This document shows, piece after piece, positions 1 to 63,169 of a stretch of DNA of 63,169 bases. The notes below the pieces were generated by a model. It saw only the letters and a program-made list of their open reading frames with translations, had not been told where the DNA came from and did no database searches. Position 1 is the first letter of the stretch; the number at the start of each line of letters is the position of its first letter. Origin of the DNA: Acidobacteriota bacterium (GTDB lineage: Bacteria; Acidobacteriota; UBA6911); assembly GCA_012719455.1 (NCBI GenBank), contig JAAYAJ010000024.1, positions 1 through 63,169 of the forward strand, written 5' to 3'. Position numbers and translations under genes: made by a program.

Positions 1-862
1 GCAGGGTCTCCGAAAGGCGCAGCCGGGCCGCGGCCTGCTCGGAGGGGTCGAAGACGCTGAGAATCCGGTTGATGGTGCGCGGGGCGTCGGTGGTGTGGAC
101 CGTCGACAGCACCAGGTGCCCGGTCTCAGCCGCCTTGATGGCGATGTCGATCGTCTCCCGGTCCCGCATCTCCCCGACCAGGATGATATCCGGGTCCTGG
201 CGCAGGGCGGCGCGCAGCGCCTTGGCGAAGCTCTCGGTGTCGGACCCGCATTCGCGCTGGGCGATGCTGGCCAGGGCGTCCCGGTAGAGGAACTCGATCG
301 GGTCCTCGATGGTGATGATCTTGCACCGCCTCTTCCGGTTGATCAGGTTGATCATGGCCGCCAGGGTGGTCGATTTGCCGCTCCCGGTGATTCCGGTGAC
401 CAGGACCAGTCCCCGGTCAGCCAAGGCGATCTCGCCGAGCACCGGGGGGAGATTGAGGTCCTCGATGGTGGGGAGCACGTAGGGGATGTGGCGCAGCACC
501 AGCGCGAGCGAGCGGCGCTGGCTCGAGATGTTCACCCGGAAACGGCCGTGCCCCTGCAGCGAGTAGGAGCAGTCGTAGTCGGTGAGCGCTTCAACGAACT
601 CCATCACGTTTTCCCGGGTGCACTTGCGCCCGGCTATCAGGATCGCCCCCGCGAGCGAGGCGATCTCGCCGGGGGTCAGGGGGTCGGTGTCGGAAGCGGG
701 GACCAGTTCCCCCAGCATGCGGATCCGGAATCCGCTCCCGACCGTGACGTGGAGGTCGCTTCCCCCCTTTTCGATCATGTCCTTGAGGACGTTGTTGAAG
801 CGCTCGAACGCGCTGGTCTTGATCATGGGCTTGGGTTCCATCTGCAGGAGGTTGTTTGTCAT
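1..862 (-). CDS. pilT: PilT-type twitching motility ATPase (C-terminus beyond window)
   Basis: Secretion-type AAA ATPase that powers type IV pilus retraction at the inner membrane. The minus-strand frame opens at the ATG whose complement is 860-862 and runs off the left edge, so the C-terminus is missing. The visible part has the N-terminal PilT domain beginning MTNNLLQMEPKPMIKT, the Walker A segment GITGSGKSTT, the Asp box with TIEDPIEFLY, the Walker B region DPDIILVGEMRDRETI, and the His box ending GHLVLSTVHTTDAP. Conservation is continuous without frameshift. PilT and its paralogue PilU cannot be separated from this fragment. No strong ribosome-binding site is visible before the chosen start; a second in-frame ATG lies seven codons downstream. 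The gene is divergent from the transporter that starts at 1007. Confidence 0.9.
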   Translation of the reverse strand, partial: MTNNLLQMEPKPMIKTSAFERFNNVLKDMIEKGGSDLHVTVGSGFRIRMLGELVPASDTDPLTPGEIASLAGAILIAGRKCTRENVMEFVEALTDYDCSYSLQGHGRFRVNISSQRRSLALVLRHIPYVLPTIEDLNLPPVLGEIALADRGLVLVTGITGSGKSTTLAAMINLINRKRRCKIITIEDPIEFLYRDALASIAQRECGSDTESFAKALRAALRQDPDIILVGEMRDRETIDIAIKAAETGHLVLSTVHTTDAPRTINRILSVFDPSEQAAARLRLSETL

Positions 863-1006
863 GGCGAAGGCGTTATCGACCGGCCGGCCCCGGCGGTTTA
901 CTCCTTGCATCCGATTTTTCAGCATTTTGCGACCGATTTCCGCGCGCGTGGCCGTGTGCTATATTGAGGGCGTTTTGCGTAATCCTTATCTTACAGGAAA
1001 TGAGCC

Positions 1007-2659
1007 ATGATCGATCTGCTGGCCCAAAACCCGCTGCTGCTCCTCTTTACCGTCATCGGGGTCGGATACCTCGTCGGCAATATCAACCTGTTCGGCCTGA
1101 AGCTGGGAGTGGCCGCCGTGCTCTTCGTGGGGATGTTCTTCGGGGCTCTTGACCGGCGTCTCAGCCTCCCCGAGCTCATCCACGTCATCGGCTCGGTCCT
1201 CTTTCTCTATGCCATCGGCCTGCAGGCGGGGCCGGTCTTTTTCGCCTCCTTCCGCAAGCGCGGGCTCCGCTTCAGCATGATCGCCCTGGGGATCCTCACG
1301 CTCGGGGCCGCGGGGGCCCTCGTCGTCGGGCGGCTGCTGGAGCTTCCCGAGGCGGGGATAGCGGGGCTCTTCTGCGGGGCGCTCACCAACACGCCGGCGC
1401 TGGCCGCGGCGGTGGAGACGACGCGCAACCTCTCGGTGGGACTCGCCGGGGCGACGCGCGACCTCTACCTCGATGGGCCGGTGATCGCCTACGGCCTGAC
1501 CTATCCCTTCGGCGTGTTCGGCGTCATCCTCGCCTTCGTCCTCTGCAACAAGGTCTTCAAGCTCGGCCGGAACACCAAGTCGGCGGAGGCGGAGGATGAG
1601 TACGCCCCGGAGCCGATCTTCAGCCGGACTTTCAAGATCATCAACCCTGCCCTGGCGGGCCGGAAGGTGGGGGAGGCGTTCGCGGCGCTGAAGGACCACG
1701 GTTTCGTGCTCAGCCGGATCCGCAAGGGGGACCGGATCGACATCGTGACCTCCGAGACCGTGCTCGACCTGGGCGATCACGTGGTGGCCGTCGGGGGGGC
1801 GCAGGCGATGGAGCGGGCGCTCTTGATCTTCGGCGCCGCCGCCCCGGAGCACCTGACCCCGGGGCAGGGGGGGGTCAGCTACCGCAGGATTTTCGTTTCC
1901 AACAAGGAGGTCGTCGGCAAGTCGATCCGCGAACTCGACCTGTTGCGCGACCTGCACGCGGTCATTACCCGGCTGCGGCGCGGGGATGTGGACATCGTCC
2001 CGCGCCCCGACACGGTCCTGGAGATGGGGGACCGCATCCGCGTGATCACCCAGCGCGACAACATGGACCGGGTGACCCGGTATTTCGGCGATTCCGTCAA
2101 ATCGATTTCCGAGACCGATTTCCTCTCCCTCTCCCTGGGGATCGTGCTGGGCATTTTTCTCGGGATGATCCCGATCCCGCTGGGACGCGGGATCCGTTTC
2201 CAGCTCGGGTTCGCCGGGGGGGCGCTGGTCATGGGCCTCGTCCTCGGGCGGCTGGAGCGGACCGGGCCGGTCACCTGGGGCATGCCATATAACGCCAACC
2301 TGGTGCTGCGCCAGGTCGGCCTGGTTTTCTTTCTGGCGGCGATCGGGACCCGGGCGGGGCAGGGGTTCGGGACTCTCTTCGAGGCGGGGGGGTGGCGCAT
2401 GATCGCGGCCGGGGCGCTCCTGACCACCTTTGTCACGGTCTGCAGCATCCTGGTCGGCATCCGGTTCCTCCGGCTGCCGATGCAGGCGGTGATGGGGCTG
2501 GTCTCCGGGATCCAGACCCAGTCGGCCTGCCTGGCTTGGGCCAACCAGCAGACCGAGAGCGACCTGCCGAACATCTGGTACACGACCGTCTACCCGTCGT
2601 CCATCGTGATCAAGATCGTGCTGGCGCAGCTGATCGTGTCGGTCGTGATGATGGGGTGA
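1007..2659 (+). CDS. AAE-family (AspT/YidE-like) transporter with two RCK_C domains
   Basis: A 550-residue integral membrane protein of the aspartate:alanine exchanger family. The architecture is typical: an N-terminal group of hydrophobic segments (about residues 8-180), two cytoplasmic TrkA-C/RCK_C domains (about 205-285 and 295-375), then a second hydrophobic half (about 375-550). The family motif AGLFCGALTNTPALAAAVE in the first half is mirrored by GLVSGIQTQSACLAWANQQ in the second, the usual internal duplication. GGAA-rich sequence just before the ATG serves as ribosome-binding site. Family members exchange amino acids or dicarboxylates, and the RCK_C domains suggest control by a nucleotide or other ligand. 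The substrate cannot be read from sequence. It converges on the receiver-FNT gene across a short GC-rich hairpin. Confidence 0.88.
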   Translation: MIDLLAQNPLLLLFTVIGVGYLVGNINLFGLKLGVAAVLFVGMFFGALDRRLSLPELIHVIGSVLFLYAIGLQAGPVFFASFRKRGLRFSMIALGILTLGAAGALVVGRLLELPEAGIAGLFCGALTNTPALAAAVETTRNLSVGLAGATRDLYLDGPVIAYGLTYPFGVFGVILAFVLCNKVFKLGRNTKSAEAEDEYAPEPIFSRTFKIINPALAGRKVGEAFAALKDHGFVLSRIRKGDRIDIVTSETVLDLGDHVVAVGGAQAMERALLIFGAAAPEHLTPGQGGVSYRRIFVSNKEVVGKSIRELDLLRDLHAVITRLRRGDVDIVPRPDTVLEMGDRIRVITQRDNMDRVTRYFGDSVKSISETDFLSLSLGIVLGIFLGMIPIPLGRGIRFQLGFAGGALVMGLVLGRLERTGPVTWGMPYNANLVLRQVGLVFFLAAIGTRAGQGFGTLFEAGGWRMIAAGALLTTFVTVCSILVGIRFLRLPMQAVMGLVSGIQTQSACLAWANQQTESDLPNIWYTTVYPSSIVIKIVLAQLIVSVVMMG

Positions 2660-2671
2660 GGACCGGGCAGG

Positions 2672-2702
2672 GCCGGCGCCCCGGGAGCCCCGGGACGCCG
2701 GC
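2672..2702. terminator. GC-rich hairpin between convergent genes
   Basis: Arms of about 14 bp (GCCGGCGCCCCGGG against CCCCGGGACGCCGGC, one bulged base) with a two-base loop, between the convergent transporter and receiver-FNT genes. There is no T-tract, so bidirectional terminator function is only plausible. Confidence 0.35.
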
Positions 2703-2713
2703 GGCGATCGGCC

Positions 2714-3982
2714 TTAGTGGTCCGATTTGACCGGGCGCAGGTAGGCGCCCCAGTAGCTCATGCCGACGAAAACGGTCCCTCCGATGATGTTGCCGATCGT
2801 GACCGGCAGCAGGTTCTTCCAGAGGAAGGAGCCCCAGTTGAGCAGGTTGAGGTCGATCCCCGGGATCGCGGGGATCGGGGCGAAATGGCCCAGCAGGATG
2901 CCGGCGGGGATGAAGTACATGTTGGCGATGCAGTGCTCGAACCCCATGGTGACGAAGGCCATGATGGGGAAGAAAATGGCGAAGATCTTGCCGATGGTCT
3001 GGCGCGCGGAGAGGGCCATCCAGACAGCGAGGCAGACCAGCCAATTGCAGCCGATGGCCCGCATGACGGCTTCGGTGAAGGTGAGGTTGACCTTGGCGTA
3101 GGCGATCTTGACGGCGGCCACGCCCAGGGCGCCGTCCCCCGTCTTCCAGAGTCCCGAGTAGTAGAAGAGGCCGACGACGAGGAGCGAGCCGACGAAATTG
3201 GCGAGGTAGACCAGGCCCCACCGCTTCATCATGGTCGAAAAGGAGATCTCGCGCGACATGACGCTCGATACCATCAGGTTGTTGCCGGTGAAGAGCTCGG
3301 CCCCGGCGATGACCACCAGCATCAGGCCGACGCTGAACGCCGCGCCGCCGAGCATTTTGCTCACTCCGGTCCCCAGCACGGCCGCCGCGTCGAAGGTGAC
3401 GGTGGTGAAGAACAGCCCCCCGAAACCGATATAGGCCCCGGCCAGGATTCCCAGGACCGTCACGGCGAACCAGGGGGAGGTCGCCTTGGCGACCCCCACC
3501 GACTGGGCGAAGGTCTCGGCGATGTTCTTGGGCGCCTTGTCCTCGAGGGTGGGGACGGGGAACTGCAGAGTCTTCAGCATCTTCTCGAAGCGTCCCATCG
3601 CTTTCGATTCCTCGGCCACCTTGCGCCGGACCGCCTTCTTGACGACGGCCGTGATCTCCTCGGGCTTGAACGGCTTGGGGAGGTAGTCCATCGCCCCCCG
3701 CTTCATCGCTTCGGTCGCACGCCCCACGGAGGGGTGGCCGCTGATCATCACCAGCGCCGAGTTGGGGGAGCGCCGGTCGATCTCTTCCACCACGTCCATG
3801 CCGTCGAAACCCGGCATCATCCAGTCCACCAGGACAACGGCGAACGTTTTTTCGGAGACCAGGTTGAGCCCCTCCTGCGGGTTCTCCGTGGTCGACACCT
3901 CGAAGCCCTCGGCCTCGAAGATCTTCCTGCACGACTTCAGGATGATTTCGTCATCATCGATAATCAGCATCTTTTCTGCCAT
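2714..3982 (-). CDS. Response regulator receiver fused to formate/nitrite (FNT) channel
   Basis: A 422-residue fusion. Residues 1-120 form a CheY-like receiver: acidic pocket D9-D11, phospho-acceptor D53 in LVDWMMPG, S81, and K103 in LPKPF. A linker of roughly 45 residues leads into a complete FNT domain (about 165-415) with six hydrophobic helices and the family signatures AELFTGNN, NWLVCLAVW and GFEHCIANMYFIP. FNT proteins are pentameric channels for formate, nitrite or similar small anions and normally have no receiver. The start is supported by an AAGGGA motif seven bases upstream of ATG. The next two minus-strand genes upstream are a lone receiver and a histidine kinase, so phosphorylation could gate or tune the channel; that part is inference. 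Confidence 0.9.
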   Translation of the reverse strand: MAEKMLIIDDDEIILKSCRKIFEAEGFEVSTTENPQEGLNLVSEKTFAVVLVDWMMPGFDGMDVVEEIDRRSPNSALVMISGHPSVGRATEAMKRGAMDYLPKPFKPEEITAVVKKAVRRKVAEESKAMGRFEKMLKTLQFPVPTLEDKAPKNIAETFAQSVGVAKATSPWFAVTVLGILAGAYIGFGGLFFTTVTFDAAAVLGTGVSKMLGGAAFSVGLMLVVIAGAELFTGNNLMVSSVMSREISFSTMMKRWGLVYLANFVGSLLVVGLFYYSGLWKTGDGALGVAAVKIAYAKVNLTFTEAVMRAIGCNWLVCLAVWMALSARQTIGKIFAIFFPIMAFVTMGFEHCIANMYFIPAGILLGHFAPIPAIPGIDLNLLNWGSFLWKNLLPVTIGNIIGGTVFVGMSYWGAYLRPVKSDH

Positions 3983-3997
3983 GGTCCATTCCCTTCG

Positions 3998-4414
3998 TTA
4001 GTTTGGATTGTGCGAATCCCCGGCCTGGTTCGTGCTCAGGTCGGGAAAGACCGTTGGGCGATCCCCCGTCATCCGGTGAATCAGTTTCATCAGCTCATCG
4101 GGCCGGAACGGTTTGGCGATGAAGCGGGTGGCGCCGCAATCGAAGGCGCCGGCGATCGTGTCGGGGGTTGAGTAGCCGCTCATGACGATGGCCGGCAGCG
4201 CGGGGTGGAGGCGCCGCACCTCGCGCAGGAGTGAGAAGCCGTCCCGGTGCGGCATCAGGACATCGAGCAGGAGCAGGTCGAACTCTACCCTCCCGAGCGC
4301 CTCGAGCGCCTCGTCCGCCCCCGCCACGGTGGTGACCTCGAAGCTGTGCGACGCCAGGATGCGCGAGCAGCTCCGGGCCACCATCATGTCATCGTCCACG
4401 ACCAGTATCTTCAT
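3998..4414 (-). CDS. Single-domain response regulator (receiver only)
   Basis: A 138-residue CheY-like protein starting MKILVVDDDMMVARSC. The acidic triad is D8-D10, the phospho-acceptor Asp sits in LLLLDVLMPHRDG, and the conserved Lys in FIAKPFRPDEL. About 20 residues of unrelated tail follow and there is no output domain. Its ATG overlaps the kinase stop codon by four bases (ATGA), so translation is probably coupled and the kinase is the likely phosphodonor. A receiver without output next to a receiver-FNT fusion suggests a phosphorelay or phosphate-sink arrangement, which is inference. A longer open frame extends upstream of this ATG but is only an antisense-type shadow of the kinase gene. 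Confidence 0.9.
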   Translation of the reverse strand: MKILVVDDDMMVARSCSRILASHSFEVTTVAGADEALEALGRVEFDLLLLDVLMPHRDGFSLLREVRRLHPALPAIVMSGYSTPDTIAGAFDCGATRFIAKPFRPDELMKLIHRMTGDRPTVFPDLSTNQAGDSHNPN

Positions 4415-6423
4415 TCGCCGTTCTCCGCTTCTTCCCGTGTCGGCTCGGTGGGGAGCCAGACGGTGAAGCTGCTTCCCTTCCCCGCCTGGCTCCGGACGTG
4501 GATGGAGCCGCCGTGGCGCTCGACGATGCCGTAAGAGACCGACAACCCCAGCCCGGTTCCCTGCCCCACGTCCTTGGTGGTGAAAAATGGGTCGAATACC
4601 TTGTCTATGTGCTCCGGGGCGATGCCGCAGCCATTGTCGCTGCACACGATCGAGACCCCCTTGCGGCCGGGGCTCGCGGCCGACATCCCGATCCCGGCCG
4701 AAAGGGCGACCTCTCCGCCCGGCTCCGTCGCGTCGAGCGCGTTGAGGATAAGGTTGAGCAGCGCGCCCTGCATCTGGTTGCGGTCCAGGGTGACCGGCGG
4801 CAGTCCCTCCCCCGGTTCGAATACGAGGCGCGCCCCCTTGATGAGGGCTTGGTTTTCCGCCAAGGCCAGGGTGGTGCGGCACAGGTGGTTGACGTCCGTC
4901 GGCTCCGGCTGCAGCTCGGTCTGGCGGGAGAAGTCGAGCAGTCCCTTGACGATTCTGCGCACCCGCTCTGTTTCCTGGGCGATGATCTCCAGGTCGGAGC
5001 GGATTTCGGGGGCGAGGTCCTCCCTGCCGAGGAGCATGTGGGTGAAGGTGATGATCCCTGTCAGGGGGTTGTTGATCTCGTGCGCCACCCCGCCCGCGAG
5101 TCTGCCGATGCTCGCCTGCTTCTCGAACTCGAGAAGCAGGGTAGCGCTCTCCGCCTTCTGTGCCTCGTCCCGGCGCCTGAGCGATTCGAGCATCTCCTGG
5201 AACGTCTTCTGCAACACCCCGATCTCGCTCTTGGACCGCGGGCCGATGTCGGGGGACAAGTTCCCCCGGGAGACCTCGGCGCTCGCCTTGATCAGCCGGT
5301 GCACCGGGCGGCTGATCCGGTTGGCGATCACGGTCCCGAGGGCCAGCGCCAGGACCATCCCCGCGGCGGTGACGCCGATGAAGCCCCACAGCGCCCGGCG
5401 GCGCACGTCGGCGTATTTGGCCTCCAGGACTCCGGCGTACAGCATCCCCACCCGGCGGCCGAAGATGTCCTCGAGCGGTTCATAGGCGGTGATGTACCAG
5501 TCGTTGACCACGAAGGCGCGGTCGGTCCACCGATTCCCCTCGGACAGTACGGCGCGGGAGACCTCTTCCGACGCGGCGGTCCCGAGCGCCCGGCTCCCGT
5601 CAGGGCCGAGCACGTTGGTCGCGATGCGGCGGTCGCCGAGGAAGATGGTGGCGGCGCCGACGCTGCGCCCGCGGTAGACCTCGTGCTGGAACACGGTATC
5701 GCGCACCCGGTCGACGATCTCCCGGTTTCCGTTCAGAAGCACCCCACCGTAGAGGATGCCCGCCAGGCGGCCCGACGCGAAGATCGGGACGGCGGCGCCG
5801 AGCGCCATGCCGGAGGTGATCTCCCCCCCATTCCCCCCGTTGACGCTTGCGGGCTGCAAGCGCAGCCGCGCCCGTTCCGCCAGGACCGGGTTTTCCCGGA
5901 AGAGGTCTTCCGCGTCAAGCACCACGGTGCCGGCCACGGCCGTCCGCGTCTCCAGCGCCAGGCGGGCCAGCGGGTTTGGGAGTTCCCCGGCGGGGGGGAG
6001 GGAATTGGGCTTCAGCCGGCAGAGGACGCGGCCGTCGCCGGCGACGACGCCCATGAAGTCGAGGTCGGCCTCGGCGGCCACGTCCCCGAGGCGGGCGAGC
6101 AGGGCCTCGAGGTCTCCGCCGCGGATGGCCGATTGCAATACCGGGCCGGTGGAGGCGAGTGCGCAGGTGTTCCTGACCAGCCGGGCGCGGGAGTCGTAGA
6201 TCTCGCGCGCGGCGTTGAGGTCCATGCGCACCCGGCTCGAGGCCTCGTGCATGAACGCCTGGTACAGCAACCGCCCCCCGACGGCGAGGGCCACGCCGCA
6301 CACCACGAGCGCCACGGCCAGAAAGCCGAGGATCAGCTTGGATCGGGTTGAATACAGCAGCAAAGGCACCGGCCCGCCCCCCCGAACGCGGCCGATAAGA
6401 GCCGGCACGCGAAATCGTCCCAT
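4411..6423 (-). CDS. Membrane sensor histidine kinase (Cache-like sensor, HAMP, HisKA, HATPase_c)
   Basis: A 670-residue sensor kinase. Transmembrane segment 1 spans about residues 28-50, a large extracytoplasmic region (52-340) with Cache-like features (GILYGGVLLNGN; a second module near GMLYAGVLEAKYADVR) follows, and transmembrane segment 2 spans about 345-367. HAMP is near 367-420, the H-box GGVAHEINNPLTG has phospho-acceptor H448, and the ATPase has N-box NLILNALDA, G1 DNGCGI and the lid TGLGLSVSYG. The start is backed by GGAGGGC upstream of the ATG. It overlaps the downstream receiver by four bases, and the receiver-FNT fusion follows. Single Cache domains of this type often bind small carboxylates, which would fit control of a formate-type channel, but the ligand is unknown. 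Confidence 0.9.
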   Translation of the reverse strand: MGRFRVPALIGRVRGGGPVPLLLYSTRSKLILGFLAVALVVCGVALAVGGRLLYQAFMHEASSRVRMDLNAAREIYDSRARLVRNTCALASTGPVLQSAIRGGDLEALLARLGDVAAEADLDFMGVVAGDGRVLCRLKPNSLPPAGELPNPLARLALETRTAVAGTVVLDAEDLFRENPVLAERARLRLQPASVNGGNGGEITSGMALGAAVPIFASGRLAGILYGGVLLNGNREIVDRVRDTVFQHEVYRGRSVGAATIFLGDRRIATNVLGPDGSRALGTAASEEVSRAVLSEGNRWTDRAFVVNDWYITAYEPLEDIFGRRVGMLYAGVLEAKYADVRRRALWGFIGVTAAGMVLALALGTVIANRISRPVHRLIKASAEVSRGNLSPDIGPRSKSEIGVLQKTFQEMLESLRRRDEAQKAESATLLLEFEKQASIGRLAGGVAHEINNPLTGIITFTHMLLGREDLAPEIRSDLEIIAQETERVRRIVKGLLDFSRQTELQPEPTDVNHLCRTTLALAENQALIKGARLVFEPGEGLPPVTLDRNQMQGALLNLILNALDATEPGGEVALSAGIGMSAASPGRKGVSIVCSDNGCGIAPEHIDKVFDPFFTTKDVGQGTGLGLSVSYGIVERHGGSIHVRSQAGKGSSFTVWLPTEPTREEAENGE

Positions 6424-6562
6424 TATAGCCTACAGCCCTCCACGGAGTAAGGTTTCCCGTACGGTGCAGCCGGGGGGGGACGGGAGATTCGGCTTGATTA
6501 TGGGGGGCGCGCGCCTATAGGATGCGCGTTGCACCCAATAACATCATCAGGAGGAAGATTTC

Positions 6563-6967
6563 ATGACTACCGCATTCAAGTTCCTGAAGGCCAACCCGGT
6601 GTTCCACATCGCTACCATCGACGGCGACGCCGCCCGGGTTCGTCCCTTCGGTTTCGTGATGGTGCGCGACGGTGCTCTCTATTTCTGCACCAACCGCACC
6701 AAGGAAGTCTACCGCCAGCTGGTGGCGAAACCCGATGTGGAGATCTCGGGGATGGGGGCGGACGGCACCTGGCTCCGCGTCCGGGGCAAGGCCGTCTTCG
6801 ACGACAGCCGTGAGGCCAAGGTCCAGGCGTTCGAGGAAGGACCGACGCTGCTCGGGCTCTACCCGAAGGGGGCCGATGACGAAACCTTCATCACCTTCCG
6901 CCTCGCCGAGGCGCAGGCGACCCTTTATTCTTTCACGGCCGCCCCGGCACAACTGCCCCTGATCTGA
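6563..6967 (+). CDS. Pyridoxamine 5'-phosphate oxidase-like flavoprotein
   Basis: A 134-residue split-barrel protein of the PPOX/flavin-reductase-like superfamily. The pattern of an N-terminal PVFHIATIDGDAARVRPFGF strand pair, GALYFCTNRTKEVYRQL, and ISGMGADGTWLRVRGKAVF is typical of small FMN-binding PPOX proteins. The length matches the family. A strong AGGAGG lies eight bases before the ATG. It stands alone between a divergent kinase and a clear terminator, so it is probably monocistronic. Family members reduce or bind diverse substrates including F420 or heme; the actual role is not evident from context. Confidence 0.8.
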   Translation: MTTAFKFLKANPVFHIATIDGDAARVRPFGFVMVRDGALYFCTNRTKEVYRQLVAKPDVEISGMGADGTWLRVRGKAVFDDSREAKVQAFEEGPTLLGLYPKGADDETFITFRLAEAQATLYSFTAAPAQLPLI

Positions 6968-6983
6968 TCCGGCGATCGACCCT

Positions 6984-7014
6984 CCCGGCCGCGCTCGGAG
7001 CGCGGCCGGGTTTT
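6984..7014 (+). terminator. Rho-independent terminator after the PPOX-like gene
   Basis: Perfect 11-bp stem CCCGGCCGCGC / GCGCGGCCGGG at 6984-6994 and 7000-7010 with a five-base loop, followed directly by TTTT. It begins 17 bases after the stop codon at 6967. Confidence 0.85.
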
Positions 7015-7276
7015 ACTCCTCCGGGGAAGGATCTCGCTGACCTGGAACGGGGGCAGGGCGTCGGTGAAGTGGACCATGTCGGCCGCCGGCTCCGGGTCGT
7101 GCTCGGCGAACCCGCGCTGCATCACTTCGGCCGAGCGGAGCATCAGGTGCCCGACGGCCATGAAGGGGGCGCCCTATACCCCTTTGTCCACCTTGTCCCC
7201 TTGATTATTCCGGATACCATTGGCAGGCGCCCCCCTGGACTGCTATAGTGCTGACTTGCATTTCGGGGGTCAAACT
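7015..7276. other. Intergenic stretch with a possible remnant ORF
   Basis: No convincing gene. On the minus strand 7161 to about 7015 an open frame begins MAVGHLMLRSAEVMQRGF and reads like ordinary protein for about 45 residues, then runs into the terminator hairpin. It may be the remnant of a gene end; I do not recognise it. Confidence 0.3.
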
Positions 7277-8197
7277 ATGAAGATAGTAGTTGCTGGCGGG
7301 TCGGGCTTCATCGGGTCCCACGTGGTGGATGCGCTCCTGGCGGAGGGGCACGAGGTCGTTATCTACGACCTGGACGCCCCGCGTTACGACCAGCCCTGCG
7401 CCTTCGTCCGGGGGGACGTGCGTGACATCGACCGGATGACGCAAACGCTCGGCGGCGTCGACATCGTCTACGTGCTGGCGGCGGAGGCGAACGTCAACCG
7501 TTTCTACGAAAGCCCCGTCTTTTCCAACGACATCACGGCCGTAGGCACGCTGTCGGTGCTCGAATCCGCCCGCCGGGCGTCGGTGCCGCGAGTGATCCTC
7601 GCTTCCACCGAGTGGGTATACGGCTCGCTGCCCGAGGCGGGGGAGGAAAACATCACCGAGGACACCCCCTACGCGGTCAATCCGGACCATCTCTACACCT
7701 CGAGCAAGATCGCGGCTGAGCTCTACTGCCGCAACTACCGGAGTCTCTACGGGGTCAACTACACCATCATGCGCTACGGCATCCCCTTCGGCGAGCGGGC
7801 GCGGGCGGAGACGGTCACCCCCATCTTCATCGGGCGGATCCTGCGCGGCGAGCCGATCACCATCCACGGGGACGGCAGCCAGACGCGGCAGTTCATCTAC
7901 GTCCGGGACCTGGCGCGCGGCAACGCGGCCTGCGCCCGGCCCGAGGCGGAAAACCAGGTCTTCAACCTCAACGGGGCGCGCAAGGTCAGCGTGCTGGAGA
8001 TCGTCCGGACCCTGGAGGAGATCCTGGGGAAGAAGGCCGAGCTCGTCTTCGTCGAGGACCGCAAGGGGAACTTCAAGGGGCGCTTCATCTCCTCGGAGAA
8101 GGCGCGCCGGCTGCTCGGCTGGGCGCCGGAACATGGCTACGAGGAGGCCATGCGGCTGTACGTTTCGGGAATCCTGGCCCGCGGGGGCGGCGCATGA
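7277..8197 (+). CDS. NAD-dependent epimerase/dehydratase (UDP-sugar type)
   Basis: A 306-residue extended short-chain dehydrogenase. The Rossmann motif GGSGFIGSH is at residues 7-15, the catalytic YxxxK appears as YTSSK, and the preceding Ser/Thr position lies in ASTEWVYG. Later segments RYGIPFGERARAETVTPIF, GDGSQTRQFIYVRDLA and VFNLNGARKVSVLEI are typical of UDP-glucose 4-epimerase relatives. The start chosen (ATG at 7277) puts the Rossmann fold at the N-terminus; the open frame extends further upstream but without homology. It overlaps the next epimerase by four bases (ATGA), so the two act as a translationally coupled pair, probably in nucleotide-sugar formation for a surface glycan. The substrate is unknown. 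Confidence 0.85.
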   Translation: MKIVVAGGSGFIGSHVVDALLAEGHEVVIYDLDAPRYDQPCAFVRGDVRDIDRMTQTLGGVDIVYVLAAEANVNRFYESPVFSNDITAVGTLSVLESARRASVPRVILASTEWVYGSLPEAGEENITEDTPYAVNPDHLYTSSKIAAELYCRNYRSLYGVNYTIMRYGIPFGERARAETVTPIFIGRILRGEPITIHGDGSQTRQFIYVRDLARGNAACARPEAENQVFNLNGARKVSVLEIVRTLEEILGKKAELVFVEDRKGNFKGRFISSEKARRLLGWAPEHGYEEAMRLYVSGILARGGGA

Positions 8198-9570
8198 AAT
8201 ACCCCGTCGCGCGCGTGGAAAGCCGGACCTCGATCCAGGAGGCGATCCGGACGGTTGAGCGGTCCCCGTTCGATCGGGCCTTCGTGGTCGACCCCGCGGG
8301 AGTCTACCTGGGATGCGTCACCATCGCCGACCTGCGCCGCCTGCTCATCAGCGGGGCCCGGGGGGAGGAGCCGGTTGAAGCCTACCCGCCCCGTCATGTC
8401 CACAAGCTGACGGCGGAGTTGCTCGAGGGCCGGGAGCTGGACGAGCGGATGATGTCCGGCATGGAACTCGAGGGGGTGCGCTATCTCCCCGTCGTCGACG
8501 CGGAGGGGAAGATCGCCGACGTTGTTTCCCTCGAAGAACTCGAGCGGCGGTACGGACTCAGGCCCGCCGCGGTGGGGGATGGGCCGGGACGGAGGGTGCT
8601 GGTGGTCGGCGGCGCCGGCTACCTCGGGAGCGTGCTCGCCCGGAAGCTCCTGAGCCGCGGCTTCCGGGTCCGGATCCTGGACAGCTTCATCTATGGGCAC
8701 CGGTCACTCCAACCCCTGGCGGAGGACCGGGGTCTCGAGATCGTCGAGGGGGACCTGCGCCATATCCCCACCATGGTCGCCACCCTGGCCGATGTCGACG
8801 CCGTCGTGCTGCTGGCTGCCATCGTTGGGGACCCGGCCTCCAAGGTCCGTCCGATCGAGACCTTCGAGACCAACGTGCTGGCGGCGCAGGCGCTGGCCTC
8901 GGCCGCGCGCCTGCAGCAGGTGGGCCGCTTCCTGTATGCCTCGACCTGCAGCGTCTACGGTGTGGGGAGCGCACTGCTAGATGAGGAGGCTCCGCTCAAC
9001 CCCGTTTCCCTCTACGCCCGGAGCAAGATCGAAACAGAGAAGATCATCCTCGGCATGGGGGGGGAGTATTTCAGCCCCACCATCCTTAGGATGGGAACCC
9101 TGTACGGCCTCTCCCCGCGCATGCGCTTCGACTTGGTTGTCAACACCATGAGCATGAAGTCGTTCGTCGACGGCCGAATCCAGGTCTTCGGCGGCGGCCA
9201 GTGGCGTCCGCTGCTCGGGGTGGAGGACGCCGCCGAGGTCTACGCCCGCTGCCTGGAGGCGGACCTCGGAAAGGTGGGCAACCAGGTGTTCAACGTCGGT
9301 TCCGATGCCCAGAATTACCGGATCGAGGAGGTGGCCGGCATCATCAGCACCGCCCTCGGAGGAATCCCCATTCACAGGGACCATTCCAACCTGGACGCCC
9401 GCGACTACCGGGTGTCCTTCGCCAAGCTGTCGGAAACGCTCGGCTTCCGCCCCGGGCAGACGATCGCCGATGCCGCCCGCGCCATCGTCGCGAGCCTCCG
9501 CTCCGGGGATATCCGCAACCCCGCCCAGCGGATTTACTACAATCACTTTTTCGACTCCACCGAGGAGTGA
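8194..9570 (+). CDS. CBS-domain pair fused to NAD-dependent sugar epimerase
   Basis: A 458-residue fusion. Residues 1-125 form two CBS motifs (SIQEAIRTVERSPFDRAFVV and GVRYLPVVDAEGKIADVVSL), the kind usually fused to nucleotidyltransferases or IMP dehydrogenase. From about residue 138 a complete epimerase/dehydratase follows: Rossmann VVGGAGYLGSVLARKLL, STCSVYG, catalytic YARSK and the C-terminal GFRPGQTIADAA segment. CBS pairs bind adenosine nucleotides, so the fusion could make sugar-nucleotide conversion responsive to energy state or SAM; this is inference. The ATG overlaps the stop of the upstream epimerase. The two epimerases differ in sequence and are not recent duplicates. Confidence 0.85.
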   Translation: MKYPVARVESRTSIQEAIRTVERSPFDRAFVVDPAGVYLGCVTIADLRRLLISGARGEEPVEAYPPRHVHKLTAELLEGRELDERMMSGMELEGVRYLPVVDAEGKIADVVSLEELERRYGLRPAAVGDGPGRRVLVVGGAGYLGSVLARKLLSRGFRVRILDSFIYGHRSLQPLAEDRGLEIVEGDLRHIPTMVATLADVDAVVLLAAIVGDPASKVRPIETFETNVLAAQALASAARLQQVGRFLYASTCSVYGVGSALLDEEAPLNPVSLYARSKIETEKIILGMGGEYFSPTILRMGTLYGLSPRMRFDLVVNTMSMKSFVDGRIQVFGGGQWRPLLGVEDAAEVYARCLEADLGKVGNQVFNVGSDAQNYRIEEVAGIISTALGGIPIHRDHSNLDARDYRVSFAKLSETLGFRPGQTIADAARAIVASLRSGDIRNPAQRIYYNHFFDSTEE

Positions 9571-9827
9571 GCCTCCCGGTCTGCCTGCGAGTTTTTTCTC
9601 TGCCTTTTTAATCTTATTTGCTGTAGCATTTGAACAATGCGCCCGATCAGTCCGCGGGAAAGGATAGACCGGGACGTATGAGCTTGATGTTTTCTGCTGA
9701 GGACTGTCAGGATATACGGCGCCAACCGATTACATGACCCCGAACCCATACGCATGAAGTCCACTGCACTCCTTTCATTCAGGGAGCGCGCTCCCCGCGT
9801 GTGCCGGGGTTTTAATAAGGGAGAGCA

Positions 9828-10385
9828 ATGTCTGTACGTTTGTTTGTAGGGAACCTTCCCTATGATGCCGATGAATCGGACCTGAGGGAATTCTTCGAGC
9901 CTGTCGGAACCCTCTCGGCCGTGATCATCCCCGTGGACCGTGATACGGGGAAGAAGCGAGGGTTCGCCTTCGTTGAGTTCAGCGACGCGGACCAGGCCGC
10001 GGAAGCCACCCGCAGATTCAACAACCAGCCCCTCAAGGGCCGGAATGTCACCATCAACGAAGCCCGCGCCCGTGGGGAGGCGCGGCCCGACGCCGGCCCG
10101 CGCCCGCCGATGCGGTCCGCTGATTCCTTCCGGTCCGGGTTCACCTCCAGGTCCGCTTTCGGGAGCGGCGACTTTGTCCCCGACCCTTCCGAGAGCGAAC
10201 GTGCCGCACGCGCCGAAAGGCGCAGCCGCACCTTTGGCGCCAACGCCAAGCCTGCCCGCAGGCGCAAAGGCGGCTTCGGCAACCGGGGCGAAATGGGGGC
10301 CCGGAAGGGCCCGATACGGGAGCGCACCGGCGGCCGGTTCTACGGAATTCATGACGACGACCATTTCGAGGACGATCTGGACTAG
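9828..10385 (+). CDS. RRM-domain RNA-binding protein
   Basis: A 185-residue protein with one RNA recognition motif in the first 80 residues: RNP2 LFVGNLPYDA at residues 5-14 and RNP1 KKRGFAFVEF at about 44-53. The remaining 100 residues are Arg-, Gly- and Pro-rich and probably disordered, which resembles cyanobacterial and deltaproteobacterial Rbp proteins extended with a basic tail. It starts after GGGAGAG at the correct distance. The 257-base leader upstream contains the GGGAGCGCGCTCCC palindrome (9782-9795), which could be a structured 5' UTR as in cold-inducible genes; the sequence does not prove regulation. It is probably monocistronic. Confidence 0.88.
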   Translation: MSVRLFVGNLPYDADESDLREFFEPVGTLSAVIIPVDRDTGKKRGFAFVEFSDADQAAEATRRFNNQPLKGRNVTINEARARGEARPDAGPRPPMRSADSFRSGFTSRSAFGSGDFVPDPSESERAARAERRSRTFGANAKPARRRKGGFGNRGEMGARKGPIRERTGGRFYGIHDDDHFEDDLD

Positions 10386-10592
10386 GAGCCGGGTCCGTAC
10401 CAAGACTTGGATTAACAGGGTTAAGCGTCGTCGTCCCACCCGCATGCCCGGCGGCTTTTCGCGCCGGGCGCTTGCTTCCCGCCAGGTCTTCGACCTGATG
10501 ACCGGAGGTTTGCCAGAATCCGATTGGGGATCCCATCGCCAGGCGCTATGATGGGGTGCCCGACAACCCAAATCACGGGCGAGGAGACACAC

Positions 10593-12158
10593 ATGTCAAA
10601 AGTCATCACTGCGGAACAGGCGGCGGCCCTGATCGGGGACGGCGTCACCATCGGCGCCAGCACCCAAGGGATGGCGGGGTGGGCCGAGGAGGTGGCCATC
10701 GCCATCGAGAAACGTTTTCTCGAGACCGGCCACCCCCGGGACATCACCCTGGTGCACAGTTGCACCTGCGGCGACTACAAGCAGCGCGGGACGACGCGGC
10801 TCGGCTACGAGGGACTCACCCGGCGCCTGGTCTGCGGACACACCCTCACCTCCCCGAACATGATCCGGCTGATCGAGGAGAACAAGATCGAGTGCTACCT
10901 CCTCCCGCAGGGGGTCATCTGCCAGCTCTGGCGGGCGATCGCGGGGAAGAAGGTGGGGGTCATCACCTCCGTGGGGCTCGGGACCTTCGTTGATCCGCGC
11001 ATCGACGGTGGGAAGATCACCCCCATCACGAGCGAGGACATGGTCAAGCTCATCGAGATCGAAGGACAGGAGCTGCTGCTGTACAAGCCCTTCCCTGTCC
11101 ACGTGGCCCTGATCCGCGGAACGGTGGCCGACGAAAACGGCAACCTCAACATGGACCGCGAGCACGTGATCATGGAAGCCCTGCCGCTGGCCATGGCGGC
11201 CAAGAACAGCGGCGGCATCGTCATCGCCCAGGCCCACGACCTGGCCGAGGCGCACTCGCTCCCCCCCAAGAACGTCAAGGTCCCGGGGGCCCTGGTCGAT
11301 TACGTGGTGATCGCCAAGCCGGAAAACCACCACCAGACCCAGTCGACCTACTACAGCCCGGCGCTTGCGGGGAACCTCCGGATCCCGCTCGGCGGCATCC
11401 CCCCGGTCCCGCTCGACGCCCGGAAGATCATCGGGCGCAGGGCGGCGATGGAACTTGCCGCCGGCGACATCATCAACCTCGGCGTGGGGATTCCCGCCTT
11501 CGTCGCCAGCACGGTGGCCGAGGAGGGGGCGAGCCAGAGCGTCACCTTTACTACGGAACTGGGGGTCTTCGGCGGGGTCCCCGCGCTCGACCTCGATTTC
11601 GGCGGGGCCTACAACGCCGAGGCGATGATCGAGCACGCCTCCATGTTTGATTTCTACGACGGCGGCGGCTTGGACGTCACCTTTGTCGGCTTGGCCCAGG
11701 TCGACCGGAAGGTCGATGTGAACGTCAGCCGTTTCGGCAACCGGGTGGCCGGCCCCGGCGGCTTCATCAACATCACCCAGAATTCCAAGAAGGTGGTCTT
11801 CTGCGGGATGTTCGCCATAGGGTCGGAAGCGGTCATCGAGGACGGCCGGCTGCGCATCACCCGGGAAGGGAAGGGGAAGAAGTTCATCGAGCGCGTGGAG
11901 CAGGTCACCTTCAGCGGCGCTTACGCCACGCGCACCGGCCTGCCGGTGCTCTTCGTGACCGAACGGGGGGTGCTGCAGCTCTCCGACGGGGAACTCGAGG
12001 TGATCGAGATCGCGCCGGGGGTGGACCTCGAGCGCGACATCCTGGCGATGATGGAATTCCGGCCGAAGATTTCGCCCACGCTCAAGAGCATGGAGCCGGC
12101 CCTGTTCCAGCCCCACTGGGGAGGGCTCCAGGCGATTCTCGAGGCCAGAAAACACTAG
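10593..12158 (+). CDS. Acyl-CoA:acetate/3-ketoacid CoA-transferase (family I, fused subunits)
   Basis: A 521-residue single-chain CoA-transferase joining the alpha-type domain (residues 1-270, ITAEQAAALIGDGVTIGAST) and beta-type domain (about 275-521). The thioester-forming glutamate is probably E322 in FTTELGVFGG. The C-terminal GPGGFINITQNSKKVVFCG is a hallmark of propionate CoA-transferase/YdiF-type enzymes. It transfers CoA between short-chain acyl-CoA and acetate or a similar acid in the cytoplasm. GAGGAG precedes the ATG by eight bases; the open frame further upstream is non-homologous. No linked beta-oxidation genes are visible, so the physiological acyl group is unknown. Confidence 0.9.
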   Translation: MSKVITAEQAAALIGDGVTIGASTQGMAGWAEEVAIAIEKRFLETGHPRDITLVHSCTCGDYKQRGTTRLGYEGLTRRLVCGHTLTSPNMIRLIEENKIECYLLPQGVICQLWRAIAGKKVGVITSVGLGTFVDPRIDGGKITPITSEDMVKLIEIEGQELLLYKPFPVHVALIRGTVADENGNLNMDREHVIMEALPLAMAAKNSGGIVIAQAHDLAEAHSLPPKNVKVPGALVDYVVIAKPENHHQTQSTYYSPALAGNLRIPLGGIPPVPLDARKIIGRRAAMELAAGDIINLGVGIPAFVASTVAEEGASQSVTFTTELGVFGGVPALDLDFGGAYNAEAMIEHASMFDFYDGGGLDVTFVGLAQVDRKVDVNVSRFGNRVAGPGGFINITQNSKKVVFCGMFAIGSEAVIEDGRLRITREGKGKKFIERVEQVTFSGAYATRTGLPVLFVTERGVLQLSDGELEVIEIAPGVDLERDILAMMEFRPKISPTLKSMEPALFQPHWGGLQAILEARKH

Positions 12159-12334
12159 TTTGCCCCCCGGGAAGGGGTGTGTCGTGGTCTCACTGCCCAA
12201 CCGCATCCCATCGGGATAAGGAAGGAATGTGGGATCTCAACCTTCGAGAAGGCGGTTTCTGCAGGCAGGATTGGCCCTGCCGGCCGCCGGCTTCCTGGAG
12301 GCCAGGCCGGGCAGGCCCCAAAGGATGAGGGGCC

Positions 12335-13603
12335 TCATGGACGTGATCGGTGAGTCCGTTTTGCGGGCCGGCCCCAGCCCGCCGGGGTCCGGGTGCCGTA
12401 GATGCCCCCGCGTGCCCCCAACTCTTCCAGGGCGCGGGCGAACAGGGGGTCGACCTCCCCGGGGGGCGCCGCGGCAAACGCGGTCTGGGGCAGCGGGGCG
12501 AACAGGTGCGGGTGCACCCGCGCCCCCAGCGCCACGATCCGCTCCATGGCGCGCAGGCTCGCGCGCCGGTCCTCCTCCTCTTCCCCCGGCAGCCCGAAGA
12601 TGAAGTCGACGATCACCTTGAACCCCCGACGGCGCGCGAGCGCCACCGCGCCGAGCACCTCCTCCACCGTATGCCCCCGGCCGCACGCCTCGAGCACGCG
12701 CGGGCTCCCCGACTGGGCGCCGATGACGATCTCGTCGTTGTCGGCATATTCCCGCAGCAGGGCGAGGGTCTCCTCCGTGACGTGCTCGGGCCGCGCCTCG
12801 GACGGGAAGTGGGCGAAGAGGATCTTCGCCCGCTTCCCGACGGCCCCGCGCAGCGCAGAGAGCAGTTCCCGCAGGGCGGCAAGATCGAGCCGCCGGCCGT
12901 CAGGGGAGCCGTAGGAGAATGCATTGGGAGAGAGGAGCCTGACGACCTTGCGGTCGATGGAGCGGAGGGCGAGCGCCTGCTCGACGATCCGGTCGACCGA
13001 GCGGTGGCGCAGCCGGGTGCCGAACAGGTGCGACGTCTGGCAGTAGCTGCAGGCGAAGGCGCAGCCGCGCGTGATCTCGATCGGGCCGAACATCCCGCGC
13101 GCGGGGGAGATCGAGGAAGCCGCGTCGAGATCGACCGGCTCCTTCCCCCGGATGACGCCCCCTTGCTCGAAGGGGCCCGCCACGCCCCCGCCGAGGAGCG
13201 AGAGGAGAACCCGGGGAAAGGTCTTTTCGGCCTCGCCGGTGAAGACTGCGTCGGCCCCGGCGCGGAGCACCTCTTCAGGTCGTGCGGAGGGGTGCGGGCC
13301 CCCGGCGAGGAGGACCACCCGCTCTCCCCACTGGGCGCGCAACTCCGTCATCAGGCGCGCCTGCTCCTCGAACTGGCACGTCATCATCGAGAGGGCGATG
13401 ACGGCGCGGGTGGTATTGCGGAGCCGCTCCGCCGTCGCGGCGCAGAGTTCGGCCGAGGTACGGGGGAGGTCGATCCGCAGCCGTTCCAACCCGGGGGTGG
13501 CGTCGAGCGCCCCCGCCAGCGCGTTGAAGCTGTAGGTGTTCAGGCGGTGGTAGTGGAAGAGGAGGGCGGTGTCGTCAGCCACGGAGATCGGCGGTTTTGT
13601 CAT
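12335..13603 (-). CDS. B12-binding-domain radical SAM protein (MJ_1487/TIGR04013-like)
   Basis: A 422-residue protein. The N-terminal 150 residues resemble a cobalamin-binding Rossmann domain (VVLLAGGPHPSARPEEVLRAG, FTGEAEKTFP), and the radical SAM core begins around 175 with RGCAFACSYCQTS, giving the CxxxCxxC cluster ligands. Downstream, GAQSGSPRVLEACGRGHTVEE and FIFGLPGEEEEDRR are typical of the B12-SAM subgroup. The overall layout and length resemble the family annotated as B12-binding/radical SAM protein of the MJ_1487 type, whose reaction is not established. The Arg-rich C-terminus looks like unstructured extension. No partner genes indicate a substrate. Confidence 0.82.
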   Translation of the reverse strand: MTKPPISVADDTALLFHYHRLNTYSFNALAGALDATPGLERLRIDLPRTSAELCAATAERLRNTTRAVIALSMMTCQFEEQARLMTELRAQWGERVVLLAGGPHPSARPEEVLRAGADAVFTGEAEKTFPRVLLSLLGGGVAGPFEQGGVIRGKEPVDLDAASSISPARGMFGPIEITRGCAFACSYCQTSHLFGTRLRHRSVDRIVEQALALRSIDRKVVRLLSPNAFSYGSPDGRRLDLAALRELLSALRGAVGKRAKILFAHFPSEARPEHVTEETLALLREYADNDEIVIGAQSGSPRVLEACGRGHTVEEVLGAVALARRRGFKVIVDFIFGLPGEEEEDRRASLRAMERIVALGARVHPHLFAPLPQTAFAAAPPGEVDPLFARALEELGARGGIYGTRTPAGWGRPAKRTHRSRP

Positions 13604-13615
13604 CCCGGGCGGCTC

Positions 13616-14144
13616 CTAGGCCCGGCCGCGCAGTTTGCACGCCTGCACCAGCTCGAACGAATTGTACGATTGCATCTCCTCTTCCCTTCCTTCGGCTCCC
13701 CCGGTTGCCGCCCCGCCGGCCGGTCCGGTTGTTGCAGCCCTTTCCCCCCGTCGGCTCCTCTTTCCGGGAGACGTCAAAGATGAACCGGCGCCGGCATTTG
13801 CGGCAGGCCAAGGCCCGGTCGAACCGTTCGATGTCGACGTAGACGGTGTCGAGGAGGTCGCCCGAAACGGCGTTCCTTCCAATCCAAGGACGATCGCCTC
13901 CTTTCCGCTTGAGACGCGGGTGATAGCGGGGGAGCGTCTCAGGTTGAGGCTCCGGCGCTCGTTGTTGATCAGCGCTGATCAGCTCGTTGAAACGGCCGTC
14001 CTTCTCGAAGGGGTAGAGATCGTACAGGCTCGAGGCCGGCAGCACGTCCCCGATCCTGTGGCGCATCAGGCGCCGGAAACCCTGAAAACGCGTTCTGTAG
14101 CCGTGTTCGATCCGGAGCGGTTTGAGATGCTTTTCAGCCGGCAT
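13616..14144 (-). pseudogene. Frameshifted N-terminal relic of a PEP/pyruvate-binding-domain protein
   Basis: From the ATG at 14144, minus strand, the frame reads RIEHGYRTRFQGFRRLMRHR and SSLYDLYPFEKDGRFNELIS, which resembles the conserved N-terminus of large proteins annotated as PEP/pyruvate-binding domain proteins. Near 13970 the homology moves to another frame (RRSLNLRRSPAITRVSSGKE), so at least one frameshift separates the halves. Homology then fades; a cysteine-rich piece (ALACRKCRRRF) follows and may belong to a different remnant. The kinase-like remainder is absent. I read this as decayed DNA, not a live gene. Confidence 0.5.
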
Positions 14145-14389
14145 GCGTGTCCTTGAGACCGTCCACAGAATAGCAGAAGGGGGAGCGGATGCACAACGGG
14201 ATCCCCTCCCGTGCGCCGGTCATGCCCTGATGCGTGTAATGCTTCTCTTTCGAGCAGAATCCCTTCTTCCTGGGCCCGGCAGGAGCAATCGCACCCGTTC
14301 GCCGATCCGAAATATTCTATAACCTGACTGTCTTGCAAAATAAACGGGTGTCGTGTATAAGTGGCAGATCTGAAAGGAGGAAGTCTGTC

Positions 14390-16597
14390 ATGAGAGATAC
14401 AGTGTGCGGGGGAAGATTCACGCGGGGGCTGCGCCGGCTGGCGCTTATTGCCGCGTTTGCCGCGCTGGGAGGGTTTTCCCTTCCGGCCGCGGCCGAGGAG
14501 AGCGACGGGACGCAGGACGAGGTGTTTGCGCTGGGAACCTTATTCCGAAGCGTCGTGGAGGAGCGGGCCGGATCACCCTCCGAGCTGATGGAAGAGACCG
14601 TGGGCAGGACCCAAATCCAGCTTTTTGAACAAAGAACGGTGGACGAGGCCATCATGCGCCTGCCGGGTGTGCGCTACGTCCGTCCGAGAGGCGGGCGTTT
14701 CGAATCGGGTGTTGTTGTCCGGGGATTCTCGGCTTTTGGGAACAGGGACGCGGCGGTGCCGCTTTTCGTCGACGGCATCCCGGCCTCGGTGCCCTACGAT
14801 TACAGCATGGACATGGGTCGTTTCACCACCGGCGGCCTGTCGGCCATCAGCGTGTCCAAGGGCTACAGTTCGGTGCTCTACGGGCCGAACGCCCTTGGCG
14901 GAGTCGTCAATATCGTCTCGCAGCGGCCCACGAAACCGTTGTACGGCAACGCAACGTTCGGGATCGGCACCGGGGACACTATCGAGGCCAATGGAATCTT
15001 CGGGACTTTGCAGGACCGGTGGTACGCCCAAGTCGGCTTGTCGTATCTCAAGCGGGAGTTCATCCATGCCGCCGACACCTTCACCGGCACCGATTCCACC
15101 GGCCAGGAAAGGGACACCGACCGGAAGAACTACGGTACCCGGGATAAAAAAATGGAGTTCAAGGTCGGCTTCCTCCCCAACCAGACGGACGAGTACGTGG
15201 TGAGCTATCTCCGGCAGACCGGCCGGAAGGGGGCGCGGAGGGATTCGGGCAGCTGTTCATCGACCACCAACCCGGAATGCTGGGCGCTGGGCTACATCGA
15301 AAGCTGGTGGGAATGGCCCTACTGGGATCGCGAGACCCTGTCCTACGTTTCCAAGACGCATTTGGGTGGCATCTACCTGAAGCCCCGCGTCTACTACGAC
15401 AAGTACGACAACGGCCTTTATGGCTGGGGCCGGAGCTACGCGACCAGGGACGATTCTCTGAGCCGCTACGATGATTACGCCTGGGGCGGGTCGCTGGAGA
15501 TAGGAACGGCCAAATCCGAGAACAACGAACTGAAGGGGATTTTTTCCTACAAGTTCAACCAACATAAGGCCTACGACCTGGAGGGGCACGACGGCGGCCG
15601 CATCGATGGAAGCGATGAGAAGCTCGAGGAGCAGGTCTTCTACTTCGCTCTCGAGGACACCTACCGGATCAGCGAGCAGTGGGAAATCCAGGGCGGCCTG
15701 CTCTACAGCCGGCGCCAGACTACCTATGCCGGTGAGGGGCTAAATATCGCCGACCTGATCATCGACTATCCCACGACCGATTTCGGTCTCACCCCTCCCG
15801 ATATCGACTCCTGGGATCCGCAGGGGGTCGTGTTCTACAAGCCCACTAAAAACCATGCTTTCCATTACTCCATCGCCAAGAAGACGCGGTTCCCGTCGAT
15901 CCGAAACCAGTTTTCGAATTACGGGGCGGGGGACACTTATAACGCGGGAGGTGCAATCGGCAGGATACCGCTGGTCACCCTTCCCAACCCCGGTCTGAAG
16001 CCGGAAAAGGCGCTGCATCACGAGGTGGGCTGGGACGGCAAGTTCTTCAGCCGGCGGCTGGCCGTGACGCTCGATCTGTTCTACAGCACGAACCGGGACC
16101 TGATCGACCGATCCACCGTGGACATCACCACCTATCCCGGCTACGCCGTGCAGCAGGTGGTCAACGTCGCCGGCGACACCCGGCGCAGCGGCATGGACCT
16201 GGGGGTGGAGTACATCGCCGACGACCGTCTCCTGATCGGCGGCAGCTTCAGCTACCTGCATTCGGAAAACAAGGATGTTCCCGCATGGCGTCCCACCCAC
16301 CCGGCCTACAACGGTTCGCTTTATGCCAGCATCAGGCTGAACCGCTGGGCCTCACTTGTTCCGGCAATGGATTATTTCGGCCGGAGCCGATACAGCTCGA
16401 CCGGAGCCAACCGCTGGGCCTATAACCAGGGAGCGGCGCTCGTCGACCTGAAACTTTCCATAACTCCACCGATGCACCGGAATGTTTCCATCAATTTCGG
16501 CGCGGAAAACCTCTTCAATACGGACTACCGGGGATACAACGACGCCTATCCTTCCCCGGGCCGTTACTACTTCGCCAACGTGCGCTACGCCCTGTAG
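14390..16597 (+). CDS. TonB-dependent outer-membrane receptor
   Basis: A 735-residue outer-membrane receptor. A signal peptide (residues 1-33, ending PAAAEES) leads to a plug domain (about 60-200: RTQIQLFEQRTVDEAIMRLP, LFVDGIPASVPYD, VLYGPNALGGVVNIVSQRPT) and a 22-strand-type beta-barrel ending in an aromatic-rich strand, GRYYFANVRYAL. AAAGGAGG lies seven bases before the chosen ATG; the open frame continues 19 codons upstream from a TTG, but without support. TonB receptors import siderophores, cobalamin, glycans or metals across the outer membrane. No transporter or biosynthetic neighbours indicate the ligand. Downstream is a decayed gdhA fragment, and upstream another relic. Confidence 0.9.
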   Translation: MRDTVCGGRFTRGLRRLALIAAFAALGGFSLPAAAEESDGTQDEVFALGTLFRSVVEERAGSPSELMEETVGRTQIQLFEQRTVDEAIMRLPGVRYVRPRGGRFESGVVVRGFSAFGNRDAAVPLFVDGIPASVPYDYSMDMGRFTTGGLSAISVSKGYSSVLYGPNALGGVVNIVSQRPTKPLYGNATFGIGTGDTIEANGIFGTLQDRWYAQVGLSYLKREFIHAADTFTGTDSTGQERDTDRKNYGTRDKKMEFKVGFLPNQTDEYVVSYLRQTGRKGARRDSGSCSSTTNPECWALGYIESWWEWPYWDRETLSYVSKTHLGGIYLKPRVYYDKYDNGLYGWGRSYATRDDSLSRYDDYAWGGSLEIGTAKSENNELKGIFSYKFNQHKAYDLEGHDGGRIDGSDEKLEEQVFYFALEDTYRISEQWEIQGGLLYSRRQTTYAGEGLNIADLIIDYPTTDFGLTPPDIDSWDPQGVVFYKPTKNHAFHYSIAKKTRFPSIRNQFSNYGAGDTYNAGGAIGRIPLVTLPNPGLKPEKALHHEVGWDGKFFSRRLAVTLDLFYSTNRDLIDRSTVDITTYPGYAVQQVVNVAGDTRRSGMDLGVEYIADDRLLIGGSFSYLHSENKDVPAWRPTHPAYNGSLYASIRLNRWASLVPAMDYFGRSRYSSTGANRWAYNQGAALVDLKLSITPPMHRNVSINFGAENLFNTDYRGYNDAYPSPGRYYFANVRYAL

Positions 16598-16737
16598 CGG
16601 CGGCCGGTTTTTTCGGGGGGCGCGCCGAGCGGCGTTCCTGGTATCCGGTTTCGGGCACGACCCGGAGCCGGATGCCCGGGCCCGGTGTCCCCGAACGCGG
16701 AAAACACCCGCCTCTTTCGGGAGAGACCGGAAGAGGC

Positions 16738-16960
16738 GGGGCCGGTTAAAGACAAGTAGGCCAAGGCTTGGTCCAGCCTCCGGCATGGCGTCCGCGACCT
16801 CGAGGAAGCCGCCGATGTTGGCGGCGTTGAAATAGTTGCCCGGCGTCCGGAAGCGCTTGCGCACATTCGACGCGGGCGGCGTGAAAGCTCTTCATGATCA
16901 GGTGCAGGCGGTTTTCGACCTCCTTGCCCTGTTTCATTATGATGCGGAGGTTGCTGCCAG
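16738..16960 (-). pseudogene. Decayed 3' fragment of NADP-glutamate dehydrogenase (gdhA)
   Basis: Minus strand. One frame reads KEVENRLHLIMKSFHAARVE and, after a frameshift near 16865, another reads TPGNYFNAANIGGFLEVADA. Together they match the C-terminal end of GdhA (in E. coli the corresponding parts are a KLHHIM-type helix and NYVQGANIAGFVKVADAM). Only about 65 codons of a 450-codon gene remain and the stop is lost. The rest of the 16598-16999 gap shows no gene. Confidence 0.6.
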
Positions 16961-16999
16961 GGGTGGGACGCTGGAGAAGGGCCCGCTGGGGGAGCAGGG

Positions 17000-18376
17000 T
17001 CAGTGGCTGGAGCTCTGGGGCTCCTCTTCCCACCAGAGGTCCATGATGCGGCGGGCGCCAAGATAGTGATTTTTGTACCAGAGCTTGCCGAGGTCGCTGA
17101 CGATGACCTTTTTGGCCTTGCGGGCTGCGTGGAGGAACTTGTTGTCCCCGATGTAGATGCCGACGTGAGTCGGCGTCTTCCCGCCCGAGGAGAAAAAGAC
17201 CAGGTCTCCCGCTTCGAGATCTTTCTGGTCGATCTTTTCCCCCTGCTGGAACTGCTCGCGCGAGGAGCGGGGTAAGTTGAGATTGAACTTGGAAAAGAGA
17301 TTCCTGACCAGCGCCGAGCAGTCGAGCCCGGTCTTTTCCGAAGTCCCGCCGTACCGGTAGCGGATCCCCAGCATCTTGAAACCCGCCTCCACCAAGCGCA
17401 GGCGCGCCGGGAGTTCCTCTTCTTCAGTTTTCCTGGAAATGTAGGTGGACAGGTCGGGGGCGGACTGGGACTTGGCGACCGACTCCGCCTTCGCGGCCAC
17501 GGTGACGACACCGGGGAGTTGCAGCGTCTGCCCCACCTTGAGCCGGGTTCCCTTCAGGTGGTTGGCCGTCTGGAGTTCCTGCACGGTGGTGTTGAACCTT
17601 CGGGCGATCTGGAAGAGGTTGTCCCCCTTGCAGACGGTGTAGCGCTCCTGCTGCGGCTCCGCTTCCGGTTGCGCCGCCATTGTTGCCGAGCTGTCAGAGG
17701 TATCGGCAAGCGTCACCGCCGGATTGGGGGAGGGACTCGTGCTCTCGGCGTAGGGAACGACCGCATAATCAGTGGCATCGGGGGCCGATGGGAGTCGGAG
17801 GGTCTGCCCGATTGCAATCCGGCTCCCCTTCAGGTTGTTGGCTGCCTGGAGTTCTTTCGGGGTGGTGTCGAATTGTCTGGCGATCTGAAAGAGAGTGTCC
17901 CCTTTGCGGACCTTGTAGGTCCGGGGCGCCGCCGGTTTCTGTGCCGCCTGCCGGGAGGAACGGCCTGTTTGTCCGGGCAGGGGCTGTTGGAGCCCATCCG
18001 ATATTTCGCCGTTTGCCATTTCCCCGATCCCGGCCGGATTCTGGGCCGACGCCGTCTGGTGGGCGGCCGGGGAGGAGGAGGTCCCGGTCGCCTTGATCTC
18101 GTCGGGGAGGGAGGGGACCGTGAGGTTCTGCCCGGCCTTGATCAGGCTGTTTTTCAACCGGTTGGCCGTTTGGAGCTTTTGGGGCGTGGTGCCGAAGCGC
18201 CTGGCGATTCCCGAGAGGGTGTCCCCCGGGCGGACCTTGTATTGCCTGGTCTCGGGTTGCTGCGCCGTGGAGGAGGTTGCAGGACGCGATGTCCCCTTGG
18301 CGTGGACGGGCCATGGCGCGGCAATAGCGGCCATGAACGCCACAACTACGGCAACCTGACAAAACGTGTACTTCAC
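17000..18376 (-). CDS. Triple-LysM NlpC/P60 peptidoglycan endopeptidase
   Basis: A 458-residue secreted cell-wall hydrolase. A signal peptide (about residues 1-26, ending VHAKG) precedes three LysM repeats near 45-90, 152-196 and 245-290, each with the pattern YKVRPGDTLSGIARRFGTTP and separated by Ser/Pro/Gln-rich linkers. The C-terminal NlpC/P60 domain carries catalytic C353 in LDCSALV and H404 in THVGIYIG, with a final HYLGARRIM segment. Such enzymes cleave the gamma-D-Glu-diaminopimelate bond in stem peptides, and LysM holds them on glycan. It converges with the upstream gdhA relic and diverges from the TlpA-like lipoprotein. Confidence 0.93.
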   Translation of the reverse strand: MKYTFCQVAVVVAFMAAIAAPWPVHAKGTSRPATSSTAQQPETRQYKVRPGDTLSGIARRFGTTPQKLQTANRLKNSLIKAGQNLTVPSLPDEIKATGTSSSPAAHQTASAQNPAGIGEMANGEISDGLQQPLPGQTGRSSRQAAQKPAAPRTYKVRKGDTLFQIARQFDTTPKELQAANNLKGSRIAIGQTLRLPSAPDATDYAVVPYAESTSPSPNPAVTLADTSDSSATMAAQPEAEPQQERYTVCKGDNLFQIARRFNTTVQELQTANHLKGTRLKVGQTLQLPGVVTVAAKAESVAKSQSAPDLSTYISRKTEEEELPARLRLVEAGFKMLGIRYRYGGTSEKTGLDCSALVRNLFSKFNLNLPRSSREQFQQGEKIDQKDLEAGDLVFFSSGGKTPTHVGIYIGDNKFLHAARKAKKVIVSDLGKLWYKNHYLGARRIMDLWWEEEPQSSSH

Positions 18377-18665
18377 CCTCTTTTACCCACCTTTTTGTGG
18401 TGACCGTAACCCGCCTTCTCAGGTCCTGGCGGCTGGCCTGCGCGAGCGCATCCTTTCCTTATCGGCTCCTTATCGGCCCGAAGCCGGGGAAAAATGCCTT
18501 CCCATCATATTCAAATTTTCCCCCAACGCAACATTATTTTTGGGTCGGTCGCCGCCATGATGCGGCATGCCATTGCCCTATCTATGCTTTGGCGGGTGGG
18601 GAGCGATGGTATACTGTGGCTCAATTTTCCGGGCGGGGTCCCGGGCCAGGGAGAGCGGCCGCGTG

Positions 18666-19181
18666 ATGACAAGAAAGATCTGGTTAGGTTCGGTTTTGTT
18701 GGCATGGCTGGTGTTTTCGGGGTGCGCGCGCCGGGAACCCCCGGTTGCGGGGGAGGCGGAGATTGGCCGTCCGGCGCCCGCTTTCACGCTCCCGGACCTG
18801 GAGGGGAAGCAGGTGTCGCTCGCGGAATTCCGGGGGAAGATCGTCCTGGTCGACTTCTGGGCGACCTGGTGCGTGCCCTGCCGGATGACCATGCCGATGC
18901 TCGAGGGCCTCGGGCGGGAATACGCCGACTCCATGGTCCTGCTGGCTGTCAATCTTCAGGAGACTCCGGACGTGGTGGGCGATTACGTCCGTTCCCAGTC
19001 GATCCGCTCCCGGATCCTGCTCGACGAAGATGGTTCCATTGGAATGGCGTACGGGACCGAGTCGATCCCGATGCATTTTCTCATCGACCGCGAGGGGGTC
19101 CTCCGCCAGGTCCACTCCGGCTATTACTCCGGGATGGAGGCGGACCTGCGTAGGGAGATCGAAACCCTCCGCCGCCAATAA
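18666..19181 (+). CDS. TlpA-like thioredoxin-fold lipoprotein
   Basis: A 171-residue periplasmic thiol-disulfide protein. The N-terminus MTRKIWLGSVLLAWLVFSGC ends in a lipobox-like FSGC. The thioredoxin domain has IGRPAPAFTLPDLEGK, the active site WATWCVPC (C69, C72) and the cis-Pro loop SIPMHFLIDREG. AhpC/TSA-Redoxin-type TlpA or ResA homologues reduce cytochrome c apoprotein or other exported thiols. The stop codon TAA at 19179-19181 abuts the first unit of a REP cluster; the gene converges on the M16 peptidase. The ATG chosen has a GTG three bases upstream as an alternative. Confidence 0.88.
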   Translation: MTRKIWLGSVLLAWLVFSGCARREPPVAGEAEIGRPAPAFTLPDLEGKQVSLAEFRGKIVLVDFWATWCVPCRMTMPMLEGLGREYADSMVLLAVNLQETPDVVGDYVRSQSIRSRILLDEDGSIGMAYGTESIPMHFLIDREGVLRQVHSGYYSGMEADLRREIETLRRQ

Positions 19182-19250
19182 TGGACATCCACCATCTCCA
19201 GCAATTCGGGACATCCACCATTTGCCCCATTTCGTGGGTGTCCACTATTG
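19182..19250. repeat. REP cluster 1 (three units)
   Basis: Units at 19182-19196, 19203-19224 and 19234-19250 (inverted). The last two face each other across a 15-nt loop (19219-19233). The cluster fills the gap between two convergent genes and contains the M16 peptidase stop codon (19245-19247). Confidence 0.85.
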
Positions 19251-21971
19251 CTGCTTGGTGTGGCCGTGGGGGTCCCGGATCTCCACCTGGCCGAGGCCCA
19301 GTTTTTCGAGTTCCGGTTCGATCTGTTCCCGGTCCCCCACCGCGACAATGACCGCTTCTTCCGGCCGGATGTGATTCCGGACCGCCCGCTGCGCCTCGGC
19401 CGCCGTCACTCCGTCGATCTTCTCCGGGAGGAGCTGGTAGTAGTCGGGCTGAAGGCCATGGACGAACAGCTGGCCGATGCTCGATGCGGCTTCCGGGGTG
19501 GTCTCGAACATGCTGGGGAGGGACCGCGTGATCGAGTCTTTGGCGGTCGCCAGCTCGCGCGCCGTCAGGGTGCCCTCCCGCAGCCGTTCGATCTCGCGGA
19601 AGATTTCCTTGATTGCAGGGACTGTGGCCTCGGTGTGGACTGAGGCGCCGATCAGGAACGGACCCGGGCCGCGGCGGAAGGCAAAGACCGAGGAAGCCCC
19701 ATAGGTATAGCCATGTTTTTCGCGCAGGTTGCGGTTGATCCGGCTCGTGAAGAGCCCCCCGAAGGCTGTGTTGGCTACGTCCAGCGCGGTGTGGTCGGGG
19801 TGGGAACGCGCCACCCCCACATGCCCGATACGCAGGACTGTCTGGGGCGCCCCGGGGCGCTCGACGATCACCAGCCGGCGTGCGGGGTGCGAGGCGACTT
19901 CCGGTGGCCGGCATGCACGGCCCGAGCCGGTCCATGCCCCGAAATATTTGTCGGCGAGATCCAGGAGCCATGCTTCGTCGATGTCCCCTGTCACCACCAG
20001 CGCGGCGTTGGCCGCGAAATAGCCCTCCCGGTAGAACTCCAGCAGCATTTCCCGGGTGACCGCCCGGTTGGAATCTTCGGTCCCCAGGTCGTTGTGTCCG
20101 TATGGGTGTTGCGGCCCGTACACGGAATCGAGGAACACCTTCAGTGCCAGGACCGCGGGGTTATCCCGTTGCTGCAGGATCTGGGTGATCCGGTCGTGGC
20201 GCACCCGCTCGATCTCTTTGGGGGCGAAGGCGGGATGGAGCAGGACGTCGGATACGAGTTCAAAGGCGGCTTCGGTGTTTCTGGCCAGTGTCCGGATGGC
20301 CGCGAAGGAGAGGTCGGTCCCTGACCCGGTGGAGAGGGAGGCCCCGATCTGGTCGGCGTCGGCGGCGATCTGAAGCGGCTGGCGCGACAGGGTCCCCTCG
20401 TCAAGCATCCCCGCCGTGAAGGAGGCCAGCCCGGGGTGCTCCTCGGGGTTGCGGTCGCTTCCGCCGAGAACGATCACGTTGGCGGAGACGATCGGCAGAT
20501 TGTGCCGCTCGGCCAGCATCACGGTGAGGCCGTTCGACAGGCGGAAGATCCTGGGGACCGGCAGGTTGAACGAGGGGGCGGGGCCGGCCGCGGGGGGGGT
20601 GCTTCTCCACTCCTGGTCCGGGACGACGGGGCCCGGTTCCGGGATCGGCTCTTCGACGGCGGGCGATTTTGGGACATCGCAAATCACCCTGGTTCCATTG
20701 ACTCCCCAGACGGTGACTCCCCGGTGGCGCTCCAGGCGGTCGTGGGCAACCGCACGCAGCGATTCGAGGGTGCACTTCCGGTACCGGCCCAGATCTTCGG
20801 CCAGGAATCCGGGGTTTCCCGCATAGTGATTGTAGAGATTCAGGCGGTCGGCGAGTCCTCCCAGGCTCTCGAGCGAGCGGATGACGCCCGACTCCATGAT
20901 ATTGCGGACCCTTTCGAGTTCCTCCTTCGCCGGGCCCTCCTTCCGGAAGAGCTCCAGCTCGTGCCGCAGCGCTGCTTCGAGCCGCTCCGGGTCCACCCCC
21001 GGCTTGGCCGTCGCCTCGATGGCGAAGATCGAGCCGAGAGCCATCGAGGCTTGCGCCGCGCTTACGCCCTGCGCCAGGCGCTGCTCGTACACCAGTTTTC
21101 GGTAGAGGCGGCTCGAGCGCCCCCCTCCCAGGATCCGGGCGACCAGGTCGCATTCGGCATCGGCCTGGGTGAAGATCGGGTCGGTGATCCAGGCGAGATA
21201 CACCCGAGGCAGCTCGACCTGGTCCTCGACCACCGCCCGTCTTTCTCCCCGGATCGGCGGGGTGTCGACCGGAACGCGGGATATCGTCTCTCCGGCGGGG
21301 ATCGGCCCGAAATAGCGCTCGACCAGCTCGCGGACACCGGCCGGATCGATGTCGCCGGCGATTACGAGGCTTGCGTTGTTGGGGATGTAGTAGCGTTGGA
21401 AAAAATTCCTGACGTCCACAAGCCGGGCCGCCTCGATATCGGCGTGCGACCCCATTATGGAGGCGTAGTAGGGGTGGCTTTCCGGGAAAAGCTGGTGGAA
21501 GACCTCTTCCTGTACCAGCCCGTAGGGGGTGTTTTCCACCACTTGCCGCCGCTCGTTGCGGACGACATCGCGCTGGGTTTCGAGTTTCCGGGAGTCGAGC
21601 CCATCCAGGAGGAACCCCATTCGGTCGCTTTCGAGCCAGAGCGCCAGCTCCAGCCGGTTGGAGGGGAGAGTTTCGTAGAAACTGGTCCGGTCGAAGTCGG
21701 TGGTGCCGTTGATGGTACTGGCCCCGGCGGACTCCAGGTGGAGGAAATGAGCTTTTTCCCCGACATACTTGGAGCCCTCGAACATCATGTGCTCGAAGAG
21801 GTGAGCGAAGCCTCGCAGCCCCGGCCGCTCGTCGGCCGGCCCCACGTGATACCAGATGTTGACCGCAACCAGGGGCAGCCGGTGATCCTCGTGGAGGATC
21901 ACCTCCAGGCCGTTCGCCAGCCGGTATCGGTCGTAAGCAATCTCCGGAATCGACGTACTTTTCTGCTCCAT
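19245..21971 (-). CDS. M16 zinc peptidase, two-lobed (processing-peptidase/PqqL-like)
   Basis: A 908-residue peptidase with two M16 modules in one chain. The first holds the inverted zinc motif HLFEHMMFEG (HxxEH at residues 57-61) with the downstream Glu region. The second (from about 480, FRLSNGLTVMLAERHNLPIV) replaces the zinc motif by SFTAGMLDEG, so it is the usual inactive partner half. No obvious signal peptide follows the chosen start. That start is the ATG complement at 21969-21971, with AAGGAAGGG upstream on the minus strand. A longer frame begins inside a REP unit (22007) and is less likely. The final codons, encoding QQ and the stop, lie inside a REP unit, so the C-terminus has been reshaped by the repeat. 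Confidence 0.9.
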   Translation of the reverse strand: MEQKSTSIPEIAYDRYRLANGLEVILHEDHRLPLVAVNIWYHVGPADERPGLRGFAHLFEHMMFEGSKYVGEKAHFLHLESAGASTINGTTDFDRTSFYETLPSNRLELALWLESDRMGFLLDGLDSRKLETQRDVVRNERRQVVENTPYGLVQEEVFHQLFPESHPYYASIMGSHADIEAARLVDVRNFFQRYYIPNNASLVIAGDIDPAGVRELVERYFGPIPAGETISRVPVDTPPIRGERRAVVEDQVELPRVYLAWITDPIFTQADAECDLVARILGGGRSSRLYRKLVYEQRLAQGVSAAQASMALGSIFAIEATAKPGVDPERLEAALRHELELFRKEGPAKEELERVRNIMESGVIRSLESLGGLADRLNLYNHYAGNPGFLAEDLGRYRKCTLESLRAVAHDRLERHRGVTVWGVNGTRVICDVPKSPAVEEPIPEPGPVVPDQEWRSTPPAAGPAPSFNLPVPRIFRLSNGLTVMLAERHNLPIVSANVIVLGGSDRNPEEHPGLASFTAGMLDEGTLSRQPLQIAADADQIGASLSTGSGTDLSFAAIRTLARNTEAAFELVSDVLLHPAFAPKEIERVRHDRITQILQQRDNPAVLALKVFLDSVYGPQHPYGHNDLGTEDSNRAVTREMLLEFYREGYFAANAALVVTGDIDEAWLLDLADKYFGAWTGSGRACRPPEVASHPARRLVIVERPGAPQTVLRIGHVGVARSHPDHTALDVANTAFGGLFTSRINRNLREKHGYTYGASSVFAFRRGPGPFLIGASVHTEATVPAIKEIFREIERLREGTLTARELATAKDSITRSLPSMFETTPEAASSIGQLFVHGLQPDYYQLLPEKIDGVTAAEAQRAVRNHIRPEEAVIVAVGDREQIEPELEKLGLGQVEIRDPHGHTKQQ

Positions 21972-21994
21972 ATCCCTTCCTTGTCTGCCCCGTT

Positions 21995-22167
21995 CAATCC
22001 TGGACATCCACCATCTGAACGGGGCGGGCTCGACAGCTCCCGGACCCCGCCGCTTTCCGCATAAAGACTACCATGGGTGCGAATAGCGGACATCCTCCAT
22101 TCACCCGTGGCCTGGTTCCAATCCTGGACATCCACCATATCGACGAAAAAGTGGATGTCCAGGATTG
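21995..22167. repeat. REP cluster 2 (four units, one perfect hairpin)
   Basis: Units at 21995-22017, a degenerate one at 22086-22104, and an inverted pair with 17-bp perfect arms CAATCCTGGACATCCAC (22119-22135) and its complement (22151-22167) around a 15-nt loop. It occupies the divergent promoter region between the M16 peptidase and the HD-domain gene. Confidence 0.88.
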
Positions 22168-22228
22168 AACAGGGCGCCTGAACGGGAATGTCGTTGCGCC
22201 GGGTGGCGGGAGGGGTATACTCCCGGGT

Positions 22229-22807
22229 ATGGACACTCACATTCCCACGAGGCAGGAGGCTTGGGAGATCCTCTGCCGGTACAATGAGAGCGACAGCCTC
22301 CGCCGGCACGCCCTGGCCGTGGAGGCGGTGATGCGGCATATGGCCCGCAAGCGGGGCGAAGACGAGGAGATGTGGGGGGTGATCGGCCTGGTTCACGACC
22401 TGGATTACGAGCGCTACCCCGAGGAGCATTGTCGCAAGAGCGCCGAAATTCTCGCCGCGGCGGGTTGGCCCGAAGATTACATCCGCGCCGTTGTGAGTCA
22501 CGGCTGGGGGATTTGCTCCGACGTTGAACCCCTGAGCCCCCTTGAAAGGACGCTTTACGCCGTCGACGAACTCACGGGCCTGGTCGCCACTTCGGCCTTG
22601 GTCCGACCCTCGAAGAGCATCCTCGACATGGAGGCGTCGAGTGTCAAGAAGAAGTGGAAGGACAAACGCTTCGCGGCTGGGGTGGATCGCGCGGTGATCA
22701 AAAGGGGAGCGGAACTCCTCGGCGCGGATCTCACCTCCCTCATCACCGATACCATCCTGGGGATGCGGCTCGTGGCGCGCGAGATCGGTCTCGGGGGGAA
22801 CGCCTGA
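22229..22807 (+). CDS. HD/HDIG-domain metal-dependent hydrolase
   Basis: A 192-residue cytoplasmic HD-superfamily protein. The metal site is visible as H27 (RRHALAVEAVM), the HD doublet in GLVHDLDYERYP, and a later His/Asp in VVSHGWGICSD and AVDELTG. HDIG proteins of this length are common, poorly characterised phosphohydrolases. The ATG follows a weak GGGAGGGG motif. A REP hairpin ends about 60 bases upstream, so it may lie in the 5' UTR or promoter. It converges on the VKOR-DsbA gene. Confidence 0.85.
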   Translation: MDTHIPTRQEAWEILCRYNESDSLRRHALAVEAVMRHMARKRGEDEEMWGVIGLVHDLDYERYPEEHCRKSAEILAAAGWPEDYIRAVVSHGWGICSDVEPLSPLERTLYAVDELTGLVATSALVRPSKSILDMEASSVKKKWKDKRFAAGVDRAVIKRGAELLGADLTSLITDTILGMRLVAREIGLGGNA

Positions 22808-22842
22808 CCTCTCCGGCTGCCGAGCTCCCGTCCCTCCGATCG

Positions 22843-24165
22843 CTACGGCATGGGGGCGAATCCCTTCTTGCGCACTTCCCGGTCGACGACCTTTAGAAAG
22901 TCGTTGATCCGCTCGAGCGGCTTCCCGTTGACGTAGACCGAGGGGGTAGAGTCGACGCCGAGGCGGTTGGCCTCGGCCACCTCCGCGTCAAGCTCCGCCC
23001 GGGCCCCGGGGTCCCGGAGGCAGCGCTCGAAGGCGCCGGCGTCAAGCCCCGCCTTGCGCCCGATCTTCATGACATCATCCAGCTGCGGGTCGGCGATCCC
23101 GGCCTCGAACGCCCGGTCGTGGTAGGCGAAGAACTTCCCTTGCCGGCGGGCGCACACTCCCCCCACGGCGAGCCCGCAGGCGCCGGGATGGGCTGAACGG
23201 GACAGGGCGGGATTGCACTCCCGGTCGAGCGGGTAATTCTTGAAATACACCCGCACTTTTCCCTCCGATTCCGGCACGTAACGTGACAGTGCCGTGGCCA
23301 ATTGGCGGCAATAAACGCAGAGAAAGTCGGAGTATTCCACCACTGTGACCGGCGCGCCCTCGTCTCCCATGCCTGGAATGCCTTTCAGGTCGATAGCGAC
23401 CGCCTTCGCTTCGTCGAACTCCCGCATCGCCTTTTCTGACCAGTAAGCCTCGGTCCGGCTCGGGTCGTCGAGGATGGCCTCCAGCCGGCGCGCGCGCTTC
23501 TGCCAGTAGGCGGGATCATTCGGGTCGCCATCCTCTGCATCCTCCATTGGGCCGGCGGCACCGAGCAGTCCCCCGGCGCGCGCGTCGGCCCGACCCGCCA
23601 GTATCGCGTTGAGGGCGAAGACAGCGAGGACGACGGCCGCCGTGGTCAGCGCCCATCCTGCCAGCGCCAGCTTCCCCTCCGGAGGCGATAATTCAGCCCG
23701 CATCCGCCTCAGGCCCCCACGGAAGGGGAGGAGTACCAGAAGGGCGGCCAGGCCGAGGACGTAGGTGGCGATGCAGAAAGGGCACCAGGCGTGGATGACG
23801 AATGCCTGTAACATGAGGAGAAAGAGATCGAACGCCAACCCCAAAATAAGACCGGGGATGAAGAGGAAGCCGATGAGCGCTTTGCGCACCCCCGCCGAGG
23901 CGAAGAGAGCCAGGCAGCCGAACAGGGTCAGGGAGGTGTAAAAGGCAAGCCCCAGCGCCGCAAGCGGCATCCCCGAGAAAGAGGCCCAGTCGCTTTGTGC
24001 CACGTCCTCGCACCCGCTTGATTTTCCGTCGCCGCACTGCTCCATCACCGTAGACACGGCCCAGGGTTCTCCATGGTGCCGTCCCAGGAGGATGCCGGAA
24101 AACATGGCGGCGGCCAGGCAGAGGACCATGGCCAGGACGATTCTGACGCGCGCCTTCGTATCCAC
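22843..24165 (-). CDS. VKOR-DsbA fusion (disulfide bond formation)
   Basis: A 440-residue membrane oxidoreductase. Residues 1-190 form a vitamin K epoxide reductase domain of about five transmembrane helices with loop cysteines C44 and C52 and the quinone-proximal CxxC C128/C131 (AWCPFCIA). After a periplasmic linker (195-270) comes a DsbA/DsbG-like thioredoxin domain with CxxC C283/C286 (FLCVYC), and the cis-Pro in VDSTPSVYVNGKPL. Such fusions oxidise exported proteins and pass electrons to quinone, replacing DsbB plus DsbA. The start is the first ATG after a promoter region containing a long dyad (24195-24231). Confidence 0.92.
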   Translation of the reverse strand: MDTKARVRIVLAMVLCLAAAMFSGILLGRHHGEPWAVSTVMEQCGDGKSSGCEDVAQSDWASFSGMPLAALGLAFYTSLTLFGCLALFASAGVRKALIGFLFIPGLILGLAFDLFLLMLQAFVIHAWCPFCIATYVLGLAALLVLLPFRGGLRRMRAELSPPEGKLALAGWALTTAAVVLAVFALNAILAGRADARAGGLLGAAGPMEDAEDGDPNDPAYWQKRARRLEAILDDPSRTEAYWSEKAMREFDEAKAVAIDLKGIPGMGDEGAPVTVVEYSDFLCVYCRQLATALSRYVPESEGKVRVYFKNYPLDRECNPALSRSAHPGACGLAVGGVCARRQGKFFAYHDRAFEAGIADPQLDDVMKIGRKAGLDAGAFERCLRDPGARAELDAEVAEANRLGVDSTPSVYVNGKPLERINDFLKVVDREVRKKGFAPMP

Positions 24166-24194
24166 GTTTTTCCTTTTTCGCCGTGCATTAGGGG

Positions 24195-24231
24195 TTTTCG
24201 GTGACCTTTAAACGCTAAAGGTCATCGAAAA
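24195..24231. promoter_or_regulatory. Long dyad-symmetric site
   Basis: Arms TTTTCGGTGACCTTTA and TAAAGGTCATCGAAAA (16 positions, one G-T mismatch) around a 5-base centre. Flanking A/T runs are on the wrong side for an intrinsic terminator, so a protein-binding operator is more likely. It lies upstream of the VKOR-DsbA gene. The rest of 24232-24626 shows no gene. Confidence 0.4.
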
Positions 24232-24626
24232 GAGCGCCTGCAATAATGACGGCCGACGCCGCCCCGCCGCCCCCCACCTTGTGCCGTTGGGCTGGGGCTT
24301 GGTGGGGGGCAAGGCATTGACACTTACCCTTACCATATTGGAGGATTTACCATTCGCCTGAATCCTTTGCCTTAGCCCGGACTGTGTTTGAAGTCCCCGG
24401 CGCCTTGGTACGGCGGGATCCGTCGACGGCATCACGCCCGGCCGGATTTACCGACCGGCTGTCGATTGCGTCCACGGGGTCCTCATGGCGCGCGCCCTGC
24501 ATCCCTCCCCCGCATTCATCTCCCCGCGACGCGCCTCTCGGGAATGATCCGGGTCAGGGGAGGATTTTACGGAATTTCGGGGCGGAAGAAAACAACCTCG
24601 TTGCGGCTTCGTGGTAATGTTGGGGA

Positions 24627-26573
24627 ATGGCATTGGTTACGCTCGACAAGGTTTCAATGGCCTACGGCTCCCTGCCCCTGCTGGACAATGCCTCGCTTCA
24701 GATCGAGGAGGGGGAGCGGGTCTGCATCCTCGGGCGCAACGGGACGGGGAAGTCGACACTGCTTGCGATTCTCGCTGGATCCGTAGTGCCTGATTCCGGG
24801 TCGGTCTACCGGCAGCCGGGAATGAGGACGGCCCTGTTGAACCAGGACGCGGCGCTGGTGGACGACCGCCCCGTTTTCGACGCGGTCGCCGAAGGGCTGG
24901 GGGATCTGGGGCGCCTGGCAGCCGAGTACCACCATGCGGCTGTCCAGGTTTCGGAGAGCGCGGACCCTTCCCTGCTTGACCGCTTGGGGCGGCTGCACCA
25001 GGAACTGGAAAAAAGGGACGGCTGGCGGCTCGAGCAGAGGGTCGAAACGATCCTCTCCCGCTTGGAACTCCCCCCCGACGCGATCGTGAACACCCTCTCG
25101 GGCGGGTGGCGCCGCCGGGTGCTGCTGGCCAGGGTGCTGGTGGCCCAGCCGGAGCTCCTGCTCCTGGACGAGCCGACCAACCACCTCGATATCGGGGCGA
25201 TCACCTGGCTCGAAAGCTTCCTGGCGGAATATGCGGGGACGGTGGTGACCGTCACCCACGACCGGGAATTCCTGCAGCGGTTGGCCAGCCGGATCGTGGA
25301 GCTCGACCGGGGGAGGCTCACCTCCTGGGAATGCGGCTACGGCGAGTTCCTGCGCCGGAAGGAGGAGTGGCTGGCCAACGAGGCCCTGGGGAGGGAAAAA
25401 TTCGACCGGCGGCTGGAAGAGGAGGAGGCGTGGCTCCGGCGTGGGATCAAGGCCCGACGGACCCGGAACGAGGGGCGGGTGCGCGCCTTGATGGCTATGC
25501 GCGCCGAGCGCGCCGCCCGGCGTGAGCGGTTGGGGACCGCCCGGCTCGAACTGCAGGCGGCCGCCCCCTCGGGCCGCCTTGTCTACGAAGCCGACCACAT
25601 CTCCAAATCCTTTCCCGATAAAATCGTGGACATCCACCAATTGGCTCCGCCTAATGGTGGATGCCCACGATTCGTGATTCGCGATTTTTCCATCCGGATC
25701 ATGCGGGGGGACCGGATCGGCCTCCTCGGCCCGAATGGCGCGGGCAAGACCACTCTCCTGCAGCTGCTGCTGGGGGAACTGGCTCCCGATTCCGGTTTCA
25801 TCCGGACCGGCGCCAACGTGCAGGCGGCCTACTACGACCAGCAGCGGGAGCAGCTCGACCCGGAAAAGACCGTGCTGGAAACGGTGGGGGAAGGGAACGA
25901 GGTGGTGACCATCAACGGCCGGCAGCGTCACATCAACGGTTACCTGCGCGATTTCCTCTTCCCGCCCGAGCGCGCCCGCTCCCCCGTGAAGTCGCTCTCT
26001 GGGGGGGAGCGCAACCGGCTTCTGCTGGCACGGCTCTTCACGCGCCCAGCCAACGTTTTGGTGCTGGACGAGCCGACCAACGACCTGGATTTGGAGACCT
26101 TGGAGCTGCTCGAGGCCCGGCTGGTCGATTTTCCCGGCACCATCCTCCTGGTCAGCCACGACCGCGCTTTCCTCGAAAATGTGGTCACCAGCCTGCTGGT
26201 GTTCGAGCCGGGCGGGCGTATCGAGGAGCATATTGGCGGCTACGCGGCCTGGGCCGAACGGAAGGCGAAGACGGAGGCGCAGGAAAGGCTCGCACCGAAG
26301 GCGCAAACTCCCGCGCCTGCCAAGGAGCCTGAGCGAAAGCCCGTGCGCCGGAAGCTCTCCTACATGGAGCAGCGGGAGTACGACCGCCTGCCGGAGCGGA
26401 TCGAAGCGCTGGAGACGGAGCAGGAGCGCATCGACGCCCGGATCTCCGCCCCAGATTTCTACCTGGAGGCTCCCGAGGAGATTGCCCGGGTACTTGAGCG
26501 GAAGGAGTCCTTGCACCAGGAACTGCTCGATGCCTACTCTCTTTGGGACTCCCTGGATTCCCGCGCGCGCTGA
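24627..26573 (+). CDS. ABC-F ATPase (Uup-like) with in-frame REP insertion
   Basis: A 648-residue soluble tandem ABC ATPase. The first cassette has Walker A GRNGTGKSTLL, signature LSGGWRRRVLLARVL and Walker B LLLLDEPTNHLD; the second has GPNGAGKTTLL, LSGGERNRLLLARLF and VLVLDEPTNDLD. The C-terminal coiled-coil (SYMEQREYDRLPERIEALE onward) marks the Uup subgroup, which acts on ribosomes or DNA-linked processes. Residues about 333-349 (IVDIHQLAPPNGGCPRF) have no counterpart expected in the family and are encoded exactly by a 51-bp REP hairpin (25622-25672) inserted without disturbing the frame, at the entry to the second cassette. The final codons begin a 118-bp stretch repeated exactly downstream. 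No transmembrane segments are present. Confidence 0.9.
   Translation: MALVTLDKVSMAYGSLPLLDNASLQIEEGERVCILGRNGTGKSTLLAILAGSVVPDSGSVYRQPGMRTALLNQDAALVDDRPVFDAVAEGLGDLGRLAAEYHHAAVQVSESADPSLLDRLGRLHQELEKRDGWRLEQRVETILSRLELPPDAIVNTLSGGWRRRVLLARVLVAQPELLLLDEPTNHLDIGAITWLESFLAEYAGTVVTVTHDREFLQRLASRIVELDRGRLTSWECGYGEFLRRKEEWLANEALGREKFDRRLEEEEAWLRRGIKARRTRNEGRVRALMAMRAERAARRERLGTARLELQAAAPSGRLVYEADHISKSFPDKIVDIHQLAPPNGGCPRFVIRDFSIRIMRGDRIGLLGPNGAGKTTLLQLLLGELAPDSGFIRTGANVQAAYYDQQREQLDPEKTVLETVGEGNEVVTINGRQRHINGYLRDFLFPPERARSPVKSLSGGERNRLLLARLFTRPANVLVLDEPTNDLDLETLELLEARLVDFPGTILLVSHDRAFLENVVTSLLVFEPGGRIEEHIGGYAAWAERKAKTEAQERLAPKAQTPAPAKEPERKPVRRKLSYMEQREYDRLPERIEALETEQERIDARISAPDFYLEAPEEIARVLERKESLHQELLDAYSLWDSLDSRAR
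25622..25672. repeat. REP hairpin inside the ABC-F coding sequence
   Basis: Arms AATCGTGGACATCCAC and GTGGATGCCCACGATT with one mismatch and a 19-nt centre. At 51 bp (17 codons) it keeps the reading frame. The CCTGG core seen elsewhere is here CGTGG/CCACG, paired on both sides. Confidence 0.85.
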
Positions 26574-26633
26574 TCTTTGCATCTGTGCACCCGCCCGCCA
26601 AGCCAATGGGTGGATGTCCACAATTTGTGCATC
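26516..26633 (+). repeat. 118-bp direct repeat, copy 1 (ABC-F gene end plus REP unit)
   Basis: Begins in the last codons of the ABC-F gene and ends just after a REP unit (26603-26627). Identical by eye to 26733-26850, with an offset of 217 bp. Confidence 0.9.
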
Positions 26634-26732
26634 CTTGCTCCTGGATTCCCGTGACGATGCCACCCTCGAAGCACTGCTGCCCTGGAATGTGAAGCTGCCG
26701 TAACCATCCTGTGTGGAAGAATTGACGTTTGC

Positions 26733-26850
26733 CCAGGAACTGCTCGATGCCTACTCTCTTTGGGACTCCCTGGATTCCCGCGCGCGCTGATCTTTGCATC
26801 TGTGCACCCGCCCGCCAAGCCAATGGGTGGATGTCCACAATTTGTGCATC
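26733..26850 (+). repeat. 118-bp direct repeat, copy 2
   Basis: Exact second copy of 26516-26633, including the ABC-F stop codon and REP unit (26820-26844). A further degenerate unit follows at 26849-26866. The copy carries only 57 bp of coding sequence and cannot make a protein. The remaining gap up to 26936 has no gene. Confidence 0.9.
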
Positions 26851-26936
26851 AGGTGGATGTCCCTCATCGGCATTTGGTTTACAATGAAGCGCGGGTCCTT
26901 TTACTGGTTACTGAAGCGATCTTTCAAGGGGGGGCT

Positions 26937-28277
26937 ATGAGCCGGAATCTTGTCATTGTGGGAGCGGGAGCCGGGGGGGCCTCGGTCGCGGCGGAGGCGC
27001 GCCGGCGCGATCCGTCGCTCGAGGTGACCATGATCGAGCGGGGGGGCCATGTGTCCACGGCCGCCTGCCCCATGCCCTATTACATCCAGGACCTCATCAA
27101 GGACGAGAAAATGCTCGTGGCCCGGACCCCGGAAGAGTTCCGTGAATCGGGCGTGAATGTGCGCCTGGAGACGCAGGTGGAGGAGGTGGACCGCCGGCAG
27201 GGGATCGTCCGGCTCTCCGATGGGATCATGGTCCCCTACGATATCCTGGTCCTGGGGACAGGCACCGTTCCCATCGTCCCGAGGGTCCCCGGTGTGGACC
27301 TGGAAGGGGTCTTCATGCTCAAGACCCTCCCCGACGCGATGGCCATCAAGACCTATATCCGGGAGAAGAGGTGCCGGAAAGCGCTCGTGGTTGGAGCCGG
27401 ATTCATCGGCCTCGAGATGTGCGAAGCCTTGCGCGGGCAGGGGATCGAAACGGAGTTGATCGACCTGGCTCCGCGGGCGGCGATGATGTGGGACCCGGAA
27501 TTCACCGCCCTGATCGAGGAGGAACTCTTGCGCCAGGGGGTGAAGTTCCATCCGGGCACCGGGCTTGAGTCAATCGAGAAGGGGAGTGAATACCAGCTCC
27601 GCCTCAACTCGGACCGGGATGTGCTGGAAGCCGACCTGGTATTGATTGCCATCGGGGTGAAGCCCAATTCCACCCTCGCGGCGGCGGCCGGGCTGAGGCT
27701 CGGGGCAACGGGCGCCATCGGGGTGAATTTTTCCCAGCGGACCTCGGATGAGAGCATCTATGCCGTCGGGGACTGCGCCGAGGTCTACCATCGCATCAGC
27801 TGCAAATGGACCCACATACCGCTCGGGGATATCGCCAACAAGCAGGGGCGCGTGGCCGGAATCAATATCGGCGGCGGCGCGATGATGTTTCCCGGGGTGG
27901 TCGGCGCGCGCTGCTTTAAGGTCTTCGACCTTGGGGTGGCGGCGACGGGGCTCGATGAAAACGAGGCGGCCGAGGCCGGCTACCATCCTGAAAGCGTGCT
28001 GCTCTGGGGAAACGCCATCGCCGCCGCCATGCCGGGGGAGAAAAAGCTGGGGCTGAAACTGGTGGCCGACCGGTCGACCGGTAGGCTCCTGGGGGCCCAG
28101 GCGGTGGGGCTGAGGGGGGCCGTGGAGAGGGTGAACGCCCTTTCGGTCGCTCTGGCGGCGGGGATGACACTGGAGGAAATCGGGTACCAGGATTTTGCCT
28201 ACTCGCCCCCCTTCAACACTCCTTGGGACCTGATCCACGTAGCGGCCCAGAAACTGGCGAAATCGATCGGCCGCTGA
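26937..28277 (+). CDS. CoA-disulfide reductase/NADH oxidase-like FAD enzyme
   Basis: A 446-residue flavoprotein of the pyridine nucleotide-disulfide oxidoreductase family. FAD-binding GAGAGGAS is at residues 9-16, the single redox cysteine C44 in STAACPMPYYI fits the SxxxCxxPY motif of CoA-disulfide reductase and NADH oxidase/persulfide reductase, the NAD(P) site is VVGAGFIGLEMCEAL, and the second FAD site is SIYAVGDCAEV. The C-terminal dimerisation domain (LGAQAVGLRGAVERVNALSV) is complete and there is no rhodanese extension. It would reduce CoA disulfide, persulfide or oxygen in the cytoplasm. The start follows AAGGGGGGG; longer upstream frame lies in duplicated repeat DNA. Confidence 0.88.
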   Translation: MSRNLVIVGAGAGGASVAAEARRRDPSLEVTMIERGGHVSTAACPMPYYIQDLIKDEKMLVARTPEEFRESGVNVRLETQVEEVDRRQGIVRLSDGIMVPYDILVLGTGTVPIVPRVPGVDLEGVFMLKTLPDAMAIKTYIREKRCRKALVVGAGFIGLEMCEALRGQGIETELIDLAPRAAMMWDPEFTALIEEELLRQGVKFHPGTGLESIEKGSEYQLRLNSDRDVLEADLVLIAIGVKPNSTLAAAAGLRLGATGAIGVNFSQRTSDESIYAVGDCAEVYHRISCKWTHIPLGDIANKQGRVAGINIGGGAMMFPGVVGARCFKVFDLGVAATGLDENEAAEAGYHPESVLLWGNAIAAAMPGEKKLGLKLVADRSTGRLLGAQAVGLRGAVERVNALSVALAAGMTLEEIGYQDFAYSPPFNTPWDLIHVAAQKLAKSIGR

Positions 28278-28316
28278 CCCCTCCAGCCCTTTCGCGAGAA
28301 GGTGGACAGTTGGGGG

Positions 28317-29117
28317 CTATTTGCGTTTGGCCGGTGCCTTCCCGGCGGGCGTCTTTTTTTTCGCCGCTTTGTCGGCCTGTTTCGCCGGGGCCGCTTTCGC
28401 AGCGACATTTTTAGGTGCGGCTTTCCTTGCCGCTACCTTTTTCCCGGTTGGTTTCGTGTCCTTTGCCGCTGGCTTCCCCGCGGCCGGCGTCTTGGCGGCC
28501 TTTTTCAGTTTTGAGGGAGTCCCCTTGGTCTCGTCGGCCAGGCGCTTCAACTCGGCATACCCCTTCTTGCCCAGAATCAGGATGGCCTCGTCCCGGTAGA
28601 TCTCGAACATGGGGCGCTTTTCATCGGCCCCGTGCAGGCACAGGGCCGTTTCCTCATCCAGTTCGGTGGTCTCGTCGATGGAGAAAACGTCGTTTTCCAG
28701 GTAGAGGGGGTAGATGCTGCAATAGAACGGCTTGATGCCGGGCCACCCCAGTTTTCGATCACGCGAAACCGCCTGCAGTGCACATTTACGGTCCGACCGG
28801 AGAAAGATGCAGCAGGTCTCGTCCTCCCGCGCCGGGTCCTCCACCGTGTTGGTCCCGGTCTCGATTCCGCTCGGCGTATCCTTGGACTTACGCGTCACGA
28901 ACCATTGCGTCTCGTCGTGCCGGTCCTTGGGCAGATGACGCTTGATGGCCTTGGCCCATTTCATGATGCGGGGGGGCTCGTCGTCCGTCATCCAGACACC
29001 GCCCGAGCAGCAGTCGGCAATGCAATCGGGATCGCAGGGGCGTAGAGCCGCCTTCCTGAAGACGCTCTTGTCGACCCGGATACCATTGATGACGATCTTT
29101 TTTCCGTTCTTCTTCAT
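28317..29117 (-). CDS. DUF3109/YkgJ-like cysteine protein with histone H1-like tail
   Basis: A 266-residue protein. The first 170 residues have the Cys pattern of the DUF3109/zinc-iron-chelating group: RPCDPDCIADCCSGGVWM, TCCIFLRSDRKCALQ and FYCSIYPLYL, likely binding a metal or Fe-S cluster. The last about 85 residues are almost only Lys, Ala, Pro, Thr and Gly (KKAAKTPAAGKPAAKDTKPT, KAPAKRK at the end), like eukaryotic H1 tails or bacterial AlgP/HctB-type nucleic-acid-binding tails. The start has GGGAGAGG at the correct spacing; a longer frame upstream is not supported. The function of the metal domain is unknown, and the tail suggests DNA or RNA association. Confidence 0.8.
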   Translation of the reverse strand: MKKNGKKIVINGIRVDKSVFRKAALRPCDPDCIADCCSGGVWMTDDEPPRIMKWAKAIKRHLPKDRHDETQWFVTRKSKDTPSGIETGTNTVEDPAREDETCCIFLRSDRKCALQAVSRDRKLGWPGIKPFYCSIYPLYLENDVFSIDETTELDEETALCLHGADEKRPMFEIYRDEAILILGKKGYAELKRLADETKGTPSKLKKAAKTPAAGKPAAKDTKPTGKKVAARKAAPKNVAAKAAPAKQADKAAKKKTPAGKAPAKRK

Positions 29118-29599
29118 TGACCTCTCCCGTTCTCCACTGGATGAGCGGCTGGGCCGCAGGCCACGGGTTTGAAAGTTTTTGACGCGGCATTGTAAGCCGA
29201 AACATGCAAGGCTCACAGAAAAAACTGTGCAAATCCATCGCCCGGATTTATTGGTGCAACCATTGGTCCGTGATTGCCGATTGGATGGGGGCGGCCGGTG
29301 CGGTTTCTGGTGTGCCCATGCGCCCTGGACACGATGGGTTTGTCGCCGGCGCGCCCCTGTTTTCGTCCGGCCGCGTAACCCTGAATCCCAGCGCTGACGC
29401 CCCGCCCCGGTCACTTGTGGTGTCGGCCCGGAGGTTTCCCAGCGCACGTTGCGATGCAGTGAAGGCGGAAGTGGGTGCAGGGTGCCTGCCGGAGAATTTC
29501 GCAGCAGCACCCGACATCTCGTCGAGGAAAGCGGGAACCCTTACCGATCACGCCGATGCAACCGGAGCTTCATGCATCGTCCAGTTATAAAGTGAGGGG
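29118..29599. other. Intergenic stretch without recognisable gene
   Basis: About 480 bp between the DUF3109 gene and the MITE. Open frames exist on both strands but none has protein-like conservation, a ribosome-binding site or a recognisable motif. Confidence 0.5.
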
Positions 29600-29778
29600 T
29601 TAACCCGGATTATTAGCTCCTGCTGCGTCGGTGCAATCGAGCATGTCTACATCGTTGCGCTTGGTCGGATTCCTCGACGTACCGTCGAGTACGCCTGCGG
29701 AATTCTCCCGGCGCGCGCCTTGTATCCACGCCCGCATGCGCCGCCTCGCAACGTATCCTCATGAATAATCCGGGTTAA
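29600..29778. mobile_element. MITE-like element with perfect 15-bp terminal inverted repeats
   Basis: A 179-bp element bounded by TTAACCCGGATTATT (29600-29614) and its exact inverse AATAATCCGGGTTAA (29764-29778). It has no coding capacity, and an internal palindrome CTCGAC/GTCGAG near 29673-29690. The right end supplies the stop codon of the glutaminyl cyclotransferase gene. TTAA at both tips could be the target duplication. Confidence 0.75.
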
Positions 29779-30587
29779 AAGGAGAGGGATAGTTCGAACA
29801 GCCAGGGCCAGTATTTGCCGGTCACGAAAAGCCGGTTCCCAGTCTCGTCGAAAGCGATGCCGTTCATTACGTCGGCCTCGCGGGTGCGTTCCTGCTGGGG
29901 ATAGAGCGCCGACAGGTCCAGCCAGCCCGTAACAAATCCGGTGGCGGGATCGATCCGCGCGATCCGGTCGGTCAGCCACACGTTGGCCCAGATCTCCCCT
30001 CGTACCACTTCGAGCTCGTTGAGGCGGGCGACAGGGGTGCCGCGGTAGAGCACCGGCAGGCGTTCTACAGGCTCGAATGTCTTCGGATCCAGGAAGGAGA
30101 GCGTATGGCTCCCATCGCTCATGACGAGGCGGCGACCGTCGTGGGCGAGCCCCCAACCCTCTGTTTGGTAGGCGAAGCTCCCAATCCGGCTGAAGTCCTC
30201 GATCGCGTAGATAAAGCCGATCTTTTCGTGCCAGGTGAGCTGGTAGAGCAGCCCGGCGCGCTCTGCGAGCCCCTCGCCGAAGTAATCGCGCCCGAGCGCC
30301 TTCTTTCGGAGCACCCGCCCCGTGGAGATCTCCACCTTGCGCAGCGTCGATTCGCCGTACTGCCCCGTGCTTTCGTAAAGGAAGCCGTCGAGGTAGACCA
30401 GCCCCTGGGTGAAAGCGCCGGGATCGTGCGGATAGCGGGCGGTGACCCGATAGGACAGGGAGGCGGAAGCTTGGGGCTTCTTCCCGGGTGCCATTGCGGC
30501 TGCCAGGCTCAGCGCGCAGAGCGCAGTTGCGGACGCCACCCTGGGCCACAAATTCCTCCGCTTTTTGCGCGCCGCGTTTTTTTTCAT
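29775..30587 (-). CDS. Glutaminyl-peptide cyclotransferase (plant/bacterial type)
   Basis: A 270-residue secreted enzyme of the beta-propeller glutamine cyclotransferase family that converts N-terminal Gln to pyroglutamate. A basic N-terminus and hydrophobic segment (about residues 12-34) form a signal peptide or anchor. Family motifs are HDPGAFTQGLVYLDGFLYES, GEGLAERAGLLYQLTWHE, TEGWGLAHDG, LNELEVVRGEIWANVW and NGIAFDETGNRLFVTGKYWP. I chose the ATG at 30587 (AGGGAA upstream) over one ten codons earlier. The stop TAA falls in the inverted repeat of the adjacent MITE, so the last codons and stop may have been set by that insertion. Confidence 0.9.
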   Translation of the reverse strand: MKKNAARKKRRNLWPRVASATALCALSLAAAMAPGKKPQASASLSYRVTARYPHDPGAFTQGLVYLDGFLYESTGQYGESTLRKVEISTGRVLRKKALGRDYFGEGLAERAGLLYQLTWHEKIGFIYAIEDFSRIGSFAYQTEGWGLAHDGRRLVMSDGSHTLSFLDPKTFEPVERLPVLYRGTPVARLNELEVVRGEIWANVWLTDRIARIDPATGFVTGWLDLSALYPQQERTREADVMNGIAFDETGNRLFVTGKYWPWLFELSLSF

Positions 30588-30808
30588 CGTTCCCTGCCCA
30601 GGTTCAAGGAAAAACATTATACATCAGCCTGCCGGAGAGCAGGGGCAGGATCGAGTCTACCAAAGGGTTCTCTTTCGGCTTGCCCCAAATGGGCCGGAAG
30701 GAGACGGTTGCCTCACACTTCAGGTTGCCTCGAACCTGACGTGCTTCGACGAGATCAAAATCGAGAACTCCCGCCAATGGACCTAATAGAGGTCTCCCCC
30801 ATTTTTTC

Positions 30809-30885
30809 CAATCCTGGACATCCACCATTTGTGAAAATCCGTGGATGTCCAGGATTCTTTTCACAAATGGTGGATGTCCACAATT
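30809..30885. repeat. REP cluster 3 (perfect hairpin plus one unit)
   Basis: Inverted pair with 16-bp perfect arms (30810-30825 and 30841-30856) around a 15-nt loop, followed by a unit at 30864-30885. It lies upstream of the pst operon in the 30588-31032 gap. I saw no clear Pho box in that gap. Confidence 0.88.
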
Positions 30886-31032
30886 CTCCGGAAATCCCGG
30901 TCCCGATGACGGCCCGAAGGGCGCCGAGGGCGGAGGCGATCCTTAACCGGAATTTCACACAACCGCAAATGATCCCTAACAAAGAAAAGGTATTCATTCA
31001 GCCGTGAGTAACGGAACCAAAGGAGGGCGGCG

Positions 31033-32424
31033 GTGACACCCGGATGGATTCTGATCGCGATCCTCGCGCTCTCGGCCGTGGGCTACTATATGGGACGGAG
31101 GCGCTCCCAATTCGTTGCCGGCCGGGGGGAGGGGGGCGCCGTGAAGCTGCATTCGCGCCCCACCTATTACGGTGCGCTGGCGGCCCTGGCGTGCGGCATC
31201 CCAGCCCTGCTCCTCTTTACGGTCTGGCGGGTATCAGAGGAGAGCATCATCACGCGCTTGGTAGTCTCCGGGCTGCCCGAAGCGGTGCGTGCGCTTCCGG
31301 AGGGCGGGCTCGACCTGGCTGTCAACGACATCAAGAACCTCGCCTCGGGCAACATCGTGTCGGGCGAAATCGACGCCGGCATGCGTGCGGCGGCCGACCA
31401 TTACCTGCGCCTGCGGTCGATCAGCCACGGTGCGCTTGCCGTCTGCTCGCTCGCCTTGGGCATCGCCGCCCTGCTGCTGGTTCTCCGGCTCATCACTCCC
31501 AGGCTGCGGGCGCGCAACGCGGTGGAACGGGTCGTGAACGCACTGCTCATCGTCTGTTCCTCCATCGCCGTCTTCACGACGGTGGGGATCGTGCTTTCGA
31601 TCCTGTTCGAAGCGATCCGCTTTTTCCGGGTCGTTCCCGTGACCGATTTCCTGTTCGGGCTGGAGTGGAGTCCACAGATGGCCATCCGCTCCGACCAAGT
31701 AGGATCCTCGGGCGCCTTCGGCGCGGTCCCCGTCTTCACCGGCACTCTCATGATCGCGGCGATCGCCATGGCGGTGGCGATCCCCCTCGGCCTCCTGGCC
31801 GCCATCTACCTGTCGGAATACGCCGCCCCGCGGGTCCGGGCGATCCTCAAGCCGAGCCTGGAACTCCTGGCGGGGATCCCGACCGTGGTCTACGGCTTCT
31901 TCGCCGCCCTGACCGTCGCTCCCGCCATCCGCAACGCGGGGGAGGCGCTTGGGCTGGATGTGTCGAGCGAAAGCGCCCTGGCCGCCGGCCTCGTGATGGG
32001 GGTCATGATCATCCCCTTCGTCTCCTCCCTTTCGGACGACGTGATCCACGCCGTTCCGCGCTCGTTGAGAGACGGCGCCTGCGCCCTCGGCTCCACCCCC
32101 AGCGAGACGATCCGGAAAGTGGTGCTCCCGGCTGCGCTTCCCGGCATCGTCGGAAGCATTCTCCTGGCGGTCTCCCGGGCCATCGGCGAGACCATGATCG
32201 TGGTGATGGCGGCCGGCTTGGCGGCCAACCTGACGGCCAACCCACTCAAGGCGGTGACGACGGTGACGGTGCAGATGGTCACCCTGCTGGTCGGGGACCA
32301 GGAATTCGACAGCCCCAAGACGCTGGCTGCCTTCGCCCTGGGTCTGGTCCTGTTCGTGACCACCCTCTGCCTCAATGTCGTGGCGCTGGGAGTGGTCCGT
32401 AAATACAGGGAGCAGTATGAATAG
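31033..32424 (+). CDS. pstC: Phosphate ABC transporter permease PstC
   Basis: A 463-residue inner-membrane permease, first gene of the phosphate uptake operon. It has an extra N-terminal hydrophobic region (two segments, residues 1-75) typical of longer PstC proteins, then a six-helix core with FGAVPVFTGTLMIAAIAMAV, the periplasmic/cytoplasmic EAA loop (SLRDGACALGSTPSETIRKV) and ARAIGETM-like SRAIGETMIVVMAAG. A GTG start follows AAAGGAGGGCGGCG, a strong ribosome-binding site. The end of the gene shows an ATGAATAG junction nearly repeated just before pstA, hinting that the two genes were once directly coupled. Confidence 0.92.
   Translation: MTPGWILIAILALSAVGYYMGRRRSQFVAGRGEGGAVKLHSRPTYYGALAALACGIPALLLFTVWRVSEESIITRLVVSGLPEAVRALPEGGLDLAVNDIKNLASGNIVSGEIDAGMRAAADHYLRLRSISHGALAVCSLALGIAALLLVLRLITPRLRARNAVERVVNALLIVCSSIAVFTTVGIVLSILFEAIRFFRVVPVTDFLFGLEWSPQMAIRSDQVGSSGAFGAVPVFTGTLMIAAIAMAVAIPLGLLAAIYLSEYAAPRVRAILKPSLELLAGIPTVVYGFFAALTVAPAIRNAGEALGLDVSSESALAAGLVMGVMIIPFVSSLSDDVIHAVPRSLRDGACALGSTPSETIRKVVLPAALPGIVGSILLAVSRAIGETMIVVMAAGLAANLTANPLKAVTTVTVQMVTLLVGDQEFDSPKTLAAFALGLVLFVTTLCLNVVALGVVRKYREQYE
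32408..32424 (+). repeat. 17-bp near-direct repeat, copy 1, at pstC end
   Basis: GGGAGCAGTATGAATAG, matching the copy at 32679-32695 at 14 of 17 positions with an offset of 271 bp. Each copy combines a ribosome-binding-like GGGAGC with a potential ATG. Confidence 0.5.
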
Positions 32425-32687
32425 CCCGCCGCGAAAAGGAACAGCGTTCGCCGGCGTCCGGGGACGGTTCCTTCGGCGCCGCGCCGCTTTCGTGCAGCGA
32501 TGGTGGCGGTGTCACGGCGATTTTGTGACCCTCCTGGAGCGCACCTGCGGTGCTTCGGCCGGATCGCGGAGGGTGTGTGCGCCCTTGCGGGATTCGTGGA
32601 GCGCGCCGGCGTTGGCGCCGAGGGGGGGGTGGATAGCGGCGCAAGGGCGGAACGGTGCCCTTTGTGGCCGTGAACCATGGGAGCGTT
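32425..32687. other. Structured spacer splitting pstC and pstA
   Basis: About 263 bp, rich in inverted repeats (GCACC/GGTGC near 32542; GTCAC/GTGAC near 32515; GGAAC with GGTTCC near 32440-32475). An open frame from 32416 to 32695 overlaps both neighbours but is of low complexity with no homology, so I treat the region as probably inserted or duplicated non-coding DNA. Confidence 0.45.
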
Positions 32688-32695
32688 ATGAGTAG
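32679..32695 (+). repeat. 17-bp near-direct repeat, copy 2, at pstA start
   Basis: GGGAGCGTTATGAGTAG, spanning the pstA start codon. It resembles the pstC end region at 32408-32424. Confidence 0.5.
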
Positions 32696-33980
32696 GCGGA
32701 TTGAAGAAAAGGAGATCGCAAGCGGCCGGACCATCGAGAGGGTGCGGCGGGGGCTCGGGCGGCGCCACGCGGCCGAGCGGCGGTTCCGGTTGTGCGGCCT
32801 TGCCGCCGTCTGCCTGAGCCTGCTCTTTCTTTCGGTCCTCTTTGTCTCCATTTTCTGCGGCGGCATCGGGGCCTTCCGGCAGACGTTCATCCGGCTCGAG
32901 GTGTTCTTCGACCCGGACATCATCGACGCGGCCGATCCCGGTTCTGGTGACTACGGCGCACTGGTCAAGAATTCGCTACGGGGGATGTTCCCCGAAGTGA
33001 CGGAGCGTGGAGAGCTGCGCGAGCTTTACGCCTTGGCCAGTTCGGGCGCCCCCTTCCAGCTCCGGGACATGGCTATGGAGTCCCCCGGTCTCATCGGCCG
33101 GAAGGAGGCCGTCTGGGTGCCGGCCGACGACGACGTGGACATGCTGGTCAAGGGCGTCTACGATCGCCGCCTCCCCGAGACGGAGCGGCGCACGAGCGAC
33201 CGCCAGCTCGGCTGGATCGAACAGCTTGAGAAGGAGGGAAGGATCGCCAAGCGCTTCAACTCCGCCTTTTTCCTCAACGGCGATTCGCGCGAGCCGGAAC
33301 TGGCCGGCATCCTGGGGTCCGTCATGGGATCGGTCTACGCCCTCGGAATCACCCTGCTGCTCTCCTTTCCGATCGGGATCGCGGCGGCTGTCTACCTCGA
33401 GGAATTCGCCCCGAAGAACCGCTGGACCAGCATTATCGAGGTCAACATCAACAACCTGGCCGCCGTCCCCTCGATCGTCTTCGGGCTCCTCGGCCTGGCC
33501 GTGTTCATCAACTTCATGGGGCTCCCGCGCTCCGTCCCGCTGGTGGGGGGCCTGGTGCTGACCCTGATGACCCTTCCCACCATCATCATCGCCGCGCGCG
33601 CCAGTCTGAAAGCGGTCCCGCCGTCGATCCGGGAGGCGGCGTTGGGCGTGGGCGCCTCCCGGATGCAGACGGTGATGCACCACGTACTGCCTCTGGCAAT
33701 GCCCGGCATGCTCACCGGGACCATCATCGGGATGGCCCAGGCGCTGGGGGAGACCGCCCCCCTCCTGATGATCGGGATGGTGGCCTTCATCGTGGACGTG
33801 CCCGGCGGGTGGACCGATCCCTCCACCGCGCTGCCGGTCCAGATCTACCTCTGGGCCGACAGCCCCGAACGTGCCTTCACCGAACGGACTTCGGCAGCGA
33901 TTATAGTCCTGCTGGCATTCCTCGTCCTGATGAATGCGGCGGCCGTGCTGCTCAGGAAGAAATTCGAAAGACGTTACTGA
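32688..33980 (+). CDS. pstA: Phosphate ABC transporter permease PstA
   Basis: A 430-residue permease. An N-terminal cytoplasmic stretch (1-35) and transmembrane helix (about 40-62) are followed by a long, poorly conserved extracytoplasmic insert (about 65-205). The core permease has YALGITLLLSFPIGIAAAVYL, AAVPSIVFGLLGLAVF, the EAA loop SIREAALGVGASRMQTVMHHVLP and AQALGETAPLLMIG. The extra insert makes it longer than the usual 280-300 residues but matches a known long PstA type. The ATG at 32688 is preceded by GGGAGC. PstS starts 27 bases after its stop. Confidence 0.9.
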   Translation: MSRRIEEKEIASGRTIERVRRGLGRRHAAERRFRLCGLAAVCLSLLFLSVLFVSIFCGGIGAFRQTFIRLEVFFDPDIIDAADPGSGDYGALVKNSLRGMFPEVTERGELRELYALASSGAPFQLRDMAMESPGLIGRKEAVWVPADDDVDMLVKGVYDRRLPETERRTSDRQLGWIEQLEKEGRIAKRFNSAFFLNGDSREPELAGILGSVMGSVYALGITLLLSFPIGIAAAVYLEEFAPKNRWTSIIEVNINNLAAVPSIVFGLLGLAVFINFMGLPRSVPLVGGLVLTLMTLPTIIIAARASLKAVPPSIREAALGVGASRMQTVMHHVLPLAMPGMLTGTIIGMAQALGETAPLLMIGMVAFIVDVPGGWTDPSTALPVQIYLWADSPERAFTERTSAAIIVLLAFLVLMNAAAVLLRKKFERRY

Positions 33981-34006
33981 ATGTTCATTTTCAAGGAGAA
34001 GACCCT

Positions 34007-35050
34007 ATGTCGAAAAAAACCATAGTCGCGCTGGCCGCGCTGATCGCGGCCGGCATCCCATCGGGTTTCGCCCAGTCGGGGCGGGATCACATCAACATCG
34101 TCGGTTCCTCGACCGTCTACCCCTTCGCCACGGTGGTGGCGGAGCAGTACGGCAGGAGCACCCGCTTCAAGACCCCCAAGATCGAGTCGACCGGGTCGGG
34201 GGGGGGATTCAAGCTCTTCTGCGGCGGCGTCGGGGTGGAGTATCCGGACATCACCAACGCCTCGCGCGCCATCAAGGCGACGGAAGGCGCGACCTGCGCG
34301 AAAAACGGGGTGAAGGACATCGTCGAAGTTAAGATCGGCTACGATGGGATCGTGCTGGCCAACTCGAAGAAGACGGCGCCACTGCGGCTGTCGGCCCGGG
34401 ACATCTTCGCGGCCCTTGCCAAGGAGGTTCCGGATGCCGCGGGCAAGATGAAGCCCAATCCGAATAAGACCTGGAAGGACGTCAACTCCTCTCTCCCCGC
34501 CATCAAAATCGAGGTGCTCGGGCCGCCGCCGACCTCCGGGACACGCGATGCCTTCGTGGAATTGGCGATGGAAAAGGGCGCCCGGGAATTCAAGGTGTTG
34601 GCCGATCTCAGGGCCAAGGATGAAAAGGCGTTTGTCGCCATCGCCCACAATATCCGGGAAGACGGGGCCTATATCGAGGCGGGGGAGAACGATAACCTGA
34701 TCGTGCAGAAGCTCCAGTCCAACCCGAACGCGGTAGGGATCTTCGGCTTCAGTTTCCTGGACCAGAACAGCGACAAGCTCCAGGGATCGTTCGTCAACGG
34801 TGTCCAGCCTGCGTTCGACGCGATCGCCGATGGAAAATACGGGCTGTCACGCCCCCTCTTCTTTTACGTGAAGAAGGCCCACGTCCCCATCATCCCGGGG
34901 ATGCAAGAATACCTGGCGGAGTTCACGAGTGAAAAGGCCTGGGGCCCCGACGGGTACCTGTCCGACAAGGGGCTGATCCCGATGCCGGACGCCGAGAGAA
35001 AGGCCGTGGCCAAGGCGGTGAAAGATCTGACGCCCATGAAGTTTCAATAA
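34007..35050 (+). CDS. pstS: Periplasmic phosphate-binding protein PstS
   Basis: A 347-residue substrate-binding protein. A signal peptide (about 1-22, ending SGFAQ) is followed by the phosphate-site segments INIVGSSTVYPFA, STGSGGGFKLFCGG, ITNASRAIK and LGPPPTSGTRDAF. Segment VGIFGFSFLDQNSD is also conserved. AAGGAGAAG sits nine bases before the ATG. In most operons pstS leads; here it lies third, between pstA and pstB, with only six bases to pstB. It delivers phosphate to PstCA in the periplasm. Confidence 0.92.
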   Translation: MSKKTIVALAALIAAGIPSGFAQSGRDHINIVGSSTVYPFATVVAEQYGRSTRFKTPKIESTGSGGGFKLFCGGVGVEYPDITNASRAIKATEGATCAKNGVKDIVEVKIGYDGIVLANSKKTAPLRLSARDIFAALAKEVPDAAGKMKPNPNKTWKDVNSSLPAIKIEVLGPPPTSGTRDAFVELAMEKGAREFKVLADLRAKDEKAFVAIAHNIREDGAYIEAGENDNLIVQKLQSNPNAVGIFGFSFLDQNSDKLQGSFVNGVQPAFDAIADGKYGLSRPLFFYVKKAHVPIIPGMQEYLAEFTSEKAWGPDGYLSDKGLIPMPDAERKAVAKAVKDLTPMKFQ

Positions 35051-35056
35051 CACCCG

Positions 35057-35923
35057 ATGGGGAATACGATGGTGCACAGTGAAGGCGGCACGGCTCCGGT
35101 TATGGCGGCCGGGGCCGGCCGCATCGATAGGGAAGATCGGAGGACAGTCGGATCCCCCCTGGTCGCGGACCCGAGGATGACGTGTCGCAACGTCGACGTC
35201 TACTACGGGGAGAAGCACGCCGTCCGCGGCGTTTCGCTCGACATCGCCAAGAACGAGGTCATCGCCTTGATCGGGCCTTCGGGCTGCGGCAAGTCGACCT
35301 TCATCCGCTGCCTGAACCGGATGAACGACCCGATCGAGGGGTGCCGGGTGGAGGGGAAGATCCTGCTCGACGGCATGGACATCTACGACCGCAGCGTGGA
35401 CGTGGTCCCGCTGCGGGCCCAGGTAGGGATGGTGTTTCAGAAACCAAACCCCTTCCCGAAGTCGATCTGGCACAACGTGGCTTATGGGCCGAAGATCCAC
35501 GGCCTGGCCAAGGACCGGTACGAACTGGACGGGATCGTGGAGCGCTCCCTTCAGCGGGCGGGGCTCTGGGAAGAGGTGAAGGACCGGTTGGACCAGCCGG
35601 GGACGGCCCTTTCGGGGGGGCAGCAGCAGCGGCTCTGCATTGCGCGCGCCCTGGCCGTGGAGCCGGAGATCATCCTGATGGACGAGCCCTGTTCGGCCCT
35701 GGATCCGATCGCCACGGCTCATATCGAGAACCTGATTGACGAACTCCGGGCTAATTACTCCATCGTCATCGTGACTCACTCGATGCAGCAAGCCTCGCGG
35801 GTGTCCCAGCGTACGGCCTATTTTCATCTCGGGGACCTGATCGAGGTGGGGCGGACCGAGATCGTCTTTACCAACCCGCTCCACCCGTTGACGGAGGACT
35901 ACATCACCGGCCGCTTCGGTTAG
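35057..35923 (+). CDS. pstB: Phosphate ABC transporter ATPase PstB
   Basis: A 288-residue ATPase with Walker [11 protein letters not shown]-loop [20 protein letters not shown] (a PstB hallmark), signature [16 protein letters not shown], Walker [13 protein letters not shown] and switch His in [15 protein letters not shown]. The first 40 residues before [11 protein letters not shown] are a weakly conserved extension, so the true start could be the ATG at 35069, which has GGGGA nearby; I keep the first ATG. It hydrolyses ATP to drive PstCA. PhoU follows after a REP cluster of about 280 bp. Confidence 0.93.
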
Positions 35924-35955
35924 CCCGGCAAAAGGAAAGCCAAAATCCCGGACAA

Positions 35956-36143
35956 AATCCTGGACATCCACTGATTGATCCAAAGGATCTCAATCCTGGA
36001 CATCCACATATTTGCCCAATTAGTGGGTGTCCAGGATTGGTTCCTTAGGTTGGGGGCAACAAATGGTGGATGTCCCGCAATTTGCTACCGATTGGTGGGT
36101 GTCCAGGATTGATGAGTCTACAAATGGAGGATGTCCAGAATCC
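35956..36143. repeat. REP cluster 4 (six units)
   Basis: Units at 35956-35977, 35991-36014, 36023-36039, 36060-36083, 36090-36111 and 36121-36143. The second and third form a hairpin with 17-base arms (one mismatch, GGATG/GGGTG) and a 15-nt loop (36008-36022). The cluster separates pstB from phoU inside the operon. Confidence 0.87.
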
Positions 36144-36206
36144 GGGTTTCCGGAATTTCAGTTGGATTGGGGGACGGGACGGGCTGGTATGCCCGGGGAG
36201 AGGACG

Positions 36207-36884
36207 ATGCAGAAGGAACACACCGTAAAAACCTATGAAGCGGAGATCCGGGAGCTCAACGAGGCGGTCCTGGAAATGGCTCGTTGCACCATGGGGCAGC
36301 TCGAGACGGCGGTGAGGGTGATCGAGACGAGAGACTCCGATCTGGCCGCGAAACTGGTCTCGGAAGATGAGCGGGTGGATGAACTCGAGATGGAGGTGGA
36401 TGCCCTTACCGTTAAGCTCCTGGCTACGCGCCAACCCATGGCCGCTGACCTACGCATGACGGTGTCGGTGTCGAAAATCGCCGCGGAACTGGAGCGGATC
36501 GCCGATTATGCCGCGGGCATGGGAAAGCTGGTGCATTGCGTCGATGGAGAAACACCGGCGGAGCTGATCCTTTCGCTCCGCCGGATGCTCGAAATCGCCA
36601 TCGGTATGCTTTCGGAGCTGGTTGTCGCCTACCGCGACTTCGATGCCGTGCGCGCAGTCGCGATCTGGCGCCGCGACGACGGGATCGACCGGCTCTACGG
36701 TGATTTTCTCACCCAGTTGCAATTGTTTATGAGCAAGTCCCCCGACCGGGTTCGGAGCGGTGCCGGCTTGCTGCTGATGGGGCGCCACTCGGAACGGATC
36801 GGGGATCACCTGACCAATATCGCGGAAAGCATTTACTTTGTCGCTACCGGCGAGAAGCTTCCGCGTCCGCCTAACGAACCCTGA
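36207..36884 (+). CDS. phoU: Phosphate signalling protein PhoU
   Basis: A 225-residue all-helical protein with two PhoU three-helix repeats. The conserved metal-cluster segments are visible as E/D-rich DERVDELEMEVDAL and RMTVSVSKIAAELERIADYA in the first repeat, and GRHSERIGDHLTNIAESIYF in the second. The length equals the family norm. GGGGAGAGG precedes the ATG; upstream open frame is REP-derived and not part of the protein. PhoU links PstB to the PhoR sensor and restrains uptake when phosphate is plentiful. It overlaps the convergent MFS gene by 14 bases. Confidence 0.92.
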   Translation: MQKEHTVKTYEAEIRELNEAVLEMARCTMGQLETAVRVIETRDSDLAAKLVSEDERVDELEMEVDALTVKLLATRQPMAADLRMTVSVSKIAAELERIADYAAGMGKLVHCVDGETPAELILSLRRMLEIAIGMLSELVVAYRDFDAVRAVAIWRRDDGIDRLYGDFLTQLQLFMSKSPDRVRSGAGLLLMGRHSERIGDHLTNIAESIYFVATGEKLPRPPNEP

Positions 36885-38115
36885 TCTTCCAGACGGCGAT
36901 GAGGCCGACGATGCAGATGGGGATCATCCAGTAGCCCGCAGTCGCCCATCCCTGAGCCTCCTGGATCCTGCTGAAGAGGCTGGGGCCGATGTACATCCCA
37001 ATGTTCTGGCCCAGGGCGGCCACGGACATGCCGATGCCAATGAAGGCGGGCTTGGCGGCCACCTCGGGCACCGAAGCGAGCAGGACCGGGGCGATCGGCC
37101 CTCCCACGAATCCGAATAGGAGCATATAGACGGGAATCATCCACCCGGTGACGGTGAAGGGCATCAGGAAGGTCAGGGTCATTAGGATAAAGCAGACCAA
37201 GACGATGCCTTTGCGCTTCCCAATCCGGTCGGAGAGATGGCCCCCCGCCGGCCCGGAGAAGATGGAAGCCAGCATGATGAAGGCGGTTACGAAGGAAGCG
37301 TTCATCATGAACCCCTGATCAAACGTAATCGAGTAGCCGCGCACCAACTCCAGAAACGCTGGGAGGAAGGAGCACATCGCCATGACGACGAGGTTGTAGA
37401 CGCCAAAGGCGATGCTGATCATCCAGAAGTCGCGGTTAGCCATCCCTTTGATGAGGTTGGGGGATTCAGGTTCCCCGGCGGGCGGCGGAGGAAGCGGCGC
37501 TTCCGGCATCTCTTCTTTTTGGGGGAGGCGGAAGAGGATGGCGAACAGGACGAAAGCAACGGCCGAGAAGATGGCGCCCGCCCACCAGACGGCGCGCCAA
37601 CCCTGTGCTACGGCCAGCGAAGGAGCGAGAACGAGGGTGGCGATGTTTCCGATCCCCACGCTGCTGGCCCAGAGTCCCGTGGGCAGGGCACGTTTTTCGG
37701 CGGGGAACCAGAGGCTAATGGCCAGGGGCGCGGCCACCATGATCAAGCCCATCCCCACCCCTTCGATGAACCGGCCGACGAAGAGCATCCGGGCGGTGTT
37801 GGCCATGGCTCCAAAGGTGGCTCCAACGGTCACACTGCCAACGGCGAACAGGGCCGTTGGCTTGATCCCGAATCTCTTCAGGATAAAGCCGGCGGGAATG
37901 GCGAGTACGAAGCCCATGATCGAGAAGATTGACATCAGGTCGCCCGACTGGCTCATGCTCAGGTTGAATGCCTTCTGGATCGTGGTCATTACCGGTGGCA
38001 GCTTAAACAGGTTCAGCGGCGCCGCCAGCGTCGCCATGTAAAGAGCAAACAGGACCACCCAAGCGTAAGGGGGCGTCTTGACGGGAGTCGGTATCGAGGC
38101 ACGTTTCTGGCTCAT
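36871..38115 (-). CDS. MFS transporter
   Basis: A 414-residue, twelve-helix major facilitator. The cytoplasmic loop 2-3 motif reads GFILKRFGIKPTALF, and the second-half equivalent GGHLSDRIGKRKGIVLV. Motif RFIEGVGMGLIMVAAPLAIS in helix 4 is typical of the CynX/NarK/OFA-like MFS groups. The central loop (about 205-225) is Pro/Glu-rich. An AGGAGGAAAC site precedes the ATG. Its neighbours (phoU convergent, REP cluster and RAYT upstream) do not indicate a substrate. Confidence 0.85.
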   Translation of the reverse strand: MSQKRASIPTPVKTPPYAWVVLFALYMATLAAPLNLFKLPPVMTTIQKAFNLSMSQSGDLMSIFSIMGFVLAIPAGFILKRFGIKPTALFAVGSVTVGATFGAMANTARMLFVGRFIEGVGMGLIMVAAPLAISLWFPAEKRALPTGLWASSVGIGNIATLVLAPSLAVAQGWRAVWWAGAIFSAVAFVLFAILFRLPQKEEMPEAPLPPPPAGEPESPNLIKGMANRDFWMISIAFGVYNLVVMAMCSFLPAFLELVRGYSITFDQGFMMNASFVTAFIMLASIFSGPAGGHLSDRIGKRKGIVLVCFILMTLTFLMPFTVTGWMIPVYMLLFGFVGGPIAPVLLASVPEVAAKPAFIGIGMSVAALGQNIGMYIGPSLFSRIQEAQGWATAGYWMIPICIVGLIAVWKIRVR

Positions 38116-38209
38116 CAGAGTTTCCTCCTGCTAACGAATGCGCGATGCATTCTCCAGAGATGTCCCTAGTTGTGGTCGGATCGGATAATGCCCCGATCAT
38201 AGTCCAAAT

Positions 38210-38340
38210 AATACTGGACATCCACCAATTTGAATTCCGGACAATAACCCATTTGCCAAATCCTGGACACCCACGTATTTGCCGAATCGTGGACGCCACC
38301 AAAAGAGCGTTTGGCGCTCAAATAGTGGATGTCCATGATT
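38210..38340. repeat. REP cluster 5, 3' flank of the RAYT gene
   Basis: Units at 38210-38232, degenerate 38233-38255, 38256-38281, degenerate 38284-38303, and inverted 38319-38340, which ends about 30 bp from the transposase stop codon. REPs flanking the transposase gene are the usual arrangement for RAYT loci. Confidence 0.85.
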
Positions 38341-38371
38341 TTGGGCGGGCGTTGGTTGTCTGGTCGGAAAC

Positions 38372-39373
38372 TCAGGATTTGAACGATTTGCGGGCCGATT
38401 TGATGCCGTGGACCCAGCGGTTGCCGATCCGGTCGGCATAGTTGCGGAGACTGGGTTCGGTTCCCACCGCCTGATAAAACCTCGACTCGTAACTGCAGAC
38501 GGTGTCGACCCACTCGTCCGGTTTGACTCCGATGCGCTCAAGGATTGGCCGCATCTCCGAGGGGATCGCCCCGCGCTTGCCCTGCTGCATCACGCGCCCC
38601 ATTTGGTCTACCATGTTTATGTACTCGGTTTCGGTCATGTTCAGGATTCCCCGGCGTTGAGCATTCGAGGCGACCGGGCAAAGGTAATCCGATCCATCGT
38701 CGAGGAGGGCGGGCACCCCTGCCGGCCCCATTCTTCGCTGCAGGCGGCGAATGCGCTCCTGGATGCCGGTGAAGTCGCTATATTCCGGGGTGACGGCCAT
38801 CCCCGCACGAATGGGGTTTAGATCGACGTACACCATGCAGGCGAGGATGGCGCTTTCATCGAGCAACGGATGGCATTCGTAGCGCGATTCCCAGAATCTT
38901 CCCTTGGCACCATCCTCTGCGTTGGCCGCGCGTGAGATGTATTCATTGTGATATTTCATGAACCAGCTGAGGTCGCAAAGCCGCATGCGCAACTCCTCGA
39001 TGCGCTCGGGCCAGGACAGCAAGAACCTTCTCGCGCTATCCATGCCATCGGCCCCTGCTGACTTGACCCTCGGGGGAGCGAGCGTCAGCCAACGATCAGC
39101 TACCTCGTCCCTGGACCAGCCGGCTACGATGTCGGGGCGTGTGCGCAGGATGTTGTGTTGATGCGTATGCAGGATCGCAAAGTTGCAGACATCGACTGCG
39201 AAAATGCCGGCGAGATAACGCAACCGGTTGACGATCCACTGCCTACGGTGAGACAGGTCGCGATTGGTCATCCTGTCTCTTCCACAAAGGTACGCCTGGC
39301 GCACGCACCGGGTGATGCAGTGATATACCCCTTCTTCCCCTTTTTTGACATAGCGGCCTCGTGCCATTCCCAT
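38372..39373 (-). CDS. REP-associated tyrosine transposase (RAYT, Y1/HUH family)
   Basis: A 333-residue single-strand transposase. The N-terminus GRYVKKGEEGVYHCITRCVR is characteristic of Y1 transposases related to IS200. The HUH metal site is in FAILHTHQHNILRTR (H71/H73, with a third His at 69), and the catalytic Tyr is probably Y145 or Y141 in FMKYHNEYISRAAN. The downstream segment GRFWESRYECHPLLDESAIL and VYVDLNPIRAGM are RAYT/TnpA_REP family signatures. A C-terminal extension (about 230-333) is longer than the classic 160-220 residues. GGAGC precedes the ATG. REP clusters flank the gene on both sides; it is the best candidate for mobilising the family spread through this window. Confidence 0.88.
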   Translation of the reverse strand: MGMARGRYVKKGEEGVYHCITRCVRQAYLCGRDRMTNRDLSHRRQWIVNRLRYLAGIFAVDVCNFAILHTHQHNILRTRPDIVAGWSRDEVADRWLTLAPPRVKSAGADGMDSARRFLLSWPERIEELRMRLCDLSWFMKYHNEYISRAANAEDGAKGRFWESRYECHPLLDESAILACMVYVDLNPIRAGMAVTPEYSDFTGIQERIRRLQRRMGPAGVPALLDDGSDYLCPVASNAQRRGILNMTETEYINMVDQMGRVMQQGKRGAIPSEMRPILERIGVKPDEWVDTVCSYESRFYQAVGTEPSLRNYADRIGNRWVHGIKSARKSFKS

Positions 39374-39436
39374 AGTTCGCTCCTTTCAAAGTAACTAATG
39401 AAGCGCCGGCAGATTGAGCCAAGAAAAATGGGAGGA

Positions 39437-39695
39437 AATTGTGGACATCCACCGTTTTGCAGGATTTTAGCCGTTCGCCAGGTGATCGGGATTGCCACAG
39501 GGCTGGATGATACTGGATCACCGAAATTGATGGAGGTTACCGATGTTCTGAATTGGGGGGCCACTTCCTCCATGATTCAGGACATCCACCGATTGCCACC
39601 TGGAATTATTGGATGTCTACTATCGTAGCACCGTGCCATTGGTGGATGTCCATGATTCGGGAAGGCGTATGAAATATGTGGGTGTCCACTATTTC
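39437..39695. repeat. REP cluster 6, 5' flank of the RAYT gene
   Basis: Units at 39437-39459, 39574-39595, 39604-39628 (degenerate), 39636-39660 and 39672-39695. It fills most of the 39374-39816 gap between the transposase and release factor 3; no other gene is seen there. Confidence 0.83.
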
Positions 39696-39816
39696 AATCC
39701 GGGTTCCGACCCCTCCCCGGGCTTCAAAAAAATTTTGTTCCCGGGTCAAATCCATGTATTCTTAATTCCTTATATTTACTTGCTGTTGCCCCTTTAGTCC
39801 CCGGAACCGAAACTCC

Positions 39817-41430
39817 ATGGAAACCGCAACTGTCTCCAACGAAACCGAATACGTCCCGGGCGCCTGGCGCCATGAGATCCTCCGCCGGCGCACCTTCGCC
39901 ATCATCTCCCACCCCGATGCCGGGAAAACGACCCTGACTGAGAAACTGCTGTTCTTTGCCGGTGCCATCGACCGGGCAGGGTCGGTGCGCCCCAAAAAGC
40001 AGCGCAAAACGGCCACCTCTGACTGGATGGCGATGGAGCAGGTGCGTGGCATCAGCATTACCTCGACCGTGCTGCAGTTCGAGTACGAGGGGCGCCTCCT
40101 AAACCTCCTCGATACCCCGGGGCACCAGGACTTCAGCGAGGACACCTACCGGACCCTCACGGCCGTCGATTGTGCCGTCATGGTGCTCGATGCTGCCAAA
40201 GGGATCGAGCCGCAGACACTGAAGCTGTTCGAGGTCTGCCGCCTGCGGCGCCTCCCGATCCTCACCTTCGTCAACAAGATGGACCAGCCGAGTCTCGAGC
40301 CGGTAGAGCTCTTTGACTCGATCGAGCGGGTGCTGCGGATATCCGCCTGTCCGGTGAACTGGCCGGTGGGCCTGGGGGCGGATTTTCGCGGGGTGGCTGA
40401 GCTCGATTCGCGCCGCTTTATTCCTTATCACCGTATGGGGGGGTACAGTTCCGGTGAGGAGCTGGCGCTCGACAGCGAGGAGTTTGTCCGGGATGCGGGC
40501 ACCGGCAATGCCCGGCAACTCAGCGAAGAGCTGGAACTCCTGGGCGGCGTGGTTGCCTCCTTCGACCGGGAGCGTTTCCTGAAAGGGGAGCAGACCCCGA
40601 TCTTTTTTGGGAGCGCGCTGCACGACTTCGGGGTAGAGGCCTTTCTCAATGCGCTGGTGGAGCATGCGCCCCCGCCGCAGGCGCGTGCGGGAAAGCAGGG
40701 GCCGGTCGACCCGCTCGAAGCCGGCTTTTCCGCCTTCGTCTTCAAGATCCAGGGGAACATGGACCCCAACCACCGGGACAATATGGCGTTTCTGCGCATC
40801 TGCTCGGGACGTTTCGAACGTGACATGCAGGTCTACAGCGCCCGCCTGGGGAAGAAGATCAGGATGACGCGGATGCACCGGCTTTTTGCCCGGGAGCGAG
40901 AAACGCTCGAAGAAGCGTTTGCCGGGGATGTGGTGGGGGTGGTCAACCCCGGGATGTTTACGATCGGGGACACCCTGAGCGCGGAGCCGGGGGTGGAGTA
41001 CGGTAGAATTCCGAGCTTTCCGCCGGAGCATTTCGCGGTACTGCGCTGCCTGGACATGAGCCGTAACAAACAGTTCCGCAAGGGGATTGCGCAACTAGCC
41101 GAAGAGGGGGTCGCGCAGCTCTACCATGATCCCGAGGCTGCCCGCTGGGAACCGATCCTGGGCGCGGTCGGGAAGCTGCAGTTCGACGTGATGCAATCCC
41201 GCCTGCTCCAGGAGTACGGGGTGACAACCACGGTCGACTTTCTGCCCTACGAGTGCGCCTGCTGGCCGCAGGGAAGCGCCGAGGCACTGGCGCGCGTCCG
41301 TTGGCCGAGTTTCGGCTTCGGCCTTGTTCGTGATCACCAGGACCGTCTCGTCTGCCTCTTCCGCTCCCGCTGGGACCGTGATCACTTCACGCCCGACTAT
41401 CCCGATATCGTCTGGAGCGACATGGGTTAG
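39817..41430 (+). CDS. prfC: Peptide chain release factor 3
   Basis: A 537-residue translational GTPase that recycles RF1/RF2 from the ribosome. G1 is SHPDAGKTTLTE, switch I contains RGISITSTVLQFEY, G3 DTPGHQDF, G4 NKMD, and the RF3-specific C-terminal domain ends with YECACWPQG and FGLVRDHQDRLVCLF. The length is normal (E. coli 529). The last about 12 codons and stop region (from 41393) are duplicated 244 bp downstream in degraded form. There is no strong Shine-Dalgarno before the ATG. Confidence 0.93.
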   Translation: METATVSNETEYVPGAWRHEILRRRTFAIISHPDAGKTTLTEKLLFFAGAIDRAGSVRPKKQRKTATSDWMAMEQVRGISITSTVLQFEYEGRLLNLLDTPGHQDFSEDTYRTLTAVDCAVMVLDAAKGIEPQTLKLFEVCRLRRLPILTFVNKMDQPSLEPVELFDSIERVLRISACPVNWPVGLGADFRGVAELDSRRFIPYHRMGGYSSGEELALDSEEFVRDAGTGNARQLSEELELLGGVVASFDRERFLKGEQTPIFFGSALHDFGVEAFLNALVEHAPPPQARAGKQGPVDPLEAGFSAFVFKIQGNMDPNHRDNMAFLRICSGRFERDMQVYSARLGKKIRMTRMHRLFARERETLEEAFAGDVVGVVNPGMFTIGDTLSAEPGVEYGRIPSFPPEHFAVLRCLDMSRNKQFRKGIAQLAEEGVAQLYHDPEAARWEPILGAVGKLQFDVMQSRLLQEYGVTTTVDFLPYECACWPQGSAEALARVRWPSFGFGLVRDHQDRLVCLFRSRWDRDHFTPDYPDIVWSDMG

Positions 41431-41622
41431 ACCGGGGACGGACCACAAAAGACCAAATTCTGGGTATCAGCCCTCGGCCGATCAAGAATAGGTGGATGTC
41501 CAGGATTGCGGCAACAGGTGAGTCTATTTGTGGGAACGCCACCACTCGACGCAGCGGTGGAGCCCTTCTCCAGGCTGACGGTGGCGCTTCAACCGAGTCG
41601 CCGCTCCGCCTTCCGGGTGTCG
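41393..41622. repeat. Imperfect tandem duplication, copy A (prfC end plus REP plus epimerase 3' relic)
   Basis: About 230 bp containing the functional prfC 3' end, a REP unit (41487-41508), and a degraded minus-strand copy of the last about 110 bp of the downstream epimerase. It aligns with 41637-41860 at roughly 85-90 % identity by eye, with one 7-nt gap. Confidence 0.82.
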
Positions 41623-41636
41623 ACCTAACTAAGTGG

Positions 41637-41860
41637 CCGACTATCCCGCTATCGATTGGAACGACATGGGTTAGACCGGGGACGGACCACAAAATCCTAG
41701 GTGCCGGTCCTTGGCCGATCAGGAATAGGTGGATGTCCAGGATTGCGGCAACAGGTGAGTTTATTTGCGGGAACGCCACCACTCGACGCAGCGGCGGATC
41801 CCTTCCTCCAGGCTGACGGTGGCCTTCCAACCGAGCAACCGCTCCGCCTTCTGGGTGTCG
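41637..41860. repeat. Imperfect tandem duplication, copy B (prfC relic plus REP plus functional epimerase end)
   Basis: Contains a decayed prfC 3' end (41637-41672), a REP unit (41724-41745), and the functional 3' end of the epimerase. In copy A it is the prfC part that is functional, so each copy retains one live gene end. Confidence 0.82.
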
Positions 41861-42705
41861 GCCCAGGTAGCCATGATGTCCGCCTTGTGAAAGGGCTTGT
41901 GGTCAATCCGCGCCTTCTTTCCGGTGTACTTTTCAACCAGGCCGATCATCTCGTCCAGTCGGTGCGGTTCGCTCCCCCCGAGGTTGATCACCTCGAAGCC
42001 GAGCGGCTGCAGCGCCCGCACCGTTCCCTCGGCAATATCGTCGACGTAGGTGAAGTCGCGGCTCTGTGATCCGTCGCCGAAGAGTTCGAGCGGCGTCCCT
42101 TCGTCGATCCACTTGATGAAACGATACACGCTCATGTCGGGCCGCCCCAACGGCCCGTACACGGTGAAGTAGCGCACGACCGTGACGTCGATACCGTATA
42201 AATAATGATACGAGTAACACATTGCCTCGGCCGCCTTCTTGCTCGCGGCGTAGGGGCTGATCGGGGTGTTGACCGCCAGCGTCTCCGAAAACGGCATCTC
42301 CTGTCCGGCGTAGAGCGACGATGTCGAGGCCAGCACGAACTTGCCGATTCCACGCTTCCGGCAGAGGTCCAGCAGGTTCAGCGTCCCCATTGCGTTCGTG
42401 CTCATATAGATGAATGGGTTATCCATGCTGTAGCGCACCCCGGCACGTGCCGCCAGGTTGAGGACCGCGTCGAAGCGGTATTCGGAGCCGAGCGCCTCGA
42501 GCTCCCCGAGATCCTCGATGTCCATCTTCCTGAAGGTGAACGCCCCGAAACGCCTCAGCGCTTCGACCCGTGACTCCTTGAGCGCCACGTCATAGTAGTC
42601 GTTCAGGTTGTCGATTCCGACAACGGCGTCCCCACGCTCGAGCAATTTTTCGGCCGTCTTCGACCCGATGAACCCCGCTACCCCCGTGACCAGATACGTT
42701 CCCAT
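41761..42705 (-). CDS. NAD-dependent epimerase (UDP-glucuronate 4-epimerase-like)
   Basis: A 314-residue extended SDR. The Rossmann motif is GVAGFIGSKTAEKLL, and DNLNDYYDVALKESR is the signature of UDP-glucuronate/UDP-glucose 4-epimerases of the CapI/LspL type. The catalytic pair lies in STSSLYAG and YAASK, and the product side has VYGPLGRPDMSVYRFIKWI and GDGSQSRDFTYVDDIAEG. GGGGGC precedes the ATG at 42705. It sits at the end of a minus-strand surface-sugar gene set with rmlB-rmlC-rmlA. Its 3' end lies inside a tandem duplication, and a decayed copy of the end is present at about 41510-41622. Confidence 0.87.
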   Translation of the reverse strand: MGTYLVTGVAGFIGSKTAEKLLERGDAVVGIDNLNDYYDVALKESRVEALRRFGAFTFRKMDIEDLGELEALGSEYRFDAVLNLAARAGVRYSMDNPFIYMSTNAMGTLNLLDLCRKRGIGKFVLASTSSLYAGQEMPFSETLAVNTPISPYAASKKAAEAMCYSYHYLYGIDVTVVRYFTVYGPLGRPDMSVYRFIKWIDEGTPLELFGDGSQSRDFTYVDDIAEGTVRALQPLGFEVINLGGSEPHRLDEMIGLVEKYTGKKARIDHKPFHKADIMATWADTQKAERLLGWKATVSLEEGIRRCVEWWRSRK

Positions 42706-42727
42706 CTGTTGCCCCCTGTTCCCCAAA

Positions 42728-42995
42728 CCCGATATTCCGCCTTCCTACTTGAGCAATCGGCGGTAGTTCCCGGAGCGCACCCCCTGTGCCCGGACGCCGT
42801 TCTGGAGATACCGCTCTACGGTCCACAGCAAGTTCTCCCACAACGTCAGCGCCGGGCCCCGATATTCCGCCTTCCCGCTTGAGCAATCGCTGTTACAGGG
42901 CGGGTCGTGCCCGGTCCGGCGCGCACCAAGTGATCGTTGCCCGGGTCGAGCCGACCGTCTATCCGCGCTCCCGTGGCCGTGACGTTGCTATACCG
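42728..42995 (-). pseudogene. Decayed tandem duplicate of the rmlB 3' end
   Basis: The segment from 42756 (CGGCGGTAGTTCCCGGAGCG) matches the true rmlB end at 43050 (CGGCGGTAGTCCCCGGAGCG), and 42895 onward (GGGTCGTGCCCGGTCCGGCG) matches rmlB near 43199, at a nearly constant offset of 292-298 bp. Identity looks near 65-75 %. A 32-bp motif beginning CCCGATATTCCGCC also occurs twice (42728-42759, 42858-42889; 130 bp apart). No reading frame survives. Confidence 0.6.
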
Positions 42996-43007
42996 GTCGC
43001 CTCTCAA

Positions 43008-44126
43008 TCAAGCGGAGGCGTCTCCCCTGTTCTCGTAATTTCGTTCGATCCAACGGCGGTAGTCCCCGGAGCGCACCTCCCGTACCCAGTCGGTGTTCTG
43101 GAGATACCAGTCGACCGTACGCGCGAGTCCCTCCTCGAACGTCACCGACGGTCGCCAGCCCAATTCCCGCTCGATTTTTGCGCAGTCGATGGCGTAGCGT
43201 CGGTCGTGCCCCGGCCGGTCGCGCACGAATGTGATCCTCGCCCGGATCGCATCCGCCGCCATCCCCGCCCTCTCGGCCACGATGTCGGCCAGCCGCTCGA
43301 CCAGGCGGAGGTTTTCCCACTCATTCCCGCCTCCCACGTTGTATTTTTGCCCAAGCCTTCCCATACGCACGATGTCCCACACTGCGGCGGCGTGGTCCTC
43401 GACGTAGAGCCAGTCGCGTACGTTGCGCCCGTCGCCGTAGATCGGCAGCGGCTGCTCCTCGAGCATGTTTAGGATCATGAGCGGAATCAGCTTTTCGGGG
43501 AAGTGGTACGGTCCGTAATTGTTCGAGCAGTTCGACAGGGTCACCGGCAAACCGTAGGTGTGCCAGTAGGCCATGACCAGGTGGTCGCTCGCGGCCTTGG
43601 AGGCGCTGTAGGGGGAGCGGGGGTCGTAAGGGGTTTCCTCGGTGAAATAGCCGGTCGCGCCGAGCGACCCGTAAACCTCGTCGGTGCTGATGTGGTGGAA
43701 GCGCACTCCCTCCCGGAACCCGCCGCCTGCAGTCCAGGCCGCTCGCGCTGCTTCGAGCAGGGTAAAGGTCCCCGTTACGTTGGTCCGGACGAAGGCCTCC
43801 GGTCCCGCGATCGAGCGGTCGACGTGGCTTTCGGCCGCGAAGTGCACGATGGTATCGATCGCATGCTCGCCGAGTGTCCGGTCGACCGCTTCCCGGTCGG
43901 CGATGTCCCCCTTGACGAAGACGTAGCGCGTGCCTCCCCACTTCCGCTCGATGTCGGCCAGGCTTGCGGGATTGCCGGCATAGGTCAGCGCATCGTAATT
44001 GATCACGCGGCCGCAGAAACCCCCTCGGCCGAAAAGGTGCCGGATGAAGTTCACGCCGATGAACCCGGCCCCCCCGGTGACCAGCACCGCTTCCGGTGCG
44101 TGCCGGGTGCTTCCCGCTCCACTCAT
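43008..44126 (-). CDS. rmlB: dTDP-glucose 4,6-dehydratase
   Basis: A 372-residue dehydratase, second step of dTDP-L-rhamnose synthesis. The Rossmann motif is VTGGAGFIGVNFIRHLFG, then YDALTYAGNPASL, HFAAESHVDRSI, ISTDEVYGSLG, and the catalytic YSASKAASD. The C-terminal region is GHDRRYAIDCAKIERELGWRP, VTFEEGLARTVDWY and YRRWIERNY, all conserved. It begins four bases inside the rmlC 3' end (ATGA), so the two are coupled. The 3' region has a decayed second copy immediately downstream. Confidence 0.94.
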   Translation of the reverse strand: MSGAGSTRHAPEAVLVTGGAGFIGVNFIRHLFGRGGFCGRVINYDALTYAGNPASLADIERKWGGTRYVFVKGDIADREAVDRTLGEHAIDTIVHFAAESHVDRSIAGPEAFVRTNVTGTFTLLEAARAAWTAGGGFREGVRFHHISTDEVYGSLGATGYFTEETPYDPRSPYSASKAASDHLVMAYWHTYGLPVTLSNCSNNYGPYHFPEKLIPLMILNMLEEQPLPIYGDGRNVRDWLYVEDHAAAVWDIVRMGRLGQKYNVGGGNEWENLRLVERLADIVAERAGMAADAIRARITFVRDRPGHDRRYAIDCAKIERELGWRPSVTFEEGLARTVDWYLQNTDWVREVRSGDYRRWIERNYENRGDASA

Positions 44127-44653
44127 AGTTCAAGCTCCCTCATGGTGGGGTAACACTGGTCCTTCTCCGACAGGATCGGCGCTACGCCTGTGTCGGGCCA
44201 GGCGATGCCGAGGTCGGGGTCGTTCCAGGCGATCCCCCCTTCGTCTTCGGGGTGGTAGAAATCGGTACACTTGTAGGCGAACACTGCCTCGTCTGACAGC
44301 ACCAGGAAACCGTGGGCGAAGCCGGGGGGGATATAGAGCTGGTTGTGTCGCTCCCCCGAAAGCGTCACCCCGTGCCATTTTCCCCTGGTGGGGGAGCCGG
44401 GCCTGAGATCGACCGCGACATCGAACACCTCTCCCGACACTGCGCGCACAAGTTTTCCCTGCGGGTACAGGCGCTGGAAGTGGAGCCCGCGCAGCACTCC
44501 GCGGCGCGAGCATGACTCGTTGTCCTGCACGAAGCGGAGCGGGAGGTCGCGCTCCGACCATGTCTCGAGGAAGTAGCCGCGTGCGTCGGCGAAGACCCTC
44601 GGCTGGATCTCGAGCAACCCTTCGATAGCGGTGGGAACGATGATGGCCGGCAT
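44123..44653 (-). CDS. rmlC: dTDP-4-dehydrorhamnose 3,5-epimerase
   Basis: A 176-residue cupin epimerase. The N-terminal IEGLLEIQPRVFADARGYFL, catalytic base region SRRGVLRGLHFQ (His), GKLVRAVSGEVFDVAVDLR, and IPPGFAHGFLVLSDEAVFAY followed by the catalytic Tyr segment CTDFYHPEDEGGIAWNDPDL are all present. Length is normal. It lies between rmlA (one-base overlap) and rmlB (four-base overlap). No rmlD reductase is in the window, so the last step must be encoded elsewhere. Confidence 0.94.
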   Translation of the reverse strand: MPAIIVPTAIEGLLEIQPRVFADARGYFLETWSERDLPLRFVQDNESCSRRGVLRGLHFQRLYPQGKLVRAVSGEVFDVAVDLRPGSPTRGKWHGVTLSGERHNQLYIPPGFAHGFLVLSDEAVFAYKCTDFYHPEDEGGIAWNDPDLGIAWPDTGVAPILSEKDQCYPTMRELEL

Positions 44654-45528
44654 CAGTCTTTCTCCGCGACCCAGCGGAGGTATTCGCCGTACTCCGTTCG
44701 GTACTCGCGGGCCAGTTCGAGCAGCGCCTCGCGTCCGATCCAGCCGTTGGCGAAGGCGATTTCTTCGATGCAGGAAACATACATTCCCTGCCGCTTCTGG
44801 ATCGTCTCGATGAAATTGGCTGCCTCGAGCAACCCGTCATATGTGCCGGTGTCGAGCCACGCCATGCCGCGACCGAGCACCCCGACCGACAACTGCCCCC
44901 GCTCGAGATAGGTATTGTTTACCTCAGTGATTTCGAGCTCTCCCCGCGGGGAGGGCGCGAGGCCGGCGGCGATGCCGATGACCGAATTGTCGTAGAAATA
45001 GAGGCCGGGCACGGCGTAGTTCGAACGCGGGAACGCAGGCTTCTCCTCGATCGAGAGCGCGCGCCCGGCCGAGTCGAACTCGACCACGCCATACGGCTTC
45101 GGGTCGCGCACGTAGTAGCCGAAGATGCGGGCTCCCCCGTCAGTTTCCACCGCACGCACCGACTCGCGCAGTGTGGCCGAAAAGCCTTGGCCGTAGAAAA
45201 CGTTGTCTCCCAGAACTAGGGCGCACGTATCCTTGCCGATGAAGTCACTTCCGATGACGAACGCTTCGGCCAGTCCGCGCGGCGCCGGCTGTTCGGCGTA
45301 CTCGAACCGCATTCCCAGCCGCTCCCCCGTGCCGAGCAGCTCGCGGAAAAGCCCCAGGTCGCGCGGCGTGGATATCACCAGCACCTCCCGGATCCCGGCA
45401 AGCATCAGCACCGAGAGCGGGTAGTAGATCATCGGCTTGTCGTACAGAGGCAGGATCTGCTTCGATACCGCCCGCGTGAGCGGATAGAGCCTTGTGCCAG
45501 CTCCCCCCGCCAGGATAATCCCCTTCAT
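44653..45528 (-). CDS. rmlA: Glucose-1-phosphate thymidylyltransferase
   Basis: A 291-residue nucleotidyltransferase, first step of dTDP-rhamnose synthesis. Motifs are [67 protein letters not shown], and [18 protein letters not shown]. Length matches RmlA (about 290). It is the first gene of a minus-strand operon rmlA-rmlC-rmlB followed by an epimerase. The region upstream carries a 46-bp repeat in two copies and a REP cluster, which probably separate it from the divergent SDR gene. Confidence 0.95.
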
Positions 45529-45543
45529 CCGATTGCACTCCCT

Positions 45544-45589
45544 AATCGGGGACGGACCAGGCTATATCCTACATCCAAAAAGACTTACT
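45544..45589. repeat. 46-bp direct repeat, copy 1
   Basis: Starts AATCGGGGACGGACCAGGCT; the second copy at 45762-45807 differs at two positions, with an offset of 218 bp. The GGGGACGGACCA core also occurs at 41434-41445 and 41675-41686, and inverted near 47231. Confidence 0.85.
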
Positions 45590-45761
45590 GGAGTCCATCC
45601 CCCGTAACCCGTTTTCCCCGCCTGCCCTACTTTCGCGGCCCCCCCTGCCGGAGTCTCCGCCGCTCCCCCGTTCCGGCGCCGGGTCCGCCGGCCACGCTCT
45701 CCTCCTTGAAAATGCGTAACCAATATATCCCCTATCGGCCGCGACACAAAGACCGTTTATC

Positions 45762-45807
45762 AATCGGGGACGGACCAGGCTATATCCTACATCCAAGAAG
45801 ACTTGCT
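45762..45807. repeat. 46-bp direct repeat, copy 2
   Basis: Second copy of 45544-45589. The 172 bp between the copies are pyrimidine-rich and carry no gene. Confidence 0.85.
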
Positions 45808-45834
45808 CTGATCCCGTCCCCGGCAATTCGAGAA

Positions 45835-45952
45835 CAATTCAGGACATCCACCTATTCACGCAATGGGTGGATGTCCTGAATTGGGTCTTTCGCCCAATCA
45901 GTGGATGTCCAGGATTTGACGGGTCTGGAAATAGTGGTTGTCCGGAATGTGA
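45835..45952. repeat. REP cluster 7 (compensatory-variant hairpin plus two units)
   Basis: Hairpin with perfect 17-bp arms CAATTCAGGACATCCAC (45835-45851) and complement (45867-45883) around a 15-nt loop. Both arms carry the TCAGG/CCTGA variant instead of CCTGG/CCAGG. Further units are at 45893-45918 and 45928-45952. Confidence 0.88.
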
Positions 45953-46047
45953 GTTATAGTCAAGATGCAGCTTATTACAAACAGGAGGGGGGCAGAGCGG
46001 CCCAGTCGAAAATGGAAACGGGAACTTCCTTCCCCCGGGAGAGAACA

Positions 46048-46848
46048 ATGGTTGCACAAAGACCGCTCGCGCTGGTCACCGGCAGTTCGTCGGGAATCGG
46101 CCGTGCATACGCTGAAGCCCTGGCTGCATGCGGCTATGATCTGCTTCTTGTCGCCCGGCGGAGAGATCGACTGGAGGCGTTGGCCAAAGCCACGACCAAG
46201 GCCTGTGGAATATCGGCCGAGGTCCTGGTCACGGATCTCTCCGATCCTCAGGGCTTGCGGCGGGTGGAGAAACGCATCGACGGGGAAGAGCGCCTGACGA
46301 TGCTGGTCAACAATGCCGGAATCGGGGGTATCAAGCCTTTTCTGGAGATGGATCCCGCATACATCCAGAAAATGATCGCGGTGAATGTCACGGCTGTAAC
46401 ATTGCTGACCTACGCTGCCCTGCCCGGCATGCTGTGGCACGGAGGCGGTACCATTGTCAATGTAGCCTCGGGCCTTGCCTACAACCGGATTCCAGGGGTA
46501 GCGGTCTATGCTGCGACGAAAGCCTTTGTCATCCAGTTCACCCGCATCCTGCATGATGAGTACGGCTCACAGGGAATCCGATTTCAGGCGCTCCTGCCGG
46601 GACTGACTCGAACGGAGCTGGGAGTCGGCCAACAGCCTCGCGATCTTATGGAGCGCATTCCCGCGGATCAAATCGGCACTCCTGAAAACGCCGCCAAGGC
46701 CTCGCTTGCCGGCTTGGAATTGGGTGAGTTGATGTGCATTCCAGGCCTGGCGCATCCAGAGGAATTCGTGCGTGCGGATGAGGCGGTACAGGAAGCGCTT
46801 CGGAAGGTTACGGCGGAGGTAGCGGCGCGCTACCATGCTCGCGATTGA
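46048..46848 (+). CDS. Short-chain dehydrogenase/reductase
   Basis: A 266-residue classical SDR. The NADP-binding motif TGSSSGIGRAYA is at about residues 10-21, NNAGIGG follows near 89, and the catalytic Ser (VASGLAYNRIPG) with YAATK are present. The RRRDRLEAL segment after the second strand suggests NADP preference. GGGAGAGAAC precedes the ATG; the upstream open frame is repeat DNA. The family is broad and the substrate is not indicated by the neighbours (rml genes divergent, unknown membrane protein downstream). Confidence 0.86.
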   Translation: MVAQRPLALVTGSSSGIGRAYAEALAACGYDLLLVARRRDRLEALAKATTKACGISAEVLVTDLSDPQGLRRVEKRIDGEERLTMLVNNAGIGGIKPFLEMDPAYIQKMIAVNVTAVTLLTYAALPGMLWHGGGTIVNVASGLAYNRIPGVAVYAATKAFVIQFTRILHDEYGSQGIRFQALLPGLTRTELGVGQQPRDLMERIPADQIGTPENAAKASLAGLELGELMCIPGLAHPEEFVRADEAVQEALRKVTAEVAARYHARD

Positions 46849-47300
46849 CGACTGACGAACGCACGCAGCCGCTCCCCGGTCACGTTCCCCGTTGTCATGC
46901 AGACAAGGAAATGAAACCTATTGGTGGAGTCGATGGTCCGTGCAGGGCTGTCGACCTCGATGATGGGCGTATGCCCCGTGGCGACAAACCGCATCCTGTC
47001 ACACAAGGGGCTACGGCATTTTGACCATGCCTCAAATCCGGACATCCACTATTTTCGGAATCGTCAGTTCCTGGACAAACCCTGGATGTCCACAATTTTT
47101 CTCGACAGCTGTACCGCAATCATTGCCGATGGTGAGCTAAACCTGCTGTATGGATGCCGCGATGCGGCCTGTTTCCCGCAGATCCCGAATGCCGCGTAGG
47201 ACGCCTATTTAATACATTCTTAAAGACTTGTTGTGGTCCGTCCCCCGGAAAACTCATTTCCGCCATCCACCGGGAGACCGGAAGGGCGGGTCCTCGGCGG
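46849..47300. other. Intergenic region with possible ORF remnant and two REP units
   Basis: Two REP units lie at 47033-47056 and 47080-47101. A minus-strand frame ending near 46860 contains RFVATGHTPIIEVDSPART, which reads like protein but has no recognisable family or start signal. An inverted TGGTCCGTCCCC motif lies near 47231. Confidence 0.45.
47033..47101. repeat. REP cluster 8 (two units)
   Basis: CAAATCCGGACATCCACTAT at 47033 and the inverted CCCTGGATGTCCACAATTTT at 47080. This is the last cluster before the roughly 10-kb REP-free block. Confidence 0.8.
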
Positions 47301-47756
47301 TTACTCCTGGCCCCTGGCCCGACCTTCGTCGCTTCCCGCCACGCTCTCCTGTGTCATGCGGCGGTGAGCGAAGGACGCACGCACGGCGTTGAAGAATACG
47401 GACAGGATCATAATGCCGATGATGATGCCCAGTCCCCAGCGGCTCCCCGATGCCAGGGCGTCGATGCGTCCCAGCAGGTAGAGGGCGAAAGTCCCGATGG
47501 CGCAGACGCGCGACCGCTTGGTCATGCCGAAACCGAAACCGGCGAAAAGGACACAGTCCACGAGCGATGTCAGCGGCAGGATGCGGAAAATGACAAACAA
47601 AGTGCCAGCCCCCGCCACGATGAAGGCAAAGAGGATTCCGCGTTCGAGGGCAGCGTCAATATTCGGCTTGCTCGTGAGCTTGGGCCAGAAGAACGCCTTC
47701 CATCTCCATTCATCGCGCCCTGCGGCGGTTCGGGAAAGATTCAAAATCGGGCACAT
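47301..47756 (-). CDS. Small membrane protein of unknown function
   Basis: A 151-residue protein with about four hydrophobic segments (residues 41-60, 62-80, 86-101, 107-124) and a hydrophilic C-terminus. GGAGGCGCC before the ATG is a plausible ribosome-binding site. I do not recognise the family; the fourth helix followed by FFNAVRASFAHRR resembles no motif I can name. The gene is convergent with the SDR and divergent from the AT-richer TonB receptor block. Confidence 0.6.
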   Translation of the reverse strand: MCPILNLSRTAAGRDEWRWKAFFWPKLTSKPNIDAALERGILFAFIVAGAGTLFVIFRILPLTSLVDCVLFAGFGFGMTKRSRVCAIGTFALYLLGRIDALASGSRWGLGIIIGIMILSVFFNAVRASFAHRRMTQESVAGSDEGRARGQE

Positions 47757-48392
47757 GGCGCCTCCGGTGTATTCTGATCCGTCAGATTATTGGGAAAGAG
47801 CGCCTTATAAAAACATTATTGCATTCAAGGGCGGACATTTTCTGTGGGCGGCCGAGCAAAAAATTTAAGGAGAAAAAGCTTGCCTATTTAAAAAGTTGAT
47901 TGCATCATGCAAAAGTCACCATGCATAGCATACCGCGTCATACATTCTCCGGCTTCACCTGAGTACACCAACGCTAGCGTCGGTTCGCCGTAAGCCTATC
48001 ATCCAATAAATCAAACAAACGGATCTGTAAGCATTTGTGGAGTCTGATCAGATTCCGCTTTTTGCACCGCAGATCTTGTGCGATTTGCCAAAGGTTCGGC
48101 AAGCATGCCCGGCGCGGCTTAAGGCCCCTTTGAATGGGTGGCTCCAAAGCGCATCCTAATCAGGACTCCTATACGGATCGCCTCCATGATCGCTGCATAA
48201 AATGCCGCCGACAGGGTGTTGCATTGGTATTTGCGGCGCCATGGGCGCTTCTCGCCCGCGTCCAACGCTGCGGAGCCCCAACCGGGTCTTTCCGACGAAG
48301 GCAAGATCTTCCTCTCATGCCGTTCGATGTTTGGCAATCCGGGTTTGCAGCAGATCCATATGGGGAATTCCCGACATTGGGGGATGGAAACG
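47757..48392. other. Leader region upstream of the TonB receptor
   Basis: About 640 bp with no clear gene. The AT-rich first half (47880-48070) changes to a GC-richer part with hairpins, e.g. GGGCG/CGCCC at 48243-48257. The open frame from 48216 runs into the receptor but lacks support upstream of 48360. The stretch could hold a structured leader or the receptor's promoter; I could not match it to a known riboswitch. Confidence 0.35.
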
Positions 48393-50522
48393 ATGAAAAC
48401 AAAGATGCAAAAAATGCTTTGTGCGGCCGGCCTTTTGGTGTTGGCGCCGATGAGCCGGATTTCTGAAGCGGAAGAGCAGGAAAAGCAAAAATACCTTCCG
48501 ATTCTTGAAGAAACTGTGATCGTAACGGCGACGAGGAGCGAAATCGGCGTGGACATGATTTCCAAGCCGGTCACGGTCATTGATCATGAGACGATTGCCG
48601 CCCGCAATGCAACCAGTGTGCTGGACCTGCTCGATGAGTTTGTCCCGGGGCTGTCTGTTTCGAGAATAAGCGCTACCGGGGGACAGGTAAACATCCGCGG
48701 CTTGAGCTCAGGCGACAAGAAAGCCCCGCTGTTTCTGGATGGAGAGCGCTGGGGCGGACGTAATATCCTGGAATATTTTCATTTTGACCCATCGCGTGTC
48801 GAGCGTATTGAAATCATCCGCGGGCCGGCCGCCACCATGTACGGTACGGATGCGATGGGGGGATTGGTCAACATCATCACAAGAAAAGCGCAGGGTGAAC
48901 GCGACAAAGCCTTTGCATTAAAACCGCGCCTTCGTTCCCTGGAATACTCGACATCCGGAAACCTTCGAGGAGCCGCTGCAGAGATACAGGGAATGGGGAG
49001 GAAATTCGATTTGCTCTTCGGCGCCAGCGCCCGCAAGGCTGAAAACTATGACAGCCCCGAAGGAGAGATTGAAAACAGCGATGCAAAATCGGTGGCTCTT
49101 GATTTTCGATTTGGCTATATGCCTGCTAGCGGACATCGTCTTGATCTGTTTGTCGAGTACAGCAATGTCATGGATAGCGGCACGGCGGGCGGCTATGGCA
49201 TTTCTCCAGGATACCCTTATAAAACGCGCCGTCAGAAACCCATGACGGAAAAGATGATCAAGCTGCACTATGAGGGTCATGGCAATTTCCTTGGATTTGA
49301 ACATATAGAGGCCAGCATGTATGCCCGGTCCTTCTACTCGGACCTGTTTATGGAAATTCGTCCCAAAGCAAATCCGGCCTCGAGTGTTACGAAGGTTACA
49401 GCCTATATTCACGGTCCTCTGGTTTTGGGCGGCAAGATGTTCGGCGTGCGATCCTGGAAGGGGAACAACAGCTTGACAATCGGGGCGGATTGGTTTCGTG
49501 AAAGAAAGGACGCTGTGATGCAGGATACGAGCCGGTACGACTCGACGGGCAATCCAATCATGAAGCCGACCCGCAGCATCAATAATCCGGCTGATTTCCA
49601 GAACAACCTTGGATTCTTTGCCTATAACGACTGGAATCCGGCTGATCAGTGGACGGTATCTGTCGGCGGGCGATTCGACTACTTCCGTACGGGGTCCGAT
49701 ATGCCTGACGCCTTTAAGGGAAAATCCAAGAGCAGCGATTTCCCGTTGACCGGAAGCCTGGGTGTCATTTATAGGCCGGTATCCATTGTTCATTTCACGG
49801 CCAATGCCAGCACGAGCTATCGCGTTCCGATACCCGCAGAAAAATTCAGCACAATTCTCGGAGGCTATGAGCCAAATCCCGATCTGAAACCGGAAAAGGG
49901 CAGAACGTACGAAGCCGGCGTGCGGCTGCGACTGTCCCGCTTCAATGCCAATCTGACTTTCTTTACCAGTGATTATGAAGATCTCATCGTCCGGCAGACC
50001 GTGGATTCAACGGTCTATCCCGGGACCAAGGCGCAGATGGCCCTTAATGTAGGGAAAGCGCGGATCCGGGGGATTGAACTGGATGCAACCTGGCTGATCA
50101 GTGACAACTGGAAGGCTTTCATAAACAGCGCGTATTTGCACGGCTCCAACATTGCCTTGGCTCGGCCACTTTCCTATATCGCGCCTCTCAACGGCCTCGT
50201 CGGTTTGCGATATACGCCGAATAGCGGGGTGTTTTTTGTCGAGGCAACCGAACGATGGTCGGACAGGAAAAATCGTATCGATGCAATAAACGAGAGGGAA
50301 ACTGGCGGCTATGGCATTTTGAATCTGCATGCAGGATTAAACCTGGACCGGTTCTCCCCAAGTTTCAGGGGTTTGGAATTGCAATTCTCCCTGGATAATC
50401 TTTTGGATAAGGCTTACGCAAGCCCGGTAACGCCGGAGGACATAGCCTTTGATCCAAGTATAACCAACCCAGTTATGGAACCCGGGCGGCGGGCGTCCAT
50501 TTCGCTGAGATCAAAGCTCTAA
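48393..50522 (+). CDS. TonB-dependent outer-membrane receptor (AT-rich block)
   Basis: A 709-residue receptor. The signal peptide is MKTKMQKMLCAAGLLVLAPM; a TonB-box-like segment ETVIVTATRSE precedes the plug (about 40-165: SVLDLLDEFVPGLSVSRISA, GGQVNIRGLSSGDKKAPLFL, RIEIIRGPAATMYGTDAMGG). The barrel ends with a region around NPVMEPGRRASISLRSKL. The start has GGGGGATGG upstream; ATGs at 48360 and 48384 are alternatives. Plug style resembles vitamin B12/siderophore (BtuB/CirA) receptors. Codon use and base composition are more AT-rich than most of the window, as in the four genes that follow in the same direction, 50-60 bp away or less. Confidence 0.9.
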   Translation: MKTKMQKMLCAAGLLVLAPMSRISEAEEQEKQKYLPILEETVIVTATRSEIGVDMISKPVTVIDHETIAARNATSVLDLLDEFVPGLSVSRISATGGQVNIRGLSSGDKKAPLFLDGERWGGRNILEYFHFDPSRVERIEIIRGPAATMYGTDAMGGLVNIITRKAQGERDKAFALKPRLRSLEYSTSGNLRGAAAEIQGMGRKFDLLFGASARKAENYDSPEGEIENSDAKSVALDFRFGYMPASGHRLDLFVEYSNVMDSGTAGGYGISPGYPYKTRRQKPMTEKMIKLHYEGHGNFLGFEHIEASMYARSFYSDLFMEIRPKANPASSVTKVTAYIHGPLVLGGKMFGVRSWKGNNSLTIGADWFRERKDAVMQDTSRYDSTGNPIMKPTRSINNPADFQNNLGFFAYNDWNPADQWTVSVGGRFDYFRTGSDMPDAFKGKSKSSDFPLTGSLGVIYRPVSIVHFTANASTSYRVPIPAEKFSTILGGYEPNPDLKPEKGRTYEAGVRLRLSRFNANLTFFTSDYEDLIVRQTVDSTVYPGTKAQMALNVGKARIRGIELDATWLISDNWKAFINSAYLHGSNIALARPLSYIAPLNGLVGLRYTPNSGVFFVEATERWSDRKNRIDAINERETGGYGILNLHAGLNLDRFSPSFRGLELQFSLDNLLDKAYASPVTPEDIAFDPSITNPVMEPGRRASISLRSKL

Positions 50523-50583
50523 TCCGCCATGACTGCAAGCCGTGGGTTTCGGTTTGCACTAACAAATATGGAGTGAGGTGCGC

Positions 50584-51369
50584 ATGTATGTTGGAATTGA
50601 TGTGGGTTCCGCGACAACCAAGGGAGTCATCCTTGATGAATCTGGATCGATTCGTTCCTACGCTGTTATTGATGGAGAATCCAAACCCTTGGAATCCGCC
50701 CTTCAGGTTTTACGGCAAATCCTAAAGTCGGCCGGGGCGGGACGGAAAGACTGCAAGGCGGTTGTTGGAACGGGATACGGGCGATATGCGCTCGATTTTA
50801 CGGATAAAACCTATACGGAGTTATCCTGCGACTGCGCCGGCGCGCGGCATATAGACAGGAGCATCCGGTGCATCATCGATATAGGCGCACAGGACAGCAA
50901 GGTTATTAAGTTGGATGAGGACGGCGGGATGATCGATTTCGCGCTAAATGATAAATGCGCTGCGGGGACGGGCCGTTTCCTGGACACAATGGCGCGCGCC
51001 ATGAAGATCCCGCTTGAAGAATTTGCAAATATGTCCCTCGAGGCGAGAAAACCATGCCTGATAAACAATACCTGCACGGTATTTGCTGAATCTGAGGTGG
51101 TTTCCCTCGTGGCATCCGGCGTCGACCGTGCCGACATATCGGGGGGTCTTTCAAGGGCCATTGCCAACAGAATTGGCGTCATGGCTCAGAACTTGCAGGT
51201 CGGTCGCGAGATATTGTTTGCGGGCGGCGTAGCCAAAAATGCCGGAGTAAAAAAGGCTCTCCAGGAAAAACTGGAGTTGGAGTTTTATCCCTCTACATTG
51301 AACCCGCAGATTCTGGGCGCAATCGGCGCAGCTGTCATGGCAAAACGACTCGTTCGGAAGGAGTGCTGA
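50584..51369 (+). CDS. HgdC/BcrA-type ATPase activator (ASKHA, [4Fe-4S])
   Basis: A 261-residue ATP-dependent electron activator of the BadF/BadG/BcrA/HgdC family. The ASKHA phosphate-1 loop is GIDVGSATTKG (residues 4-14), the Fe-S helix cysteines are C125 (KCAAGTGRF) and C164 (NTCTVFAESE), and phosphate-2 and adenosine segments are IDIGAQDSKV and FAGGVAKNAG. These dimers hold one [4Fe-4S] between subunits and, with ATP, push a low-potential electron into a partner protein. ATG at 50584 follows GGAGTGAGG; a GTG two codons upstream is possible. The HgdB-like partner follows after two bases. Confidence 0.93.
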   Translation: MYVGIDVGSATTKGVILDESGSIRSYAVIDGESKPLESALQVLRQILKSAGAGRKDCKAVVGTGYGRYALDFTDKTYTELSCDCAGARHIDRSIRCIIDIGAQDSKVIKLDEDGGMIDFALNDKCAAGTGRFLDTMARAMKIPLEEFANMSLEARKPCLINNTCTVFAESEVVSLVASGVDRADISGGLSRAIANRIGVMAQNLQVGREILFAGGVAKNAGVKKALQEKLELEFYPSTLNPQILGAIGAAVMAKRLVRKEC

Positions 51370-51371
51370 TT

Positions 51372-52613
51372 ATGGAAAAGCTTATCACCGCCGAAGTACG
51401 GCAGAAGCTTGAAGGCATGGAAACGGTTGAAGCCCTGATTGAATGGCTCAAGGACGCATTGATGGCGAGAACCGGACAATTCATGCGGGAAAAAATGAAG
51501 ACCGGCAAAAAGGCAGTCGGATTTTTATGTGTGCTGTCGCCTCGCGAAATACTTGATGCGGCGGATGTGCTCTATTCGGCGCCGGCCGTTATGCCTGTCG
51601 AGGATACCGATGAAACGAGGCAAGACACATCTTCGAATCTTGTCGCCGGAGAGGGGGTATTGCCCAAGGCATTTTGTCCCATTCCAAAAGCCCTGGTGGG
51701 CAGCCTCATCAGCAAAAGTGACCCTATGATCACATCCATGGACTATATCGTCGCGCCCACCATTTGCGATTGCCGGGCTAAGGCCTATGAATATATGCAG
51801 CAGCACGTTCCCATGTTTCTCTACGACGTGCCCAGAAAGTCGGAAGATGCGGATGCAAAGCGGTTTTTCAAAAGTGAAGTGATTAAGATGAAACAAGCAG
51901 TTGAGGACTTCTCCGGCACCGAGATCTCCGAAGATGCCATCCGGGAATCGGTCGCCGTTTTTAACCGCAACAGGATTTTGCAATATGAGCACTGTTTGTT
52001 GCGCGCAAATGATCCGACTCCGATCCGGGCCCTCGAATCGTTCTTTGCCCTGACATGCGACTTTCGCTTGAATGTTTGTGACTCCACGGAATTCCTGGAA
52101 ATACTGAATGCGAAAATGAAAGAGCGCGTTGCCGTGAAAGAGGGACATGCCGGTGTGCGTGTGGTCTTGTCTGGAGCCCCCATGTGCAGGTCTACGCAGC
52201 ATATTCACCAAGTGTTGGATGAATGCGGAGCTCTTGTTGTTGCAGAAGACAACTGTACGCAAACGAGAAAGATGGGCGATTTTGGAGATGCGGCGTTGAT
52301 AGACGAGAACGCGCCCGATATCATGGCTGCCATCGCGGAAAAATACATGCGTATCCCCTGCGCGGTCTGGACGCCAAATAATTCGCGCATTGGTTTGATA
52401 AAAAGGCTGGTGCGGCAATTCAAGGCAAAAGGGGTTGTTTATCACGCCCTCGAGCATTGCCACCCGTTTAACGCCGAGTTTACAAAGATCAAGCAATCGC
52501 TTGAAGCCGACGGCATTCCAATCCTACGGATCGACAATACCTTTTCTACATCGGACCGCGAGCAGATGCGCCTTCGCATGGAAGGCTTTGTCGAGATGTT
52601 GGAAGGCAGATAG
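51372..52613 (+). CDS. HgdB-like Fe-S partner protein (2-hydroxyacyl-CoA dehydratase D / double-cubane family)
   Basis: A 413-residue protein of the 2-hydroxyglutaryl-CoA dehydratase D-component family. Recognisable features are AFCPIPKALVG (C102), the ICDCRAK motif (C132, C134), EDNCTQTR (C295) and HALEHCHPFNAEF (C363); further Cys lie at 208, 229, 236, 272 and 285. Only a single subunit is present, with no HgdA-like partner and no CoA-transferase or acyl-CoA genes next to it. Family relatives with one HgdB-type protein plus HgdC-like activator include the double-cubane cluster protein, which reduces small molecules. AAGGAG precedes the ATG at 51372; an upstream GTG overlaps the activator gene. 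Confidence 0.88.
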   Translation: MEKLITAEVRQKLEGMETVEALIEWLKDALMARTGQFMREKMKTGKKAVGFLCVLSPREILDAADVLYSAPAVMPVEDTDETRQDTSSNLVAGEGVLPKAFCPIPKALVGSLISKSDPMITSMDYIVAPTICDCRAKAYEYMQQHVPMFLYDVPRKSEDADAKRFFKSEVIKMKQAVEDFSGTEISEDAIRESVAVFNRNRILQYEHCLLRANDPTPIRALESFFALTCDFRLNVCDSTEFLEILNAKMKERVAVKEGHAGVRVVLSGAPMCRSTQHIHQVLDECGALVVAEDNCTQTRKMGDFGDAALIDENAPDIMAAIAEKYMRIPCAVWTPNNSRIGLIKRLVRQFKAKGVVYHALEHCHPFNAEFTKIKQSLEADGIPILRIDNTFSTSDREQMRLRMEGFVEMLEGR

Positions 52614-52617
52614 CGGC

Positions 52618-53475
52618 ATGCTTACGGGAGCCTTTGCGCCCAGGTTCATTCAGCCTAGGCACAAAGGCTTTCGAAGCGTGCCAAGTCCTATGATACATAA
52701 GACATCCATATTAAAAATGGTCTCTCCATTGATTCTTATGGGTCTATGGGAGATTTGCGCCAGGATGGGGATTCTGAATCCGGCATTTGTACCGGCGCCG
52801 ACCGCTATTGCCCGGGCAGGCGTTCAATTGGTTCTGACCGGAGAGTTGTTGAATCATGCCGCAATCAGCCTCGCTCACGCCTTTATTGGATTTGCAATTG
52901 GCTCGGCGCTTGCCATTCCCGCGGGATTTCTGGTCGGGCTGCTGAAATGCGGAGAAATAGTTCTGGAGCCGCCAATTGAGCTTTTACGCTCTATCCCCCC
53001 CATTTCCATGATTTCGGCCGCCCTGCTCTGGTTTGGCATTGGAGCATCTTTGAGTGTTTTCATTATTGCATGGGCTTGTTTTTTCCCGCTCTACATCAAT
53101 ACGGTTGCCGGGGCAAAAAGGATAGAAGTCCGTTTCATTCAAGCCGCCCGATCTCTGGGGGCACGAACACCTCATCTGCTATATAAAGTCATCCTTCCGC
53201 AAAGCATGCCCATGATCTTTGCCGGATTTCGAACTTCCCTCGCCACATCTCTCATGGGCGCCGTGATCAGCGAAATGTTCGGGGCGCAATCCGGGCTCGG
53301 ATTTCTGATCATGAATTCGGAGCGCTATTTCCTGGCCGATAAAATGTTTGCAGGTATTGTTTGCATTGGTCTTCTTGGATTCCTTTTGAACCAAATGCTT
53401 TTATGCATTGAACGAAAATCAATAAAGTGGAGTCGACCGGTGACACTGGCGATTGACAGGAACGGTGCCCTGTAA
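52618..53475 (+). CDS. ABC transporter permease (SsuC/TauC/NitT-like)
   Basis: A 285-residue permease with about six helices. The binding-protein-dependent transport inner-membrane motif (EAA) reads AARSLGARTPHLLYKVILP, and LEPPIELLRSIPPISMISAALL precedes it, as in nitrate/sulfonate/taurine/thiamin-precursor permeases. The start at 52618 comes four bases after the HgdB stop with GGAAGG upstream; ATG at 52690 is an alternative if the first 24 residues are not translated. No ABC ATPase gene accompanies it. It ends just before the binding-protein gene (53525). Confidence 0.88.
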   Translation: MLTGAFAPRFIQPRHKGFRSVPSPMIHKTSILKMVSPLILMGLWEICARMGILNPAFVPAPTAIARAGVQLVLTGELLNHAAISLAHAFIGFAIGSALAIPAGFLVGLLKCGEIVLEPPIELLRSIPPISMISAALLWFGIGASLSVFIIAWACFFPLYINTVAGAKRIEVRFIQAARSLGARTPHLLYKVILPQSMPMIFAGFRTSLATSLMGAVISEMFGAQSGLGFLIMNSERYFLADKMFAGIVCIGLLGFLLNQMLLCIERKSIKWSRPVTLAIDRNGAL

Positions 53476-53524
53476 TACGCCAAATCGGTTGACCGCCAAT
53501 GCTTGTTCATTATGGAGCTTTGCC

Positions 53525-54568
53525 ATGAGAATAAAAGATAAAGGGCGCCGGTTGTTTTCAACAACAATCTCGATTGTTTTGTTGGTGACTGCCTTGTTGG
53601 GCGCATCATGCTCAAGGCAGGCTCCTTCAAGTAAGGGTTCTGATGTCATCCGGTTTATGTATGGACCGATTGCCATGAACCTTCCCCTGTTTGCCGCGGT
53701 GGAGAATGGATATTTCGAAAAACGCGGGATTAAAATGGAAATGACCAATTTCCAAAATACCCAGAAACTGGGCGCGCAGGCAATTGAAGCCTCGCAAATC
53801 GATGGATCGGCAGCTTCTTTCATTAACCTGGCACTATCCCGTCAGCAGGGATTCCACCAGAAGATGATTGCTTCCTGGGGCTACAGCGGACCCGGTTATG
53901 AACAAACAGCGCTGGTTGTTTTAAAAGGATCTCCGATCAAGTCCATCCGGGAATTGAACGGCAAAACCGTTGGTGGCTTTCTGCGGTCTACTGAATTCGG
54001 GATGCAACAACAGCAGCTTTTTGAAAAGCAAAATGTGACACGGTGCAATCACATTGAATTGCCGATGGCTCAATGCATCGGAGCGTTGCGTTCCGGACGT
54101 ATTGATGCGGCGCAGATCATCGAACCGCAGCTCACCTTGCTTAAGGACGAGATAAGAATCCTTGAACTGTATGATGAAGTGGATGCAAGGGGATATTCCT
54201 TTGCGGACCGCATTATTTCCGAAAAGCCTGAGCTTTTGCAAAGATGGGTGGAAGCTTTGCGGGAGGGGATTCAGTTCGTCCTGCAACATGAGGATCAGAG
54301 CCGCGAAATTCTGGCGAAGTGGACCGGGATTCCGTTGCTTGCGGCGCAGGAGGTTCGTCTGCCGATCTGGGATCTGAAATGCCGGATTCTTGAAGACGGC
54401 GCAAATCGTTCTCTTGCTTGGATGCGGCAGCAGAACTTGTTGAAACGGGAGATGCGGCTCGATGAATTGTGTGATTTCAGTTTTGCAGGCCGGGTGGATT
54501 CTTCGCTAATTCCGAAAGAATGGGTTCTGGAAAAGGAGCGGAAAGGCAAGTCCATTCTATTGCGATAA
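53525..54568 (+). CDS. ABC substrate-binding lipoprotein (NMT1/THI5/SsuA-like)
   Basis: A 347-residue binding protein. The N-terminus (LLVTALLGASC) looks like a lipoprotein signal, although the lipobox is not ideal. The fold signatures are RFMYGPIAMNLPLFAAVENGYFEKRGIKME, GSAASFINLALSRQQGFHQK, VVLKGSPIKSIRELNGKTVG and RSGRIDAAQIIEPQ. This class binds sulfonates, nitrate, thiamin precursors or aromatic acids. GGAG lies about eight bases before the ATG; the longer open frame is weaker. Its co-directional location after the HgdC/HgdB pair and permease suggests it delivers the substrate of that system. Confidence 0.87.
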   Translation: MRIKDKGRRLFSTTISIVLLVTALLGASCSRQAPSSKGSDVIRFMYGPIAMNLPLFAAVENGYFEKRGIKMEMTNFQNTQKLGAQAIEASQIDGSAASFINLALSRQQGFHQKMIASWGYSGPGYEQTALVVLKGSPIKSIRELNGKTVGGFLRSTEFGMQQQQLFEKQNVTRCNHIELPMAQCIGALRSGRIDAAQIIEPQLTLLKDEIRILELYDEVDARGYSFADRIISEKPELLQRWVEALREGIQFVLQHEDQSREILAKWTGIPLLAAQEVRLPIWDLKCRILEDGANRSLAWMRQQNLLKREMRLDELCDFSFAGRVDSSLIPKEWVLEKERKGKSILLR

Positions 54569-54800
54569 AACTGCCAGGTAAGTGCCTTGAATCCCGGCAA
54601 TTTCGCCGGAAAAAGGCAAGAACCAACTGTCGGGAGAAAGCTGAAAGGGGTCCGTAAAAAGGCGTGCCCTGAAAAGCGAGATTGAATGTTCAGTTACATT
54701 TCCGGCCTGAAACACCCGGTCTTGAAGGCAAAACAGGGTTACACTCCCTTCTGATCGGTGCCAGGGGAATAAAACGCCACGGTCTGAGGAGTTTGATGCC

Positions 54801-55790
54801 ATGAAAAAGATATTGTCTCTATGTGCTTGGGGGATTCTGGCCGCGCTGATGGCGTTCCCCGCTCGGGCCCAAAACACGGCAAATCGGCCATCCGCCAGCC
54901 CTGCAACCCCCTCGAGGCCGACGATATCCATCTGGCCCGGGACGGCGCCGGGATCCGAGGATTGGACCCACAGCGAACGGGTTACCGAAGGGCCCGGGGG
55001 ATCGAAGGTGTATGCGAACGTCGTCCAGCCTACCCTGACGGTCTATCTTCCGGAAAAGGCCGGGGCGAACAGAACGGCCATCATCCTTTGTCCGGGAGGC
55101 GCCATGCGCATGCTGGGGTTCGCCGAGCCGGAACGAACCGCCGAATGGCTGAACTCCAAGGGCATCGCGGCCTTCATTCTCAAGTACCGGGTCGTGCCGG
55201 ACGCTTCCGCCGGCATTGTGCGTTCCGCCGGATCGCAGCAGGCGGGAATCCCGCAACGAAAGATGCCGATGGGGATGGGGAAGGAACTCTCTTTCAGGGA
55301 AATCCTGGACCGGCGCGGCAACGCCAACCCGGTGCCGGATGATCAGGAACATCTCAAGGTCATCCGGATGGCGATTGCGGACGGCCGGCAGGCGATCCGC
55401 ATCCTCAGGCGCGACGCGGCCAACTACGGCATCGATCCGCAACGGATCGGCATCCTCGGGTTTTCAGCGGGCGGAGGGGTCGCCATCGGGACCGCCGCGA
55501 CGGAATCCCCGGACGCTTACCCCGATTTTGCGGCCACCATTTATGGCCCGTCACTGGTCGATGTTACCGTTCCCCCGCAGGGGGCCCCCCTGTTCATCGC
55601 CGTGATGGATGCTCATTTCAACGTGACCAACGGATGTGCGGCGCTCTTCGCCCTGTGGAAGGAAGCGAACCGTCCGGTGGAATTCCACGTCTACGACCAT
55701 GGATCCGGCCCAGCGTCGGGAATGCCGGTCGCGACATGGACGGACCGTCTCTATGACTGGCTGGTTGCCCGGAAACTGGTGACGGAATAG
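54801..55790 (+). CDS. Secreted alpha/beta-hydrolase (esterase)
   Basis: A 329-residue exported esterase. The signal peptide is about residues 1-23 (ending FPARAQ). The nucleophile elbow GFSAGGG contains the catalytic Ser, HGS-type oxyanion region appears as IILCPGGAMRMLG, and a likely catalytic Asp (VMDAHF) and His (YDHGSGP) follow. This resembles carbohydrate/xylan acetyl-esterase-type proteins (BD-FAE/Axe-like). Base composition is GC-rich again compared with the preceding block. A 232-bp gap precedes it, and a divergent region separates it from the DUF8021-like gene. Confidence 0.85.
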   Translation: MKKILSLCAWGILAALMAFPARAQNTANRPSASPATPSRPTISIWPGTAPGSEDWTHSERVTEGPGGSKVYANVVQPTLTVYLPEKAGANRTAIILCPGGAMRMLGFAEPERTAEWLNSKGIAAFILKYRVVPDASAGIVRSAGSQQAGIPQRKMPMGMGKELSFREILDRRGNANPVPDDQEHLKVIRMAIADGRQAIRILRRDAANYGIDPQRIGILGFSAGGGVAIGTAATESPDAYPDFAATIYGPSLVDVTVPPQGAPLFIAVMDAHFNVTNGCAALFALWKEANRPVEFHVYDHGSGPASGMPVATWTDRLYDWLVARKLVTE

Positions 55791-55898
55791 AGAGGCGTTC
55801 CATTCCGTCAGTTTCCTGATGGTCGGGGAGTGTGCCGGAGCGGAATCTGCAGACAGAAGCCGCAGGTTCCGCTCCGTGCAGTTTTGTTCGGGATCGAT

Positions 55899-56885
55899 CT
55901 ATTCCCAGCCGGTCGGCGAATTGTAAGGCGCCATGATGCCGACGGCTTCGATTTCGTGTATCTTCCCGCCCCAGATCTTGTAGATATGCATCGATGGCAT
56001 GTCAAACGGCTTTTGGTTGGACATGTCGGATTCGGATCGGTCGGGGTTGTTCACGATCTTGAATTTCTTCTGCGTCATCGGATGGTGAAAGTGGGAGAAA
56101 CCGATAGCCAGTCCCGTAACGGTGTCGGCGATGTCCACGCGGCGGTTATCGATCGACTCGATGTACTGGAACGTTCCGGAGCTGATCTGGGTCGTGCAGT
56201 CCTGCATCCCCGACAGGCCCGGCTTTGGCGCCGCCGTCCCGGGAATGCTGGTGCCTCCCAGCGCGGGACCGCCGGACGGCGCGGTGCGCATGCCGTTCTC
56301 GTGCCGCTGGCAATCAGACGCAAACGGGGCGAGGTGGCCGTTGTTGTTATCGAGCGCATCGTAATAGGACTTCGCGATGTAGATCATCCGCCCGTGCGAA
56401 TCCGCGTATTCATACGGCACTTCCAGGAGCAGAGCCGGACGGTGCTTTTTCAGATTCGGGTTGTCGGGATTCCCCATGGGGTTGTTTTTATCCAGTACCA
56501 CGACCAGGTGCTCGGCTTCGACGATTTTGCCGTTGACCAGCTTGAGCCGGAAACCGACCTGCGCGGGCGTTTGGCCATTCCCCATGACCACCAGGCCGCC
56601 GACCTGCTGGTTGATCGGATCCGCGGCCATGATCTTGTAGTCGGTCGGCAGGGAAGAGGCCGTCTTCCACAAGCCCTCGCCCGGTTTGATCCTTTTCACG
56701 TTCTCGACCATTTTTACATCACCGGCAAGGGGCGCTTTCGCCGGATCGTGTGCCACCATCGCGGCCAGGTAATCATCGGCTACTTTCAACAGCGCGGCGC
56801 GGTCGAGTCCGGCGGCGGGCAGCGTCGCCGCCGTTGCCAACAGCGCAAGGACGACCATCCACAGACAGCTCGTCATTTTCCTCAT
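55899..56885 (-). CDS. Secreted DUF8021-like protein
   Basis: A 328-residue exported protein. The N-terminus MRKMTSCLWMVVLALLATAA is a signal peptide cleaved near residue 25. An N-terminal SnoaL/NTF2-like part (LDRAALLKVADDYLAAMVAH) is followed by family-typical PYEYADSHGRMIYIAKSYYD, HFHHPMTQKKFKIVN and the C-terminal MHIYKIWGGKIHEIEAVGI ending in SPTGWE. I recognise this as the DUF8021-type group common in Acidobacteriota and some fungi, function unknown. Four Cys (about positions 192 and 229 included) may form a disulfide. Confidence 0.75.
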   Translation of the reverse strand: MRKMTSCLWMVVLALLATAATLPAAGLDRAALLKVADDYLAAMVAHDPAKAPLAGDVKMVENVKRIKPGEGLWKTASSLPTDYKIMAADPINQQVGGLVVMGNGQTPAQVGFRLKLVNGKIVEAEHLVVVLDKNNPMGNPDNPNLKKHRPALLLEVPYEYADSHGRMIYIAKSYYDALDNNNGHLAPFASDCQRHENGMRTAPSGGPALGGTSIPGTAAPKPGLSGMQDCTTQISSGTFQYIESIDNRRVDIADTVTGLAIGFSHFHHPMTQKKFKIVNNPDRSESDMSNQKPFDMPSMHIYKIWGGKIHEIEAVGIMAPYNSPTGWE

Positions 56886-57613
56886 TGGTATCAGCTCCTG
56901 GTAACAAGTTTTTTGGAATAAGAATTCACCCTACATGCTGGTTGCGGCGCCGCAGCGCCACGGCCCAATACTGTATCACAGGTATACCCCGCATCTTTCA
57001 TCAATTGCACTGAAAGATGAGGCTGATGGACCGGCGCCGGGGGCATGATCGGGGCGGGCAGGGCTGGCGGATGGATCCGGAAATCGCCGGGAGGTTCGCA
57101 TAGCTCCAACGGCCGGCTCGAGGCCCGCGGCGCCCTCGCTCTCAGCGGCGGCGAACCCCGGCTGCGCCCAGTACGATGTTCCTGTTCATAAACCACAGAG
57201 TACCTGTAGGAATTACGGAGAGGCAATTGCAAGAAATCCATTTTTCTTGCTGCGATGCCAATGGAGCACCAAATTCCCCCAAGCTCTCGTCGCCTTCCGC
57301 TGGAGTTCCTCAAATCCCGGACATACGCTATTATTGCACTAAGGATTTCGTAGAGCGATTGGGGATCCTGAAGAAACCTGGAAGAAACCCTGGACACCCA
57401 CAGAATGAGGGAAAGCAAATCATGGACATCCACCATTTCGGAAAAAGAGTGAATGTCCAGGACTTGGTTCATCGGTCGGGAGCTGTGGATGAGAACCCCG
57501 CGCGGGAGTTTTGGACTCCCAAGGATTGGGGAAGAAGGTGGGTGTCCAGGATTTGACGGCTGGTGTAAAATGGGGGTGTCCAAACCCGCACGATTTTGAG
57601 TCAAAGGGAGCCG
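56886..57613. other. Intergenic region with REP cluster
   Basis: About 730 bp between the divergent DUF8021-like gene and the DUF4388 gene. The first 400 bp show no recognisable gene; the second half is occupied by REP units (57312-57586). Minus-strand open frames there are repeat-derived. Confidence 0.5.
57312..57586. repeat. REP cluster 9 (six units, one hairpin)
   Basis: Units at 57312-57336 (degenerate), 57385-57407, 57416-57441, 57446-57467, 57534-57555 and 57567-57586 (degenerate). The third and fourth form a hairpin with arms 57416-57433 and 57449-57466 and a 15-nt loop (57434-57448), with about three mismatches. Confidence 0.82.
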
Positions 57614-60022
57614 ATGGATACACTAGATGCCGATCCCGGTCTACGCGAGGCGTTGTCGGTTATGAGGCAGTTCCTGTCGGATGTGGTCTCCCCCGTGCAG
57701 GCGGCCGATGCTGTGACCGATCTCATGGGGCGCGCGCCCGAGACTGCCTCGACTGAAATCATCCACTGGATCTCGACCCGCATCGCGAGGGCGCAGGGCG
57801 CGGACGTTTCCATGGCCGACTACGTCTATCATGCTGTGAGCAAACTCCGATACCTCTCCCATCTTGAGCTGATTCCCGCCGCCCGTCTCGATCCCTGGAT
57901 AGCAAGGGTGGGGCGGCTATTGGTAGATTATTGCCCGCAGGAGGAACGCGCGGCGCTACGCGAGAACCTGGAGTACTTGGTCCTCGGGCAGGTGGACCTC
58001 GAGGCGCCGGCCGATCTGATCCACCGCCACGTGTATCCTCTAGGCGTGGGAGAGGCGGCGGAAGGGACGGACGCACGCCTCCGGCGCATAAGCCTGCTCG
58101 AAAAACGGCTGGCGGAGGCCGTCCGTGACCCCGCACCCCCCCGTGCGGCCCCCGAGGAGGAGGAGGAAGACGCCGTCCCGCACCTGATCGCCAACGCCAT
58201 CACCCACGTGCGCGACAGCGGGGAACTCGAGCGGCTCCAGGAAAACCTGCGCGCTCTGGGGATCGAGGCGGGAACGGACCAGATCTTCCGCAGGCTGGGC
58301 CAGAGCCTGCCGGGGTGGATGATCGCCACCACCGGGGATGGAGCGGTCGATTCGCGCAACCCCGCCGTGGAGGCGATGCGGCAGCTCATCCGCCTGGCCG
58401 AAAGCCGCTGGGATGGCTACCGGCGCTTTCAGGATATGGTGCAGGCTGCGGTGGAGCAGTTCAATACAGGTTCGCTCGCCCGGGCGGCGACCATTTTCGA
58501 CCTTGCCCTGGAAATCGGTTCGAGCGGAAGTGTGGAAGCGGATGCGGTGGCTGGCGTGCGCGCAACGGCGCACGCTTCCCTCAGCCTGGACCAGGTGCGC
58601 GCTCTAGCCCGGGAGCGCGACCGGCGCCCGCTGCTGGTCAGGGTGTTCAACTTTTTCGACGAGTTTTCCCCGGCACGGCTGCTCGAGCGGCTGCGCACGG
58701 AAGAACAGCGGGACCGGCGCAGGCTCCTGCTCGACCTGCTGGCGGTGCACGGGGCCCCTGCCCGTCGGCTGGCGTTCGAACTGCTGGGGGAGAAGGGGTT
58801 GGACTTGAGCGCGGACTGGCATTTCGCCCGTAACCTGGTTTGCATCCTGACGCTCATCCCCTCCTCCGGCGAAGTCCCCCCGGGGGAGGAAATCGCGCGG
58901 GTGGAGGCACTGGCACGCCTGGAGTTGCCGGCTCCGCTGGTGCGCGAGGTGGTCAAGCTCGCGGGGCAGGCTCCCTGCCCGGAAGCGGAGACCCTGCTCT
59001 TACGCCTTGCGGATGAGCTGGAGGAGGCGGCTGCCGGGCGACCGCAGATGCTGTCGCTGCTGGACCGGACCATCTACGCCTTGGCGCAGCAGGGAACCCC
59101 GAAGGCCAACTTGCGGGTGGTCCGGCACGGGATAGGGGGGAGTTCAAAGTTGGGGGAGACCGCGGCACGGCTGGCTTACCTAGGCAGCCAGGACCTTGGT
59201 GAGGACCGCGAAACCCTCTCCCTGCTGCTGAAGACGCTCAAGAACGCCAAGCCGAAGCGGATCTTCGGCCTGACACTGCAGAAGAACGAGATGCTGGTGC
59301 TGGGCGTCATCCGGGCGCTTTCTTCCACTCCCGACCCGGCCGTGAAGCAGCTGCTCGGGATGATCGCATCGCGCTATGCCGAGGAGCGGTTTGGGAAGGT
59401 GGCGGCGGAGACGCTGAGGGGGTTCAATGTGGCGGATAGGACGTCGGAACGCACCCTCGCCGGTGACCTGGAGCTTTTCGGGTTGCCCGACCTGCTGCGG
59501 CGACTTGCCGGGCTGAAGGCGACGGGGACGCTGGTGCTGCGCAATCCAAAGGGAACCCCCATCGGAACCTTGGGCTTGGTTTCGGGCGGACTCCAGAGCT
59601 GCACGGCGGGGCGGCTCGAGGGGGTGGAGGCGGCCTGGCAGCTGCTGGAGCGGCCGGCGCCCGGGACATTTTCCTTCCAGGGGCGTAAGGAAGACGAGGA
59701 CACTCACCTACCGGAAGGCGGACAGGGAGCGAAAGGGGGTGTCCACGACCTGCAGGAGGTGCTGGCCGAGGGGATGCGGCGTTATGACGAGCTGCAGCGG
59801 GCGCGGGCGCTCGTGCCTGATTTTGCCCTGCTCCGGCGCAAGGGACCTGAGCCACTTCCGGAGGAGGATCCGGGGGCGAAAGCCCTGGCGGCGCAGATCT
59901 GGCCCCGGACGGCCGATGGGGTTACTCCCGAGGAGTGTGAGGCCGCATGTGCCGCAGATGCCTACCAGGTCCGCCGCCTGCTCGCCCGCTGGGTGGAGGA
60001 GGAGATCCTGGACGTCAATTAG
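57614..60022 (+). CDS. Large HEAT/helical-repeat-like protein with C-terminal DUF4388
   Basis: An 802-residue cytoplasmic protein without signal or membrane segments. The first about 600 residues are helical and rich in Leu/Ala/Arg, with HEAT-like character (PDPAVKQLLGMIASRYAEER, LLLDLLAVHGAPARRLAFEL). From about 620, the segment TLAGDLELFGLPDLLRRLAG to ...GTFSFQG is a DUF4388/PatA-type domain found in gliding-motility and two-component-linked proteins. The tail has KALAAQIWPRTADGVT and RWVEEEILDVN, as in domains that follow DUF4388. AAAGGGAG precedes the ATG. A role in motility or signalling is suggested by the family only. Confidence 0.75.
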   Translation: MDTLDADPGLREALSVMRQFLSDVVSPVQAADAVTDLMGRAPETASTEIIHWISTRIARAQGADVSMADYVYHAVSKLRYLSHLELIPAARLDPWIARVGRLLVDYCPQEERAALRENLEYLVLGQVDLEAPADLIHRHVYPLGVGEAAEGTDARLRRISLLEKRLAEAVRDPAPPRAAPEEEEEDAVPHLIANAITHVRDSGELERLQENLRALGIEAGTDQIFRRLGQSLPGWMIATTGDGAVDSRNPAVEAMRQLIRLAESRWDGYRRFQDMVQAAVEQFNTGSLARAATIFDLALEIGSSGSVEADAVAGVRATAHASLSLDQVRALARERDRRPLLVRVFNFFDEFSPARLLERLRTEEQRDRRRLLLDLLAVHGAPARRLAFELLGEKGLDLSADWHFARNLVCILTLIPSSGEVPPGEEIARVEALARLELPAPLVREVVKLAGQAPCPEAETLLLRLADELEEAAAGRPQMLSLLDRTIYALAQQGTPKANLRVVRHGIGGSSKLGETAARLAYLGSQDLGEDRETLSLLLKTLKNAKPKRIFGLTLQKNEMLVLGVIRALSSTPDPAVKQLLGMIASRYAEERFGKVAAETLRGFNVADRTSERTLAGDLELFGLPDLLRRLAGLKATGTLVLRNPKGTPIGTLGLVSGGLQSCTAGRLEGVEAAWQLLERPAPGTFSFQGRKEDEDTHLPEGGQGAKGGVHDLQEVLAEGMRRYDELQRARALVPDFALLRRKGPEPLPEEDPGAKALAAQIWPRTADGVTPEECEAACAADAYQVRRLLARWVEEEILDVN

Positions 60023-60115
60023 CAAGCCGGCGGAAAATGTGGACACTCTCCTGTTCAAGGTGTGGACAGCGACACAATCCGGGAGCCCGAGAAAGGGACG
60101 GATGGTCTGTCAAGC

Positions 60116-60205
60116 AAATCCTGGACATCCACTCTTTGACTCGGAACGCAATCCTGGACAATCACATTGGCTGTTTGCGTCTCCAATCAGTGGATGTCCA
60201 CAATT
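60116..60205. repeat. REP cluster 10 (three units)
   Basis: Units at 60116-60138, 60149-60173 (degenerate) and inverted 60184-60205. The last ends ten bases before the tautomerase ATG, just ahead of its GGGGAGA ribosome-binding site. Confidence 0.83.
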
Positions 60206-60214
60206 AGGGGAGAC

Positions 60215-60448
60215 ATGCCTCATATCATCGTGAAGCTCTATCCGGGGAGGCCGCGGGAGGTGCTTGACCGGCTGGCCGAAAAGATCGCAGCGGATGTTAT
60301 GGAGATCGCGGGGTGCGAGAGAAAGGCGGTGTCGGTGGTTTTAGAGGAGGTGCCCTAGGCGGAATGGGCCGAACGCGTCTGCCGCCCCGATATCTTGGAT
60401 AAGGCAGGGTCTCTGGCTATAAAGCCCGGCTACAACCCGTTTGACTGA
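60215..60448 (+). pseudogene. 4-oxalocrotonate tautomerase-family protein interrupted by in-frame UAG
   Basis: The first 47 codons encode a PptA-like tautomerase with N-terminal Pro (MPHIIVKLYPGRPREVLDRL, catalytic P2) and AVSVVLEEVP. TAG at 60356-60358 stops it, but the same frame continues as AEWAERVCRPDILDKAGSLA and IKPGYNPFD up to TGA at 60446-60448. The continuation matches the usual family C-terminus (a DWAEKVYKPDI and KPGY pattern). Total length with the amber codon counted is 77 codons, exactly the PptA length. Simplest reading: a recent nonsense mutation. Readthrough or amber suppression is the alternative. GGGGAGA precedes the ATG. Confidence 0.75.
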
Positions 60449-60518
60449 CCGCTGCCAGTCATCGGATCTCCCGCAAGGATGCGGGTTTCCCGTCAACGGA
60501 TGGTTGACCGGAATTCCA

Positions 60519-60597
60519 CAATCGGTGGATGTCCACTCTTGAGGCGAATAAGTGGGTGTCCACAATTTTGGCCATTCCGTGGATGTCCAGGATTGCG
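60519..60597. repeat. REP cluster 11 (three units) next to tRNA-Ser
   Basis: Units at 60519-60541, 60544-60570 and 60572-60597, all in the inverted orientation. The last one lies 10 bp from the 3' end of the tRNA gene. Confidence 0.85.
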
Positions 60598-60607
60598 TGG
60601 CTGCGGG

Positions 60608-60697
<90 letters not shown>

Positions 60698-60850
60698 CGG
60701 TCGCGCGTGCCGGCGCGGATGCCGGCGGGAGTGTAGATTGTATGTCGCCCCCGCCCCGGCCGCAAGTCATTAAAAGAGTTTTTCTCCCGGGCGTCCGCCT
60801 TTGGTATATGCTTGGGGCGAGGCGGCCGGCTCACCCGGCGCGCATTGCCT

Positions 60851-63169
60851 ATGAACGACCAGCCCGGATTCCAGAAAACTCCGGACGATCTCCGGACACG
60901 GCGTTATGTGCTCGGTGCGATAATTTTCCTTGCCCTGGCACTCGTGGCGACGCACACCTTCCTGCACCGGACATCGGTTGGCAGCCAGCGTTTCATAGGG
61001 ATGACGTGGATCGTCTATACAGGGACCTTCCTGGCGCTGCTGGCGCTGCTGGTTTTGGCCACGATCCTGGGGCGCAACCTTATAAAGCTTTATTTCGAGC
61101 GCCGAAGCGGGCGGCTTGGCAGCGGGTTCAAGACCAAGCTGGTGCGCACCTTCATCGGTCTTTCGCTCCTTCCGGCGCTGCTGCTGTTCCTTTTGGCTTA
61201 CACCCTCATCAGCTCCTCCATCGAGAAGTGGTTCCGGGCGCCCACGGCGCAGATGATGGACAAGAGCCGCATTCTGGCCGAGCAGTACTACGCCGAGGCG
61301 GAGGAGCGGGCTAAGCATTTCGCCGGCAGCATTGCCGGCCACCTCCATTCCGACGAGGGGATCCTGGCCGGGCCGGGTGAAAAGACAACCCTCCGCCTTC
61401 GGGAACTGGCCACGGAATTCGCCGTCGGCGCCATCGAGGTTTACCGGTCTGACGGCCGGTTGGCTGCCACTTCCGGGCCGGCGCTCTCCCCCGCCGCGCA
61501 TGGGGAGATTCGCGCGCACCTGGTCCGGCAGGCGCTCCAGGGGACGCCCGGTTTCGGTGTTCATCGGGTCGATCCCAACGATCCCTGGAATGAGATCAGC
61601 TACGCTACGGCCCCCATCACCGGCTCCGAAGGTCGGACGGCAGGGGCGGTCCTGACCGAAAGCCTGCACCCGACTAGCGCCCAGACCTGGGCGGATGTGG
61701 TCATGGACGCCTACCAAAAGTACGGGCAGCTGGAGCGGGAGCAGAGCTCGCTCCGCTTCAACATCCTCCTCATCCTGGTGCTGGCTACGTTACTGATCGT
61801 CTTTGCCTTCGCCTGGTTCGCTCTCTACCTGGCCAAGCGCATCACCGTGCCGATCCAGGCGCTGGCCGAGGGGGCGGCGGAGGTAGCCGCGGGGAACCTC
61901 GGGCATAGGGTCGAATGCCAGGCGTTCGACGAGTTGGGGAGCCTGGTGACCCGGTTCAACCTGATGACTGCCGACCTCGAGGAGAACGAGCGCCGCATCC
62001 GGGCGGCACAGGAGAACCTGAGCCGCACCAGCCTTGAAAACGAGGCCCGCCGCCGTTACATCGAGACTATCCTGCAGACGATTGCCACCGGGGTGATCGC
62101 CCTGGATGCGGGCGGCCGGGTCAGGACCATGAACCAGGCTGCGCTCAGGATGCTGGGGATCGCGCCGCCCGGGGAAAGCGCCCCCTTGGAGGAGGTGGTC
62201 GCCCCTCCGGTGTGCGGCGCGCTCCGCCAGCTGCTCCGGAAGGCGGAAGTGCTTGGGACAGAGGTCAAGAACATCGAGCTGGCGGCCCCGGGGGGAACGC
62301 GGCAGCTTGCGGCCACGGCGACGCCCCTCGTGGATGGCGACGGCGCGCGCGCAGGCTGGGTGGTGGTGCTTGATGACATGACTGAATTCCTCCGGATGGA
62401 GAAGATAGCGGCGTGGCAGGAGGTTGCCCGCCGCCTGGCCCACGAGATCAAAAACCCCCTGACCCCTATCCAGCTCTCTGCCGAGAGGATCCTGAAGAGG
62501 TACAGACAGCTCGCTCCCGACGACTCGCAGGGGGCTGCCGGCCGGGAGGAATTCGGCCGGTTCGACCGTCTCCTCGAGGAGGGTGTCAAGGTTATCATCC
62601 AGGAGGCGGGATCGCTCAAGAGCCTCGTTGACGAATTTTCCCGCTTCGCCCGTCTTCCAGAGGTGCGGCTCGAGGACGCGGACCTGAACGGTATCCTTGA
62701 GCAGACGCTGCAGATCTACGATGACCGGATGCAGGGAGTGGAGGTGCGGAGGGAGTACGGAGAGATCCCGACGCTCCGGCTCGACCCAGAGCAGATGAAG
62801 CGGGTGTTCATCAATCTTTTCGATAACGCCCTGGAGGCTCTCGCGCGCAAGGATGAGTCCCGGCTCCCCTCCTCCGCTGCCGGAGTAGGTATTGATGAGC
62901 CCAGGACGACCGCCTGCGCATCCGGACTACGTACGGGGGAGGCACCGACCGACCTGGAGGGTTTGGGGCCGGACCAGAAACCTTCCGGGACGGCGGGTTC
63001 GACCGGCGGAGAGAAGATCCTCCAGGTCCGCACCTCCTGGGATCGGGTGCGGCAGCGGGCGCGGGTGGAGATCGGCGACAGCGGCGGCGGCTTTCCCAAG
63101 GAGTACCGGGACAGCGTTTTTCTCCCCTATTTCTCGATTCGGAAGGGAGGAACCGGTCTGGGCCTCGCC
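60851..63169 (+). CDS. NtrY-like membrane sensor histidine kinase (3' end beyond window)
   Basis: At least 773 residues. Three or four transmembrane helices come first (about residues 19-40, 50-75, 95-120), then an extracytoplasmic region (about 125-300), a further helix (AFAWFALYLAKRI region, near 305-335), HAMP, a PAS domain (ETILQTIATGVIALDAGGRV) and HisKA with ARRLAHEIKNPLTPIQLSAE, matching the NtrY family. The ATPase N-box reads FINLFDNALEALA, and G1 IGDSGGGFPKEYR; between them lies an atypical low-complexity insert of about 50 residues. The final visible residues are RKGGTGLGLA of the lid. Such kinases usually pair with an NtrX-like regulator, which would lie beyond the right edge. Confidence 0.88.
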   Translation, partial: MNDQPGFQKTPDDLRTRRYVLGAIIFLALALVATHTFLHRTSVGSQRFIGMTWIVYTGTFLALLALLVLATILGRNLIKLYFERRSGRLGSGFKTKLVRTFIGLSLLPALLLFLLAYTLISSSIEKWFRAPTAQMMDKSRILAEQYYAEAEERAKHFAGSIAGHLHSDEGILAGPGEKTTLRLRELATEFAVGAIEVYRSDGRLAATSGPALSPAAHGEIRAHLVRQALQGTPGFGVHRVDPNDPWNEISYATAPITGSEGRTAGAVLTESLHPTSAQTWADVVMDAYQKYGQLEREQSSLRFNILLILVLATLLIVFAFAWFALYLAKRITVPIQALAEGAAEVAAGNLGHRVECQAFDELGSLVTRFNLMTADLEENERRIRAAQENLSRTSLENEARRRYIETILQTIATGVIALDAGGRVRTMNQAALRMLGIAPPGESAPLEEVVAPPVCGALRQLLRKAEVLGTEVKNIELAAPGGTRQLAATATPLVDGDGARAGWVVVLDDMTEFLRMEKIAAWQEVARRLAHEIKNPLTPIQLSAERILKRYRQLAPDDSQGAAGREEFGRFDRLLEEGVKVIIQEAGSLKSLVDEFSRFARLPEVRLEDADLNGILEQTLQIYDDRMQGVEVRREYGEIPTLRLDPEQMKRVFINLFDNALEALARKDESRLPSSAAGVGIDEPRTTACASGLRTGEAPTDLEGLGPDQKPSGTAGSTGGEKILQVRTSWDRVRQRARVEIGDSGGGFPKEYRDSVFLPYFSIRKGGTGLGLA

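Follow-up and report, generated by a model that had tools for sequence, protein, structure and literature searches.

A short palindromic repeat is read in frame within a uup-like ABC-F ATPase gene of an Acidobacteriota bacterium. Its most probable history, to which we give a probability of about 0.87, is that a selfish REP-like palindrome entered this gene before three species diverged from their common ancestor, and has been kept as a tolerated loop. The window, that is, the whole stretch of 63,169 nucleotides analysed, contains the gene and the repeat as follows:

24627 to 26573, plus strand: Uup-like ABC-F ATPase gene, 648 amino acids, with two intact ABC cassettes and a C-terminal domain
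25622 to 25672, plus strand: REPIN-like palindrome of 51 nucleotides, an in-frame insertion, recognised from its hairpin z score, the empty site of relatives and a three-species codon alignment
25622 to 25642, plus strand: first repeat unit, AATCGTGGACATCCACCAATT, family D1, matching the unit consensus
25653 to 25672, minus strand: second repeat unit, inverted, placed by the repeat family and consensus alignment

The inserted DNA (51 nucleotides, AATCGTGGACATCCACCAATTGGCTCCGCCTAATGGTGGATGCCCACGATT) is a near-perfect palindrome with the layout AATCGTGGACATCCACC-AATTGGCTCCGCCTAAT-GGTGGATGCCCACGATT, and is made up of a REP-like unit of ∼22 bp, cAATccTGGACATCCACcNATTg, in two copies inverted relative to each other. 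Folded as a single strand, it forms one hairpin of -31.2 kcal/mol, against a mean of -11.5 kcal/mol for shuffled sequences (z = -8.0); none of 200 dinucleotide shuffles was as stable. The reading register is shifted by one base relative to the palindrome, codons 25623-25673 encoding IVDIHQLAPPNGGCPRF, and the insert would contribute the stretch IVDIHQLAPPNGGCPR to the ABC-F protein. The initial annotation, which described a 51-bp hairpin in frame within an intact Uup-like gene, was thus correct in coordinates, frame and peptide. No target-site duplication is visible at 25622-25672, where the flanks are CTTTCCCGATAA and CGTGATTCGCGA, and an Rfam search of the window returned a single tRNA only.

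The host gene is open across all 648 codons and both of its ATPase cassettes are matched. Its product has the domain architecture of Uup, with two ABC_tran domains, ABC_tran_Xtn (the ABC-F linker) and ABC_tran_CTD, and the closest solved structure by profile in the PDB is that of Uup (9nlj). The top NCBIfam model is ABC_ATPase_Uup; we write Uup-like rather than Uup because the score of 784 bits falls below the 900-bit equivalog cut-off. Columns that are invariant across 31 homologues are kept in both cassettes. When this genome (G000) is compared with two congeneric sister species, G004 and G006, from which its ABC-F protein differs by ∼10%, the gene minus the insert gives pN/pS of 0.12-0.15 and a JC-corrected dN/dS of ∼0.11, values that indicate strong purifying selection on the rest of the gene in all three species. 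An insert near an ATP site could be taken as the mark of a pseudogene in decay, where insertions of any kind would do no harm; given the selection on the remainder of the gene and the invariant columns kept in both cassettes, this is very improbable.

The 3′ end of the gene is itself duplicated, together with a repeat unit:

26516 to 26633, plus strand: direct duplication copy 1, 118 bp, comprising the ABC-F gene end and a repeat unit at 26605-26626; family D11
26733 to 26850, plus strand: direct duplication copy 2, 118 bp, with a repeat unit at 26822-26843; family D11

These copies, 217 bp apart, are 100% identical and both include the last ABC-F codons; recombination at the repeats may have produced the duplication.

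Evidence that the palindrome was gained comes from a comparison set of 80 homologues, mostly from Acidobacteriota, and from a whole-genome search of relatives of the source genome. Among these, an insert at the same site is found in G004 (the public MAG Zod_Metabat.919, ABC-F locus L009) and G006 only, where it is in frame, 87 nucleotides long and built of three units, reading PEKIMDIHSLPKAGPIMDIHHSAGPIGGCPQF and PGKIVDIHSLPEAGPIMDTHQSSGPKGGCPQF respectively. By unit count and orientation the insert in the window is an inverted doublet, REPIN-like in form, and that of the sister species a triplet. The other aligned homologues, including those of the congeners G001 and G005, have an empty site, typically SKSF followed by four residues and V[VI]R. 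Measured against this spacing, the gene in the window has gained a net 16 residues (48 nucleotides) and the genes of the sister species 28. A gain of 17 residues had been proposed from the sequence of the window; the peptide itself stands, and its last codon (TTC, F) most probably takes the place of an ancestral residue. The two insert lengths differ by 36 bp (12 residues), exactly the spacing of direct ATCRTGGACATCCAC copies in the longer form; units have probably been gained or lost through recombination or slippage between these direct copies.

Two other accounts of the insert bear on these comparisons. If the peptide were ancestral protein sequence that resembles the repeat by chance, it should not be missing from all other aligned homologues, nor should the match to the repeat family span both units of a palindrome far above chance; the intact frame is the sole point in favour of this account, which is hardly credible. 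The proposal that the peptide was not ancestral holds for the homologues examined, since, apart from the two sister species, none has a Uup with this peptide. Equally, repeat-driven misassembly could place a multicopy repeat within a gene, and all three genomes are fragmented draft assemblies, at least G004 being a MAG. Three separate assemblies nonetheless agree in site and frame while differing in unit number and sequence, which makes such an artefact highly unlikely. We retain insertion of a REP-like palindrome in the common ancestor as the preferred reading. The empty site and target duplication that had been expected in relatives were borne out in the first respect and not in the second, and the loop that was to be sought in orthologues is carried by G004 and G006 (28 residues) but by none of the other aligned homologues.

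The two units in the gene belong to a dispersed family. The unit, ∼22 bp with the consensus cAATccTGGACATCCACc.aTTg, is practically identical in G000, G004 and G006, and next to nothing is conserved beyond it. Units are clustered in inverted or direct orientation, most commonly 26 bp apart; inverted pairs with a spacing near this value are common, as are direct pairs and larger clusters. Exact copies of the 11-mer GTGGATGTCCA number 54 in G000, of which 24 lie on this contig, 146 in G004 and 121 in G006. The other seven congeners have 0-7 copies, and the reversed control gives 0-1. A strict inverted-pair pattern is confined to 3 of the 10 congeners, the same three genomes. In the window, further clusters are present at the following positions, with no strand assigned:

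19176 to 19250: repeat cluster, without a called gene across it
22119 to 22240: repeat cluster, without a called gene across it
30809 to 30886: repeat cluster, without a called gene across it
35955 to 36137: repeat cluster, six units
38209 to 38341: repeat cluster
39573 to 39694: repeat cluster
45835 to 45917: repeat cluster
57391 to 57582: repeat cluster, five units
60116 to 60206: repeat cluster
60520 to 60601: repeat cluster

The density of the repeat is uneven, as seen when 19176-60601 of the window is set against 1-19000 and when contigs C32, C50 and C104 of G000 and C21, C41 and C53 of G006 are considered. A few contigs are rich in it and other long ones have almost none, so that its distribution is regional, at least in G000 and G006. 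The window also holds another repeat family, with GGGGACGGACCA(C), at 41393-41863, 42728-43156, 45544-45822 and 47231-47260, together with several local duplications of 60-120 bp.

The name REP, used in the initial annotation, fits the element by form, as a small inverted pair that is multicopy and intergenic, but not by tag or by RAYT linkage. Neither GTAG nor CGTC is conserved in the ∼25-30 bases either side of the unit consensus. Five Y1 (Y1_Tnp) loci were found in the three genomes, none with a unit in the retrieved flanks, although one has a single one-mismatch 11-mer and some lie near contig ends so that one flank is short. Of the two marks of a MITE, terminal inverted repeats of a known IS and a target-site duplication, the second is not seen at this site; the search for a parent IS covered Y1. 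Since neither a target-site duplication nor a linked transposase was found, it is from copy number only that we infer mobility. By these characters the repeat is REP-like, yet not assignable to REP/RAYT.

An AlphaFold2 model of the ABC-F protein (mean pLDDT 84; pTM 0.45, which leaves the packing of domains uncertain) places the insert in the β1/β2 turn of the second nucleotide-binding domain. The equivalent turn in the first domain is of two residues. Residues 332-346 have pLDDT below 50, whereas the flanking strands, 318-329 and 348-359, are confidently predicted; the structure prediction that had been called for thus returns a disordered segment. In ABC domains the β1/β2 turn follows the A-loop, and the insert would accordingly form a disordered loop adjoining the expected A-loop.

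Selection on the insert differs from that on the rest of the gene. Its pN/pS is 0.48 between G000 and G004, 0.52 between G000 and G006 and 0.87 between G004 and G006, values that rest on ∼12-20 synonymous sites and are weak estimates because the insert is short; they suggest that it evolves close to unconstrained. A relaxed insert in a turn predicted to be disordered, within a gene under selection, points to an insertion that is tolerated and shows no sign of function. Of the two fates that had been envisaged, tolerated or functional, the first is supported by the relaxed selection and the disordered loop, and the second is not. Co-option, in which the Cys-Pro loop at the nucleotide-binding site tunes the ATPase activity or ribosome binding of the Uup-like protein, would be in keeping with an insert that adjoins the expected A-loop, is in frame in three species despite the divergence of the protein and mostly keeps its GGCP and DIH cores. 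The repeat consensus at the DNA level alone predicts these kept cores, however, and similar peptides occur in unrelated proteins. Amino-acid changes in the insert are ∼4-5 times those of the rest of the gene, its length varies by 12 residues among species, and it is predicted to be disordered. We regard co-option as unlikely, and the sequence data lean against a function for the insert.

The repeat is also read in frame elsewhere. A scan of the repeat-bearing stretches of the three genomes with a custom-made gene finder, in which counts of genic copies are lower bounds, gave 93 clusters with at least two units; 18 of the 93 fall inside any called ORF, and 7, in three genes, are convincingly coding after inspection. 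Single one-mismatch 11-mer matches in genes were dropped as chance. Several multi-unit matches that appeared genic were also set aside: L146, L165, L147 and L151 lie upstream of likely true starts (of PrmA-like and other genes), L141 and L159 are in antisense open frames, and some others are in short ORFs only. Within the window, 26827-26863 was rejected as coding; it belongs to an over-extended ORF, upstream of the start of an FAD-dependent oxidoreductase near 26938. The initial view that a mostly extragenic repeat has here become protein-coding is supported: the family is palindromic, dispersed and mostly intergenic, and in frame in the uup-like gene. The arrays in the other two genes are:

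2982 to 3163 (L145, G000:C61; gene 1128-3743, minus strand): repeat array of a GH57-like gene
14262 to 14399 (L158, G006:C79): repeat array of the GH57-like gene
3066 to 3203 (L170, G004:C59): repeat array of the GH57-like gene
8552 to 8651 (L152, G006:C41; gene 8451-10442, minus strand): in-frame array near the C-terminus of a predicted membrane protein (VDIHPLGPKDEIVDIHSFVQ...)

The second repeat-bearing gene, which from its sequence (MENYICIHAHFYQPPRENPW...) we take to be GH57-like, has 5-6 tandem units in one frame (VDTH repeats, ∼47-62 residues) in all three species. This segment is absent from six other genomes (G002, G003, G005, G008, G019 and G025). As in the ABC-F gene, pN/pS is raised within the insert, and the GH57-like array is possibly a better case than the ABC-F insert. 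It is conceivable, though improbable, that the lineage draws new protein segments from the stop-free unit, which would insert into unrelated enzymes in a common V-D-I/T-H frame and multiply there by steps divisible by three (2-3 units in ABC-F, 5-6 in the GH57-like gene), some of the loops having acquired a role. In the membrane-protein gene the site is empty in G008, and in G004 (L189, G004:C192) the array is out of frame and there is an early stop. The element itself therefore does not protect the frame; it is selection on the host gene that sorts the outcomes.

The preferred history, of a selfish palindrome that came to be tolerated, would then run as follows. A REP-like element of two inverted ∼22-bp units, resembling a REPIN doublet, would have entered the uup-like gene in the ancestor of the three species, all of one genus, presumably in a single event and through the action of a mobilising enzyme (none was found). 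The ribosome could read through it because the core of the element is stop-free in the frames seen and the net length is divisible by three. The added 16 or 28 residues would form a disordered loop in the β1/β2 turn of the second nucleotide-binding domain, which the protein tolerates, and a later gain or loss of units, in whichever direction, would have proceeded by a 36-bp step that kept the frame. Most copies would be intergenic because insertions that are out of frame or damaging are mostly removed by selection. The ABC-F protein carrying the insert is presumably made and working.

Coding palindromes that are read in frame are already known, from the Rickettsia palindromic elements (RPE) and from intragenic REPs (PMC3733652), and are a rare route by which peptide is added to proteins. 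RPEs (Ogata et al. 2002, Claverie and Ogata 2003, both as cited in PMC3733652) are in-frame insertions in genes whose products are probably functional, and also occur as grouped repeats. The acidobacterial repeat shares with them its palindromic form, its in-frame position in genes and its grouping. It differs in lacking the CGTC tag, in unit sequence, in host phylum and in the number of affected genes, three here against many in Rickettsia. In a broad sense it is RPE-like: the family is dispersed, the frame is kept with an empty site in homologues, and more than one unrelated gene is affected.

Palindromic REPs inside ORFs of several bacteria often form dimers or groups that encode 20-30 residues, clusters reaching 43-82 residues, and the GTAG-23 family of T. 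roseum is clustered regionally (PMC3733652), as is the acidobacterial repeat. Like the intragenic GTAG/CGTC REPs of that study, the repeat is a small palindrome in many copies, mostly intergenic and paired or grouped; unlike them, its unit end is neither GTAG nor CGTC. The insert thus matches those cases in all respects tested save tag and host. Its inverted REP-like doublet, high copy number and restriction to a few related genomes also recall REPINs and RAYT systems (PMC3116915, PMC2817692), from which it departs in that the few Y1 transposase genes here have no flanking unit in the retrieved DNA. The coding palindromes of Nematomorpha mitochondria (PMC6649704) are likewise inverted repeats inside protein-coding genes, but they are mitochondrial and far longer, up to 284 bp. 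A small search of open papers found no earlier report of an in-frame coding palindrome in Acidobacteriota.

With this insert, the small set of known cases in which a palindromic DNA repeat is read as protein gains a further host, Acidobacteriota, and a repeat family without tags. The survival of such inserts can be followed here, since there are three sister species, relatives with an empty site, inserts of two lengths and one array out of frame; together they indicate that host-gene selection, and not the element, maintains the reading frame.
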